From assembly GCA_029204225.1 (NCBI GenBank), contig CM055113.1, positions 20,729,798-20,793,797 on the forward strand: DNA of 64,000 bases. The letters run 5' to 3'. The translations under genes were made by a program, and so were the position numbers. The notes below the pieces were generated by a model. That model did not search any database. It saw nothing but the letters and a program-made list of their open reading frames with translations, and had not been told where the DNA came from. This stretch comes from Diphasiastrum complanatum. Taxonomy: Eukaryota > Streptophyta > Lycopodiopsida > Lycopodiales > Lycopodiaceae. Shown here in pieces: positions 1 to 64,000 of this stretch (its first letter is position 1; each line of letters starts with the position of its first letter).

Positions 1-1303
1 CCGATGAATGTGCAGCTAATATTGATGAGTAGAGTTCATGATCATTGTAGTTGTAGAGTCCTAGTTACAATCTTTGTCGCCATAATTATTGGACTTGTAA
101 TGTATTTAATTTAGTGAGTGTTGGCAGATTCCGAATCTACAACAAGGCCAAATTTGGCTCCAAAAGACGTGTAATTCCTTCTGTAAATTCGATTGTAAAT
201 CCAGTTTGGCAATTTTGTAGAAAGCCGACTTTTTGTATGCTAGGGTGTGGGTATGTCACCCTATTATAAGTAAATCATATTCCCTGGCATGTGTATTGTA
301 AGACCATGAGGAATCATGATGTAGAAAGTTTAACGGCTTTATGAAATTCTAAAGGTAGAAAATAGTTTCTAATTCTCAACCTTTAGAATATTGAAATAGT
401 AAATCACTAGTCTAAAAGGTTAAACTTCTACAAATTTGTCATCTTTTGTAATAGTCTCTTGACTAATGTAGGGCTTGGCCCAAGACTATCAATTATAAAT
501 ATGAAGTAGTATATAATTCAGTGATGTTTATGTTTCTTTTAAATATCAAATTAAGTTTATGTTTCTTTTGAAATTCTATATCAATGTTTATGTTTAAAAG
601 TTGTTTATGACACTAATTTTCGACAATTATATTAGGTGCTCATAGCTATTGGACAAAAGCATCAATAAATTTTAGAAAGTTAACTAAATTGTGACTTGTT
701 GATCAAATTTGTCTTGTTTGGCTTATAGTTGTAATGAAATGAGATTCGAACTTGAGAAAATCCCACTTCAAGAATCAGTAAGTTTTTGTTGTTTTTCTTA
801 TCTGGCTCTTTTGGTACCATGTGTAGAAAATAGTCCTAAATAAATTAAAAAGTCCAAAATTAATTGAAACAATATTTATTTCAAAGATCAACTCAAATCA
901 ACCTACTCAATTCAAGAAACAACAAGTCATATATTCAAAGCGAAAGAAATATCTTAAATGGAATATCTAAAGGAAGGAATATATGAAGAAATATCTTTTG
1001 ACCTTAACGAATATATGACGACCCGAATGAATCATGAAGGATCCTTGAAATGAAGATTATATGTTCACGAGGACATTTCACATTTGAGGAAGGGGATATG
1101 TGATGCCACAAATTTGTTAAATATCAAATATCAACCTAAATATGGCATGATATACTCGAATATGAGGATATGAGCTGGATAAATATAAATCATGAAGAGG
1201 CCTATATCATTTTTCGAGAATATAACTCCTAAAGACTTGTTTTGTATTTAAGAACAAGTCCTCCAGAAGTGAAACACTGCCTTGGATAGCCTTTACTAGG
1301 TCA
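1..1303. other. AT-rich stretch, no gene recognised
   Basis: I see no long reading frame and no protein similarity here. On the minus strand, 803-820 reads like a degenerate initiator-tRNA primer-binding site (ATGGTACCAAAAGAGCC), and the bases to its right start TGTGTAG on the plus strand. This could be the end of a minus-strand LTR running to about 1.3 kb, but no matching partner LTR is in the window. At 1,241-1,262 there is a TATA-like string (TGTATTTAAG) that could equally be chance in AT-rich DNA. Confidence 0.4.
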
Positions 1304-1889
1304 TGTTAGAAATCAATGATAAACTTCATTGTTACTATTTACGAGGTACATTAATGTTGACAGTTGTGACCAGTTGTCATTAGCCGTACGCTAGTCTATT
1401 AGTCTACTCGTAGGTTTTCTCTCTCTATCAGGGGTTCATGGTTTATTTGTACATTTTATATTCTGTATGAGTTAGTGTGATAGTGCGTGTTCTATTTTTA
1501 TAATACTTCCTAGTTGTTGTGAAAAGCACAGTCTCGGAGGCATCAGAAAGGCTAGGGCAGCATCAGACAGACTGAAAATCTGTTGAGTAGGGGAGATTTT
1601 TACAATACTTCCTAGTTGTTGTGGAAAGTGCTATTTTTCTGAGAGGTTTGCCAAGAAATGTCTCATTTGTTTGTTTGGAGTAACACAAATCACACTAGAC
1701 AGTGTCTAGTACTGCCATTCAGAGTTAGGAGGCTTCATACTTTTCACATTATTGATCTCTGTCTTTTGAACGATCACACATTTTGAAATCTTTACAAAGA
1801 GGAGGCGGCGTAGCTACCGCGCCGAAGTGGGGAATCTAGAATATTTCCTCTGAAAGTTCTTATATTCTCTCTACTTTTCATCTTGTTTG
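1304..1889 (+). mobile_element. Copia A copy 1: LTR/leader region
   Basis: From about 1,605 to 1,889 the sequence is nearly identical to the reverse complement of 16,695-16,990, where the second copy of the same element lies. The shared part therefore belongs to the element. It precedes the 84-bp repeats and gag, so it is LTR plus leader. TGTTAGAA at 1,304 is only a possible LTR start. A 20-base string (CTTCCTAGTTGTTGTGRAAAG) occurs twice, near 1,506 and 1,609, so this copy carries a local duplication of about 103 bp. I do not see a standard primer-binding site before gag. Confidence 0.55.
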
Positions 1890-2142
1890 TACCAATATCG
1901 GATCGACGCGCCAGAGGTAAAGAAAACCAAGAGCAGTCGTACATCCGCGCGTCATATTGATATCACATATCAGTACCAATATTGGAACGACAGGCCAGAG
2001 GTAAAGAAAATCCAGAGCAATCATCCATCCGCACGTCATACCGATATCGCATACCCGTACCAATATCGTATCCATGCATGCGAGCTAAAGAGAATCCCGA
2101 GCAATTGTGCACCCGCGCGTTGTTGTACCGATATCAGGTGTC
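1890..2142 (+). repeat. Three 84-bp tandem repeats before copia A gag
   Basis: Three diverged units each begin TACCAATAT and carry AGGTAAAGAAAA, then CGCGCGTCATA and GATATC; they start at about 1,890, 1,973 and 2,057. The unit is 84 bp, a multiple of three, so the frame stays open through all three. The predicted peptide repeats a Y-Q-Y ... E-V-K-K ... A-R-H-T-D-I pattern. The open frame has no ATG near its start and its TAA overlaps the gag ATG by one base (TAATG at 2,205-2,209). The same repeats occur in copia A copy 2. Confidence 0.85.
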
Positions 2143-2206
2143 CAACTAAAAAATTTACAGTTATGTGGTGTAATAAATTTTGTGATTCAGACTCATCTAT
2201 CCAGTA

Positions 2207-2800
2207 ATGGCAACTCTAAGTGAGAGTGTCCTTAATGAGTCAAGCAAATTGGAAGGTGTCGGCAACTATCCAATTTGGAAATTCAAACTGAAGAACATTT
2301 TGATGGAAAAGGAGCTATGGGAGATCATGACAGGTGAAGAGACAAGGCAAGTGATTGAAGAAAATCAGCGGGCATTTGATAGGAGAAAATGGAAAGCCCA
2401 AAATATCATCAACTTATCAATTAGAGATGCAATTATTCCCTATATTTCTAATTTAGAAGGACCAAACATTGTTTGAAATGACAAATACATCTCGAATACT
2501 ATTTTCGCAGACGAAGTTGCATACATTGCGGATGAATGATGGTGCAACTATTGCCGATCACATACTGAAGATCAAAGAGATCCATGACCAATTAGCAGCA
2601 GTTGGAGAGCGAGTACAAGATCGTGAGATCGTGCAATTGACATTGAATAGTTTGAGTGAGTCACATCAGATGTTTGTGATGAGTATAGCCACAAGAGAAA
2701 ATCTTCCAACTTATGAAGAACTAGGTGTCTTGCTTTTGCAAGAAGAGCAATGTCAAGAGAACTTGAATCATCGTAACAGGAGCTATGATTAAGCTCTTGC
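2207..2800 (+). pseudogene. Copia A copy 1 gag, frameshifted
   Basis: The product would be the capsid-like Gag of a Ty1/copia element (UBN2/DUF4219 type). It opens MATLSESVLNESSKLEG and has the typical NYPIWKFKLKNIL segment. After 'LEGP' (about 2,465) the frame breaks. Copy 2 has about 24 extra bases at this point (encoding roughly KEAWDTLKAFFE), so copy 1 carries a small deletion that shifts the frame. Gag continues in another frame from 2,469 (FEMTNTSRILF ... LNSLSESHQMFV). The start is fixed by the ATG shared with copy 2. Confidence 0.8.
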
Positions 2801-2959
2801 AATTAGAGGACGAGGTGGAAGATTTGGCCGTGGAAGGTATCAATCGAGAGGAGGAAACTCAAGCCAAGGATCAATTTAACAATTTCATGAGCAAGTCAGT
2901 GATAGTCCGAATCGAAGCAATTGAAATCAAGGTCGAGGTCAAGGATGCGGCTATTCAAG

Positions 2960-4850
2960 ACAAAATAAACCTGGAAATTGTAGGTACTGCAACAAACCTG
3001 GCCACTGGGAGCGTGAATGCTTCAAGAAACAGAAGGAGATGGAACAAAGAAAAGACAAATGGCAAACATGAAATTATGTTGATCAACATCAACTTGATGA
3101 CTATTATTATGAAGACAATTATACTGATCAACATCAATACGATGATGATCAATATCAAGATGACACATGTTAGAGTTCAAAATTGTTCATTACAACATTA
3201 ATGACAAGTGATGAAGCCAAGGATACCTGGTACATTGATAGTGGTGCATCCAAGCACATGACTTCAAGGAAAGAGTGGTTTTTAGAACTCAAGGAAACTG
3301 ACAATGGTGATGAAGTTGGACAAGCTAATGGCAAATTGCTATCTGTTAAAGGAGTTGGAGTGGTACAAGTGAAGTTAGCCAGCGGAAAGATAAAGCGGAT
3401 AAGCAATGTGTAATGTGTACCTGGCTTAGCTAACAATCTATTTGTTGGGATGATGGCTGATCAACAGCTCAAGGTTGAGTTTGACAGTGACATATGTCTT
3501 GTCAAAGACATCAAGAATCACTGCAAAGTGATTGCTACAGTCGACTCTACAAATTGAATGCAAGATCTTTTACTCAAGCTATGGTAAGCATTGTTGATAG
3601 TCGAAGTGATCTTTGGCATCAAAGGTTTGGTCATATCAGTGCTCAAAGCTTGAAAATCCTTAAAAGAGGTAATCTAGTTGTTGGATTGCCTGATATCTCC
3701 ATGAGGGTTGCATTTTGGGAAAACAACATAGAGAGAGATTTCCCAAAGATGGAGCAAGAAGAGCCAATGGCATTCTTGATCTTGTTCATAGTGATCTGTG
3801 TGGACCAATACAAACTAGGTCCATTAGTAGTTGTTACTATTTCAGCACATTCATTGATGACTATAGTAGACATATCTGGATTTACTTCATAAGCAAGAAA
3901 TCTGATGCTTTTGCCAATTTTAAAGAGTTCAAGGCTCTAGTTGAAAAACAAACAGGTTGTTATATAAAGACCTTTAGATCAGATGGTGGCAGTGAGTATT
4001 TTTCAACAGAGTTTATAAAGTTTTGGAAGACAAAACACTACACCCTATTCACCACAACAGAACAGAGTTGCATAACGGAAAAATAGATCCATTGTGGAGA
4101 TGGCTAGGGCAATGCTTAAGAGCAAAGGTTTGACACATACTTTTTGGGTAGAAGTATGCAACACGGTTACTCATATCTTGAATCGGTGTCCTGCAAAGTC
4201 CGTGGAGGGTAAGACACCTTAGGAAGCTTTTACTGGAAAGAAATTTAATGTTTCTCATTTACGAGTATTTGGTTGTGATGCATACGCTCATGTACCTGAT
4301 GAAAAACGAAAGAAACTGGATGTAAAAGTTGTTGAGTGTATTTTCCTTGGATATGATGAAAGAGCCAAGGCATACAGGATGTATCACACAGACGCACAAA
4401 AGATCGTGATTTTCAAATATGCTACTTTTGATGAGATGGGTCAAAATGACCAAATAAAATTGACAATTGATCTCTTTGATGGCAAAGCTAAAGCGCAAGT
4501 GAAGGAAGAAGTTGGTGTCGATATGGAAGAGCCAATGGAAAAAGACAGGGTTAATAATGAGATTCCTAGGAGAGTGCCTAAGTGGTACTTGTCAGTAACA
4601 AGTGATGCTAATAAGGGGGAGATACTCCCGAATCAAGTGAGCAGGGAGAGCTTAGAAGATCAAGTAGAAATCGAAAACCTCCTGCAAGATTAGAGATGAA
4701 TCTAGCCCTAATGGAACCTGTGCTCAAGGCTCAAGAACCAAAAACTTTTGATGAAGCAAAGGAGCACAAGGAGTGGCGTGAAGCTATGGAAACAAAAATG
4801 GAAGCTATATCGAAAAAGAGGACATGGAGCTTGGTTGAGCTACCTTGTGG
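2960..4850 (+). pseudogene. Copia A copy 1 pol: zinc knuckle, protease, integrase, RT start
   Basis: In order: an intact CCHC knuckle (CRYCNKPGHWEREC, about 2,977-3,020); the aspartic protease motif YIDSGASKHMTS (about 3,230); the integrase zinc region LWHQRFGH (about 3,612); and the integrase core with HSDLCGP, FIDDYSRH and RSDGGSEY. The segment that should hold the third catalytic residue is scrambled at 4,030-4,085, then NRSIVEMARAMLK resumes. The integrase tail has HLRVFGCDAYAHVP and CIFLGYD. The RT N-terminus EWREAMETKMEAI ... WSLVELP is reached at about 4,840 and ends abruptly at the join with element B. Several stops and frameshifts make it dead. Confidence 0.85.
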
Positions 4851-5741
4851 GGACAATTCTGCTTCATGCACACTGTCCTTCCTAAGATTCTTTTCTTTGA
4901 AAGCCTTTGACTTAGGATTGTACCAACACTCACTTGCATAGTGTCCTGTCTTCTGACAGTGAAAGCTAGTAACATCCTTCTTGTCCCGATTCTTATAACC
5001 GCCTGCATTCTTTGCTTCTGGCTGGTTGTTGCTTCTGGAGAAATCTCCTCACTGAGCGTCCTTCCCTTTCGCTTTTACAAATAGGGCCTTCTCATCGTCC
5101 TCCTTTTGCTCAGCCTTCTGTCATATCAACTTTTCCTCTACGACAACCTTTGTTGCATCGTCAAAGGTATTATTAGGCGATCACATTAAGATTGTTCTTA
5201 ATGACTGGTAATCTTGTGGAAGTGATCTAATTAGAAACATAAACTGCTGTGCAGGTGGTATTCTGTCCTCCACTCCTGCTGCCTCTAGTTGTGCAAAGAT
5301 GGTTTCCATCTTGTTCCCATGAGAATCAAGATCAACACCATTCTAGTTTAAGCTGAACAGTTGATTTGTTAGATGCAAGACCTCTGTTTTGTCTTTACCT
5401 CATACTCATACTTTTCCTGCAAGCTCTGCCAGATCTGTTGACTGTGATCAAGATCGTCAACATTCATCAAGATTTATTCTGTGAATGATAGAGTGATAGG
5501 AGCAACAACTTTATCATCCTTCCTTCTCCATTCGTTAATTCTGACTTCATACTCTTCTGGCATTGCTTCAGTGCCATCCGCAACGACGCCCCATAAATTT
5601 TCTCCTTTTACGAGAATCATGGTTCTTCTTTTCCACTGACCGTAATTCGATTCATCAAGAATCACAATGGTTTTTGTGAAATGTTGGAAACCATTCTGGC
5701 TCGTCTTGGAGTTCCACTCCAAAAACCTGCTCTAATACCAC
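4849..5741 (-). pseudogene. Copia B gag fragment, antisense to copia A
   Basis: On the minus strand, 5,722-5,474 reads as a copia Gag N-terminus (ILDESNYGQWKRRTMILVK, then GENLWGVV). Further on there is a degenerate zinc knuckle, SFHCQKTGHYASEC (about 4,940-4,980), whose first cysteine has become serine. Stops and frame changes separate the pieces. The gag frame shows no ATG and starts about 5 bp past the primer site. The fragment replaces the rest of copia A's RT, so this is an insertion plus deletion, or a rearrangement. Confidence 0.75.
5726..5741 (-). other. Copia B primer-binding site
   Basis: The minus strand reads TGGTATTAGAGCAGG, one base off the initiator-Met tRNA complement TGGTATCAGAGC. 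It lies directly between gag B and TCTATCA, the likely LTR 3' end. Confidence 0.75.
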
Positions 5742-6230
5742 TGATAGAAAATGCGGAAGCTCAAATGTAGAAACAAGAATTATCTAGTTTCTACTATTGC
5801 AACATATGGCAGATAAAAATTACAGATTTACTACATGACAATGGAAATAATGGGCAAAAGAGAAAAATGAATCAATCAAACATAAAACAATTGTAGATAA
5901 CTACATCTAATGCACTCTTGCATTTATATCATCTGAATTACATATTTACAACAAAACTTGTGCGTTGTTTGCATCTCAAACAGCACGTCACCGCAAGAGA
6001 GCTACTCTCACTTACATCTGAATTACATATTTACAACAAAACTTGTGCGTTGTTTGCATCTCAAACAGCACGTCACCGCAAGAGAGCTACTCTCACTTAC
6101 GAACAACTAGTATCATGTACTAACGTGCTTTCTGTTTCGTTGATCATGTATATAGAGAATGGAGAGACAATTGATCAAATCTCTAGTGATTGAAAGAACA
6201 TCTTAACGCTAATTACTTCTACTTAGCTAT
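5742..6230 (-). mobile_element. Copia B 5' LTR, outer end uncertain
   Basis: The LTR should begin at 5,742 (TGATAGAAAATGCGG on the plus strand, i.e. an LTR ending ...CTATCA), immediately outside the primer site. No second copy is in the window, so the outer boundary is a guess. An 85-bp tandem duplication lies within it. The purine-rich tract at 6,285-6,425 may also belong to it. Confidence 0.45.
5930..6100. repeat. 85-bp perfect tandem duplication
   Basis: The unit starting CATCTGAATTACATATTT at 5,930 repeats at 6,015 and ends at 6,100 (TCTCACTTAC). The two copies look identical, which points to a recent duplication inside the putative LTR of copia B. Confidence 0.9.
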
Positions 6231-6284
6231 CCTTTTCCATTTTGCTTTCCTGCATCGTCTATTCACGCTCTTGTTCCGTTTTCG

Positions 6285-6425
6285 CAAAAATGCGAAAAAT
6301 GTGAAACATGTGAAAAGTGCGACATGAGCCCAAAAATGCCTATCTTGCAAAATTGGCTTTGCGAAAAATGCGAAGGCTGAAAAACCTGAAAATCCCGAAA
6401 AACCCGAAAATGCCGAAGGTTTCCA
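6285..6425. repeat. Degenerate GCGAAAAAT / CCCGAAAA short-period repeat
   Basis: About 140 bp is built from variants of GCGAAAAAT, GTGAAACAT and CCCGAAAAA. It gives spurious short frames (GFSGFSGFS on the minus strand). It resembles the GAAACGA-rich part of the copia D LTR in style but not in exact sequence. Confidence 0.6.
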
Positions 6426-6871
6426 AAGTTCACAGGTTTCCAACATGGAGTTATGCTCCACTAGAAGAACAATCACCTACATTATACATACAAGGAAAAC
6501 AAAACACAGATCCTCACTTACGTGCTATGCTTGAACACAAATTATCATCTAACTTAAAGCAATTTCATTAATGTATTAGTCCATCCTTCTCGATCATATT
6601 TGAAGCCAAAGTGAACTTGATCAGAACAAAGAAAAACAGACTTTCATTTAATTATTGTGTGAGGAAAAAGAATAACTGCATGATGGAGCTTATATACATG
6701 AACAGAACCACGATACAATTGTGAATGGAATCTAAAACTTCCTAGATGCTACTGTAGCTGATCATCAGGTGCAAAATCTTGCTGTGATACTTTAATAAAT
6801 GGATTTGATCGTAACTCTTGTATGTGTTGTTGATTCATGTGTTTCTCTTGATACATAGTGTCGAGAGCCAG
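6426..6871. other. Spacer and 3' flank of the DREB2-like gene
   Basis: There is no reading frame with recognisable similarity. The part next to 6,872 should hold the gene's 3' UTR, because transcription runs leftward. I see no clear poly(A) signal that I would commit to. Confidence 0.4.
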
Positions 6872-7705
6872 CTAGGGAGCTGGGTTATCGAGAGATGGAC
6901 CTGGTGGTTGATCGAAGGTCGACCATAGATCTATCGTCATATATTCTGAAAGTTCGTCACTTGGCAAATACCGGTCTTCATGCTCAGGCGACCACGTCAA
7001 CTCGAGGGCGGTAGTTGGTGAATCGGTCGGAAGCAATGCTTCACAAGCTTCCAATTCTAAATGAAGCGACGAGGATGGAGCTGTTGCCTGATCGGATATA
7101 TTCACACTCGCTGTTGCCTGATCGGATATATTCACACTCGCTGCTTCTGGCAGCAAGCTTTCGAGCTGCACCTTGCTGACACTGTAGACTGTTGAATCCG
7201 TGTCCGACTCTAATGAAACGACATCGCTACTCTGAGGGCAAATGAGGGCATGTGTAAAACAGCTATCGGAAGGCTTATTAATTTGATCTGAACTTGACTC
7301 ACCGGGGAAATTTAGCAGAGCGGAAGAACCGTATAGAACTTTTGCTGCTTCATCGTAAGCGCTGGCTGCCTCCTCAGCGGTGTCGTAGGTGCCAAGCCAG
7401 AGACGACAAGCTTTGCTGCCTAGATCATTTGGCACTCTGATCTCTGCCACCCATTTTCCCCACTTTCGTTGCCTCACTCCGCGATACCTGCACGTACCGG
7501 GGTCTGGCCCACCTTTCCCTTTCATGCAGCCCTTTTTGGGATCCCTTGGCAGGTCTCTTTCTTCTTGCTTTGCGGCCCGATCAGAGCTCCCCTGAATACT
7601 GTCTCGAGCTGCTGACCACCTCTCGTGATTCTCACTACTTAGAGTCTTCGATGTGCCAAAGGCGATCGCTCCGGATGCCGCATCGTAACTGATGAACGTC
7701 ATCAT
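6872..7705 (-). CDS. DREB2-like AP2/ERF transcription factor
   Basis: 277 aa, single exon. Family knowledge: DREB2 proteins bind DRE/CRT promoter elements in the nucleus and activate drought, heat and salt responses. Seen: a basic [11 protein letters not shown] motif (58-67), typical of DREB2 and likely part of the nuclear localisation signal; one AP2 domain at 73-134 ([17 protein letters not shown] ... [21 protein letters not shown]); and an acidic, Ser/Pro-rich C-terminal half suited to activation. V14, a DREB hallmark, is present; position 19 is V instead of the usual E. Between PN and LWLG there are eight residues (DLGSKACR) where A-2 DREBs usually have four. [10 protein letters not shown] occurs twice in tandem (189-208). 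The start is ATGATG with an in-frame TGA 15 bp upstream. No disruption is seen, so it is probably functional. Confidence 0.92.
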
Positions 7706-7826
7706 GAGCCATGCAAATCAAATTAGGATGATCCATCTCTATGGCCGATTCAGCCGCTACGTAGACTTTCTGCTTTTCCGGCGGATTAAGGCCACACGGA
7801 ATCAACCACGCGAATAATTCGTCCAT
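7635..7826 (-). other. Upstream ORF overlapping the DREB2-like start
   Basis: A 63-codon frame begins with an ATG 121 bp upstream of the DREB2-like ATG, in a different frame, and ends 70 bp inside the coding region. If present in the 5' UTR it would reduce initiation at the main start, as overlapping uORFs do elsewhere. It could also be a chance frame. The peptide (MDELFAWLIPCGLNPP...) matches nothing I recognise. Confidence 0.35.
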
Positions 7827-8207
7827 ACCTTTGCTCTGATGCAGCAGCTCAAAGCTAAATTACCGACTCTCACCTCCCTTAGTTGTTCAGTTGGCGTCAG
7901 CACATTTCTGACGAGTAGATGGGTATGCCAGCATGATACCCAATTCCAGACGCACATCATCGAGGCTGACGTCCAGTTTGCGACGATGTGTGAGCTCATG
8001 ATTCACGAGGAGAGGCAAGGCCGAAATGAGGAGGAAAGAGGCAGAAGCAGGCAAGAAGGCAAGTAAGTGCTGCTGGCTTTTTCTTGCTGCGAAGGGCCAG
8101 GCTCAAAAGGTTTTGCCACGTAATGTTTTTGTTAAATTTTCAAGAGGTCGACTAGTGGGACTTTTGAAGGTTTCAAACTTCAAAGGACTTAGTCCATGAG
8201 CCTAGAG

Positions 8208-8242
8208 TGTACCCTCTATATATGTCACCTCTATATATGTTA
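8208..8242 (-). promoter_or_regulatory. Candidate TATA region for the DREB2-like gene
   Basis: CCTCTATATATGT occurs twice within 30 bp; read on the minus strand this gives ATATATAGAGG twice. It lies about 510-530 bp upstream of the ATG, so it implies a long 5' UTR that would include the uORF. This rests on sequence pattern only. Confidence 0.3.
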
Positions 8243-8743
8243 ATCTTAGATATTGGTTAATTTTTGGCTGCTCCCAAAGATTTTACGAGTAAAAATGTTT
8301 AACTGTTACGAGAATTTATTCTCGTGCTTCAAGAAATTGACCTGGTTAAATGTTATTTTAAAGATAGGGGAGGGTTATGTCCAACAATTTGGGTTTTTAG
8401 GGCACATTTTTTTAAAGCGTTTTGCTCGTGCATAATGACATCTATCACTACTTTTGAAATGCCCACGAACATGAGAACCAATTAACTAGAGTACCATTAA
8501 ACAGGAGGGACATTGTTGTAAACCAATTCTTCCCAACCAAACCCCTAGCCCCCGAACAACGGGGAGAAAGGCAAAATTGATCAATAGATGTGCTTTCCAA
8601 ATCCAATAGATCGAGGTTGAAATCCCTACATAAACATAAACAGACTATAACCAATAGCCGAATGCTCACCACTACTTTAGACAAACTTTATCAAGGATAA
8701 ATACTTCTCTCAATGAGATTGTCATCAAGAGACATATGCCCAT
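8243..8743. other. Spacer, no gene recognised
   Basis: Short frames on both strands (for example 8,448-8,684 minus) show no family similarity. Nothing else stands out before the G LTR begins at 8,744. Confidence 0.4.
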
Positions 8744-9223
8744 TGTTATGTCCATGACTAGAATATAGGATTCAATATACTCCTAGTCTTGGATACCCGG
8801 TAGTGAATCAAGTTCATTAGTTATGCCACGTCATACTGGATGTGACTCTCAATGTAATTAATGACCTTGTGAGGCCCAGACACATTAATTGGAGTTACTA
8901 GTACAAGGTTTGAGACAATCAATGCACGTGTAGAGTATCAATAGCAAATGAATCTATCTATAGAGGAGTTGGGTCCTTGTATTATTGTATGCATAGGAGG
9001 GTCTTAGGCCTATATAAGGAGCTGGACAAACTCGCCCTACTTCAAGATAGTTTGGTTGATTCATTGCCAGGTCCTCTCTCTAATCTCATGTTTCCTAATC
9101 CTTGTCTTGGGGTGAAGCTTCTAGAGATTGATTGATTGCTTTTACTTGGTTGGGTGGTTTCTCCATAGTGTGTTCACTATTGTTTTGTCTTGTAAGCAGG
9201 ATCTTGAGGAGCTTTCCCTTACA
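8744..9223 (+). mobile_element. G-family LTR, copy 1 (480 bp)
   Basis: It starts TGTTATGTCCAT and ends CCCTTACA, one base before a primer-binding site. A TATA-like CCTATATAAGG lies at about 9,009. The same start, read inverted, is at 63,777, and a related LTR starts at 32,794. The 32.8-kb relative leads into Ty3/gypsy gag-pol, so the family is assigned to gypsy by association. Confidence 0.85.
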
Positions 9224-9880
9224 TTGGTATCAGAGCAATGGAGTGGTGTTGGTTTTTGCTGAAATTCTGGTGTGTATCAATTGGTATTCTCATCTTGATG
9301 AAAACAAGGTTGCAAGTGAGTGTATTCTCTCAATTTCCATTTGCATGTCGCTAAGACCCGTTTCTCTCGAAATGTTTTTTGGGTTTTATGGAAAATTGTC
9401 CTTGGAAGCTAATTTGTGATGTTTTTTTGGAGCTTTTTTTTGTGTAGCTCAAATCTTATGTAGATCTGAATTTCTCAGCAAGTGTATTTTCATTTTAGGG
9501 ATCATTAATGATGAAATTAATGATGCATACTAGTTATTTTCAAGATTTATGGTTCTACATTACAACATTTTGGAGGTTTTCCAACCCTATTACAAGGGCT
9601 TTTATGAGGAATTTTTTTTTGAAAAAAGATCCAAAATCTCGGGATATACCTTGGTGTATATCTCGGAAAGAGATTTTTGATAATTACCTCGGTAATCGAG
9701 GCTTTTTTCATCTCATTGTTGCTTTGTTTATAGCATGTTTAAGCCGAGGGATATATCGAGGGACCTCAATATATCCCTTTAAAATGGCTGTTGGTGGCAT
9801 ATCTTTTCCGAGGGATATACCAAGGGATGGTATATCCCTCTTAACAAGGCACCCTATTCCGAGGCTGCATTATGGAAAAA
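9224..9880 (+). mobile_element. G copy 1: primer-binding site and leader
   Basis: A perfect initiator-Met PBS, TGGTATCAGAGC, is at 9,225-9,236. The following 290 bp match the reverse complement of 57,950-58,250, so this is the true internal leader of the element. No gag follows: the element ends in the hairpin cluster and then DNA-transposon sequence from about 10,000, so copy 1 is a 5' remnant. Confidence 0.8.
9641..9840. repeat. Three successive GGGATATA hairpins
   Basis: Hairpin 1 pairs GATATAC (9,643) with GTATATC (about 9,657). Hairpin 2 pairs AGGGATATAT (9,747-9,756) with ATATATCCCT (9,769-9,778), 10 bp and perfect. Hairpin 3 pairs GAGGGATATACC (9,810-9,821) with GGTATATCCCTC (9,829-9,840), 12 bp and perfect with a 7-base loop. 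The CCGAGGGATATA core recurs in all. Confidence 0.85.
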
Positions 9881-9883
9881 AAA

Positions 9884-9933
9884 TTTTTAGGGCAGAATGA
9901 AGCCAGGAAACTGGCTCCATTCTGTCCTAAAAA
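9884..9933. repeat. 23-bp-arm hairpin with GAAA loop
   Basis: Arm one, TTTTTAGGGCAGAATG then AAGCCAG (9,884-9,906), pairs with CTGGCTC then CATTCTGTCCTAAAAA (9,911-9,933), with two or three mismatches around a GAAA loop. A small 6-bp hairpin, GACTCC/GGAGTC, follows at about 9,936-9,957. Confidence 0.85.
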
Positions 9934-10001
9934 TGGACTCCATCCAACTCTAGGAGTCATTTGCACCAGTTCTTATGAAGTTGGTAAGCAAAATCATTTG
10001 T

Positions 10002-10342
10002 TCATAATTGATAAATAAAAGAATTGCAAACATTTAAATTACATTCCATGCAAATGAAGATTCACGTAGAGTGCTTAACTTGTCGTCATCACTTTGTTTG
10101 CACCAGTCCTTGAAAATGTCCTTGTTGAAGACATGTGTGAGTTGCCTCATGCGAGTGATCACACGACCAACCCGCTCATCCTCCACTATGTTAGCGTGGT
10201 GGTCGTGTGATCACTCGCATGAGACAACCTACGAAACGAGAGGATGTTGACGAGTAGGATGCTCATTATTGATAAATAAAAAAATTGCAAAAATTTAAAT
10301 TACATTCCATGCAATTGAACATTCATGTAGAGGACTTAACTT
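10002..10342. repeat. Duplicated segment carrying a transposase scrap and an inverted repeat
   Basis: About 80 bp starting TCATAATTGATAAATAAAA at 10,002 recurs at 10,263 with a few changes. Between them, 10,085-10,190 repeats part of the transposase gene at 10,815-10,925 (minus strand, VFNKDIFKDW region). GTTGCCTCATGCGAGTGATC... at 10,141-10,168 then recurs inverted at 10,201-10,228 (27 of 28 bases pair). This is an abortive, rearranged copy of the neighbouring element's 3' part. Confidence 0.8.
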
Positions 10343-10486
10343 AAACAAATTATATATATTAATACATAAATTTTCCAATTACAAACATGTATAAGAATGA
10401 AGCGTCTAATTATTAGATTCAGTTGAATCGTCCCCCATCTGGCCATGGTCATCAGACTCATGTGACTGCGATGCATGAGAATGGGA

Positions 10487-11765
10487 CTACGATACCTGGT
10501 GCAATAAAGATGTGTAGATCCTGTACCCGCCACTGCCAAGGTGAGAAGGCCCTACAATCTCTAGTCGCTTCTTAGCTGCCTCTCGTTGTTGCTTGAAATG
10601 ATCTGGATTTTCTCGATTTTTTTTTGCAAACTTCCAGTCTTCCTTATGCATGTGGTATGGCCTAGATTTGCCAGCTCTCACCGCATCTCGGATCTTTGAT
10701 TTGTGGTGGCTCATCACGCCTCCCATGCGACGTGACATCCAGATTCGATCAAATCCCAAATCAGGAGAGGGGACTGGAAACTCTCTATACAACTGGTCAA
10801 TGACATAATTTTTGTCATCATCACTTTGTTTACGCCAGTCCTTGAAAAGGTCCTTGTTGAAGACCACATGCGTGAGTTGCCTCATGCAAGTTATCACACG
10901 ACCACCGCGCTCGTCCTCCACTATGTGCTTCTCTGCATCTATGTCATAATATGGCAAGACGTCAGCTAATGGAGAGGTGGCAGAGGGAGTGTCGAGAGGA
11001 GTGGCGTCGGGCCAGGGAAAAGTGGGTGGATTGGGGAAAGTGACGATCGCGAGAAGGTCAGGGAGGTGGCTGAAGAGGAGAAGGTTGGGGAGGAATTTGA
11101 GTGGGAGTGTAACCAATAGGGGTCTAAATGGGAATAAAAATGGGTGGAGTGGCCTAGCAAGAGGGATCATGGTGCCATGGAGTCCCGATAGGGGGCGTGG
11201 GTACCGAAGAAAGAAAAATATGAGGAGAGAGCGTAGGGGTGTCGGGATACTCAGGTGTGACAGATGCAAGAGTCATGGTATCACGTGCCATCCACGTTTC
11301 TTCTTGAATTATTGTTTCTCAAAGTAAGAAATCCCTATGACGAGGTCTGCTAGATGGATGTGCTGGACTCGAGGCTGTATGAAGCACGACGTCATCAGCA
11401 TCACTGCCACAACAAGAGCCACCGCTGAGGCGACTCCTCCTATGATCTCTCTTTTTTTGGCCGGAATGCCCGGAAGAGGCACTGGCATTAGAGTGCACGG
11501 GGGAGGGATTCCCGTCGGATAGACCCTCGTGGAAGAGAGAAACACCTCGGTCGAAGGGTTGTGGAGACTGGATCTCCTCAAAACGAGAGGCTATGGATGG
11601 GTAGTTGACCACCAATGTACTGGAACTTCATGCCTCCCAACGAGCCCGTAGTCTCTCCATAATCCTGCCCGCACGCAAGGGAGACATCTCATCCATATAA
11701 CTGAGGACCTCATCGTCACTCATGGATGAAAAACGGGACGACCCGCGACTGCGGCCAGATCCGTG
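10487..11765 (-). pseudogene. Plant transposase-like gene (En/Spm 'Transposase_24' style), copy 1
   Basis: Reading leftward, a Ser/Arg-rich N-terminal part at 11,765-11,319 (SMSDDEVLSYMDEMSPLRAG, then a Gly/Ser segment) is followed by a Pro-rich linker and a conserved domain at 10,950-10,490. Domain landmarks: VVFNKDLFKDWRK, IWMSRRMGGVMSHHKSKIRD, EDW, N-x-x-H-F-K-x-Q-R and SHLGSGGY. The SHxKSxxR...EDW...N...GSxSY layout resembles the plant Ptta/En/Spm accessory transposase domain. The 783-base frame at 11,269-10,487 starts with TTG, not ATG, and the 5' part has a stop, so the gene is spliced or broken. Role in transposition is inferred. Confidence 0.5.
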
Positions 11766-12159
11766 TCCTGGAGCAAGCAACAAAAGATAGTTTTAGAAAA
11801 TACACCCCTATAGAATGAATGAGTGTAAGAAATAAATTCAAATATATAAGTTTAGGGTCGAACAAAATAAGTCACTCCTTACATTCAACCATAGACAAAT
11901 AAATTATATTACACCCTAATAATCACAAAAACTGAAATTACATGTCGTGCGAGTCAATACATGTGAATAATTAAACTTTAAAACAAACAAATAAAATATT
12001 CCTACATGGTTTTGGGGCCAAATATCGTTCAATTACATAACTAGTCAGAGTTCAAAAATACATATAAACTAGCTACATTGATGTACAAATCAAAACGATA
12101 GATCTAAAAACATTTACATAAGTATTCGTAAACATGGAAAGATTGTTATAGAGCTAAAA
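11766..12159. other. AT-rich spacer between the two transposase-like copies
   Basis: No coding similarity; AT-rich, probably element interior or an intron of the right-hand copy. Confidence 0.3.
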
Positions 12160-13600
12160 CACTAGCTAGATCTATCTGATCCATCCTCATCGTGTTCATC
12201 ATATGGGGCTTGTTGTTCCTGCACATGCAACAGACATGAATTAGTCTTCTGATAAATGTATTGGAAGTGAGAGAGAATAGCGAATTTAAAGACCATAAAA
12301 TGTATTTGATGTCGTACCCGAGGAGTAGCATCCCAGTTTATCTGCAGGCCCCTCTCCAATCGAGTATACCCCTCGTTGCCACTGCCCAAGTGAGAAGCCC
12401 CTATGGTCTCTAGTCGACTCAAGCTGTCTCTTGCTGCTGCTTGAAGCGATCTAGATTATTTTTACATTCTTTATTTGCATACTTCCAGGCCTCTTTATTC
12501 ACGTAGGAGGGCCTACTTCTGCCAAATCTCACTACATCTCAGATCTCCGATTTGCGCTGGCTCATCGCGGATCCCATGCGGCTTCTCATCCATTTTCGTG
12601 CAACCTCCATTTTCTCAGATGAGACTGGGAACTCAGTACGCAGTTGATCAATGACGCGATTCTTGTGGTCATCGGTAACATTGTTCCAATCATGAAATAT
12701 GTCTCGGGGAAAGTATATATACATGAGATCCCTCATGCGCATGATCATCCTCTTGCCACTGACATTCTCAATGATGTGACCATTCCTGTCTATGTCATAC
12801 GATGGCAGGATGGTAGCTGGTGGAGATGTGGCCATGAGAGTGTCTACGGAGGTGGCCTCATATATGGGAGATGCCTCACTAAAGGGAGAATACTGAGGTT
12901 GTGAGGTGTGTGTATTGTGCTGGGGGGGAGAATAGCCAGGGGGGGTGGTGGGTCAGGAGGGGAGAATAGCCAGGGGCGACTGGAGGGGAGTGGCATGACC
13001 CCATGGTGAAGCGTGACCCCATGGAGTATAGCCAAAAGGATAGGTGTACTCAAGGTCAGTGGTTCCAGAGGTAGAAAAAATGTGAGGGGTGAACGAGGGT
13101 GTGTTGGGATTATTAGGTGTGAGAGAGACAAGAGTCGTAGTATCGTGTGCCCTACGTGCTGCCTCTTGGGTCAGTGTCTCTCGAAGTAGGGACTTCCCAC
13201 GATGAGATTTGCTTTGCGTACATGCATGACTTATGACCACATTGTCATCGCCACATCCTCCACAACAGGATACACTGAGACAACTCCTCCTATTTTGAGA
13301 GTGTTGGGAGGAAGCACTGGCAGTAGCGCCATGAGTGAGGGGGGGTCCCTCATCGGCGTGACCCTCATAGGAAGCAAAAACATGCGTGCAGTCTACATGA
13401 GGAGTCGACTGAATCTCCTCGGAGGATGTTGAGTATCCAACTATCCTGCTAGAGCTACAAGCCGCTCATCGAGCCCTCAGTCACTTTATCCTGTTGTGAG
13501 GAAGGCAACTGACCAAGTTAGCTGATCACCTCATCCTTGCTCATAGAGGAAAAGCAGGATGACCCGCGACTATGGCCTGACCTCTGGCTAGGGGATGCAT
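12160..13600 (-). pseudogene. Plant transposase-like gene, copy 2
   Basis: This is a paralogue of copy 1, same strand, about 1.8 kb to the right. 12,835-12,539 encodes YDIDRNGHIIEN ... DLMYIYFPRDIFHDW ... ARKWMRSRMGSAMSQRKSEI, then a stop where copy 1 has RDAVRAGK. Similarity resumes as RPSYVNKEAWKYANKE ... FKQQQE and, in a third frame, ASHLGSGNEGY (12,420-12,360). The N-terminal part at 13,590-13,440 (SMSKDEVISQLGQLP) matches copy 1's SMSDDEVLSYMDEM. In-frame stops and frame changes mark it as decayed. Confidence 0.55.
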
Positions 13601-13622
13601 CGGTTGACAGAATGGGAACAAC

Positions 13623-14088
<466 letters not shown>

Positions 14089-14196
14089 GTCATCTAAATT
14101 CAAACAAGTGTCAACGTCTTGACAACGGAAGATCTAGAATATAGAAGATCCTCCGCCATCAAATTACGTTGACACTTGTTTGAATCCAAATGAACC
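14089..14196. repeat. Imperfect 108-bp palindrome
   Basis: ATTCAAACAAGTGTCAACGT (14,098-14,117) is exactly inverted at 14,166-14,185. Pairing continues inward with mismatches through GGAAGATC/GATCCTCC almost to the centre, giving arms of about 50 bp. It could be a foldback MITE or a small-RNA hairpin; no target duplication is obvious. Confidence 0.8.
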
Positions 14197-14456
14197 TCAT
14201 GCAATCTTTTAGAGTTATTGAGTTTGAAGTAGCCGCAACATTATTCTCTCTTCGATGTGGTAAACCATTAGGATCAAGAATGCCGATGGCTTGTACACCA
14301 TCGGCCTCTTCAGTGGTGTCATAGCTAGAAGAAATACCCAATCGGCACAGACAACTCGATTCTAGAGCCAGTGAGTCCCCTTTGACTCCTCAATGAATTT
14401 GTGTCATCATTAATATTCCAAAAATTCATTGCACGTCCTAATCTTTCATCATAGTT
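14197..14456. other. Spacer, no gene recognised
   Basis: No similarity seen. A short minus-strand frame (14,341-14,159) is not convincing. Confidence 0.3.
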
Positions 14457-14492
14457 CTGCAAGGTGCTGCCCACAGTGTAAGCACGGGTGTG
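14457..14492 (+). mobile_element. Scrap of F-element interior
   Basis: GTGCTGCCCACAGTGTAAGC followed by ACGGGTG matches 58,690-58,715, the start of the F interior. It sits exactly where copia A copy 2 stops. Confidence 0.6.
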
Positions 14493-16394
14493 TCGTTTGT
14501 CTCTTGATCCCCTGATCCTTGCAGAAATTTATAAACTCTGTTGAAAAATACTCATCGCCACCATCTGATCTGAGGGTCTTAATATAATAATCTGTTTGTT
14601 TTTCAACTAGAGCCTTGAACTCTCTAAACTTGGCAAATATTTCTTGCTTATGAAATAAATCCAGATATGTCTACTGTAGTCATCAATAAATGTGATGAAA
14701 TAGTAACAACCACTAATGGACCTAGTTTGTATTGGTCCACACAGATCACTATGAACGATCAAGAATGCCATTGGCTCTTCTTGCTCCATCTTTGGAAAAT
14801 CTCTCTCTATGTTGTTTTCCCAAAATGCAACCCTCACAAATTTTTCCTTCAAAAGAGATATCAAGAAATCCAACAACTAAATTACCTCTTGAAGTATTTG
14901 CAAGCTTTGGGCACTGATATGACCAAACCTTTGATGCCAAAGATCACTTTGACTATCAACAGTGCTTACCATAGCTTGAGTAAAAGATCTCGCATTCAAT
15001 TTGTAGAGTCAATTCCCGTTGACTGTAGCTCCTGTAGCAATCACTTTGTAGTGATTCTTGATGTCTTTGACAAGACATTTGTCACTGTCAAACTCAACCT
15101 TGAGTTGTTGATCAGCCATCGTCCCAACAGATAGTAGATTGTTAGCTAAGCCAGGTACATATTGCACATTGCTTATATGCTTTATCTTTCCGTTGGCTAA
15201 CGTCACTGGTACCACTCCAACTCCTTTAACAGATAGCAATTTGCCATCAGCTTGTCCAACTTCATCACCATTGTCAGTATTCTGGAGTTCTGAAAACTAC
15301 TCTTTCCTTGAAGTCATGTGTTTGGATGCACCACTATCAATGTACCAGGTATCCTTGGCTTCATGACTTGTCATTAATGTTGTAATGAACAATTTTGAAC
15401 TCTCACCTGTATCATCTTCATATTGATCATCATCGTATTGATGTTGATCAGTATAATTGTCTTCATAATAATAGTCATCAAATTGATGTTGATCAGCATA
15501 ATTTCTCGCTTGCCATTTGTCTTTTCTTTGTTCCATCTCCTTCTGTTTCTTGAAACATTCACACTCCCACTGACCAGGTTTGTTGCAGTACCTACAATTT
15601 CAAGGTTTATTTTGTCTTGAATAGCCGCGTCCTTGACTTTGGTCTTGATTCCAATTATCTCGATTCAGAGTATCATTGACTTGCTCATGAAATTGTTGAA
15701 ATGATCCTCGGCTCGAGTTTCCTCCTCTCGATTGATACTTTCCATGGCCAAATCTTCCACCTCATCCTCTAACTGCAAGAGCTTGATCATAGCTCCTGTT
15801 ACGATGATTCAGGTTCTCTTGATGTTGCTCTTCTTGCAAAAGCAATCCACCTAGTTCTTCATAGGTTGGAAGATTTTCTCTTGTGGCTATACTCATCACA
15901 AACATCTGATGTGACTCACTCAGACTATTCAATGTCTATTGCACGATCTCACGATCTTGTACTCGCTCTCCAACTGCTGCTAATTGATCACGGATCTCTT
16001 TGATCTTCAGTATGTGATCAACAATAGTTGCACCATCATCCATCCACAATGTATGCAACTTTGTCTTTAGAAATAGTATTTGAGATGTATTTGTCATTTC
16101 AAAAAATGCCTTCAATGTATCCCACGCTTCTTTTGGTCCTTCTGAATCTGAAACTTATAGAATAAATGCATCTCTAACTGATAAGTTGATGACATTTTGG
16201 GCTTTCTGTCTTCTCCTATCAAATGCCCGCTGATATTCTTCAATCACTGCCCTTGTCTCTTCACCTGTTACGATCTCTCATAGCTCCTTTTTCATCAAAA
16301 TTTTTTAGTTTGAATTTCCAAACTGCATAGTTGTTGGCACCTTCCAATTTGCTTGACTCATTAAGGACACCCTCACTTAGAGTTGCCATTATTG
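14493..16394 (-). pseudogene. Copia A copy 2 gag-protease-integrase, 3' truncated
   Basis: It reads from the gag ATG at about 16,390 (MATLSEGVLNESSKLEG) leftward. Gag is riddled with frameshifts but keeps the segment that copy 1 lost. The knuckle-protease part follows (DTWYIDSGASKHMTS at about 15,330; MLSVKGVGVVPVTLANGKI). Then come the integrase pre-core (GCILGKQHRERFSKDG at about 14,810), core motifs VHSDLCGP, FIDDYSRH and RSDGGDEY, and EFINFCKDQGIKRQTT, which copy 1 lacks. It ends there at about 14,492, so the third catalytic residue, RT and RNase H are missing. Identity to copy 1 is high. Confidence 0.82.
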
Positions 16395-16439
16395 GATAGA
16401 TGAGTCTGGATCACAAAATTTATTCACAACACAGAACTG

Positions 16440-16700
16440 TAAATTTTTTGGTTGTACACCGGATATCAGTATGACGCGCAGGTGCACGACTGCTCGAGAT
16501 TCTCTTTACCTCTAGCGCGTCGCTCTGATATTGGTACTGATATGTGATATCGGTATGACGCGCGAATGTACGACTGCTCTTGGTTTTCTTTACCTCTGGC
16601 GCCTCGATCCGATATTGGTATGGATATGCTATATCTGTATGACGCGCGGATGTACAACTGCTCAAGATGTTTCCGACCTCTGACACATCGATCCAATATT
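16440..16700 (-). repeat. 84-bp tandem repeats, copia A copy 2
   Basis: Three units as in copy 1 (TACCAATAT ... AGGTAAAGAAA ... GCGCGTCATAC ... GATAT), again just upstream of gag. The repeat frame again encodes Y-Q-Y, E-V-K-K/R and A-R-H-T-D-I blocks, but here a stop ends it before gag. Retention of three in-phase units in both copies shows the array is part of the element. Confidence 0.85.
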
Positions 16701-16990
16701 GGTACGAAAAAGATTAAAAATAGAGAGAATATAAGAACTTTCAGAGGGAATATTCTAGATTCCCCACTTCGGCGCGGTAGCTACGCCGTCTCCTCTTTGT
16801 AGAGATTTCAAAATGTGTGATCGTTCAAAAGACAGAGATCAATAATGTGAAAAGTATGAAGCCTCCTAACTCTGAATGGCAGTACTAGACACTGTCTAGT
16901 GTAATTTGTGTTACTCCAAACAAACAAATGAGAGATTTCTTCGCAAACCTCTCACACAAATAGCACTTTCCACAACAACTAGGAAGTATG
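16701..16990 (-). mobile_element. Copia A copy 2 leader/LTR part
   Basis: This is the reverse complement of 1,605-1,889 with few differences (includes ACACTAGACAGTGTCTAGT, itself a palindrome, CACTAGACAGTGTCTAGTA). It is cut at 16,990 where F LTR sequence begins. Confidence 0.8.
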
Positions 16991-17351
16991 CTTCAATGTT
17001 AATAAAAAGTGGCCAGTAAACTAAGTATTGTGCCAAGTAGATCAAATGTATATTTAATTTTAATTGGGAGACACCTTTACTTTAATTTGACATCTGATGA
17101 GGACATCAGATTTTATAAAGGTGGGGTGGATGTTGTAAAGTTACCTTTACAAGCTTTACTTTCGGCGCCAGCATTGTTCCTGGCGCCCGCAGCACCCCTG
17201 CTACTCCTGGCACCGCTCCCGGTGCCGCTCCCGGCGCCACTGTAATCAGGCGATGCCAAGTTCCTATGGCTGAAAATCTTTGATCGGTTCTAGCGAAGTC
17301 CAAAGAGCTCAGATCGAAGTGCAATCACCTCACACGATCTAGGCATGATTA
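16991..17351 (+). mobile_element. F-family LTR, 5' portion
   Basis: GCTTCAATGTTAATAAAAAG at about 16,986 and the following 345 bp match the first part of the LTRs at 47,431 and 61,023 (CATCAGATTTTATAAAGG, ATGGCTGAAAATCTTTGATC). A GGCGCC-rich block lies at 17,164-17,240. Similarity ends at GATTAAAG (17,351). The element interior is absent. Confidence 0.85.
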
Positions 17352-17475
17352 AAGCACCACCTCCACATCCACATCCACCTCCACCTCCACCTCCATCTCC
17401 ACCTCCACCTCCACCACCTCCTCCTCCACCACCACCACCACCACCACCTCCACCACCTCCACCACCACCACCTCC
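17352..17475. repeat. CCACCT/CCACCA microsatellite
   Basis: About 120 bp of CCACCT, CCACAT and CCACCA units. It yields poly-proline on the plus strand and poly-glycine or poly-tryptophan frames on the minus strand; none of these is a gene. Confidence 0.95.
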
Positions 17476-17632
17476 AAGTTCTGCCGTAGCTGGCCCAAGT
17501 AGGACCGTAGAGCGTGGCAAGGGTAGGCCGGCCCCTCGTGCAGCACCATGGGCTGGAAAGGAGCTCCATAGGATGCAGCCACCACCTCCTTGACCGTGCA
17601 GGAAGCACAGGATAGCTAAGCAATTAGCTCGA

Positions 17633-17977
17633 ATGTTGATCATCCTCATGCACCAAACTAACTTTAAAAAAACCAATGCACAAAGGCATACAAAAAAACT
17701 TACAAAGTGGCTCCAAGATATAAGGAGGTATCAGAAGTCTGTAAAATTTCTAATACCTAGGGCCCCATTTGTGAGACTTGCTAAAGAAATAATCGATGAA
17801 TTTTTCTTGGGGAACAAAGTTATGGCAGATGTTGTGTCCGTGATACCAGAGTTTGCGAAAATGTACCTAATGCAGCTTTTCGAGGACTCATTTTTGTGTG
17901 CAGTACACGGGAAGAGAGTCACAATACTCCAGAAGGATCTCCACCTAGCTAGAAGGCTAAGGAGAGAGCGCAATTAA
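17633..17977 (+). CDS. Divergent histone H3-fold protein (CENH3-like features)
   Basis: 114 aa, intronless. Family knowledge: H3 pairs with H4 in nucleosomes; the CENH3 variant marks centromeres. Seen: basic tail (11-26), alphaN IRRYQKS (30-36), [14 protein letters not shown] (40-53), alpha2 with [20 protein letters not shown] (78-97), and alpha3 [13 protein letters not shown] (101-113). LIP, EDS and LARRL match CENH3s; canonical H3 has LIR, EDT and LARRI. Loop 1 has H3 length, the CENH3 loop tryptophan is absent, and the end RRERN is H3-like. VIPEF (70-74) puts a proline where ALQEA should be in alpha2. The start ATG is the first after an in-frame stop at 17,591; the usual A-R-T-K tail is not recognisable, although CRKHRIAK just upstream in the same frame hints at one. 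It could be a retrocopy, a decayed H3 or a real variant. Confidence 0.7.
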
Positions 17978-18221
17978 AAATATCATGTACATGATTTTAT
18001 TTATAATATACTGAAGATTTGGTGTTAAATATATTGAAGAATTTCAGGTTATATGAATGCATATTGTTGTGATTGAGTTTAATATCTAATTTCAGTACTA
18101 TTTATATGAATGCAGTGATTTGAAAATTTTAGTACCATCTATGTGAATGCAATGATTTAAAATTTTTAGTACTATGGGAATGGTGGTTTCTTGTAGCATG
18201 TTGTGGCTAAGATAGGTTTCC
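17978..18221. other. 3' flank of the H3-like ORF with 37-bp repeats
   Basis: At 18,093-18,172 a unit beginning AGTACTATTTATATGAATGC repeats as AGTACCATCTATGTGAATGC, each followed by ATTTRAAAATTTT; a partial third unit follows. I see no downstream gene. Confidence 0.6.
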
Positions 18222-18321
18222 TTGCCTTGCGTGAAAATCATGCCCAGGTGCGACCAGGGGCTGTTTGACCAGGTCAAACGGCCCCTGGTCGCGGCTTGGC
18301 ATGATTTTCATGCCAGGGCAA
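18222..18321. repeat. 100-bp near-perfect palindrome
   Basis: The arms run from TTGCCTTGCGTGAAAATCAT inward to GTTTGACC (18,270) and from GGTCAAAC (18,272) out to ATGATTTTCATGCCAGGGCA. The axis is at 18,271 with a single-base spacer. The inner 40 bp pair almost fully (GCGACCAGGGGC with GCCCCTGGTCGC). The GC-rich core contrasts with the AT-rich flanks. Confidence 0.9.
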
Positions 18322-18440
18322 AGACCCAAGAAATTTTTATCAGAGAAAAAAAAATTAAATTCTAAATTCAAAGAATAAGCACATCATATAATTACAACAG
18401 ATAATTAGGAGAGTCCACAAGAAAAAAACGACAAAATCTT
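18322..18440. other. Short AT-rich spacer
   Basis: No features seen. Confidence 0.3.
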
Positions 18441-19856
18441 TATTCACGTTCAGTCCATTTCCTTCAGAGAGGACTTCAGCTTCTTTGATCGATTTTCTGA
18501 TGACATTATTGGTTTTAACATTTCTAATGCTAATTTAGGAGCATCACTCTCATTCTCATAAGGTTAAACTCGAGAGAATGAGCCGGGTCTCGAATCAAGG
18601 ACAGAAATCATCCAAAATGGCTTTTCAGAGGACAAAGTAAGTCTTTGGAATTGACGATGACAACTCCACCTCACCAATGTGCTTGGAGAGCGCTTTGCAT
18701 TTAAGAAGCTCCATTGGTCCATTTGGACTGTACTTGTTGCTGAAGTAGAAAATAAAGTTGTTGGGCAAGTTCCCAATGTAGTGGGCCATAGACCTGTCCA
18801 GAGTTCCTGCTTCAACTTTCTCTCGAACGCCACCCCTTCGCATAGCAAATGCATCAAGCTCCACTGCATCCTGCATTTGGTTCACATTATTGCAAAATGA
18901 GTATAATGAAGACAAAGAAATATAACAAAAATACACAAGTGGAAGCTGAATTCCTTTGCCTTTGTACTTCACGTCAGCAGTTTTCCCTTCGAGTACTTTG
19001 AATGGCCTCATTTGAACTGGTGGTGGTTGAAGCGTTTTCAATTGGCAAAGCACTCTTTCCAGTGCTTGCTCGATGCTGTCCATGTCATGGCCGATCAACT
19101 TCTCATATGTGTCGTCGGGCTAGGTGTGGTCGAAAGTGGAACTGCCATTCTGCAAATTTACCAATGCCGCCAACATCTTATCTTCTCGCAAGTCAAAAAT
19201 ATGTTGCAAGTCATGCATGAACACATACTCTTGCCCATCAATGATGATTGGAGCAAGGCCATGGATTCGAAGCACGACATCATCGACTCATCTATATCGT
19301 CTGACTCCGTTGATGTGGATGCACCTGTTGTCTCTTGCGCAGCCAAGATTGTTTCGTGCTCCGCGGATAAATCTTACTCTTCTTTAGAGTCGTCCATCTC
19401 ATTCACCTGCTCACTAGGATTGTGTTTGTTGCGGGCCACAGTCGTTGGAAACTCATTAAGCAAAAAAATAACAGTAATCTCATTGGATAGAAACTTCCTT
19501 CCTACACTTTCAAAATCAAAAGTTTTCAGTTGATCCTTGGTCAGCTCCAAGTAATGATCGTTACCCAAGTGACTAATAAATCCGTTGAGACAAGCGATAA
19601 ATGGTCTATCTCCTTTCCATATATAACTAAGCAATTTATATAGAATCCACATGATAGTTGAGCCAGAAATTTGTATGGCATAAGGCTTCAAAGTCTCATC
19701 TATATACTCACTCACATACGTGAATGCATCCGTATTAGCCCATAGAGTGGCAAGCGTGTCTATTCTACCGGTGAACATACAATAAATATGACCTAATTGA
19801 TCTAAAACCTATGTGGGGGCTAGCAGATTGGCCAACTCTATTTTAGAGTATGACAT
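18441..19856 (-). pseudogene. H1 transposon second ORF, unknown protein
   Basis: From an ATG at 19,856 it reads MSYSKIELANLLAPT, a stop, then VLDQLGHIYCMFTGRIDTLATLWANTD and on to 19,374, ending in the acidic VNEMDDSKEE. A Ser-rich stretch (TGASTSTESDDIDESMM) and AMRRGGVREKVEAGTLDRSMAHYIGN (about 18,840-18,760) follow in other frames. It lies directly downstream of the H1 transposase-like ORF on the same strand, so it may be a second element gene or the decayed C-terminal end. I do not recognise a family. Interruptions: one early stop and at least two frame changes or introns. Confidence 0.4.
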
Positions 19857-20219
19857 TGTGATGCAACAGAACATTAATTTACCAGCAAACTAGTAGTCTA
19901 ATTAAACAAGACAAACTAAATTACGAGGACAGAAATTTCAACAAAGCAAGAAGTGACAACAAAATGAAAACCCACACTCTTATATAGAGAGATGTGTTTC
20001 CAAAAATAGATATTATTATAAAACAAAATAAAACAATTTCTATTTATAACAACAATCCAATTCGTCAGTACTATTTATCACAAAGGAATATTCGAATTAC
20101 AATCCAACATAAATTGCTTTTATTCCATCTCATATGTTCCATAGCTTCTCTAGCGTTGTTTTTCAAAACATTGGATGTTGGTGTCCTCGGCATCCATCTC
20201 TTTCCAACTCGGACTCTAG
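19857..20219. other. Spacer inside H1
   Basis: AT-rich; no coding similarity between the two H1 reading regions. Confidence 0.3.
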
Positions 20220-22725
20220 ACATCCTCCATTCTTGATGCCTTGGAGATTATTGAACTCAACTCTTCAGTTCTTGTGTTTTGAAAGTGTCCTCGGCCCAAA
20301 ACTCCTCTGTAAAATCATTGGAATATCTCAACCAATGCATTACTAAGACCCTTTCCGCCGCCATTTTGAAATATGCAGCCTTTGCCTTGTAATGACTCTT
20401 TTCCATGCCTTGCGTATTCCAGATGGCTAATGATCCATAGGTTTTCATAAACCAAGGTCCATGAGCCTAAGATGTGTTGTTCATAAAAAAATTTGTATTA
20501 GTTTAAATCTTTATAAATACATAAATACGAAAGTAAAAAATATGAGACACACATACCATATAGTGAGTTATGTGTGTTTCTCCCCATGCATCGATCATCG
20601 ATTCAATAAATGTTTTGACTTCTCTTGCGTATCTATCCAAATATTCATCTCTCACAATCTTTTTGTTGATAGTTTGTGACAAGGCATCAAATGCTTGCCA
20701 AACCTTAGCACGTGTACTTTCCATGCGAGGACCTGAGCCAATATTTGTTGTGCATTGACATATTTTTTTCTAGTACTCCCATTCAACACTGCTTTCACGT
20801 GCAGTATGATTTGACAATAAGTGTCTTGCTTTCGCACCACCCATTGAAACTTTTGTTGGAACATCTTGCATTTTTCCACTCATCTCAACGTCTTTGGTAA
20901 GACTCACATGGCCCCCATGCAATCCCATATCAGATAAAATTTATCTCTAGATTTTTAATGCTAACATCTGCTCTTGATTTGGGCCACATTTTCCATGCGT
21001 AACAACAATGCAAAAATAATAATTTGTCCAGTATTCGTAATTCACCATGCATTGTGCAAAAATGAACTCTTTCGAGAGGAATGTTCAACACAGGACTCCA
21101 AGCTTTGTCAAGATTGTGCCTATTTGGTGCAAGACGTTGGTTGCAATTCGAAATACTTTTGTTCCGCCCAGATTCAAACATACAATATATACAAAAATTC
21201 TTTGCATTTGCACCCAAACCACAACCGTACATGCATTCCAAGGTCTTCAAATCAGCAGCTAGGTGCCATTCTACAGCAAAGCTTTCTCCTTCAACATTGA
21301 GCTTTTTGCCTTTATTTTGTGCATGTATTATCTTAGATATACTACATTTTTCAAATAGCCACTCTAGTATGTCATGAGACTCCTTAGAAACTTCAAATGC
21401 AGCTATCCACCATATGTGATTTTTGGATTGCACGCTAAATTCTTTACAATAATTTTCGCCAAACTGTTGCAATTCACGATTCATCAAGGTGATTGTGACA
21501 CATTCAAGTTTACGCCCTTTTATGATTTCTGTTTCGTCCAACTTAATAACAAATATAACTTTACCTTCAAAATCTGTAAAACAAAAAATTCATTACGAAA
21601 ACATATTGGTTGAAGAAAAGCATACAATTGAATACTGAAATTCACAATAAATGTTCTCACCATTTGTTTCAACTTTGTAATGTCGAATCATCATCGCTTG
21701 GACCTTTTCCAGACCTAAGAATATATTGTTGCCTTGACGATAATAAAAACATGTCGAAGGTCCTTTCTTCTTATTGGTTACTGCAAAAGAATCCTCAATA
21801 TGCTGAAACTCTCCTAATTCAGAGAGCAAAATCGAATTGCATTCTCGTTTGGTAGATTCAACAAGTTTATAAGTAGGTATTATTTGATGGCGTTTTAACC
21901 CATTTTTGTCAGAGCGTTTCATATACTTCTTCAAAGATCTATACCCCTTGCGAGTCACACCTCCTTGGTCACATGCATACACCATCTCTTTAACATTTGG
22001 ATTTGGCTTGAACTTGTCGACTAGTTTTTTTGCAATTCTCAAGCGAATTGAATCATTTGTTTCATCTTCCACAATCTTAATCAAATCTTTACCCTTCAAA
22101 AAATGTTTCATATATTTTTCGGCAATAAAATCTTTTCCATCCATCTTTTGCAAGAACTCTTTTGTGTCCCTCATACATCTTTTATTGGCACCACCACCTG
22201 GTGCCAAAGCTTCTAGTTTGTGTCTCTTAGTATTTTCATTTTTTGCTTGCTGATCCATCGAGACTCTACGCTTTCGTTGTAAGCCATATATTGTCCTCTG
22301 AAATATACTGATTGAAGATTGCAATTCTTCAATTTTTGCAACAGAACTGGCAAGCTCTATTTTCAAACCGTTTATCTCCTGTTCCAATTTCATATTTATT
22401 CCATGCAATGACTTTAAATTGTCATTCATACTCAAGATATGAATGTTTGCCGTATTTGCCAATGTCTCAGCTTGGATTCTTCGAGAATCCATTGCTTGAC
22501 AATAGCCAAGCAGATTATTTCAACCATCCCCAATGAACGTTAACAAACTATGTACATCAAAAAATTTAGGAGGAGCATTTACCAGTGGATTATGAGGGTA
22601 TAAATCATCTCTTACCCATAGGTCAATATGTTTTTTGCCTTCTAATCTCCAACAATGCATCTCATACGAATTTAAGTTAACACCCCATGCAGCTTTGGTG
22701 GTTGCATAATCCTTCTCTATCTAGC
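20220..22725 (-). pseudogene. H1: unassigned multi-exon transposase-like protein
   Basis: It parallels H2 block by block. N-terminus at 22,720-22,510: KHIDLWVRDDLYPHNP ... FIGDG, a stop, NNLLGYC. Coiled coil at 22,450-22,260, and a basic region KRHKLEALAPGG. An intron follows at about 21,650-21,570 (donor GTGAGA, acceptor TTGTTTTACAG). Then KLDETEIIKGRKLE, SKNHIWWIAAFE, EWHLAADLKTLECMYG, FCIYC, VHFCTMHGELRILDKL, SMGGAKARHLLSNH and GETHITHYM with a splice donor GTATGT. The next exon at 20,460-20,257 has WNTQGMEKSHYKAKAAYFK. Conserved D (KLDE), D (DLK) and E (HxExR) with C-x2-C and H-x4-H between them suggest a DDE/RNase H-like transposase. That is inference; I cannot name the superfamily. Several stops and frameshifts. 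Confidence 0.6.
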
Positions 22726-22734
22726 AAACCATTC

Positions 22735-23190
22735 AACATAACCTGGACTATTTCACCATCTTTATGCTTTCATCAGTGCATGCTAGATCATCACTTAAGG
22801 ACTTAACCCTCAAGACAAATGCATGAGCACTTTCTCCCTCTCTTTGTCTACTAGAAAATATTTGCCTCCTTAGGTCAATACCCTAGATGTGGACTTGTAT
22901 TCAAAGAGTTTCTTCAAGGCATTCCATGCCTCACTTGCACTTTGAATTTTATCAACTTCCTTGAGAAGTTCATTGGTAGCATTCATTTTAATGATATGAA
23001 GAGACCTTTTAGTCCTCTTATCAAACCTTTGTTGCTTTTGAACTGTGGCTGGTCTCTCTTCAGTTTTTGCAACTATGTCCATGAGTTCATTCAACTCAAG
23101 TAAGGATTTCATCCTCACTTTCCAGGTAGAGTAGTCTGATGAACTCAACCTATCATTAGTTTCTAACATGATCCCACCATTGGAAGCCAT
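22735..23190 (-). pseudogene. Copia gag fragment
   Basis: It starts MASNGGIMLETNDRLSSSDY and has the Gag pattern STWKVRMKSLLELNEL ... LHIIKMNATNELLKEV ... EAWNALKKLFEYKSTSRV. In another frame it continues as LRRQIFSSRQREGES and HAFVLRVKSLSDDL to about 22,740. It stops where H1 begins on the left and at about 23,230 on the right. Confidence 0.75.
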
Positions 23191-23230
23191 GAATATAATG
23201 ATTCTTCAACAATCCAAGTATGCTCTTTCA

Positions 23231-23900
23231 ATGGTAAAAAAAGTTCAATATGCTAGATTGTAAGAGTATTGGTACTCCTATGGAGCAAATTGTAAAAGAC
23301 CCTAACAAAGGTGATGAAAGATCCTTTGTGGACATCACTCTATTTAGAAGTCTTATAGGCTCCTTAATTTGGCTCACCATAACTAGGCCTAATGTAGGTT
23401 TTAATGTTCATAAGTTGAGCCAAGCTATGCAAAATCCTACTATTCATCATTGGAAAATGGCCAAAAGGGTACTTAGGTACATATCTTCAACTATGATTAT
23501 GGTTTGCTATACAAAAGTGAAGATCTTTCTATTGTTGGCTATTCTGACTCGGATTTTGCTAGTGATAAAGTAGATTGGAAATCTACAAGTGCATATGTTA
23601 TATACCTTGGAGGAAATTTAATATCTAGGCTTTCCAAAAAGCAACATACCATATTACTCTCATCTTGTGAAGCTAAATATAAGGCACTTATTACTACAAC
23701 AAAAGAAGTGCTTTGGATCAAGAGTTGCTTGTGGAACTAAAGATTATCAAGGAAGATGATGTACCAGTTGAAAAATGTAAAATCGTCTATCTTGAATTTA
23801 GACTTTTGTCAAAGGATTTTGTATGTCTATGTGATGTTTCATATTGTAAATGCCAAATTTGGCCTAGAAGAAACTCGAGCTACATGGTTTCTTGAGACTA
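23231..23900 (+). pseudogene. Copia RT tail and RNase H fragment
   Basis: Plus-strand frames carry TPMEQIVKDPNKGDE, FRSLIGSLIWLTITRPNVGF, HHWKMAKRVLRYIS, then YSDSDFASDKVDWKSTSAYV and SSCEAKYKALITTTKEVLWI. These are the connection and RNase H motifs of Ty1/copia. A frameshift lies at about 23,500. It abuts the antisense gag fragment at about 23,230, a head-to-head join. The LTR past 23,900 is not delimited. Confidence 0.8.
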
Positions 23901-24280
23901 GTTGGTCATATACAACATGCATATAGAATATAGACATAGAAATGTTAATTATGGGCTTGTAGAAACTCGTGGCACATCACATGCAACGGTTGTAAGTGTT
24001 CCATAGTGACATGGAAATAAGGATAATGCACATCTAATTAGATGCATACGCTAGCAAAGAATTTCTTCATGACAATACTACCATAGAATCTGATACAAGA
24101 TCTGATGATAAATAGTTGACACTTTGTATAATACAATCAATACATTTACATTAGGTATTGCTCCTCTCTTGTTCAATGAATTTGCAAAGCAATTCTGAAC
24201 ATGTCATGATGATCTTCTACTCAACAATCATCTAATTTTCTCTTCTTGTATGAACTTGCATGCTTTTCTAAACTTGTTAT
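23901..24280. other. Spacer, possible copia 3' LTR remnant
   Basis: It follows the RNase H fragment directly, so an LTR is expected, but no second copy exists here to define it. No gene. Confidence 0.3.
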
Positions 24281-26864
24281 ATTGTGTGGACTTTGTTATA
24301 TGTCGAATCTGAACTCTACGGTAGAACCACTAAAACAATTGACAAATGTAGTTTCGTTTTTCAATGGTTCCTCCATGTTGTGTGAAATGCTGCTTGTGCT
24401 TGCTAGTGTGACTTCTCCATCCCTTGCGATGACCATACACTCAAGCTTCCATATGTATTTGCAAAAAATGTTGTATGATCTCTTAGTATGTGCTGCATTT
24501 GTCAAAATCATAATGTTAGTCTTATGTTTAGATCTAAATATATATGAAAATTTGAAAGCATTTTGAAAATTTTATATTGACCATGTAATGAGTGATGTGA
24601 TTTTCTCCCCATGCTTTTGATATTGCATTAACAAACTCGACACAAGTCCTTTGGACAGCTTTCTTATCAATATCTAAGTATTTTTCTTTTCTTAAAATAG
24701 CAATCATACTATCAAGTTTTTTCCATACATCAACTTTTAGTACTTTGGTTTTGCCGTCTTTCTCGAAGTCTTGAGTGGCAGCAATAATATATGTCCAGAC
24801 TGAGTGTTGAATATTAGAAGCCTTACCAATATGATTTGATAGAAAACGACGTGCTTTTGCTCCTCCTATGCTTGGCTTAGTTGGCATGTTCCCATTCTTT
24901 CTTGAAAGCTTTTCATCTTTTTGAATTTTGACATGTCCTTTATGGAGTCCTGCTTTTGATAAAACATCTTCTAATCGAGAGATAGCTTCCTTTGCTAATG
25001 ATGCTGGCTTAGTATTCCAAGCAGAAACTATATGAAGATAAATGATCTTTTCTATTAATCTAACTTCTGCATGAAGAGTGCAAACATGCACATTTTTTAA
25101 GGGGATAGGCAGCACATGCTTCCAGTTTGGATCTGCATATTCTCTAGTAATTCTTGTACTCCTAGTTACATCTTTTGCCATTTTCATGCAATACAAACAA
25201 GGGTGTTTTGATGTAGCACTGTGAGAGACATTATACATACATTTCAATGTTTTCAAATCACCTACTAAGTGCCATTCAACATTGAAGTCTCCAACTCTTG
25301 GAACATTGAGAAATCCTCCATCCATATGGTCCTTGATGATCCTAGGATAAGATATCCTTGAGAATATCCATTAATATATCATGATCCTCTTTCAGCACCT
25401 GTCCAAAGAATTAATCATACTTAGTTTACAATGTATTAATACTATTCAATGAATGTAATGTAATAATGAGGCTAGTTACCTGAAACGCTGCCAACCACCA
25501 TATATCATTTTCTGACTGGACACTGAATTTAAAATCTTCTTGATTCTCTATGTGGGATAGAGCACCATTCATGAAAGTTATACTAACCCTTTCCATCTTC
25601 TACCCTTTCACAATTTCTGACTCATCTAACTTAAGTACTATGATTATTTTGCCATTCACCTTTTCATAGGTTATATCATAGAATGTGACGATGTATTTCA
25701 GCAAGTAATTTAGATCAACAAATAAATTGTTTGATGAATTATAGGATATCGATCTTCCATCAGTTTCATACACCTCCTCAATATGAAATGGAGTTTCAGT
25801 GATCTTACGCATACCTATGTTTAATGTATCTCTCTCTTTCTTCAAGTGGTATGTCTTAGGGATTGGGACTTTTCTAATTTGAACTTGCTTAAAAGCTTCT
25901 CTAATTAGTTTAAATATTGTTGCATATGCTTCCCTACTAATACCTGCAAAATCACAAGCACCCTGAACTATAGTCTTATCTAAAATATTTTGAATGTCCA
26001 CCATCAAAGACTCTGTTATTTTACACTTTATATTTGAAATCCTATTGTTCATCATGATATGCTTAGTGGATTTGCAAGTCAATATTGTGCCCAATGACAT
26101 TCCTAGTGAAGCACTGTCTTTAATATTTCGAGGAACTACTAATGCAGATCTGCAAAAAAAACAGATAGTTAACAGAATATCACCATAGCTGAAATTAAAT
26201 TCAAATGTCATTGAAAAACTTACAAAATTTAGAATATGCTTACTTGAATGCACGGATCCTTCTATTTCGATAACCTCCTTTTGAAAGCGTTTGAATATCC
26301 TTGCAACTTTGTCGCTTTCGCTTCTTACTTTCAGCCTTCTTCTTTACCAAATCCACATCCTTCAGTAATTGTAAGTTTTCAATACAAATAGACTGTAAGA
26401 CTGAATGCATCTACTCTAGTTTTGATTTGATATTAATTGCTATCTTCTGTAATGATTCGTTATTTTTTTTAAGTTGTTCATTTTCTTCTAACGTCTTTTG
26501 GAGATGACAATCTCTATTATGACAATAAGAGGATATCCAAATTAACTCACCTTCTAAAAAGTGAATTTTATTTATATAAAGATGTTTTCCATGGTTCAAT
26601 CTTTCACAATATCCTAGTAATCCACTATGCCCATTGCATATCCATGTAACTAAATGAGTTATTGAAGAGAATGTGGGATGTGTCAAAGTGCTTGGATCTT
26701 GTGGATATAATGTTCCATCTGTCCACAAATCCACGTTTTTTTTTTCCTTCTGCCTTGTAACGAGAACAATCTTTAGCAGATATTTGAACTCCTTTGCCTC
26801 CTCTTCTCTGCAAAGGTGCCAAATCAACAGGGATATCCACATGTAGATGATATAATGTCATCAT
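24281..26864 (-). pseudogene. H2: second copy of the unassigned transposase-like protein
   Basis: Order on the minus strand: KNVDLWTDGTLYPQDP ... GLLGYCERL (26,740-26,590), coiled coil (about 26,480-26,400), a basic KKKAESKKRKRQ region, then 26,160-25,600 ending GKIIIVLKLDESEIVKG and a stop, SENDIWWLAAFQ with an intron near 25,480. The long frame 25,325-24,534 follows: EWHLVGDLKTLKCMY, PCLYC, VHVCTLHAEVRLIEKI, SIGGAKARRFLSNHIGKAS, AWGENHITHYM with a GT at the same splice point as H1. Degraded similarity to the H1 EKSHYKAKAAYFK exon is at about 24,440-24,390. It is less decayed than H1 in the 24.5-25.3 kb exon (263 codons open). Function is inferred only. Confidence 0.6.
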
Positions 26865-27728
26865 AAAAATAATAATAGAGTAATCAGTTGCATCAAAGTA
26901 CTATGACCAGATTCTATGAAGCAAAACAAAATACTCATCTTTGATTATATTATATACTATGTACGATCAATCCAATTTCCATGCTTGTATGCTTGATTCA
27001 AATTTGGAAATGCCGCTCATTTTTTCATTCCAATAGGTAGTTGGCGCTCATATTTCCATTATCGTGGAAGGAATGCATATGTAAACATTTTGCAATTTTT
27101 CCTAATTCGAATTTGGGGATGGCAGTCATATTCTAGATCTAGTGAAAATATTGCCCTTTTCGTAACCAATGGACAGAATATTTTTGAATTTAGTCAAGTT
27201 ATACTGCAAACTGTTAACAGTTCTTAACTGTGACTATAGAAACTGTGGTTAGATCATTGGGAGTTGGGGAGGCCTTGGGAGTGGTGTGGGCAAGCAAATA
27301 AACAATATTGTTTTATTTATTTTGATATTTTTGTATATCCTACATGGCATTCCTTAAAGGGTCTTTTTGATATTGAGAACTCCTCTAATGGAAGGTGACA
27401 TTCCCCTCCTTGAAAAAATGTAGACATCCATGTAACAGTTTTGACATCACACAATAAAATATTCACATTAAAGTATGAGTATATTGAGCACACATAATAG
27501 TGGACACTTCATTAATAAATGGTAAACTACCTTTTCGCTTGCAATAATACCAATCTAGAGGTTGCTAGCACTCCAAGGAAAAAAAATGGCCAAATATCAT
27601 GCAAAATTTTAAAGGCAATGCAAACAAACATAAAAGGTGCAGAAATACCTCCACACCATCCTCAATCCTACCAAATGGTTCCACGCCACATAGCACCACT
27701 CTTCATCGAACATCAAATCCATGTCTCC
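26865..27728. other. Spacer right of H2, no gene recognised
   Basis: No coding similarity. I looked for H2 terminal repeats here and could not identify a convincing pair with the 24.2-kb side. Confidence 0.35.
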
Positions 27729-28370
27729 TCACACTCCCTCTTCAACTAGTTTTAGCATAGATTTAGATAGTACACCAAGAGATGTTCTATGCTTCATAAG
27801 CAAGTCCTTTCCCAATGCTTTGGTGAAGATATCAACCACACACTCCCTTGATGAGACATGTTGAAGCTCCACCTCTTTTGCCATGACTTGTTCTCTCACA
27901 AAATGATAAGCCACTTCAATATGCTTGCTCTTGGCACTCTGAAAAATCCAGGAAGTGAAAATCCATTACCACCCTTTTGATCCAAAGCATCTCCTTTGTG
28001 CATGAAGTCAAGGCTTTGTACTCGACCTCACTAGAAGATAATGAGATTGTTGTTTGTTTTTTTGACATCCATGAGATAGCTCCATCACTTATGAAAATAG
28101 CATGAGCACTTATGGATTTTTATGAATTTGATCTCCAGCAAAGTCGAAATCTAAAATTCCATATAGGTTAGGCGATGATCCTCTATAAACAATGCCAAAA
28201 TATCTAGAACTTGAGATGTATCTCAATACTCTCTTGCCTAGCTTCCAATGCTCCACACTAGGATCATGCACAAATTGACTTAATCTATCAACACAATAGG
28301 TAAAATAAGGTCTTGTGATGGTTAGATATATGAGTGAACCAACTAGCTTCCTCACCTCTAGGAGTTGTCT
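27729..28370 (-). pseudogene. Copia RNase H/3' end fragment
   Basis: 28,355-28,110 encodes RKLVGSLIYLTITRPYFTYC ... VEHWKLGKRVLRYIS ... YGILDFDFAGD, and 27,914-27,729 encodes MAYHFVREQVMAKEVELQHV then VDIFTKALGKDLL. These are the RT connection and RNase H C-terminus of a copia element. The catalytic middle of RNase H is frame-shifted. LTR and upstream genes are missing. Confidence 0.78.
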
Positions 28371-29289
28371 TAAACTCCAAAATTTTTGCTTTCCAATAAT
28401 ATTTGTATGTCATTTTTGCTCTTTTCTTTTGTCGGAAATTATCCTTTCATGATGGATGTAGCAACACCTATGAATTCTTCGTATATTTTGTTGTCTTCCA
28501 CTTATCAACTTCATATTTCTCATTGTGAAAAATCACAGACTCAATTGCAGATCTTGGTCTCTTTGCCATTATTAATTCCAAAGCTTGGGCACCAAAATCT
28601 CTTAAGTATGATACTCAATTTATTTTTTCGTATCACCATTAACCTCGTGAAAAAATCACAATAACAACATCAGGCTACTGTGCATATTGTAATTTTGTAA
28701 CTGTAACTAGTCTAGTTAGCAAATTTTACTATACTAACCAATGCAGTTAAACAAATTTAACCTAAGGTATTGTCGTCAAGGCAGATTAGCACATATTGGG
28801 CAAGAAGAACCAACCAATAAGATACATCCATAATGTCCGGCGACAATTTCAAAGTTTGCTAGAATATATTTTTATTTTCCGATTTATTTGACCTACGTTA
28901 CATAGATTTGAAATGTGTGCACTTTGATTGGGCCAAGTGATGGTCGAAACTAAAGTAAAAAAATAAAGATATCTTTACAAAGGGTCATTTTTTATTTTGA
29001 AATTTCTCTAATGGATTGGATAAGTTTTCGACTCGTTCTTTTCAATTTCTAAATCTGTCAACTTAAGGGATATTAGGACGAGATCTAAAATCTTTTCTAG
29101 TGACTGAAAAGATTAAAAAAAAAGAGAGAAAGAAGATATACGTTGAAATTCTTACTATGAAGTTGGTGTGAAAGATTTCAACTAGTTTAGTCAAAATTGT
29201 TACATTTGTTTATATGGCATTTGAGGCCAATTTCATATTAGACTTAGAGTTTGACTTTTCAAAGTTATATTAGTCTAAAATCATTTGAA
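28371..29289. other. Spacer, no gene recognised
   Basis: A 92-codon plus-strand frame at 28,386-28,664 has low complexity and no family similarity. The rest is AT-rich. Confidence 0.35.
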
Positions 29290-29990
29290 TAAGCACTTTT
29301 GGAAAGTGTGAAAAATTGTAGAACACAAGTTTTGGAGGGATTCAATTTGAGTAGTAGAAATAACAGTAGGGTTTTTTACTATGGAGGGAAACCAAAGTTT
29401 GAACTTAGGTTTGGACCTGTTCTAAAAGGTTGTAACTCATGGGAAGAGAAGACATTCTCTCTCTCTTATCTCATTCATGCTTATACATGGTTCTCTTGGG
29501 TTCTACTATCCATTGGTGCACTATACTTGTGATATCTTGCAATTTTATGTGTAGAATGCTTATTAAATGTTATTTTTAGATCCACACATGTAAAATACAA
29601 TAGCTTACTATTTGTGTATGGGTAGAAACTTCTATTTATATTTTGATTGAAGTTTGATGAATATCTATTAGCGTTTGCATCTCATTCATAGAGTAGATGC
29701 GGATTTTTCTACATTGGCAAGGTTGGTGATTTGCTTGTCTATCTAACCCATGATCAAGGGAACATTTTGGACCTTAATGATCTGAAATTCTTCACATGGT
29801 ATCAGGTCTATTGTGTTTTTGGTTATGAAGGAAGCAATCACATCTATCAATTATTTGGAGAAGATATCAATGATAAGGCATGCGAGATTGGATTCTACAC
29901 CAAAATCGAGTTTCTTGCATATGTAAATTGGATCTTTTGTAGATCAAAACTCTGTTATTTAGGTTTATATTAATTATCAATTCCAATTTC
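29290..29990 (+). mobile_element. Probable LTR end with primer-binding-site-like string
   Basis: TGGTATCAGGTC at 29,797-29,808 differs from the initiator-Met PBS by two bases and is preceded by TTCACA, a suitable LTR end. The LTR start is not defined; a CTCTCTCTCTTATCTCATTC block at about 29,456 resembles the 3' part of the G LTR in style. The leader after the PBS has no gag. Confidence 0.4.
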
Positions 29991-30253
29991 TCACATTACT
30001 TGTTGGATTTGGCCAATTTTTAGAGCATTGGAAAAGCCTAAGTGGTGGCTACAAGATTGCATATCAAGTTATTAGCAATTGCATGTAGATTTTGAAATAG
30101 TCAATTTTTTGTGATTTTTTGGTGATGAGTACTATTAAGTTCAAAGCTTTTTGTAATGAGCATGAAAATTAGAACTGATCTGATTTATATTTTGTAAAAT
30201 CAAATGTAATTATTGTAATTATTGTACAGTTAGTCAGATTTAATATATTCAGT

Positions 30254-30631
30254 TGTGTTCGGAATGTGACCCGCTATGGACATATCGGTCGGACACTGAT
30301 CCCATAGTTGGCTACTTGGGTTAGCCGAGTAGCCACATGTAGAGAAATTAGCTTGTACTTTGTATTGTTTATGACGCTTGTTATACTCAGGGGCATGTCT
30401 TGAGTTTGTCAGTCTTTTAGCCCATGTTGGGCCTATTAGTTAGATAGGTGCCTATTTCAGTGTGTTGACACTTGTCAAGCCCATGCATGCTGGGGATTTT
30501 ACTATATGTACAGATTTCTCTTTGTAATCAATAACTTGCGTTGTACCATCTTTGAGAGCTTGAGAAGAGTGGCTATGGTGATTGATTGATGTGATCTGCA
30601 TATTGCACTAGATTCTAATTGAATTTTAACA
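30254..30631 (+). mobile_element. LTR 'K' (about 380 bp)
   Basis: It ends ATTTTAACA immediately before a PBS at 30,632 and probably begins TGTGTTCGG near 30,254. A TATA-like CTATATGTA lies at about 30,503. A hairpin, GGCTACTTGG...CCGAGTAGCC, lies at about 30,309-30,334. No partner LTR is in the window. Confidence 0.65.
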
Positions 30632-32790
30632 TGGTATCAGAGTGGCAAGGTGTTGCAGGTATGCACGAGCCGGTGAAGCCAACCTCAGCATCTTTCACTA
30701 GGAAAAATGGCACTCTGAGCATCTTAGGAGAGAGGACTTTATACGGGGTATCGGCAGTCCGGATGGCAGGAGACAACAAAGTCCCTTCGATCAGAGCTTC
30801 GAGGAAGTGATTAGAACGACTGTCCCAAGGAAAATTCATAGAAAAATTTGGATAAACTTGTAGTTTCGTGGCTTTTGGAAAATCATCGGTAATGGCCTCA
30901 TGATTCGCTATTTGGAAAGTCGTTTGGTGCAACGAGCCTACAAGGGATTTGCAAAAAGTAGTGACAGAGACCCATAGCAATTTACAAGGTCAGATTGGGT
31001 GGAAATCTAAGAGAATTGTGAAATTTTTAGATTCTATGAGCTATTGAAGGCTTTCTTAGAAAAGCGGATTGTTAGCGGAGAATTTGATACCAATCAATGA
31101 ACTATAAATTGGATCAGAAAGGCAGAGGTAGCACGACCTCTGTGGAGTTGTGAATACAAGAGAAACCACATGGAATTGTGGTGTAAAAAGCCCAAAGATT
31201 CTCTCTCTCTCTCTTTCTCTCTCTATGGACTGGGGTTTGCAGGTGGAAAACTTTTGATCTCCCACTATAGGTAGCCATTTATGAAGCTGTAAAACCTTAC
31301 AATAGGGCATTTTTGTGGGGCAAACCAATAGCTAGAAGGCCATGGACTTTTGTGAGCAGTAGATCAAGGCTGCCGTGGGGAGGGTCTACCATATCTATGG
31401 CTTGGAGAAGGAGAGATGGCTAAGGAGAAGGGCGCGACCCTCGCGTGCGCCAAGTAGAGGTCAAGCCATAGTGCACGTAGGGCCTTAGCCCCTACAAGGC
31501 ATGGATTCGGTGTGCAAAGAGGATGACAGCCGCACGATTGGACTCTAGATGGATCAACGGTGAAAAGAACATTTGATGAGGATCGTTGGATGAAGGACGG
31601 CCGTTGAGATAAGGTTGAAAATGGACCCTGAAGAAATGAGAGGTAAAAAGGACCTTCTTTTCTTTACAAATTTTTAAGTTACAACAAATGTGGTATGGGG
31701 ATGAATGATAGCGAAATTGTGTGGAGAAAGCTAGTGTTGGCGACGAAAGTGCAGTTTGGTGGCATGACTACTCATCATTGGTGACAATTATGAGAGGGCA
31801 AGCAATCACAAGTGAGAGGTAGGCATGGTATGCCGATTATGGGCAAAAAATCATCGTGATCAGGTTCAACTCTTGGAGTTAGAACCGACCAACGTCACGT
31901 GGCGATTTGGAAGAACACTTTCACAGGCATGATCGGCAGTGGCATTATCGAGTCAAGTGATAGCTGCAGTGACACACACATCTGCGACCTAGAAATTTCT
32001 CGTTTGGAAGGAAATGTGGGCTAGCTTGGAGCTACACACATCTTGACGGGCACGGGTGATTGAAGTGAAAGGTGGTGCCAGTTGGAAGCCATTGGGTAGA
32101 AAAGTGAACTTGCATTGGATGAACTGTGTGTGGGACATGCAGGAGATGAAGAAGGGATTAATGATCACACTTTGGAGACTCTTGGCGAGTGATGAGTGTC
32201 ATGTTTTGCAGGTTTTGCAATTGGTAATTCATATCAGATCAAGTCAAATTAGTTGTGGAGTAGTGTATCAGGTTTATCTTCAGGGAGATACACTTCAAAG
32301 GCCTATTTTGGATAAGTCAAGTTAATTTGATGTATCAGTGTTGCATCAGAGATGTAGAGGCAGGTGATGCTTCGGTGATCGGCTTGGATAGCAGGATGGT
32401 GACCATGATGGAAGACATTAGGTGAGCATAGTATGTGGATGATGAGTCCATTATGGTGGCACTCAGGGAGATGCTACAGTTGCCTAGGTATGATACATTA
32501 TTGTATGCATATTGGATGTTCTTTAGCTGGTGCATCATGGTTGGTGACCTAGGGATAGGTCATGTTAGGCAACATGGAGTGTACTTGGAGGTGGTACATA
32601 TCTAGAGGGCATGGAGTGCATTTTGTGGTGATGTGAATATAGCCTGCCAATGGTTGTGAGCCAACAAGGATGGAGATGATTACTCAAGGAATAGTTGTTG
32701 ATACTTTGGTGAGTATATAGGTGAGCTGCATGGTTATATGCAAAATGGTCTCCAGGTTGGTGTCACATGTTGTTTTTTATCCATCATTCT
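30632..32790 (+). mobile_element. K element: PBS and long non-coding interior
   Basis: PBS TGGTATCAGAGTGG at 30,632-30,645. The following 2.1 kb holds no gag or pol similarity in any frame and is more GC-balanced than the spacers. It has a CT-rich tract at 31,199-31,224. Either a non-autonomous element or a very decayed one, cut by the G3 LTR at 32,794. Confidence 0.5.
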
Positions 32791-32793
32791 TTG

Positions 32794-33270
32794 TGTTATG
32801 TCCATGTCATGTATAAGAAAATCGGAATAATTCTTGATGTGGCTAGCCGCTCACTCCAGTTCTATGTGGTTATTAGTTATGCGACGTCATTTCGGACGTG
32901 GTCATTACAAGTAATTAATTACTATATGAAGGCCCAGACCTATAATTGGACATAGGAGCACTTGCATGGTGTTTTGACTGCTATAATGCAAGAATAGGAG
33001 ATCAATAGCTTAATATAGGCTGCACGAAGATCCTAAGAAGAATATTCTTTTCTCTTGGAGAGAATACATACCATGGAAACTTGCACATTTTCCTATTGGA
33101 ATTTTATATTCTTGAGCCAGTTTTTCTCTCCTCTCTTGTATTCATTCACTGTGGCTTGGGGGTGAATTGGTTAGGGTATTGACTAGCCTCTTCATGTTGG
33201 TTGGGTGGTTTATGCTCTGTAGGTGTCCTTTTGGTGTGCATGTGACAGGATTCTTGAAGATCTTCACTTG
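32794..33270 (+). mobile_element. G-family LTR, copy 3
   Basis: It starts TGTTATGTCCATGTCATG as in copy 1 and shares the order TTATGYSACGTCAT, GTAATTAAT, GGCCCAGAC, CTTGGGGTGAA and GGATTCTTGAAGATC. Divergence from copy 1 is large. The PBS after it is not recognisable (CTTGGCGATCATTAT). Gypsy gag starts about 60 bp further on. Confidence 0.75.
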
Positions 33271-33329
33271 GCGATCATTATAAAAAAAACTCGAAGTTGT
33301 AGATGACTAGTTAGCCAAGTGGTCCGGTT

Positions 33330-33960
33330 ATTTTAATCTACACAGAATTCTTGAAGATAAAAAAATTGAGAGTGTTATTCTGTTCTTCAAGGGAAAGCTT
33401 CGTTGTGGTGACGTGACCTTCAACCAAAACCTACCACATGGGAAGAATTCAGAAAGTCGTTTGTGGTTGTAGATGACTCGGACTTCTACCAAAGATTTGT
33501 CGATCTCCAAATGGGTACTTGGAGTTTGGACTCGTACTTGCAAGATTTTATGGATTTATGAAATAAGATTCCCTCATTCGATGCAAAACTAGCACTATGG
33601 CGGTTTATCCTAGGTCTGCCTACAGATTATTAGAATGAGTGCAAGCGTAATGTGCTTCAAACTTTTGATGACGTCGTACAAGTCGCGAAAGCATATCATT
33701 CCACATTGGTGGCATCCAGAAAGCAATTACAGGCTAATCCATTTGGATCATCTGGACCTAGTCAGAACAAAGGAAAGAAAAGAGTTTGTGGTAATAAAAA
33801 TAAATCCAAGTATTTTGATGAACTAGATCAAGTTGCATCTGAGTTTAGACAAAAAAAAAAAAATTGTCTCGAAAAAAGACTAGAAGAAACAATTTGTCTT
33901 TTCATTGTAGTAAGCCTGGACACGTTATGAAATTCTATCCAAAATAAAAGAAAGACGCAA
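33330..33960 (+). pseudogene. Gypsy G3 gag
   Basis: Frames switch but carry a gypsy Gag (retrotrans_gag) pattern: FFKGKLR ... KSFVVVDDSDFYQRFVDLQM, GTWSLDSYLQDFMDL, stop, FILGLPTDY, then TFDDVVQVAKAYHSTLVAS and a Lys-rich tail KYFDELDQVASEFRQKKK before a degenerate knuckle with KPGH. A matching piece of this tail recurs at 56,436. Confidence 0.75.
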
Positions 33961-34039
33961 CTCAAGTCATTGAGATGCCAAATAAAGAAAATCTTAAGTT
34001 GGAAATTAATAAGGTTAATTGTGAGTGTGATTGTGTACT

Positions 34040-34495
34040 GTTTCATTCTTGCCAAATGAATTATTTCGTTCGAAAGACACTGTTAAAGGACATGAAGTTA
34101 GTATTTTAGTGGACAATATATCTACTCATAATGTCATTAACTATGGTCATGTGTAGAAACTCGGCCTGGAAATTGAAGCCAGTAACAATAGATATTGAAT
34201 ATATCTAGCTTCAAGTGCAGAGTTGGAGACATGGGATGTTAAAGTTCCAAGACTCCCAGTTTGGATACAAGATTATAGAGAATTGATAGATTTCCATGTT
34301 TTAGGTTTAGCGCATATAGATATAATTCTAGGATATGAGTGGTTATTTAATAAGCATCCTGATATAGATTTTGAGAAGCATGTTCTCTCTTTTCAGGAGG
34401 ATAATGAAATAGTTACATTGTTTGGAGACAAATATGTGTATCCATCTGGGATGAGTCCATTTGCCAATGCAATGGAAATTTTTAATTTGTAGTAT
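34040..34495 (+). pseudogene. Gypsy G3 protease region
   Basis: GHEVSILVDNISTHNVIN replaces the active-site block (V-D-S/T-G-A-S/T), so the catalytic D-S/T-G is lost. The tail PRLPVWIQDYRELIDFHVLG, HIDIILGYEWLFNKHPDIDF matches the gypsy protease C-terminal part (ILGxxWL). Two stops upstream. Confidence 0.72.
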
Positions 34496-34689
34496 AAAGC
34501 TTATTCTTTATTTGCTAAGCCAATTTTGACTTTATCTGAAATGCATCTCAGTTGTGAATTGTCACAGATTCTTAACTCAGTATACTTAGATTAGGAGCAA
34601 ATTGATAAGAATATGATATTGTCTGAATTTAAAGATGTATTTCAGAAGAATTACCTCATGGAATACGTTGTCCAGATCGGTAGACCATA

Positions 34690-35470
34690 AGATTGAGTTA
34701 ATTACAGGTAGTCACCCTATCTCTAGACAACCATATAGGTTTTCCCAGGTAATCACCCTATCTCTCAGAAAGAAGAGATAGAGATTACTAAGCAAATTGA
34801 AAATTACTTGAAGATGGGTCATATTCAGCCAAGTAAGTTACCTTGGGGTGTTTCTTCTAAAAATAAAGAAAGATGGAGGCTTTCGATTGTGTGTTGACTA
34901 CAAGGGGTTGAATAAGGTAACTATTAAAAATAAATATCCTTTGCCTCCTATGAATGATCTGGTAGATCGATTAGGTGGAGCTAAATACTTCACAAAGATA
35001 GATCTTAGAACCGGATATCATCATATTAGGATTCATCCGAGTGATGTGCAAAAGACATGTTTTCAGACGAGATTCGGTCATTATGTTTTTCTCATGCTTC
35101 CTTTTGGATTGACGAATGCACCAGCTATGATTTTTTTTTACTATATCTAGGAAAGTGTGTGGTTGTATTCTTAAATGACATTCTCATCTATAGTAGGACT
35201 CTTAAGGAGCATTTGAGTCATCTTAAGACTGTCTTAGATATTCTCAGACGAGTGAAACTGTATGCTAAAGAATCTAAACTTGAGTTCTTTAAGCATGAGT
35301 TATTGTACCTTAGTCATAAGATCACCCGTAGTGGGTTGAAGATTGATGAGAGTAAGGTCAAGATAGTGCTTTTGAGAGGCCAATACCGAAAATGATTAGA
35401 GAAGTTAAATTTTTTATTGGTTTTACAGCTTTCTTTCATAAGTCAATTGAAGAGCATGCAAAGGTAGTTG
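34690..35470 (+). pseudogene. Gypsy G3 reverse transcriptase
   Basis: HPISRQPYRFSQ, then [76 protein letters not shown], and after a frameshift VVVFLNDILIYSRT. The F-x-D-D box is FLND, so the first catalytic aspartate is Asn. The thumb, KTVLDILRRVKLYAKESK, ends in the KVKIV region. The G3 copy is cut at about 35,520 by the copia E LTR; its RNase H and integrase are absent. Confidence 0.85.
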
Positions 35471-35528
35471 GACCCTTAAATAATTTGACTACAGGTAGAG
35501 TTAATAAAAGAAAAAGAGAGGTCAACCT

Positions 35529-35794
35529 ACTTAGAATCTGCTTCGAACAGGAACGCAAATCATGCTAGACAGTAACATAGACAAAAAGCACTCTCCACAA
35601 CAAGCTCACATAGCAACTGTATTTCTCAAAATGAAATTACACTGTACATATAGTTCTTCACTCAGACAACCCATGCATGACCCAAGTTGTCATTGACGGG
35701 ACGTGTGTCCCGTCGACTCGCCTCGTGACGAGGCCAACTGATCCTTATCAACTGATAGGACCCACAGTGACACAATGATTCTACTTTAATTCTA
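35529..35794 (-). mobile_element. Copia E 3' LTR (about 266 bp)
   Basis: CGAACAGGAACRCARATCAT through CAGACAACCCATGCA matches 44,955-45,087. On the internal side a polypurine tract (AAGGGAGAGAGT on the minus strand, 35,795-35,806) sets the boundary. It contains two perfect hairpins (35,695-35,734). Confidence 0.78.
35695..35734. terminator. Two adjacent perfect hairpins in the copia E LTR
   Basis: GACGGGAC-GTGT-GTCCCGTC (35,695-35,714) and GCCTCG-TGA-CGAGGC (35,720-35,734). They could shape the LTR transcript's end or packaging. 'Terminator' is only the nearest category; the role is inferred. Confidence 0.5.
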
Positions 35795-35851
35795 ACTCTC
35801 TCCCTTAAAGTAGAGTCTACTTTTTATATAGTCATATACATAGCTTTAAAG

Positions 35852-38192
35852 TCAACAAACTTTAAGTACAAAATGTTTTGATTTAAACTTATCAAACTTT
35901 TCTTTAACAAGTGGCTTAGTGAAAATATCAACTAATTCTTCTTTTGTACTACAATGAACAACATGAATTTCATGACTCAGCAGCCTATCACAAATAAAGT
36001 GATACTGAATATCAATGTGTTTGGTTCTCGCATGGAACACTAGACTCTTTGCTAGCTGAATGCCACTTTGACTGTTGCTATGTATAGTTGTGGGATTTTT
36101 CTGTTTCATGCCAACTTCTTCCAAGATCTGTCTCAACCATATAGCTTCCTATGCTGCACTACACATTGCCTTATACTATGCTTCTATGGTGGATAGAGCA
36201 ATTGTACTTTGCTTCTTACTAGACCAGGAAAAGCAACTGCCACAAAGCTAGAATACATACCCTATGGTGGATCTACGATCGTCATAGTCACCTCCCCAAT
36301 CTGCATCCACATAGCCACATAACTTAGGTAAACCCTCATGCTTCCTATAGACCAAGCCATAATTTGAACTGCCTTTGACATAATGCAAAATGTGCTTAGC
36401 TGCCTTCCAATGTATTTTCGTAGGTGCTGTCATAAACTGACTTACAATACCAACAACATAGCATATATCTAGTCTAGTCGTGGTAAGGTAAATCAAGCTC
36501 CCTACTAACTGCCTATACAGCATAGCATCAAATGGCTGTGACTCATCAAGCTTAGAAAGCCTTTTACCTGGTTCAATAACAGTAAAAAAAAATGACAACA
36601 TTCTTGCAATGGTTGAGGTCGAGGTTCACTGGCTTGCAATCCTGCAACCTGAACTTGTGCAGCAACTCTCTGACATACTGCACCTGTGTTAAACCCACTT
36701 CGTGTCCTTTTTGCCACACCTCTACTCCAAGGCAATAATGCATTAGACTGAGATTTGTCATCTTGAAGTTCCATGAGGTCTTTCTTGATCATGTCTATCA
36801 TCTCTTGATTATTTTCCGTAATAATCAAGTCATCAACATAAAGAGAAATCAAAGTAACCATACCATCAAGGCATAAGACGTAAAGATTTGGATTAGAATG
36901 TGTTCTCACCATCCCCTTTGAACGAAAGTAGACATTAATCCTACTATACCACGCACGTGGTGCCTGTTTAAGACCATAAAGCACTTTCTTCAAGTGACAT
37001 ACTTTATTTTCCTATCCTTTCACTACAATGCCTTCAGGTTGATCCATGAACACCTCTTCTTCTAGCTCACCATTTAGAAAAGCAGATTTCACATTTATTT
37101 GATGCAAAGGCCAACCAAAATGTGAAGCTAAAGCAGCAAGTAGACGTAGAGTATTCCAGCTACATACTGGCTCAAAGGTCTCCTCATAGTTGATCCTTTT
37201 ACTTTGTGCATACCCTATGATCACCAATCTTGCTTTGTGCTTTGTTATACTTCCATCTGCATGGTACTTAGTCCTGTATACCCATTTTCAGCCAATGGGT
37301 TTCATACCCACTAGTGGTTCCACTAAGTCCCATGTGATATGCTTAGCAATTGACTCCATCTCCTCTCCCATGGCCTTGAGACAAATGTCATCATCCTTCG
37401 CTTCACCATAAGTCAAAGGTTCTTTGCTTTGAATAGTGCTAGATAAGAGAGCATAATTTGCTTCATACCTTTCAGGTTGTGTCTTCTCTCTTGTTGATCT
37501 TCGTAGCTCTCCCTGGCTAGATGATCCTGGAAAGTCATCCATGTCGCGGCTCTCCAACAATCTCTCAAACCACTTAGGGAGCTTCTTGTCAAGTGATCGG
37601 CTTCCTAGTGAAAATGTATCCCACGATACATCTTTCTCCTTGCATTTGTCACCTACAACTTCAATCCTTATTGCACCAAAGGATTTGTCCCTACCTCTCC
37701 AATCTGTATCTTGAGGTTGAGTAGTAGTATCTTGAGGTGTATCCTCGTGTCCATCACTAGGAAAGTCAATAAATGGATCATCATCAGGAGGTATCCTCAC
37801 TGTACCATCTTTTTCACTGGATGTGTCCGTCTTCTCAGCATCCTCGTCTTCATACATCTTAGATTCATCAAAGATGACATCATGGATGACATGTATTTTG
37901 TTCTCCACTGGATCAAAACATCTATAGCCCTTCACACGATCATCATATCCTAGGAATATACACTCGATAGCTTTCACATCAAGTTTACATCTCTCTTCCT
38001 TCGGAATGTGTACAAAGGCTTTACATCCAAAGATTCGCAAGTGGTTCACCTTTGGCTTCTTCTTCGTGAATGTCTCCTCAGGTATTATCTTTGGTATGGC
38101 AATGGTAGGACTTCTATTTTGAAGATAGATTGCCGTATTGCATGCTTCTGACCAAAAATCTTTTGGTAGTTTCATCTCAGCTAGCATAGATC
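35852..38192 (-). pseudogene. Copia E pol: integrase tail, RT and RNase H
   Basis: Leftward: LPKDFWSEACNTAIYLQNRS, HLRIFGCKAFVHIP, CIFLGYDDRVKGY, an acidic linker, RYEANYALLSS, then the RT start ITWDLVEPL with a stop and KWVYRTKY. QINVKSAFLNGELEEEVFM, VLYGLKQAPRAWYSRIN and an intact catalytic SLYVDDLII follow (about 36,840). A frameshift lies in the 36.6-36.75 kb region (LMHYCLGVEVW in another frame). RNase H: GYVDADWGGDYDDRRSTIGY and DIFTKPLVKEKF. Integrase core, protease and gag are lost where element D inserted at 38,193. Some 40 kDa stretches remain open (37,288-38,192). Confidence 0.85.
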
Positions 38193-39271
38193 TGATGGCG
38201 AAAAAAAATGCACTCAGAAAATGCAAATTCCAACTAGAACTCTGGTGACAAACTGATAAATATCTTGAACGATTCGCGAATAGTTTCATGAAACTTGAAT
38301 TATTTCTATTCGAGAATAATTCATGCCTGGATCAATCAGGCTTTGTAACACAATGAAACAAAACGAGACGAAATCTAAACGAAAACGAAATAAAGTGAAG
38401 TGAAGCGAAACTTAAACGAGCTCTAACATTGATTCATGCTGGAAGCATAGGGATCGCGAAATGACATGAAACAAAACGAAGCACAAGCATTCATGAAAAG
38501 ATCAATTAGGCTCTGTAATGAGATGAGACGAGACAAGGTGAAACAAGACGAAATGAAACGAAGCAAAACAAAACTTAGGTGAGCTCTGAAATTGATCTAC
38601 CCTTATAGCCAAGTGATCGCGAAGCGAAACACGAAGCGAAAGAATTCACGAACAAGATCAGTTCATCAAGAATTCAGATATGATTGTTGGTCACTACCGG
38701 CTATATCAATTTGACAATCCTTCAGAGTGTAGACAGACACTGCTGATTTACATTAACAGATTGATATAGCATTCAACAAGATTAAACCAAAGTGCGAAAT
38801 TGAATAGACAAGTGAATCAAACACATGAATTGTAGCAGACAAATTTTTATTCAAGATCATACAATCATACTGAATAATATGTGCACAACAGCTACAATAT
38901 TATCTATTGATCTTCTTGATTCTTCAAGCACTGCATGACAAATCCACGCAGTGCATTGGCGTGAGAGAAATACAGTTCTCTCACAAATTGTGTCTCACTT
39001 ACTAGTGGATTTTTGGATCTACAAATCCTCTACAAAATTGTCTCGCATGCAGGCGAACAAGTATTCTATATTTTTTCGTCTTCTGACTTCTTGTCTTGCT
39101 TACTAGCTTATAGTATTATGCATCAGACAGAAAGTATATAGTTTGCAAGCTTTTTCGTGTAGAGTCGTGTAACTTCCAGATTAGAAAGATGAAACATTTC
39201 CAACTAATTGCGAATTACAAGAGTGGCAGACTAGCCACAATCTAGAATAGTTTTGCTGATGTCATGATATC
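38193..39271 (-). mobile_element. Copia D 3' LTR
   Basis: It starts TGATGGCGAAAAAA at 38,193, identical to the 5' LTR start at 43,778, and the two copies match for about 1 kb. The outer-strand end at 39,271 (ATGATATCA) is inferred. It contains blocks of GAAACGA-type repeats. It has fused to E integrase to give a chimeric frame (38,289-37,288) whose first 32 codons are LTR sequence. Confidence 0.82.
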
Positions 39272-39339
39272 AGATCAAATATTTGTACCCCTTGGTACTT
39301 GGCTGATCTTCTTGGCCGTTCGTGGAGCAAGAATGATTT

Positions 39340-41060
39340 TGTGTCACAAAACAATTTTGTGTCGTGTGTCGCGAAATTGTTCGTGAACAATTTCGTTTTT
39401 TGTGTCTTTTCTATCAAAATCTGAGTGGAGAGCTAGCAAGGCTTTGGCACTAGAAACATTTTGTTTCTTCAGCTCCCTCTCAAAGCATGATAGCTTGATG
39501 ACTCCAAGATTGCTCCTCTGTTTCTCGAATAGACCTTTGTCTAAGGCCTTTTTGAAAATGGCAGCAACCATATCTTTCGTTCCAAAGAATGGTCTGCAAC
39601 ATCTTCTTCCCAATCAGATTCCTAATCAAGTGGTACTTGACTGCAATGTGTTTCGTCCTTGAGTAGGGTCTTTTGTCAGATATATTGCAGATGTATTGTC
39701 CATCTGCAAAACTAGAGGTTCATTTCTCGTTTTGCCTAATTCGTCAAGGAACTGTCTGAGCCAAATTATTTCGTTGGCCATCTTTGCTACTGCACATACT
39801 CTGCTTCGTAGGATGACTGAGCTACAATGGTCTGCTTCTTGCTGACCTAGAGAATTGCTACACCTGACGCGATGGTGCATCCTTCTGAGACACTTTTACA
39901 GTCATCCTTGAGAGATGCCCATCTAGCATCATTAAAGGAAAGCATCTGGAACCCTGTATAACGACAATAATACAATCGAAAATCTTTTGTTTATTGAAAA
40001 TACTGCAAAATTTGTTTTGCAATCTTCCAATGTGTCAAGTCTAGATTCGTGCAAAATTGTCTCATCCTGAACATAGCATAAGCAATGTCAGGACATGTGT
40101 TATCTACAAGGTACATCAACAATCCTATCAATTTCATGTATGGTGTGAGCTGCATCAATTCTCTCTCTTCTTCAGTCCTTGAACAGTTTTCATTCGTCAG
40201 TACTGTTCCTGCAAGCATTCGAGTATTCGCTCCTTTGCAATTCAGCATCCCGAAATCTTCTCGGAATTTCTGGGTGTATATGGACTGATAAAGATACAAC
40301 TTACCTCCCTCATAGTCCCTGTCAATATGTAAGCCAAGGTAACACTTGGCTTCTCCCAGATCTACAATCTCAAAATGTTTTAAAATATCATTCTTCACTT
40401 CAACAATCAACTTCTCACTCTTGCAGAGTATCAGAGTGTTGTCCACATACACAACCACAATGATGATCTTCCCATCTGTAATCCTCACATAGACATTGGA
40501 ATCAGCCATAAGTGGCTTGAATCCTAAGGACTTCAAGGCTTGATCTTTCTTCTTGTACCATTGTTGAGCTGACTGCTTCAGACCACAGATACTCCTATGC
40601 ATTCTGCATGTATAATTAGGAAGTGAATTTGAGACATATCCTGGGGGTTGATCCATGTAGACCTCTTCATCTAGCTCACCATGCAAGAAGGTTGTCTTCT
40701 CGTCTACAATGTGGTTCCTGAGGTCATAAGCAGCTGCATATGCAAATAGTAAACATAGGGACGAATGTTTCACGACAGGAGAGAACATCTTAGAATAGTC
40801 AATACCATATCTCTGAGAGAATCCCTTTGCTACAAGTCTTGCCTTATATTTTGAAACATATCCATCTGGTCCATACTTTAGCTTGTATACCCATTTGCAT
40901 TTTACAACCTTTCGCTTATCTGGTAATGGCTGCAACGTCCATACTTGGTTCTTCCTCATGGATTCCATCTCTTCATTCATGGCTTGGATCCATTTGTCCT
41001 TCTTTGGACATTCAATTGCCTCCTCGAATGTCTGTGATTTGCCACTGAATTCACAGAACT
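39340..41060 (-). pseudogene. Copia D reverse transcriptase and RNase H
   Basis: A 329-codon frame (40,980-39,991) carries KCKWVYKLKYGPDGYVSKYK, ARLVAKGFSQRYGIDYSKMF, HGELDEEVYMDQPPGY, SICGLKQSAQQWY and VVVYVDNTLIL, where the second catalytic Asp of YVDD is Asn. YLGLHIDRD, NTCPDIAYAM and THWKIAKQILQYF follow. RNase H at 39,880-39,400 is broken (SSYEAEY, then stops; VAAIFKKALDKGLFEKQR). The RT is long and open, yet the active-site change would abolish activity. Confidence 0.85.
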
Positions 41061-43663
41061 CTTCTGATTAGAAGTAGAGCTGCCTGGCACATATCTTGCT
41101 GGTGCTCTTCATTGTCTTGTTGACCTTCTAGGAGACCCTCCTATAACTACAATGCCTTTTCCTTTGTCTGATTTACTAGGTCCGAAACCATCTTGGTTTA
41201 TAGGTACTGTAGCAGAAGGCTGTCTCTCGAATCTTTCATCTTCTGATTCATCACTTGAATGCGAAGCGACTCAAAAATCTTCGTTTTCGTGTTCGTCTTC
41301 TACTCCCTTTGTCAATATAGTCGGCAAATCATAGTACTATCTTTCAAGAACTTCATAGCTGACAGGATCATCATTGGCCATTGTTCTGCTCTCATCAAAT
41401 CTGACATCTCTAATTGTCTTCACAAAGTTCATCTTTGGCATGTAGACTTTGTAGTATGACAAATTGTTGTCATATCCTACCAGATATCTCTGTTCAGCTT
41501 TCTCATCAAGATTCTTTTGAAGCTTATCAAGAATATGTGCATAAGCTACACAACCAAAATTTTTGATGTGAGCCAGATTGGGTTTTCTACCCCACCATTA
41601 TTCGTGTGGTGTCGTGTGAGGGACATTGGACTTTCCTGTCTAGTTCTAAATGTATGCAGCTATAACTACTGCTTCAACCCACAGTACTCTTGGAGCTTTT
41701 GAGTAGGCCATCATGCATCTAGCAGCTTCCATCAGAGGTCTATTCTTTCTTTCTACAACACTGTTGTGCTATAGTGTGTAAAATGCAGTCCTTCTATGAA
41801 TGATACCACAATCATTGCAGAAGTCAGTGAAACGATTTGAGATGTATTCACCACCTTGATCCAATATGATCTCCTTCACTTTGTTGCCAGTGCATCTTTT
41901 TTCCCAATTCACATACTTTGTCAATTTGTCAAATGCTTCTAATTTATTCTGAATAAAATACACTCTGGCAAATTTACTATAATCATCAATGAAGGTAATG
42001 TAATATTTCAAGTCTCCTACTGAGATCACATTGAAAGGCCCATAGATGTTAGAATGCACTAACTCCAGAATCTTGCTCATTTTGTAGGAGTCCTTAACAA
42101 ATGGAGTGCGTGACATCTTACCCTTCAGACATGCATCATAGGTGGTCGAACTGTTCACATTCGAGATGCTCACCCTTGTGATTGCTCCATGATGGCTTGC
42201 TTGGTATAGTGCCATTGAATTCATATGGCATAGTCTCCTATGTCATACAGTGTCTGGCCAATCGTCATGGTCTGATGCAATTGATCTGCAAGCAGGAATA
42301 TCTTCAGGTGATACAAATTGTCTTTTCTTCTGCCTTGAGTGATCAGGGTACTGGTACTAGCATCAACAACATTGCATGCTTCGTCCGAGAACGTCACACG
42401 CATCCTTGCATCAGCTATTATTGCCACAAAAAACAAGTCCTGTTGTAGTGTAGACACAAACAGAACATATTCAAGTCGTCTGTCTCTGCCATTCGTGTTG
42501 AGCCATAGTGAACCAATACCATTCACTTGATGTTTGGATTCATTTCCAAGAACAATGAATCTTGATGGATCTGCACTTCAAAAATCACACATGATTCGTC
42601 TTGATGTTATGAAGTGTGAGATAGCTCCTGAGTTTAGGATTACCTCCTGTGTCTTAGGTGTTGACAATACACACACATCTGCACAGATGTAGGTGGTCGA
42701 ATTATTTCTGTTCGATCTTTCTTCGCCCATTTTTGAGCTCTCTGGCTCCTCGACATAGGATGAACTATTATTGTTCTCCTGTCCACTTTGTGCTGATTTG
42801 TTTCATGGGTTCAGGTGGCAGTCCATGGCTGCATGACCCTTCTTGTGGCAGTGGATACACTCAATTTTTGGACTGAGCCAACACGAATCGATTGTGTGTC
42901 CTTCTCGTTTGTATCTCATGCGCACTTTGCTATTTTGACCTCCCCTTGTTCTTCCATTTGCCTATCCTGGTTCCCTCTGCTTGCCAATCACGATCCTGCT
43001 TTCAATCTAACTCCCTCTTAGGCTTGAATTGTTTCTTTGTCTTTTCTTTGTTGCCATAGAGGGCTTGGTCAGAAGCATCCTTGTGATCAAGGTGCTCTCG
43101 AGCCTCGACTTCTTCTCAAATCTCAAAAATTGCCTTTCCAAGAGTCATTGTAGGATCCTTTGCTAGTAGAATTCTGGTTGTCTGGCAGGATCTAGGTAAG
43201 GCTCTCAACAGATAAGTGAGCTGCTCCTCTACTGACACTACATTTTTTGCTCCAGAAATATGTAGTGAAAGGATTACATCCTAATAAAGGAAGTGAGATT
43301 TTTGTCATCCCACTGTAGGTTTGTCAGTTGATCTTCCAGCATCATTATTTGACTGCGTGATTTCGTTTGAAATCTATTGAGTAGTGTATCCCACATCTCT
43401 TTTGCTTTGGAGAGTGTAGCCATGTCAAGTGTGAGGCTATCCTCGATGGATGATGATAACAAGGATACTGCCTTTTCGTTCTTCTCCCTCCATTCACGTA
43501 GCTCCTTGCCTGTTGTTGTAGGCATCTCCTCGATGCCATCTACCCAGGGGAATAATCCTTCACCCTTTAGTATTAGCGAGGTCTGTATCCTCCATGCTAG
43601 GAAGTTAGATCCTGACGAATCCAGAACTGTACAGATCTTGGATTGTATGCTGCTGATTGCCAT
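41061..43663 (-). pseudogene. Copia D gag, protease and integrase
   Basis: Gag starts at MAISSIQSKICTVLD (ATG 43,663), with GSNFLAWRIQTSLILKGEG, MWDTLLNRFQTKSRSQ and MMLEDQLTNLQWDDKNL; it is intact to 43,274. The zinc-knuckle and protease region (about 43,000-42,500) is heavily stopped. Integrase: 42,224-41,769 with SKILELVHSNIYGPFN (HSN where HSD is usual, first catalytic Asp lost), FIDDYSKFARVYF, ILDQGGEYISNRF and IHRRTAFYTL. The integrase tail at 41,700-41,060 is frameshifted. Confidence 0.8.
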
Positions 43664-43764
43664 TGCTTCTGAATTCGTTTTCACTTGTTGATGGTTGTTT
43701 GTTTGAATTCTCAGCCCCTTGGATCTGATAGCTTTTTCAGCTATGTCATACTTTGACAAGGTAA

Positions 43765-43776
43765 GCTCTGATACCA
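43765..43776 (-). other. Copia D primer-binding site
   Basis: The minus strand reads TGGTATCAGAGC, the perfect initiator-Met tRNA complement, one base inside the 5' LTR. Confidence 0.92.
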
Positions 43777-43777
43777 C

Positions 43778-44782
43778 TGATGGCGAAAAAAAATGCACTA
43801 AAAAAATGCAAATTCTAGCTAGAACTCTGGTGACAAATTGATAAAAATCTCTAACAATTCACGAACAGTTTTGCAAAACTCGAATTATTTATGATCAAGA
43901 ATAATTTGTGCTTGGATCAATCAGGCTCTGTAACACAAAGGAATGAAATGAGACAAAATCTAGATGCAAACGAAACAAAGTGAAGCGAAGTGAAGCTTAA
44001 ATGAGCTCTAACATTGATTCATGCTGGAAGCATAGAGATCGCGAAACGACACGAAATGAAATGAAGAACAAGCATTCGTGAAAAGATCAATTAGGCTCTC
44101 TAACGAGATGAGACGAGACGAGATGAGACAAGATGAAATGAAATGAAGCGAAACAAAACTTAGGTGGGCTCTGAAATTGATTTACCCTTATAGCCAAGTG
44201 ATCACGAAGCGAAACACGAAGTGAAAGGATTCACGAACAAGATCAGTTCATCAAGAATTTAGATATGATTGCTGGTCACTACCGGCTATATCATTGTTAT
44301 AATCCTTTAGAGTGTAGACAAACATTTGTACATTAACAAATTAATATAGCATTCAACAAGATCAAACCAAAGTGTGAAATTGAATAGACAAGTGAATCAG
44401 ACACACGAATTGTAGAAAACAAATTTTCATTCAAGATCATACAATCATACAGAATAATATGTGCACAACAGCTACAATATTATCTATTGATCTTCAAGCA
44501 CTGCATGACAGATCCACACAGTGCATTGGCGTGAGAGAACTACAGTTCTCTCACGAATCGTGTCTCGCTTACTAGTGGACTTCTGGATCTGCAGATCCTC
44601 TACAGAATTGTCTCGCATGCAGGCGGACAGGTATTCTGTATTTTTTCATCTTCTGACTTCTTGTCTTGCTTACCAGCTTACAGTATTATGCATCAAACAG
44701 AAAGTATATAGTTCGCAAAATTTTTCATATTACATCGTGTAACTTCCAAATTAGAAAGATTAAACATCTACAACTAATCACG
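43778..44782 (-). mobile_element. Copia D 5' LTR, outer end lost
   Basis: It matches 38,193-39,212 almost throughout (GGCGAAAAAAAATGCACT, CAAGCACTGCATGACA, GGCGTGAGAGAA). Homology stops at CAACTAATCACG (44,782), about 60 bp short of the 3' LTR's extent, and copia E leader follows. The outer end was therefore deleted after insertion. Confidence 0.85.
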
Positions 44783-45087
44783 CCTAGCAAACCTCTATAT
44801 GCTAGAAACCATGCACCAGTGCTTCACTTTCTATCTTTAGCCTGCTGTAGACCCCAAACTCTCAGAAGACTATTCTTCTCCCGAAGCTCTCTTCAACGAC
44901 GACACTATATTGTGGACATTCCCTGATCGGCTCTGATACCAACTTAAAATTTGCGAACAGGAACACAGATCATGCTACACAGTAACACAGACAGAAAACA
45001 CTCTCCACAACAAGCTCAAATAACAACTGTATTTCTCAAAATGAAATTACACTGTACATATAGTTCTTCACTCAGACAACCCATGCA
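44783..45087 (-). mobile_element. Copia E leader, PBS and 5' LTR remnant
   Basis: The minus strand has TTGGTATCAGAGCC at 44,929-44,942, a perfect PBS. To its right, 44,943-45,087 matches the E 3' LTR and ends at CCCATGCA, where F sequence starts. To its left about 145 bp of leader reach the D LTR. This proves that D lies inside E, and that E's gag-to-integrase segment was deleted between here and 38,192. Confidence 0.8.
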
Positions 45088-47430
45088 ATGTGCTGCCGTT
45101 AGGTTGGTGTAAGCACGGTCTGTGCCTTGTGGGGTGCGGGGTGACATATTTGCGATAGCCACCGTTCGTTTAGCTATAAGGGCTATCAACCAAATTTGGT
45201 GAGAGCGTTACTGAGGCAATCTGCTACCTAACAGTGAAAGCACGGGTGCGTCTATGATTGGGGTGGTATGCTGCCGATCGTTTAGCTATAAGGGCTATCG
45301 ACTAAATTTAGTGGGTGCGTTACTGAGGCAATGTGCTGCCTAACGGTGAAAGCACGGGTGCGTCCACATGGGTGGTATATTCAAGGATAGCTGTCGTTCG
45401 TTTAGCTATAAGGGCTATCGACCAAATTTGGTGGCGGCGTTATTGAGACAATGTGCTGCCTAACGGTGAAAGCACGGTTGCGTCCACGATTGGGTTGGTA
45501 TGTTGTCGATCATTTAGCTATATGGGCTATCGACTAGCTTTGGTGGGGGCGTTACCGAGGCAATGTTTCCCAACGGTGAAAGCACGGGTATCCACGAGGG
45601 TGGTATATTTGAGGATAACTGCCGATCGTTTAGTTATAAGGGCTATCGACCAAAGGTGGTGTGGCATGACTGAGGCAATGTGCTGTTTAATGGTGAAAGC
45701 ACAGATAGTTGAATGGGCGTTCTTTGTGGGCTGATTCTGTGATCGATCTGTATGGGCGCGGCCAGGAAAAGGTCCTTTGGCAGGACTATCTCAAAGGGGG
45801 ACCTTGTCTTTGTTACGTGTTAGTAAACTTGCCTGAGTGTCTTGCTTGCATTCATTCGTGGTGAGTCTTAGTACTCGTGCTTTGCCTGGTTTGCATGATT
45901 GATTGTGATACAAGGAGCTGATGGCTCGAGAAGGAACCTTTCTTTTGAAGGTTGACACCATCAAACAAAGAGGACTATAGAATCTATAGGGTTGATTCGC
46001 AGTTCAAGTACTCGCACGTGAACGGCAACGAAATGACTGGATGTTTGCAAAGGATTGATGGCTAGCCTATTTCTTGGGTTAGCTTCATTTGCGACGACGC
46101 CCACCAGACACAAGCAGAAGTCAAAAGCTGGAAAGCGCAATTTCAGAGGAGATCTTCTATGTAGTAGTTGGTCTTCATTTTGGGACGCCCACCTTCGGAA
46201 CTGAAACTCACTGAGCATGGGTGATATCCAGTATCAGTTGGGTTTTTCCTCAAAGGGGAAAAAGACTAGGATCCTCTTCAGATATTGGCAACAAGTTGGA
46301 TCAAGCCATAATCCTAGCAGATGGGAAGCAAAGTGTTGGAAAGGCTTTTTGTCTGAGAACTCTACTCGAAGTTTGATCCACTGTTTTTATAAGTGGAGGG
46401 GAACTATCACACACACCTCTCTCTTGGGGCAAATTTTGAATGAAAGTTGATCAAAATGGGGGCAAATTCAAGGTGACCTAGCCATACTCACACGAGGAGA
46501 CTAGCGAACTTTGGACATAATAAGTTGACAAGTTTTTGTTGTGGAAGGGAAAGCTTGTTATAGGCTTTCTCTGGACTAGCAATGATGAGGAGACATAATG
46601 AGTACGATGACTTGTGTTACGTGTAAGGCAGCTGATCAATGAAGGAACTGTGAAAGTTGAGTTTTGCATGAGAGACTTGGTACTTCGAACGAACGCTAAG
46701 GGACAGTTCGTGTTGAGATTGGACTAGTGCAAACTCTGGGTGCATGTGTCTGATTCAAGGAGAGCTACTTGAAGCCAAGCTAGATATACTCTTTGTTTTG
46801 ACTGTGAGCCAACTGACCAGTGATGGAATTGTGAAAGTCAAGTTTTGCGCGACGAGCATGGCGCTTCAAATGAACGCGAAGAGATAGTTCATATGCGGAT
46901 CAAACTGGTACGACCCCTTGGCTCTCCACGAGGTCAATGGTTACATTTGGATTGATTCAAAGACAGCTACTTCAAGCTAAGTGAGAGGTGAATTGCGGAG
47001 TACTCAATCTTTGCCTAACTCAAAATGCCAAAAATGAAAAGTATCAAGATCAGGCTGGGACAAGGAGAGAAATCAAGGTGCAGAAGCAACAAGGCAGAGT
47101 GTGGACCATAAAGTGAGCAATCAAACGATAAATCCCTTGGCTCACGGAGCCCTGATACCTATGCAGAACTGTTTAAATCTGGAGCTCAGGGAGCTCAACA
47201 CAAAGTGCATCAAGGACAAATCAGGAGCTCAAAGGAGTTTCAAAGTCAAAAGTCAGAAGCGACGGGAGCGAACATTTCACAAAAAGGCCTCTGGCAGCAG
47301 TTAATAAGGTTCTTGGGTTTTACGTAAGCGATATAAAATCTATGCTTTTCCTAGGCAAAGTGATATTTTTAAGTTAAATATTTTTCAGTACAGAGAGCTG
47401 AGCCTCCGACTTGTGGTGTGCCAGCTTCAA
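45088..47430 (+). mobile_element. F copy 1 interior, non-coding
   Basis: It matches 58,850-61,022 over its length (GTGTAAGCACGGTCTGTGCC; AAACTCACTGAGCATGGGTG; GATCAGGCTGGGACAAGGAG). No frame resembles gag or pol, and it ends at GTGCCAGCTTCAA before the 3' LTR. The 5' LTR and PBS are missing because the copy starts at the E LTR junction. Class: large non-autonomous LTR element. Confidence 0.82.
45154..45712. repeat. Five ~115-bp hairpin repeats in F copy 1
   Basis: Each unit contains TTTAGCTATAAGGGCTATCG, GGGCGTTACTGAGGCAATGT and GCTGCCTAACGGTGAAAGCAC. GATAGC...GCTATC and GTGCT...AGCAC are inverted within each unit. F copy 2 has a single unit at about 58,988-59,090. Confidence 0.88.
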
Positions 47431-48703
47431 TGTTAATTATTAGTACTATGCCAAGTAGCTCAAATGTTTAGTTAATTTTAATTGGAAGACACCTTTACTT
47501 TAATCTGACATCTAATGAGGACATCAGATTTTATAAAGGTGGGGTGGATTATGTAAAGTTACCTTTACAAGCTTTACTTTTAGCGCCACCGGCGCCAACA
47601 TTGTCCCCGACGCCAGCAGCACCCCTGCTGCTCCCGGCGCCACTGTGACCAGAATCCAGCCGGCGTCAAATTCCTATGGCTGAAAATCTTTGATCGGTTC
47701 TAGCGAAGTCCAGAGAGCTCAGATCGATGTGCAATTACCTCACATGATCTAGACATGATTAAAGGAAGTCTGGGCATCAATAAATTCTAAAGAGAGAAAA
47801 TGTGCTTTACCAGCCTAAGTAGAGTACTTGGTATGAGGGGAGGTGGCGAATCCCACCAATACTATAGGAGAGTGTGTGTTGCGACTCAGGGTGAGCTCCA
47901 ACCAAGTCTCAGCCTCCCTTGTTGGAATGTTGCCCTAGCACTCGCCTTGGCATGCCAGCGCCCCGGAGACTAGGGTCGATCACACACTCGAAAACCTTCT
48001 CAGATTTATGAATAAAGTGGGATTTTTCTCAAACTGACTCTGATTACCTTCTGGGCTTCAGTGTTCGTTGTAAGGATGCTTCAAACTTTTTAATTTGGCA
48101 CATAGATGAGGGTCGTATCCCGGGACGCCAGCGGTATGCTGCCAGGACCATTCGGTCCGTGGCGCCAGTGGTATGCTGTCGGGACCATTTGGTCGAGGAA
48201 CTGGTTGTCTCCATATCTGTCGCGGCTTGTGGTTCTGAGTGTTCCTTGCATGAACGTGAATGGGTTAAGCTCTTGGGAAATGGGCTCTAAATTGTCGGTT
48301 GAGTTGGATGGCTTGCTTGGATAAACTTACCTGTTTATGGCTGTCCACTTAGGCGTGGTGCCAGGTTGGCTTCCAGCGCTCGTGACGAAGCTTTCAGTTG
48401 GTTAATTCTGATGTAAGTCAGACCGCTTGCTTGGAATGGGTGTTATTCGTTTGTAACGAAGCTTCGAGTTGGTTAAGTTTGATGTATGTCGGGTGGCTTG
48501 CTTGGAGTCACCCACATCGGGACCCCCGATCTGGCATGGCGCCAGGTTGGATCTCAATGTTGGTTTCTGAACTTCCAGTTGGTTAAGTCTGATCGTTTTT
48601 GGCGAGCTGGCTACTTGTATGTCAAGTGGGTTTGGACGGCAAGAGTTGATGGCTGGGAAGCTAAGTCATGGTTCCCGGCTCCCTTTGGAATGTCTACACT
48701 ACA
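47431..48703 (+). mobile_element. F copy 1 3' LTR (1,273 bp)
   Basis: It runs TGTTAATT...CTACACTACA and is the most complete F LTR in the window. It includes a GGCGCC-rich block (47,583-47,645), a repeated GACGCCAGCGGTATGCTGYC / GGACCATTYGGTCC unit (two copies, about 48,122-48,192), and three degenerate copies of AGTTGGTTAAGTYTGATGTA. On the right it abuts gypsy J. Confidence 0.87.
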
Positions 48704-49587
48704 ACTGAACAAGATTGAGTTTCTTGCTTTCATAAGCCACAGGATGTCCATCCTACATCAAAACAGCTCCAATAGCATAATTATTGGCATCGGTCCTAAC
48801 CACAAAAGCCTTATTAGAATTGCCAATGATTAGTATTGGTGCCGTAGTGACACTTTTCTTAAGCAACTCAGAACAATAATTCATATCCTTCGTCCACACC
48901 ACTAGCGAACTCTTAGCCCTCCTGCTTAGCTTCTTACAGCCTTTCAAGGCCTGTGTAAGGGGAAATGCCAGTCGAGCAAATTGGAAAATATGCCCACGGA
49001 AAAATCTTACAAACTCCAAGAAAGACTTGATTTTTTGAACTGTGGTGAGAATAGGCCAATCAATAACCCTCTGGATACAATCGGCCTCAATCTCCACTCC
49101 CCGTTTGAAAATCTTATGTCCCAAGTAGGACAATTCCTTCGCAAAAAAAGTCATATATAGACTCTTTGGCAAAGAGCTTTTCCCTTCTTAGGATGTCCTA
49201 GACAATCCTAAGAAGCTCTTTATGTTCCGCCAAGGTCTTTCTGAACACTAGGATATCATCTACGAATACCACTACGAATCTTTCAAAATATGGCCTGAAC
49301 AAATCATTCATCATCTATTGGAAAGTTGTCGGTGCATTGGTCAAACCAAAAGGCAACACCAAAAATTCGTAGTGACCAAAGCGAGTTCAAAACCTGGTTT
49401 TTGGTATATCTTCTACCTTAATGCGTATCTGATGGAATCCCAACCTTATATCTATCTTGGTAAAGTACCCAGCACCACCAAGATAATCTATTAGGTCATC
49501 CATCCGCGACAGTGGATATCTATTCTTAACGGTTACCTTGTTCAATTTCTTTACTTTTAATGCACTTAAGGTCATTAGCTCCAAAGA
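48704..49587 (-). pseudogene. Gypsy J reverse transcriptase and connection
   Basis: [58 protein letters not shown] and [11 protein letters not shown] (catalytic pair intact, about 49,250-49,280), then ILRREKLFAKES. 49,172-48,753 holds the thumb/RNase H start (ELSYLGHKIFKRGVEI, IKSFLEFVRFFRGHI, VVRTDANNYAIGAVLM). Stops occur between blocks. It is cut at 48,703 by the F LTR. Confidence 0.83.
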
Positions 49588-50532
49588 CTAAAGAATAAGG
49601 ACAAAATACATCCATCTCATTACTTTGAGATAGATTATCTGAGGTAGAAGCTGGTTATTTGACGCAATCTTGTGCAAGGTGACCCTCGCCATTGCACTTG
49701 AAGCACAGGTTCTTCTTACGAGCTTCACCTGTATAATGCCACCTTGATGGTTTTTAAAGTTTTTCTTGGTTTTCTTAAGATTGTTGGAATTGGGATGTGT
49801 TTCACTAATAGCTTCCCTACCCCCCCCTCTTAAATTGAAAACTTTTTTTCTGCTCATTAGGCTGTCGACTCCTAGGTGGCTTAGGTGTAATTTTGCAGTC
49901 CTAATAGCATCTTCTAGGCTTTTTGGATGGTTCCTATGAACATCCACTTGATAATCTTTTGGTAACCCATCAATAAACATTAACATTTGTACCTTAGGTG
50001 GAATGTCACCATAAAGTGGATTCAGGTACTCATGAAAATCTTGAATAAATTGTTCCAAACCTTTATTCATTGATAAATAACTCAACTTTTGAAAGTGTTC
50101 ATAGTCATCTAAAAGTGGTAGAAAATAATCCCTACAAAGCTTGCAAAAATCATCCCATGTACAAGGTTGATTGCCCTTTGCAACTAAGTCATCCCACAAA
50201 ACTAAGGCTCTTCCTTCAAGAAACATGGTGACAATGGATAACTTTTCAGATTCAGGGAATTGGTTCATGGCAAAGTATTTGTTCCAAACATTTAGCCAAG
50301 AACTTACCACTTGTAAGTTCTTATCCTTCTTCTCCCCCTTAAACACTTTTACGGGAGGTGGAACTACATGTTTCTTCTGATTGGCTAAACTAGACTCTAA
50401 GTCTTGGTTTCTTTGATTAGTTTCAAGAACTGCTTATTAGTGGCTTGAATTTGTTGGTATAAAAGTTCAAGAGCTTGTGCCACATTGGATGGGTTTGATA
50501 GATCAAATGTTGGATTTTCATTGGTTTGATCC
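49588..50532 (-). pseudogene. Gypsy J gag
   Basis: The start is MDQTNENPTFDLSNPSNVAQ (ATG 50,532); a frameshift with stops follows near 50,410. The main frame 50,346-49,690 carries SWLNVWNKYFAMNQFPESEK, FLEGRALVLWDDL, FIQDFHEYLNPLYGDIP and MLMFIDGLPKDYQVDV, the capsid-like gypsy Gag. A perfect CCHC knuckle (CFKCNGEGHLAQDC, about 49,710-49,670) lies in a shifted frame. The protease and RT N-terminus are missing between 49,620 and 49,570. Confidence 0.82.
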
Positions 50533-52019
50533 ATTGGGGTTGTTTTTGTGTTTTCCTATTATGCAAATACAACAACAAGTGCTCAAATTAGAATGATAGA
50601 AATGCTTCTATTGTTACATCCAATGCAAATAAAAAGTATTTACTTTTATTCCTTTAATCTTATTGTTTGTAAGCTCAATCCAAGCCTACTATTTGCAAGC
50701 TTAATCCAAGCTTAAGAGGAAAACAACAACAAGCTACATTTGCCTTAATCAAAAGCAAAAATAAAAACCAAATATTTATGTAAACTTCAATAAGATATTT
50801 CAAGCTAATGTTTACATAAAGTTCCCATTCCAATTCCAATTCCATTTGTCATTTCAAAAGCAACCACAGTTTTCACATTTCTCACTATTCTAGATTTCCA
50901 AAACCAAGAAATTAGTGTCTAGAAATGGATAACTAATGAAGCTTTATGAAAACTTAAATTTTCAAATCTGATTTTCAGATTTACAGGTCTAAAAATCAGA
51001 AAAATAACAAAAAAAAAAAAAAAGAATTTCAAAACTTGTTTTATGCACAAAGTTACACTACCATTCCCTTCCTACATTGCCATTTTCATGAAACTACCCA
51101 ACGGGGTTGGCTCTGTTGGTTGGCTTGGCATCCAAAGTTTCTTTGGTCCCAGGTTCGAACCTCCCCTTGGAAACCAAGAAGCATTTTCATGAAACTAGGA
51201 GATAGAAAGGTGTAACTAATGAAGTTTAGATAAAAACTTCACTTTTTAGATCTGATTTTCAGATTTACAGGTCTGAAAAATAAAACTTCAGAATAAAAAT
51301 CAGAACTTCAAACACTGCATTTATGCAAAAAAAACACTAGTTTTGATCAGAATACATAGCTAGAATCAATCCTTTTGCAAAAGAAAGTTTGTGTATATAG
51401 AGGAAGACTTCCTCTAACCATCCCACAAATCTTTTTTCAGAACTTTTAAAAACCCAAAGCCCACTTTAAAACTTCTATAACATGATAAAAAGTCAGCCCC
51501 TAAACAATTCTATAAGCATCACTACTCTCTTCTAGATTCATTGGGTACTTCAACTACAAGCTGCCTACAACTAGAAAAGCCTATAATCTTCCCCAAAAAA
51601 AAATTTAGTTCAAGCTTCAAGATGCTCCCCAACTCCAAGCTAGGATGCCTCCACCTATAAGTAAGGATCTGCAAGCCTCCAAGGATCTCTCCTCCACCTG
51701 TGTCCCTACTCTTTAAACACAAAGATAGATAACAAGTTGGCCTCAAGTATTCACCACCCAACCATAGCTAGATCCAAGCTCCAAGCAAGACCTATCTAGC
51801 ACCCCCTTGCTAACCATAAACAAATCACAAGCATACCACAACACTCCATAGCATTCTCAAGATCCAAACCCTACTTATGTCCCATACCATAAGCAAGATC
51901 CAAACCTCAAGCATACTACCACAAGAAAGCACTCTACACACTAGTAACAACACTAGAGCATAAGCAAAGAAAACAAGAGAGATCGTCCCTCTCGTCCCTC
52001 TGTGATTTCGTAGCTTTTA
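50533..52019. other. Gypsy J upstream region and spacer
   Basis: It should hold the J leader and LTR (transcription leftward), but I could not delimit them. A diverged ~280-bp-spaced repeat is visible: ACTAATGAAG then CAGATTTACAGGTCT at 50,931-50,990 and again at 51,211-51,275. The spacing includes the SINE insertion. Confidence 0.4.
51097..51181 (+). mobile_element. tRNA-like SINE insertion with 16-bp target duplication
   Basis: It has an A-box-like TGGCTCTGTTGGTTGG (51,107-51,123) and a perfect B-box GGTTCGAACC (51,152-51,161), the two RNA polymerase III promoter boxes in tRNA-like spacing. CATTTTCATGAAACTA flanks it exactly at 51,081-51,096 and 51,182-51,197. At 85 bp it is no longer than a tRNA head with no clear tail, so it may be a minimal SINE or a retroposed tRNA relic. 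Confidence 0.75.
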
Positions 52020-53538
52020 GAAATCAAACTTTTCGTGTCTTTGATCAACAAGGAATTTCCTATCATCAGCGAATCATCCACGAAAATGGTCAGCATCACA
52101 AAATTCTTTCCTACTCTTTTAATGTAGACATTGCAGTCTGGTTGAGTAGGATTGAAGTCTAGAGACTTCAGAAGACCTTTTTATACCAGGCTTGTGATGC
52201 TTGTTTTAGACCGTAGATGCATCTCTGCAATCAATAGACATATTGTCTGTTGTCGGGGTCTTCATAGCCTTCAGGTTGCTTCATGAAGATTTCCTCCTCT
52301 AGATCTCCATGGAGAAAGGCTATCTTCACGTCAATCTGGTGAATTTCCAGATTGTATTGTGTGGCATATGCAAGGAGTATCCTTATGCTTGTCATCTTGA
52401 CCATGGGCGAATATGTGTCGAGATAATCGACACCATATCTCTGCGTATAGCCCTTCGCGACAAGTCTGGCTTTGTAGCGGCCAATGGTGCCATCAAATTT
52501 CATCTTTTTCTTATACACCCACTTGCAGTCAACTACCTTTATGTTTTCTGGCAGTGGCTCTAATGTCCATGCCTCGTTTCGCCTCATCGACTCCATCTCC
52601 TCTGACATTGCCTGCATTCATAATTCTCCCTCTGGACTCTGGATAGTCTCTTGGTATGTTGTTGGCTCTTCTGTGAAGCTGTAGTATTCAGATTGCATAT
52701 CTTCGCTCCATTGAAGATTGTCAGAGTAGTGGTCTGGAGGTCTTCTTTGTCTTGTTGACCTTCGAGGTTTGTTACGTCGCAACTCGAACGTTTGTTGTTC
52801 GTGAGATTGATCCTTTGCTTCCTGCTGCTCTGGAGTCTGCGGATCAGGCTTTTTGCCTGTCCACATCTCGTATGGTGTTTTGTTCTCCAGCGTTGACGTT
52901 GTAGATCTGTTCTGCAGGTGTACAACTGCAGCTATTGCCTCGGTCCAGAATTGACCTAGCAATTGAGCCTGTGCCATCATGCATCTGGCTCCTTCGACGA
53001 GCATTCTGTTTTTTCTTTCTGTCACACCGTTGTATTCTGGTGTGTATGCAGGAGCGAACTGGTGTTCAATCCCTTGTTCTTCGCAGAATCTTGAGAATTC
53101 TGTGCTTTTGTATTTACCTCCATTGTCAGATCTAAGGATCTATATCTTTTTCGAGGTGTGTCGCTCTACGACTGCCACGAACTTCTTGAAAGAATCAAAT
53201 ACTTCGGATTTCTTCTTCAAGTAGTAGATCATGGTCATCCGGTTGTAATCATCTATGAACGTCAGAAAGTATCTCAAACCTGAGAGCGAACCCATCTTCA
53301 TCGATCCACAGACATCAGAGTGGATGAGCTCAAGAACTTCTTTGGCTCTTCTTCCATCATGCGTCAATGGATTCCGATATTGCTTGCCTTTCTGACAAGC
53401 TTTGCAGAACTCAGTTTTGGGCTTTGAAATCTTGAGACCTGTGATGATGTCTTTTCTGCTCATGTCATAGAGGCTACGCATGTTTAGATAATACATTCTC
53501 CTATGCCAGAGCTGATCATCATTTTCAGATGTATTCAA
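52020..53538 (-). pseudogene. Copia C integrase and RT N-half
   Basis: Integrase: LWHRRMYYLNMRSLYDM, CKACQKGKQYRNP, LIHSDVCGSMKMG, FIDDYNRMTMIYYL, RSDNGGKY, then PEYNGVTERKNRM with the catalytic E. The tail is deleted: TPYEMWTGKKPD runs straight into QTPEQQEAKD, skipping the usual HLRVFGC...FLGY part. RT: AMSEEMESMRRNEAWTLEPL, CKWVYKKKMKFDGTIGRYKA, RLVAKGYTQRYGVDYLDTYS, FLHGDLEEEIFMKQPEGY and IYGLKQASQAWY. It is truncated just after the catalytic FVDDSLMIGNS at about 52,070. Confidence 0.85.
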
Positions 53539-54827
53539 TATAAATCAGAGTTGCTGACTATTTTTGTCTGGTAAAGATTTCCTTCTCTGCATCCGACCGT
53601 CAGCAACTTGTTTGTCGTCTTCTCGATCATACGACAAGTGTTGTCGTTGAACAAAACTCGAATGCCTAGATCTGTCATCTTGGAGACAAATAGCAAATCT
53701 TTTCTGAGTGAGGGCACATAAAGTGCTCCTGGTAGCTCCGCTTGGCCTGATAGTGTTCGCAGCTGTAGAGTGTCGATGCCTTTGACATCGTGTCTTCTCC
53801 CATCACCTAAATCACTGCTTTGTTGTTTTTGAGTTCGTGAAAGTCGATCAAGACCTTCTTGTTGCAGGTTATGTGTGATGTTGCCCCTAAATCAATGACT
53901 ACATCGTAGTCGTGTTCAGAGTAGCTTGTTGAAGCTTCATTGAGTATCATGAAAGCTTCGTCACCTCTTTCAGCATCCTTTGATGACTCTGTAACGTTTG
54001 CCTTTTCAGCTTTGTTCTTTTTTTTTGGGTTGAATCTACAATCGTATGCAGAATGTCCTTTCTTCTTGTAGTGCATGCAAGGTATTGCTGGATTAAACCA
54101 ACATTTGTTGGCCATATGGCCTGGTTTGTGGCAATGATCGCAGGAAAAAGATTGCTGATTCAAAGACTTTCGTCTTTTCGAATCTTGGCTTGTTTTTGTT
54201 TTTCTTCTTCCCTTTCGTGAAGAGAGCCTTCTCTTGATCACTGCTTCCCTCTCTTTCGTCTCTCATCAATCTCTCATCAACGACAAGACTGACTGCTTTG
54301 TCGAATGTCATATTTGATAGACTCAGTATGAGCATTCTCAACGGTTGTTAGGACGTCGATAGAGATTTCATGAAATACATCAGCTGTTGTGGTGCTTGGA
54401 CCTAGTGCTCTTGTCCTGATGCAACGAGTTGAGCGAAGATCGTTCTGATCTTCTCAACGTGCTGATCCAACTGGTTGTCATCCCACCGTATGGATTGCAA
54501 CTGATTGTGAAGATGCATGACTGAAGCTGCAGTCCTCACTTCATACTTCTGCTTCAATCTTTCCCACTCTGCATGGCTGCTTTCACAGTCTTCAATCTGC
54601 ATGAGTAGATCTTCATTTATGGATGAAACGATGATTGCCATTGCACGTTCATCTTTTCTGATCCATTCAACTCTCCTCGGGTCTCTCTCTGGAGGCTGCA
54701 CCTCTGAGAGCTCGATCACCGACCAGATGCCTTTGCCATTCAGAAGCGTTTTGATTTTGAATTTCCAGATTCTGTAATTTACACCATCGAGACTGATTGT
54801 TATTCTTGTCTGGATTGTTGTAGCCAT
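53539..54827 (-). pseudogene. Copia C gag and protease
   Basis: Gag starts MATTIQTRITISLDGVNYRI (54,827) and is open to 54,402, with QIEDCESSHAEWERLKQKYE and MHLHNQLQSIRWDD. After a frame change two knuckles appear: CDHCHKPGHMANKC is perfect, while CMHYKKKGHSAYDC has Tyr for the second Cys. The protease motif is DLGATSHITCN (usual D-S-G-A-T/S). 53,717-53,560 carries the linker LLFVSKMTDLGIRVLF. Confidence 0.82.
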
Positions 54828-54880
54828 ATTGTGTTGTTTGGAAGAATCACTGCTGGGATATCAGTAGTGAGAACCTGTGG

Positions 54881-54893
54881 GTTCTAATACCAT
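54881..54893 (-). other. Copia C primer-binding site
   Basis: The minus strand reads ATGGTATTAGAAC, two bases off the initiator-Met complement, next to ...CCGCTACA, the LTR end. Confidence 0.65.
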
Positions 54894-55660
54894 GTAGCGG
54901 AAGCAAGGCTGTTTTCTTCTTCATCCTCGTCTTCTTATTAGCGAACAATTTTGTGTCTTTGAATTTTCTTTTGTGCGGAAGTTGTTTACAGGATCCCAAA
55001 CAAGGGACTACAAACATTCTATTCTAGCAATCAAGACAAATTGACAGCACAAGACAACGAGATGCACGAAAATAGAGCTACTGTATTATCAGTTTAGTTT
55101 TTAGAGAGAGATCGTCAGTGTCTCGCTCGTTGGCGGAATGACATTCTACTCTTTCATTGTGTTCTACTCGTTGGCAGACTTTCATGCAGAGCTATAGTTT
55201 CTTTTTTTTTTCTTTCTGCTCTACTCGCTACCTTTCTCTCTCTATCTCTTCCAGATCTCTCTATTCAGATTATCTTTTTTCCTTCTTGCTTTTATGATCC
55301 AGAGAGGATCGTTTATACCTCCATAGTGTGGAGTTTACAAGATGGCTAAACGTAGAATCACAAGACCAGTTAACGCCAATCAACTAGTTAGTTAGTCTCC
55401 ATTGTTGCCATTTGTTTCTATTGGGCGTGAAGTCTATGACTCCAAGCTCGTTGAGCTGTCAGCTGGCAGCGCGAAAGATTCTTCTTCATCTCTTTTGTAG
55501 TTTTTCGTTTCAGGAGGTGTGTTTACGATACACGAATGATTTGCGAATTGTTCATCTTTCGAGTCAAGGGACGTTGACTGTCACGAATTGTTCTCGTTCG
55601 ACCTTCGCTTTATGTTCGTGCTGCGACAAAGTTGCAGGAGTTCACCATTTCTGACGTTAT
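54893..55660 (-). mobile_element. Copia C 5' LTR, outer end uncertain
   Basis: It starts TGTAGCGGAAGC on the plus strand, mirroring an LTR ending GCTTCCGCTACA. No partner is present because C is 3' truncated. TC-rich and GTGTTCTACTC-type strings lie inside. The right limit is a guess. Confidence 0.45.
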
Positions 55661-56134
55661 AGACTGCTCTAAGCCTTCATTATAGAATTAGTAATAAGCC
55701 TTCTTTATAGACTCTTCTGAGCCTTTTTTATAGAATTTATCAAAAAGCCTTCTTTATACTGTCTTTAAGCTTAGAAAGCTTCTTGATTCAAATCTTGTTC
55801 TTTTGGCACTTTCTTGAGTACCTGCACATACCCTCAAAGAGAGGTCAGTCCTTAAGCCCATAGGGCTTCTTATTCTTGCTCTGATTCATCATGTATGTTC
55901 ATGCATACCTACACATCCCTTCAAAGAAAGGTCAGTGTTCATAATACCATCAAACATGGTTCATAAAAGATTCTTAGTTCTACAAGTATCAATGCATGTT
56001 ACTCAATTTATTAAAGTAATAAATTCATACAATATCCTAAAATAATATTGATCATTGATAATTCTATTTCATCAAAGTCTATCTGGGTTTGAAGTTGGGA
56101 AAGTCTTTATTACTTAGGGGCAATTTGTCTCTAC
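55661..56134. other. Spacer, no gene recognised
   Basis: There is a short repeated phrase, AGCCTTCTTTATA (55,697, 55,747) with variants at 55,671 and 55,721. Otherwise AT-rich with no coding similarity. Confidence 0.35.
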
Positions 56135-56425
56135 GAATTACACCATCTTCGGTATCAGCCACTCAACCATTGTCTTGACCTTACTCTCGTCAATCTCCAA
56201 CCCACTATGGGTGATCTTATGACCGAGGTACAATAACTCATGCTTAAAGAAATCCCATTTAGATTCCTTAGCATAAAGTTTCTCTCGTCTGAGAATATCT
56301 AAGACAGTCTTAAGATGACTCAAATGCTCCTTAAGTGTCCTACTCTAGATGAGAATATCATCTACGAATACAACCACACACTTCCCTAACCACTTTGAAA
56401 ACCGAGAAGGGGAAGAAGCATGGTC
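56135..56425 (-). pseudogene. Gypsy RT fragment (G3-related)
   Basis: Minus-strand frames: [15 protein letters not shown], a stop, SRTLKEHLSHLKTVLDILRR, KLYAKESKWDFFKHELLYLG and HKITHSGLEIDESKVKT. These match G3 closely and here the catalytic F-V-D-D is intact. The upstream RT half is absent because antisense gag starts at about 56,430. Confidence 0.8.
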
Positions 56426-56429
56426 CAGA

Positions 56430-56800
56430 CCAAGTAGGAAAATACTTTGACGAATTAGATCAGTTGACATCGGAACCCCATAAACCGAAAAAAAACAGAT
56501 GAAGAAGTCTATGTCCCGGATGAAGGCTAAGAGATAAAATTTGTGTTTCATTTGTAATAAGCCCGGGCATCTGATCAAATTTTGTCTAGAAAAAAAAAAA
56601 CTTGTGCCGCAGATGATTTACGTAATTTAAAAATTCGTCAAAAACAGTCACTATTTAGGCAATCGAAATCGAAATCAATGAATCGATTTATAGTTCGAAT
56701 TCTGATCTTACTAATATAATGTCAGTCCAGCATGCAAGACATGTGACATTAAATGCTTTTATTTACTTTACGAAATTTTAGAAAAATTTCAGTTTTACGG
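56430..56800 (+). pseudogene. Gypsy gag knuckle fragment, opposite strand
   Basis: KYFDELDQLTSEPHKPKK matches the G3 gag tail (KYFDELDQVASEFRQKKK). It is followed in shifting frames by CNKPGHLIKFC-like sequence (56,545-56,590). Together with the RT fragment it makes an inverted join of two parts of the same family. Confidence 0.7.
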
Positions 56801-57671
56801 AACTTGTCAACCTATTTCACTGATTTGTGACCCAACTATCAGAGCACATGGAATATCATAGCACTGATTTGAGCGTATGGACACTCGGAATATAAATTTT
56901 TCATGCATGTCAGAAACACACTGAGAATCAACATGCAATCAATCCATGCAAGCACAATACCACAATTTAGGAAAAAAAGCTAGCATGCAATCAGAACAAT
57001 TATGAATTTTGTCAATTTTGCTCACAAAACTGTCAAAATTTCAAACGGCCATAACTTGAACTACAATGCACCAAATTAAGCGCTCTAAAGCACAGTACAA
57101 AGGGAGACCAAGTGACCGAGATGCTTTCCACATCATTCTGCCACCTAGGCTTCACACGTGTGACAACGGAGTGACTAAAATTCTGTAGTAGGACGCACTT
57201 TTTCAAGGCCATGTACTACTGTAGAATCATGCAAACACCTCCCCAAGCCCAAAAGTGATGTACCTACAATCTTAAATGGTCTATTAGACTTCCATGAAGC
57301 ATTCATAGAGAAGCAGTATGAGCTGAGAACGAAGATTTCTTAATTTGTAGAAGGGATCTTGGCATCAAACTTGATGGAGACGGACCATAAGCCACCGGCC
57401 ATCAATTTATAGGTCTTATAGCTTGTTGGATAGGTCAAGAGGAGTACTAAATAGGCTGTATAATTTTCTAGCATGATCCACTTATGGATTGACAACAATC
57501 CACCCACCAAAAATCACCAAAAAAAGTTATTTACTCACTTTTTTCGGCCTTCTACAAGCTCAATTCATAGAATTCTTGGCTCTAACTTCAAGGACAGCTT
57601 CAAAATACTTTGATTCAACTTTTGGCAAACTCTACAAGGAGTTTTACAACATTCTACTATCCAACTTTATG

Positions 57672-57705
<34 letters not shown>

Positions 57706-57719
57706 AAGCAAATTGATGA
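56801..57719. other. Spacer with a 33-base poly(A) run
   Basis: No coding similarity. A33 at 57,672-57,704 could be a retroposon tail, but I could not find a target duplication around it or a recognisable body upstream. The 75-codon frame ending in it is not convincing. Confidence 0.4.
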
Positions 57720-58266
57720 TTTTTAGCTATTTTCCAATTTTTTCTTTACCATAAAGTAGAAATTTATGACCTGCAACTCTTTCTCAACCATATGCAACTC
57801 AATTTAAAAATTATAGCCATCCTAATGATATGATCTTGCTGCATTTTAGCTATTAATATCAATTTCTAATCAAAAACCATGAAATACAAGCAATTTTTGA
57901 CCAAAAACATAGCCTAGAACCATAAATCTTAATAAAAATCGGCATGCATCATTAATTTCATCATTAATGATCCCTAAAATGAAAGTACACTGGTTGGAAA
58001 ATACAGATCCACATAAGATTTCAGTTACACAAAAAAATGCTCCAAAAAAAACATCACAAATTGGCTTCAAGGACAATTCACCATAAAACTCCAAAAACAT
58101 ATCAAGAGAAACGGATATTAGCAACATACAAATGGAAGAGATACACCCACTTGCAATCTTGTTCTCCACCTGGATGAGAATACCAATTAATCAACACCGA
58201 AATTTAGACGAAAAACAACACTTGTCCAAGTTCTCCAATCTTCATAAACCTTGCTCTGATACCCTA
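57720..58266 (-). mobile_element. G copy 2: leader and primer-binding site
   Basis: 57,880-58,250 is the reverse complement of the G copy 1 leader (CATTAATGATGAAATTAATG; GATTTATGGTTCTA). The PBS on the minus strand, GGGTATCAGAGC, is at 58,253-58,264, one base off. The LTR should follow on the right, but F copy 2 sequence starts at about 58,271 instead. Confidence 0.8.
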
Positions 58267-58270
58267 AAAC

Positions 58271-58599
58271 CGTGACGAAGCTTTCAGTTGGTTAAGTTTG
58301 ATGTAAGTCAGACCGCTTGCTTGGACTGGATGTTACTCGTTTGTAACGAAGCTTCGAGTTGGTCAAGTTTGATGTATGTCGGGCGGCTTGCTTGGAGGAA
58401 AGTCACCCACATTGGGACCCCCGATCTGGCATGGCGCCAGGTTGGATCTCAATGTTGGTTTTCGGAACTTCGAGTTGGTTAAGTCTGATCGTTGTTGGCG
58501 AGTTGGCTGCTTGTATGTCAAGTGGGTTTGGATGGCAAGAGTTGAAGGCTGGGAAGCTAAGTCGTGGTTCCTGGCTCCCTTTGGGATGCCTGCGCTACA
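58271..58599 (+). mobile_element. F copy 2 5' LTR, 3' portion only
   Basis: It matches the last 329 bp of the F LTR (CGTGACGAAGCTTTCAG to GATGCCTGCGCTACA). The first ~940 bp are missing, together with the end of the G LTR in which F sits. Confidence 0.85.
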
Positions 58600-61022
58600 T
58601 GTGGTATCAGAGCCGACTGGCCAGTCAACTATGTGGATCTCACAGAAATGGCCACGGTTTGGGGTTCATCAAGACAACTGTTGTGCAAGATGCTGCCCAC
58701 AGTGTAAGCATGGGTGCGTCCACGGTCGGGGTGGTCGGCAGAACAGGGGACTTGATGAGTCAAAGTGCTGCCCTTGAGGTGTAAGCACAGTCAGTTCTCG
58801 CGGTTCGGGCCTGGCGTTGTCTGCACGTAGGACAGATGAGACAGTGTGCTGCCATTAGGTTGGTGTAAGCACGGTCTGTGCCTTGTGGGGTGCGGGGCGA
58901 CATATTCGAACTGTACGGGTTAACCATTGATACAGAGATGTTGCTCGAATTCGGGTGTAAAGCACGGGTGGTTAGGTGCCGGTGCGGGATAGCTGCCGAA
59001 AGTTTAGCTATAAGGGCTATCGGCCAAAAAGTGGTGGGGCGTGACTGAGGCAATGTGGTGCTCAATGGTGAAAGCACGGATAGTTGGAGGGGTGTCCTAT
59101 GTGGGATGATTCCGTAATCGATTTGTATGGGCGCGGCCGTTGGCAGGACCATCTCAAACCTTGTCTTTGTTACTTGTTAGTAAACATGCCCGAGTGTCTT
59201 ACTTGTATGTATTTGTGGTGAGTCTTAGTAGTCGTGCTTTGCCTGGTTTGCATGATTGCTTGTGATACAAGGAGTTGATGGCTCGAGAAGAAACCTTTTC
59301 TTTTGAAGGCTGATACCATCAAACAAAGAGGGCTACAGAATCTGTGGGGCGGATTTGCAGTTCAAGTACTCGCACGTGAACGGCAACGAAACGACTCAAT
59401 GTTTGCAAAGGATGGATGGCTAGCCTGTTTCTTGGGTTAGTTTCATTTGCGACAACGCCCACCAAACGCAAGCAGGAAGTCAAAAGTTGGAAAGGGCAAT
59501 TTCAGGGGAGATCTTCTATGGAGCAGTTGGTCTTCATTTTGGGACGGCCACCTTCGGAACTGAAACTCACTGAGCATGGGTGATATCCAGAATCTGTGGG
59601 GCGGATTTGCAGTTCAAGTACTCACACGTGAACGACAACGAAACGACTCAATGTTTGCAAAGGATGGATGGCTAGCCTATTTCTTGGGTTAGTTTCATTT
59701 GCGACAACGCCCACTAGACGCAAGCAGGAAGTCAAAAGTTGGAAAGGGCAATTTCAGGGGAGATCTTCTATGGAGCAGTTGGTCTTCATTTTGGGACGGC
59801 CACCTTCGGAACTGAAACTCACTGAGCATGGGTGATATCCAGTATCAGTTGGGTTTTTCCTCAAAGGGGAAAAGACTAGGATCCTCTTCAGAGATTGGCA
59901 ACAAGTTGGATCGAGCCATAATCCTAGCAGATAGGAAGCAAAGTGTTGGAAAGGCTTTTTGTCCGAAGAACTCTACTCTAAAGTCCGATCAGCTGATTTA
60001 TTAAGTGGAGGGGAACTATCACACACACCTCTCTCTTGGGGCAAATTTTGAATTAAAGTTGATCAAAATGGGGGCAAATTCAAGGTGACCTAGCCATACT
60101 CACACGAGGAGACTGGCGAACTTTGGACCTAATAAGTTGACAAGTTTTTGTTGGGAAAGGAAAGCTTGTTATAGGCTTTCTCTGCACCAGCAATGATGAG
60201 GAAACATATGAGTACGCTGGCTTGTGTTACGTGTAAGGCAGCTGATCAATGAAGGAACTGAGAAAGTTGAGTCTTGCATGAGAGACTTGGTATTTCGAAC
60301 GGACGCTAAGGGACAGTTCGCGTTGAGATCGGACTAGTGCAAACTCTGGGTGCATGTGTCTGATTCAAAGAGAGCTACTTGAAGCCAAGCTCGATGTACA
60401 CTTCTTGTTTTGACTGTGAGGCAACTGACCAGTGATGGAATTGTGAAAGTCAAGTTTTGCGCGACGGACATGGTGCTTCAAACAAACGCGAAGAGATAGT
60501 TCGGATGCGGATCAAACTGGTGCGACCCTTTGGATTTCCACGAGGTCAATGATTACATTTGGGATGATTCAAAGAGCTACTTCAAGCTAAGTGAGAGGTG
60601 CATTGCGGAGTACTCAATCTTTGCCTACCTTAAAGAGCCAAGATGGAAAAGGATCAAGATCAGGCTGGGACAAGGAGAGAAATCAAGGTGCAGAAGCAAC
60701 AAGGCACAAAGTGGACCATAAAGTGGGCAATCAAACGATAAATCCCTACCTGTGCGGAACTGAACAAATCTGGAGCTCAGGGAGCTCAACACAAAAGGCA
60801 TCAAGGACAAATCAGGAGCTCAAAGGAGTTCCAAAGTCGAATGTCAAAAGCGACAGGGGCGAACATTTCAAAGAAAGACCTCTGCCACCAGTTAATAAGG
60901 TTCTCGGGTTTTACGAAAGCGATATCAAATCTACGCTTTTCCCAGACAAAGATATATTTCCAAGTTATGTAATTTTTCAGTACAAAGAGCTGAGCCTCCG
61001 ACTTGTGGTGTGCCAGCTTCAA
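58600..61022 (+). mobile_element. F copy 2 PBS and non-coding interior
   Basis: A perfect PBS, TGGTATCAGAGC, is at 58,602-58,613, so the family uses the initiator-Met tRNA and is a true LTR element. The 2.4-kb interior has no gag or pol similarity. It shares the copy 1 interior and ends GTGCCAGCTTCAA. It has one hairpin repeat unit (58,988-59,090) and a 252-bp duplication (59,337-59,840). Confidence 0.87.
59337..59840. repeat. 252-bp tandem duplication in F copy 2
   Basis: AGAATCTGTGGGGCGGATTT at 59,337 recurs at 59,589; both units run to GGGTGATATCCAG and differ at only a few bases. F copy 1 has a single unit (about 45,978-46,231). Confidence 0.92.
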
Positions 61023-62313
61023 TGTTAATAAAAAGTAGCCAGTAAATTGAGTACTGTGCCTAGTAGCTTAAATGTATAGTCATTTTAATTGGGAGACACC
61101 TTTACTTTAATCTGACATCTGATGAGGACATCAGATTTTATAAAGGTGGGGTGGATGTTGTAAAGCTACCTTTACAAGCTTTACTTGCGGCGCCATCGGC
61201 GCCAGCTATGTCCCCGGCGCCAGCTTGGGTAGAGTGCTTGGTATGAGGGGGGGTGCCGAATCACACCAATACTATAGGGGAGTGCGGGTTGCGACTCAGG
61301 GCGAGCTCCAACCAAGTCTCAGCCTCCCTTGCTGGAATGTTGTCATGGCTCTCGTCTTGGCATGCTAGCGCCCCGGAGACTAGGGTCGGTCACACACTTG
61401 AAATGTAACCTTCTCAGATTTATCAATAAAGTGGGATTTTCCTCAAACTGACTCTGATTACCTTCTGGGTTTCAGTGTTCGGTAAAAGCGCCAGTTGTAA
61501 GGCCGCTTTCAAAATTTTTAACTTGGCACATAGCTGAGGGTCGTATCCCGGGACGCCAGCGGTATGCCGTCGGGACCATTCGGTCCGTGGCACCAGCGGT
61601 ATGCTGTCGGGACCATTTGGTCCAAGAACTGGTTGTTTCCATATCTGTCGCGGCTTGTGGTTCTGAGTGTTCCTTGCATGAACGTGAATAGGTTAAGCTC
61701 TTGGGGAACGGGCTCTAACCTGTCGGCTGAGTTGGATGGCGGCATGGCGCCAGGTTGGATCTCAATGTTGGTTTTCGGAACTTCAAGTTGGTTAAGTCTG
61801 ATCGTTGTTGGCGAGTTGGCTGCTTGTATGTCAAGTGGGTTTGGATGGCAAGAGTTGAAGGCTGGGAAGCTAAGTCGTGGTTCCCGGCTCCCTTTGGGAT
61901 GCCTGCGCTACAGCTTGCTTGGGTGGATGTTACCTGTTTATGGCTGTCCAGTCTGGCGTGGCGCCAGGTTGGCTTCCAGCACTCGTGACGAAGCTTTCAG
62001 TTGGTTAAGTCTGATGTAAGTCAGACCGCTTGCTTGGAATGGATGTTACTCGTTTGTAACGAAGCTTCGAGTTGGTTAAGTTTGATGTATGTCGGGCGGC
62101 TTGCTTGGAGGGAAGTCACCCACGTCGGGACCCCCGATCTGGCATGGCGCCAGGTTGGATCTCAATGTTGGTTTTTCGGAACTTCAAGTTGGTTAAGTCT
62201 GATCGTTGTTGGCGAGTTGGCTGCTTGTATGTCAAGTGGGTTTGGATGGCAAGAGTTGAAGGCTGGGAAGCTAAGTCGTGGTTCCCGGCTCCCTTTGGAA
62301 TGCCTGCGCTACA
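61023..62313 (+). mobile_element. F copy 2 3' LTR, rearranged
   Basis: It starts TGTTAATAAAAAG and ends GCGCTACA. Relative to the copy 1 LTR it lacks a ~200-bp block after the GGCGCC cluster (at about 61,226). It carries an extra 172-bp copy of the LTR's own 3' end at 61,741-61,912, inserted at a GGC/GC microhomology. Confidence 0.85.
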
Positions 62314-63437
62314 CGGCGCCACTGTGACCAAAATCTAGCCGGCGCCAAGTTCCTATGGCTGAAAATCTTTGATCGGTTCTAGCGAAGTCCAGAGAGCTCA
62401 GATCGATGTGCAATCACCTCACACGATTAAAGGAAGCCTGGGGATCAATAAAATCTAGAGAGAGAGAGAGAATGACTTTCTAGAAAGAGAAAATCCTAGA
62501 GAGAGAAAAATGTGCTTTACCAGCTTGGGTAGAGTGCTTGGTATGAGGGGGGGTGCCGAATCACACCAATACTACAGGGGAGTGCGGGTTGCGACTCAGG
62601 GCGAGCTCCAACCAAGTCTCAGCCTCCCTTGCTAGAATGTTGTCATGGCTCTCGCCTTGGCATGCTAGCGCCCCGGAGACTAGGGTCGGTCACACACTTA
62701 AAATGTAACCTTCTCAGATTTATCAACAAAGTGGGATTTTCCTCAAACTGACTCTGATTACCTTCTGGGTTTCAGTGTTCGGTAAAAGCGCCATTTGTAA
62801 GGCCGCTTCCAAATTTTTACGTTGGCACATAGCTGAGGGTCGTATCCCGGGACGCTAGCGGTATGCCGTCTGGACCATTCGGTCCGTGGCGCCAGCGGTA
62901 TGCTGTCGGGACCATTTGGTCCAGAAACTGGTTGTTTCCATATCTGTCGCGGCTTGTGGTTCTGAGTGTTCCTTGCATGAACGTGAATGGGTTAAGCTCT
63001 TGGGGAACGGGCTCTAACCTGTCGGCTGAGTTGGATGGCTTGCTTGGGTGGAAGTTACCTGTTTATGGCTGTCCAGTCTGGCGTGGCGCCAGGTTGGCTT
63101 CCAGCGCTCGTGACGAAGCTTTCAGTTGGTTAAGTCTGATGTAAGTCAGACCGCTTGCTTGGAATGGATGTTACTCGTTTGTAACGAAGCTTCGAGTTGG
63201 TCAAGTTTGATGTATGTCAGGCGGCTTGCTTGGAGGGAAGTCACCCACATAGGGACCCCCGATCTGGCATGGCGCCAGGTTGGATCTCAATGTTGGTTTT
63301 CGGAACTTCGAGTTGGTTAAGTCTGATCGTTGTTGGCGAGTTGGTTGCTTGTATGTCAAGTGGGTTTGGATGGCAAGAGTTGAAGGCTGGGAAGCTAAGT
63401 CGTGGTTCCCGGCTCCCTTTGGGATGCCTGCGCTACA
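62314..63437 (+). mobile_element. Second F LTR in tandem, 5' truncated
   Basis: It begins CGGCGCCACTGTGACC, i.e. inside the LTR at the GGCGCC block, and contains exactly the block missing from the preceding LTR. It then continues to GCGCTACA at 63,437. Two LTRs directly abutting points to unequal recombination between F LTRs. Confidence 0.85.
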
Positions 63438-63777
63438 AGTAGAGAGAGAGGACTTGGCAATGACTCACCAAAAGAATGGTGGAGTAAGGTGATTTTGTCT
63501 ATCCTATATAGGCTTAAGACCCTCTTGTGCATTTAGTAATGCAAGGTCTAAACTCTCCTATTGATAGATCGAATTGCTATTGATACTCTACACATGCACT
63601 GACTGTCCTAAACCTTGTACTAACTCCAATTAGTGTGCCTGTGCCAAAAAGGTTAATAATCACTTTGTGGGTCACATCCAGTCTGACGTGGCATAACTAA
63701 TAAGCTTGATTCTCTGGAGTACCATGTATCCAAGACTAGGAGTATATTGAATCCTATATTCTGATATGGACATAACA
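63438..63777 (-). mobile_element. G copy 2 LTR, 5' portion
   Basis: This is the reverse complement of the G copy 1 LTR start: TGTTATGTCCAT ends at 63,777 and GTCCTCTCTCTAC lies at the F junction. It is the outer part of the LTR whose PBS and leader are at 57.7-58.27 kb, so F copy 2 sits within G. Confidence 0.83.
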
Positions 63778-64000
63778 AGCCTAAAGTGCTAGACCATATT
63801 CAATTTTTAGCATAGTGGACACCATAATGCCTTATAATTACCCAAGTGATCTTTGTATTTAATACTTTCAATCATGTGGCTTTTTTATTGCCCAACGATG
63901 ATTTCCAAAGACCATTATAATAGTTAAAAGATAAGCATCAAATTTTTTTGAAAGTAATGGAGACCTTTTGCTTATTATGCCTTATTTTTTAGCATCTTAA
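63778..64000. other. AT-rich flank
   Basis: This is DNA outside the G LTR. No gene. Confidence 0.4.

Follow-up and report, generated by a model that had tools for sequence, protein, structure and literature searches.

An H3-type histone frame in Diphasiastrum complanatum, almost certainly a dead copy of a gene belonging to a multi-gene DNA transposon

Introduction

Histone H3 genes carried by DNA transposons are already known from fungal hAT elements. In Pyrenophora tritici-repentis, an H3-like gene with reported ESTs, H3L, sits in a hAT element of ~5.6 kb whose copies are young and nearly identical (PMC3538342). In Pseudocercospora and its relatives, hAT elements of ~9.5 kb have captured H3, are flanked by 8-bp target site duplications and are reported to have had all their copies inactivated by RIP (PMC6710886). 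A related precedent is given by the TET/JBP dioxygenase genes of fungal transposons, which that study presents as thought to counter silencing (PMC12730594). With regard to plants, the literature on transposon histones and CENH3, covered as titles and abstract beginnings and including few subscription papers, yielded no case of a transposon-carried H3, and "histone" does not occur, by term search, in a 2026 review on how plant genes are captured (PMC13317346).

The sequence discussed here comes from Diphasiastrum complanatum (contig CM055113.1), and the whole stretch analysed, of 64,000 nucleotides, is referred to as the window. A preliminary description had drawn attention to a short, intronless frame at 17633–17977 with a mixture of H3 and CENH3 features. 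What is this frame, and what surrounds it? The reading developed below is that it is almost certainly a histone gene copy, now dead, of a multi-gene DNA transposon.

The histone frame and the broken gene around it

The frame at 17633–17977 is open over 114 codons, as had been described. Pfam matches it to Histone with 82.4 bits (E = 4e-23, residues 12–110), and its residues 24–113 align without gaps with H3 chains of the PDB in the five alignments displayed; the frame contains an H3-type histone fold by both measures, and the same scores rule out a chance ORF. The motif letters reported for it (31 protein letters, not shown) are present, and loop 1 has the H3 length. The fold proper occupies 17708–17974; the first 25 residues are not histone, since they are encoded by an 87-bp in-frame insertion (17621–17707) that is absent from all three aligned sister copies. 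Position 17620 marks the end of homology to most sister copies. Upstream, the frame continues as 17345–17593, the poly-proline and linker part of the same histone gene, which is closed by an in-frame TGA at 17591–17593. Given this TGA and the insertion, the ORF is best seen as the last portion of a gene that was once longer and is now broken (Table 1). A proline in the segment VIPEF is also found in L009/L010 and L054, and is absent from the other aligned rows of the same histone family (family A, described below).

Table 1. Transposon-related features of the window
Feature	Coordinates	Strand	Evidence
Upstream stretch of the broken histone gene (linker, poly-proline), in-frame TGA at its end	17345..17593	+	Sequence comparison
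87-bp in-frame insertion; source of the previously described ATG and first 25 residues	17621..17707	+	
H3-type histone fold and stop codon	17708..17977	+	Pfam, PDB, alignment
Family A transposon remnant, both ends gone, insertion 17621–17707 inside	17355..22722	.	Matches el015 2850–8348, sister copies
T1, second element protein, broken	18885..19838	-	67–89% to el015 T1
Transposase-like gene, exon-sized pieces T2–T5, broken	20137..22720	-	47–92% to el015 pieces
Family C transposase-like gene pieces, second transposon remnant	24385..26842	-	Comparison with family C

No transposon terminus was found in the window at up to three mismatches. As judged from its matches to sister copies, what the window contains is a dead fragment; the DNA transposon that it derives from has inverted ends. 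No histone was found alongside the second remnant, that of family C.

It had also been proposed that an LTR ending about 280 bp upstream may supply a promoter. A dispersed repeat (16990–17354) does end 279 bp before the ATG; it is different from the retrotransposon-like fragment at 14518–16989 (88.6% to 4029–1605), which stops 644 bp short of the ATG and may, by reading, be copia-like. Nothing shows either of them driving the frame, and the promoter becomes beside the point because the window copy is a dead fragment; a remnant that is broken and has lost both ends rules out an LTR-driven gene.

Elsewhere in the window, an open frame on the minus strand (6872–7705) has an AP2 domain (E = 1.9e-16) and is likely a host transcription factor gene. 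Related open frames (SGMAPGWISMLVFGTSSWLSL...) at 58359–58784, 61564–62338 and 62863–63442 look like a dispersed repeat, and a 252-bp tandem pair occupies 59336–59853.

Copy number and ends of the transposon

A protein search of the plant's own genome (1.745 Gb), in which the best 150 of 5553 candidates were scored, the query itself among them, located the histone at no fewer than 149 further places besides the window copy. Among the matches listed, identity to the window protein is 67–84% (query excepted), 110 of the 150 are free of stops over the part that matches, and the longest open frame has 440 aa. Twenty matching places were taken with 10 kb each for comparison. The sequence to the left and to the right of the histone proved common to the window and the retrieved copies; ten copies share a sharp left boundary at or beside CATTAGGGCCC, and inverted CATTAGGGCCC closes the opposite end in L020, L022 and L015+L029, the last of these being a copy read end to end, with a length of 8,778 bp. 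When one mismatch is allowed, the 30-bp terminus occurs at 662 + 637 = 1,299 places in the genome, and the control at 0. Matching inverted ends and many copies are what characterizes a DNA transposon. No target site duplication is evident in the three copies for which both flanks were compared; some DNA transposon families produce none. On C1, termini spread over 8.4–98.5 Mb of 101.6 Mb with no single obvious cluster among the 100 matches listed. One pair of copies, L009 (C20) and L010 (C21), is 99% identical over ~10 kb, which points to a recent duplication or to an assembly matter.

These data bear on the two origins that had been suggested for the frame, a retrocopy of host CENH3 or a new variant. 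The former falls, given a sequence present at a minimum of 150 places in the genome and lying, beside transposase-like genes, in a transposon with inverted ends; a processed retrocopy, that is, a free-standing copy of a host mRNA, is ruled out by membership of a transposon family. The suspicion of a new variant proves well founded; the frame is a real, divergent H3-fold sequence.

Gene content and families

With the histone gene taken as forward, the element begins with a two-piece protein (A0/A1), followed by the histone on the same strand; T1 and the transposase-like gene, which is in several pieces, come next on the other strand. The name transposase is given solely because the gene lies in an element that is repeated and has inverted ends: no scanned transposase-like or other non-histone piece of the element has a Pfam match above the cut-off, profile searches of a transposase piece and of A1 against the PDB gave no useful relative, and AlphaFold models, made for A1 and for one piece of the transposase, are too poor to use (mean pLDDT 42.9 for both). 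A BAH-like look of the A0/A1 protein was a reading impression that gained no support.

The histones form at least four diverged families, namely A, which includes the window copy, B, C and D, to which the single sequences E (L063) and G (L084) are added. Among families A, B and C the histones are 42–50% identical, and the gene order transposase-like gene, histone, A1/A0 is common to A, B (L041) and C (L040), with the histone on the strand of the transposase in B and C and on that of A1/A0 in A. The longest transposase-like piece is 39.0% identical to that of family A in L040 and 38.0% in L041 (short pieces up to 68%), and A1 of L040/L041 is about 31% identical to A1 of family A, so that histone, transposase-like gene and A1/A0 diverge together across the three families. 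The frames between transposase and histone match mutually in B and C (E = 9e-19 and 7e-17); T1 of family A matches those at the same place weakly, with E = 0.004 at best. The H3-type gene emerges as a standing member of the gene set of these transposons.

The histone genes also differ in what surrounds the fold. In family A, for example in L021 and L022, the H3 tail is separated from the fold by a long N-terminal extension made up of an RS-rich part, poly-Q, an acidic-hydrophobic segment and poly-P. Long repeats carried by this family disrupt the reading frame of many copies. The impression that the acidic segment resembles an activation domain is unsupported, also by the contrast of variants described in the next section. 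In B and C the histone frames do not stop at the fold and add a long C-terminal extension, alike by eye (L041:4829–5836; L040 reverse complement 4662–5702). At L034 (C7:53542900–53544600), a family C transposase-like piece and the histone fold share one open frame, a fusion that could be the result of a deletion; by coordinates, similar transposase-histone frames occur at C7:53718919 and C7:54518893, and the frames span 412–416 aa.

Constraint on the histone sequence

Has the histone been of use to the transposon? Over the fold, comparisons between families A–D give pN of 0.18–0.43 and pS of 0.72–0.91, with saturation in five of the six comparisons. Low pN with saturated pS means that amino-acid change was held back over a long divergence, and the comparison between families thereby establishes constraint on the amino acids of the transposon histone.

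Within families, variants seen once, which mostly represent decay after insertion, were contrasted with variants present in two or more copies. In family C (12 copies) the once-seen variants are N37:S19 and the shared ones N15:S37 (p = 1e-4). The corresponding figures are N35:S23 and N9:S9 in family B (12 copies; p = 0.59) and N63:S39 and N36:S36 in family A (40 copies; p = 0.16), neither of them significant. Pooled over A, B and C the contrast reaches p = 2e-4, a value to be read with the copies having been picked by protein score, which lowers N and biases toward conservation, and with cells that are not independent. Duplicates (L010, L040, L041), two host H3 rows and, from B, the D and E rows were left out of these counts. 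When the element of family A is taken part by part in up to 20 copies, p is 0.35 for the histone fold, 0.11 for the N-tail, 0.61 for the acidic segment, 0.74 for T3, 0.004 for A1 and 0.02 for T1. The contrast within families supports constraint without measuring it.

An N-terminal tail with K4 and without K9

Host H3 begins with ARTKQTARK. The lysine matching K4 is present in 31 of the 31 readable tails of families A (15), B (12), D (3) and E (1), and K9 in none of them; L010 and L041, as duplicates, were left out. The K9 position is D in 14/15 tails of family A and G in the remaining one, L in 11/12 of family B and P in the other, L or F in family D, and P in E. The exact motif ARTKQTAR is found in 8/15 tails of A, 6/12 of B and 0/3 of D (one partial), and E has it in partial form only; the start of family C is unlike H3. 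ARKS, the context of K27, is absent from 21 family A frames and from the family B frame L041. The transposon histones with readable tails thus have no canonical H3 tail with K4, K9 and K27, and the window copy has no tail. Plant CENH3 likewise has no K9, so that the absence of K9 in the transposon histones did not necessarily evolve to counter silencing.

Relationship to host H3 and CENH3

The mixture of H3 and CENH3 features that had been reported holds for a divergent H3-fold frame with LIP, LARRL and a loop 1 of H3 length. In the phylogeny that had been called for, the 21 transposon rows of a 28-row tree form one clade and the host H3 and CENH3 rows lie on the opposite side; the window histone groups with the transposon histones, at a support (89/90) that is not decisive, and the CENH3 rows do not form one clade. 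A tryptophan in loop 1 is a feature of CENH3, also seen in the CENH3 rows of the tree; among the transposon histones it is present in B, D and E and absent in A and C. Of the longer, tryptophan-containing loop 1 of CENH3, family B has both traits and family A neither, its loop being of H3 length. Searches of the PDB with the folds of families B and D brought up H3 and CENH3-type chains side by side, not separated. CENH3 ancestry of the transposon histones is, on these comparisons, neither shown nor excluded.

The own genome was also searched with an Arabidopsis CENH3 query. Thirteen H3-like genes ranked first, two of which were read (L030 and L031; 98.5 and 97.8% identical to plant H3), and most of the other matches were further histone-like frames. 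The first candidate for a host CENH3, L082 (C11:15454600–15456600), was rejected as it reads as an H3 pseudogene; this stretch also holds telomere-like CCCTAAA repeats. At L085 (C3:74790400–74792100, minus strand), one intron-split exon encodes part of a divergent H3 variant whose linker is unlike H3, and GTAAGT comes directly after it. It is a candidate exon of the host CENH3; no further exon was found in the next 2 kb.

Proposed explanation and alternatives

Why would a transposon carry a histone? The mechanism put forward here, tentatively and as the likeliest of several, is that of a transposon-made H3, resistant to silencing, that serves the chromatin of the transposon itself. Intact copies would make an H3-type protein, which would pair with host H4 and enter nucleosomes, above all over transposon DNA. 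These nucleosomes would offer a K4 tail typical of active chromatin and no K9 for methylation, and K4 without K9 would keep the chromatin of the transposon open, allowing it to stay transcribed and mobile. Taken jointly, the identity as a transposon histone gene and the anti-silencing mechanism are given a little better than an even chance. Extended to the group, the proposal is more doubtful: a long-lived set of plant DNA transposons may encode its own H3 variant, with the H3K4 peptide kept and the positions of silencing marks lost, and lay it on its copies against heterochromatin.

Captured gene fragments are often copied along without use, and the histone might be such a passenger, an H3 or CENH3 coding sequence taken once from the host. 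The once-seen and shared variants do not differ significantly within A or B, and captured H3 in fungal hAT elements is reported to be dead, at times, in every copy (PMC6710886). Such a passenger is unlikely: amino acids remained constrained while synonymous sites saturated between families, family C gives a contrast of p = 1e-4, K4 was retained in every readable tail, and the histone persists in three families whose other genes also diverged.

Somewhat less probable again is a histone that steers integration or segregation, for instance by labelling chromatin, at centromeres or elsewhere, for insertion. The LIP motif, the loop-1 tryptophan of B, D and E, and a study cited elsewhere on integration through CENH3 chromatin in Arabidopsis would fit, but the loop 1 of family A has the H3 length and the termini on C1 extend from 8.4 to 98.5 Mb with no one obvious cluster among the 100 matches listed, in a comparison by chromosome coordinate.

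It is highly improbable that the histone coats transposition intermediates, or that an element of viral origin condenses DNA with it. That a mobile element with several genes encodes an H3 fold, and joins to it long segments that host H3 does not have, may suggest packaging, yet Pfam finds no known capsid-type gene among the scanned pieces, and packaging does not require a kept K4 tail. Viral origin was rejected, as two viral-contig scans (transposase alignment A1, P0001) and PHROGs (three proteins) gave no relative. Finally, an intronless host CENH3 retrocopy, perhaps driven by a nearby LTR, can scarcely be entertained, for an intronless fold with LIP and LARRL is all that favors it against the transposon context, the copy number, the broken histone gene and the place of the window histone in the tree.

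The anti-silencing H3, if intact copies make the protein, would be a case of a mobile element that edits the chromatin of its host by supplying a nucleosome subunit. Silencing would then be countered by the histone itself, not by an enzyme, and natural H3 variants with K4 kept and K9 gone would be at hand. There is also a practical side for centromere studies that set out to find CENH3: in genomes like this one, a gene model that looks like CENH3 or a divergent H3 may belong to a transposon.

Comparison with known systems

The transposon histones resemble plant CENH3 in the LIP motif, in a tail without K9 and in the loop-1 tryptophan of B, D and E. They are unlike it in being carried by a transposon, in many copies, and in the H3-length loop 1 of family A; CENH3 is usually a split host gene.

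Like H3L of Pyrenophora, the gene described here is H3-like, lies between inverted ends in many copies and adjoins a transposase and a further ORF (PMC3538342), but here there is no Pfam hAT match, the families are several, old and diverged, and the host is of plant type. The Pseudocercospora elements are likewise DNA transposons with an H3-like gene, present there in hundreds of copies (PMC6710886), whereas here no duplication is evident in three copies and many frames are open. With neither a hAT match in the scanned pieces nor a duplication in those three copies, the present element does not have the marks of a hAT with H3L. The TET/JBP transposons share the principle of a chromatin-related gene carried by a transposon and thought to act against silencing (PMC12730594); theirs is an enzyme acting on DNA methylation, and here it is a histone. 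Against this background, the present case is set apart by its host, which is of plant type, by a different transposase, by the number and age of its families, and by a histone tail that keeps K4 and has lost K9.
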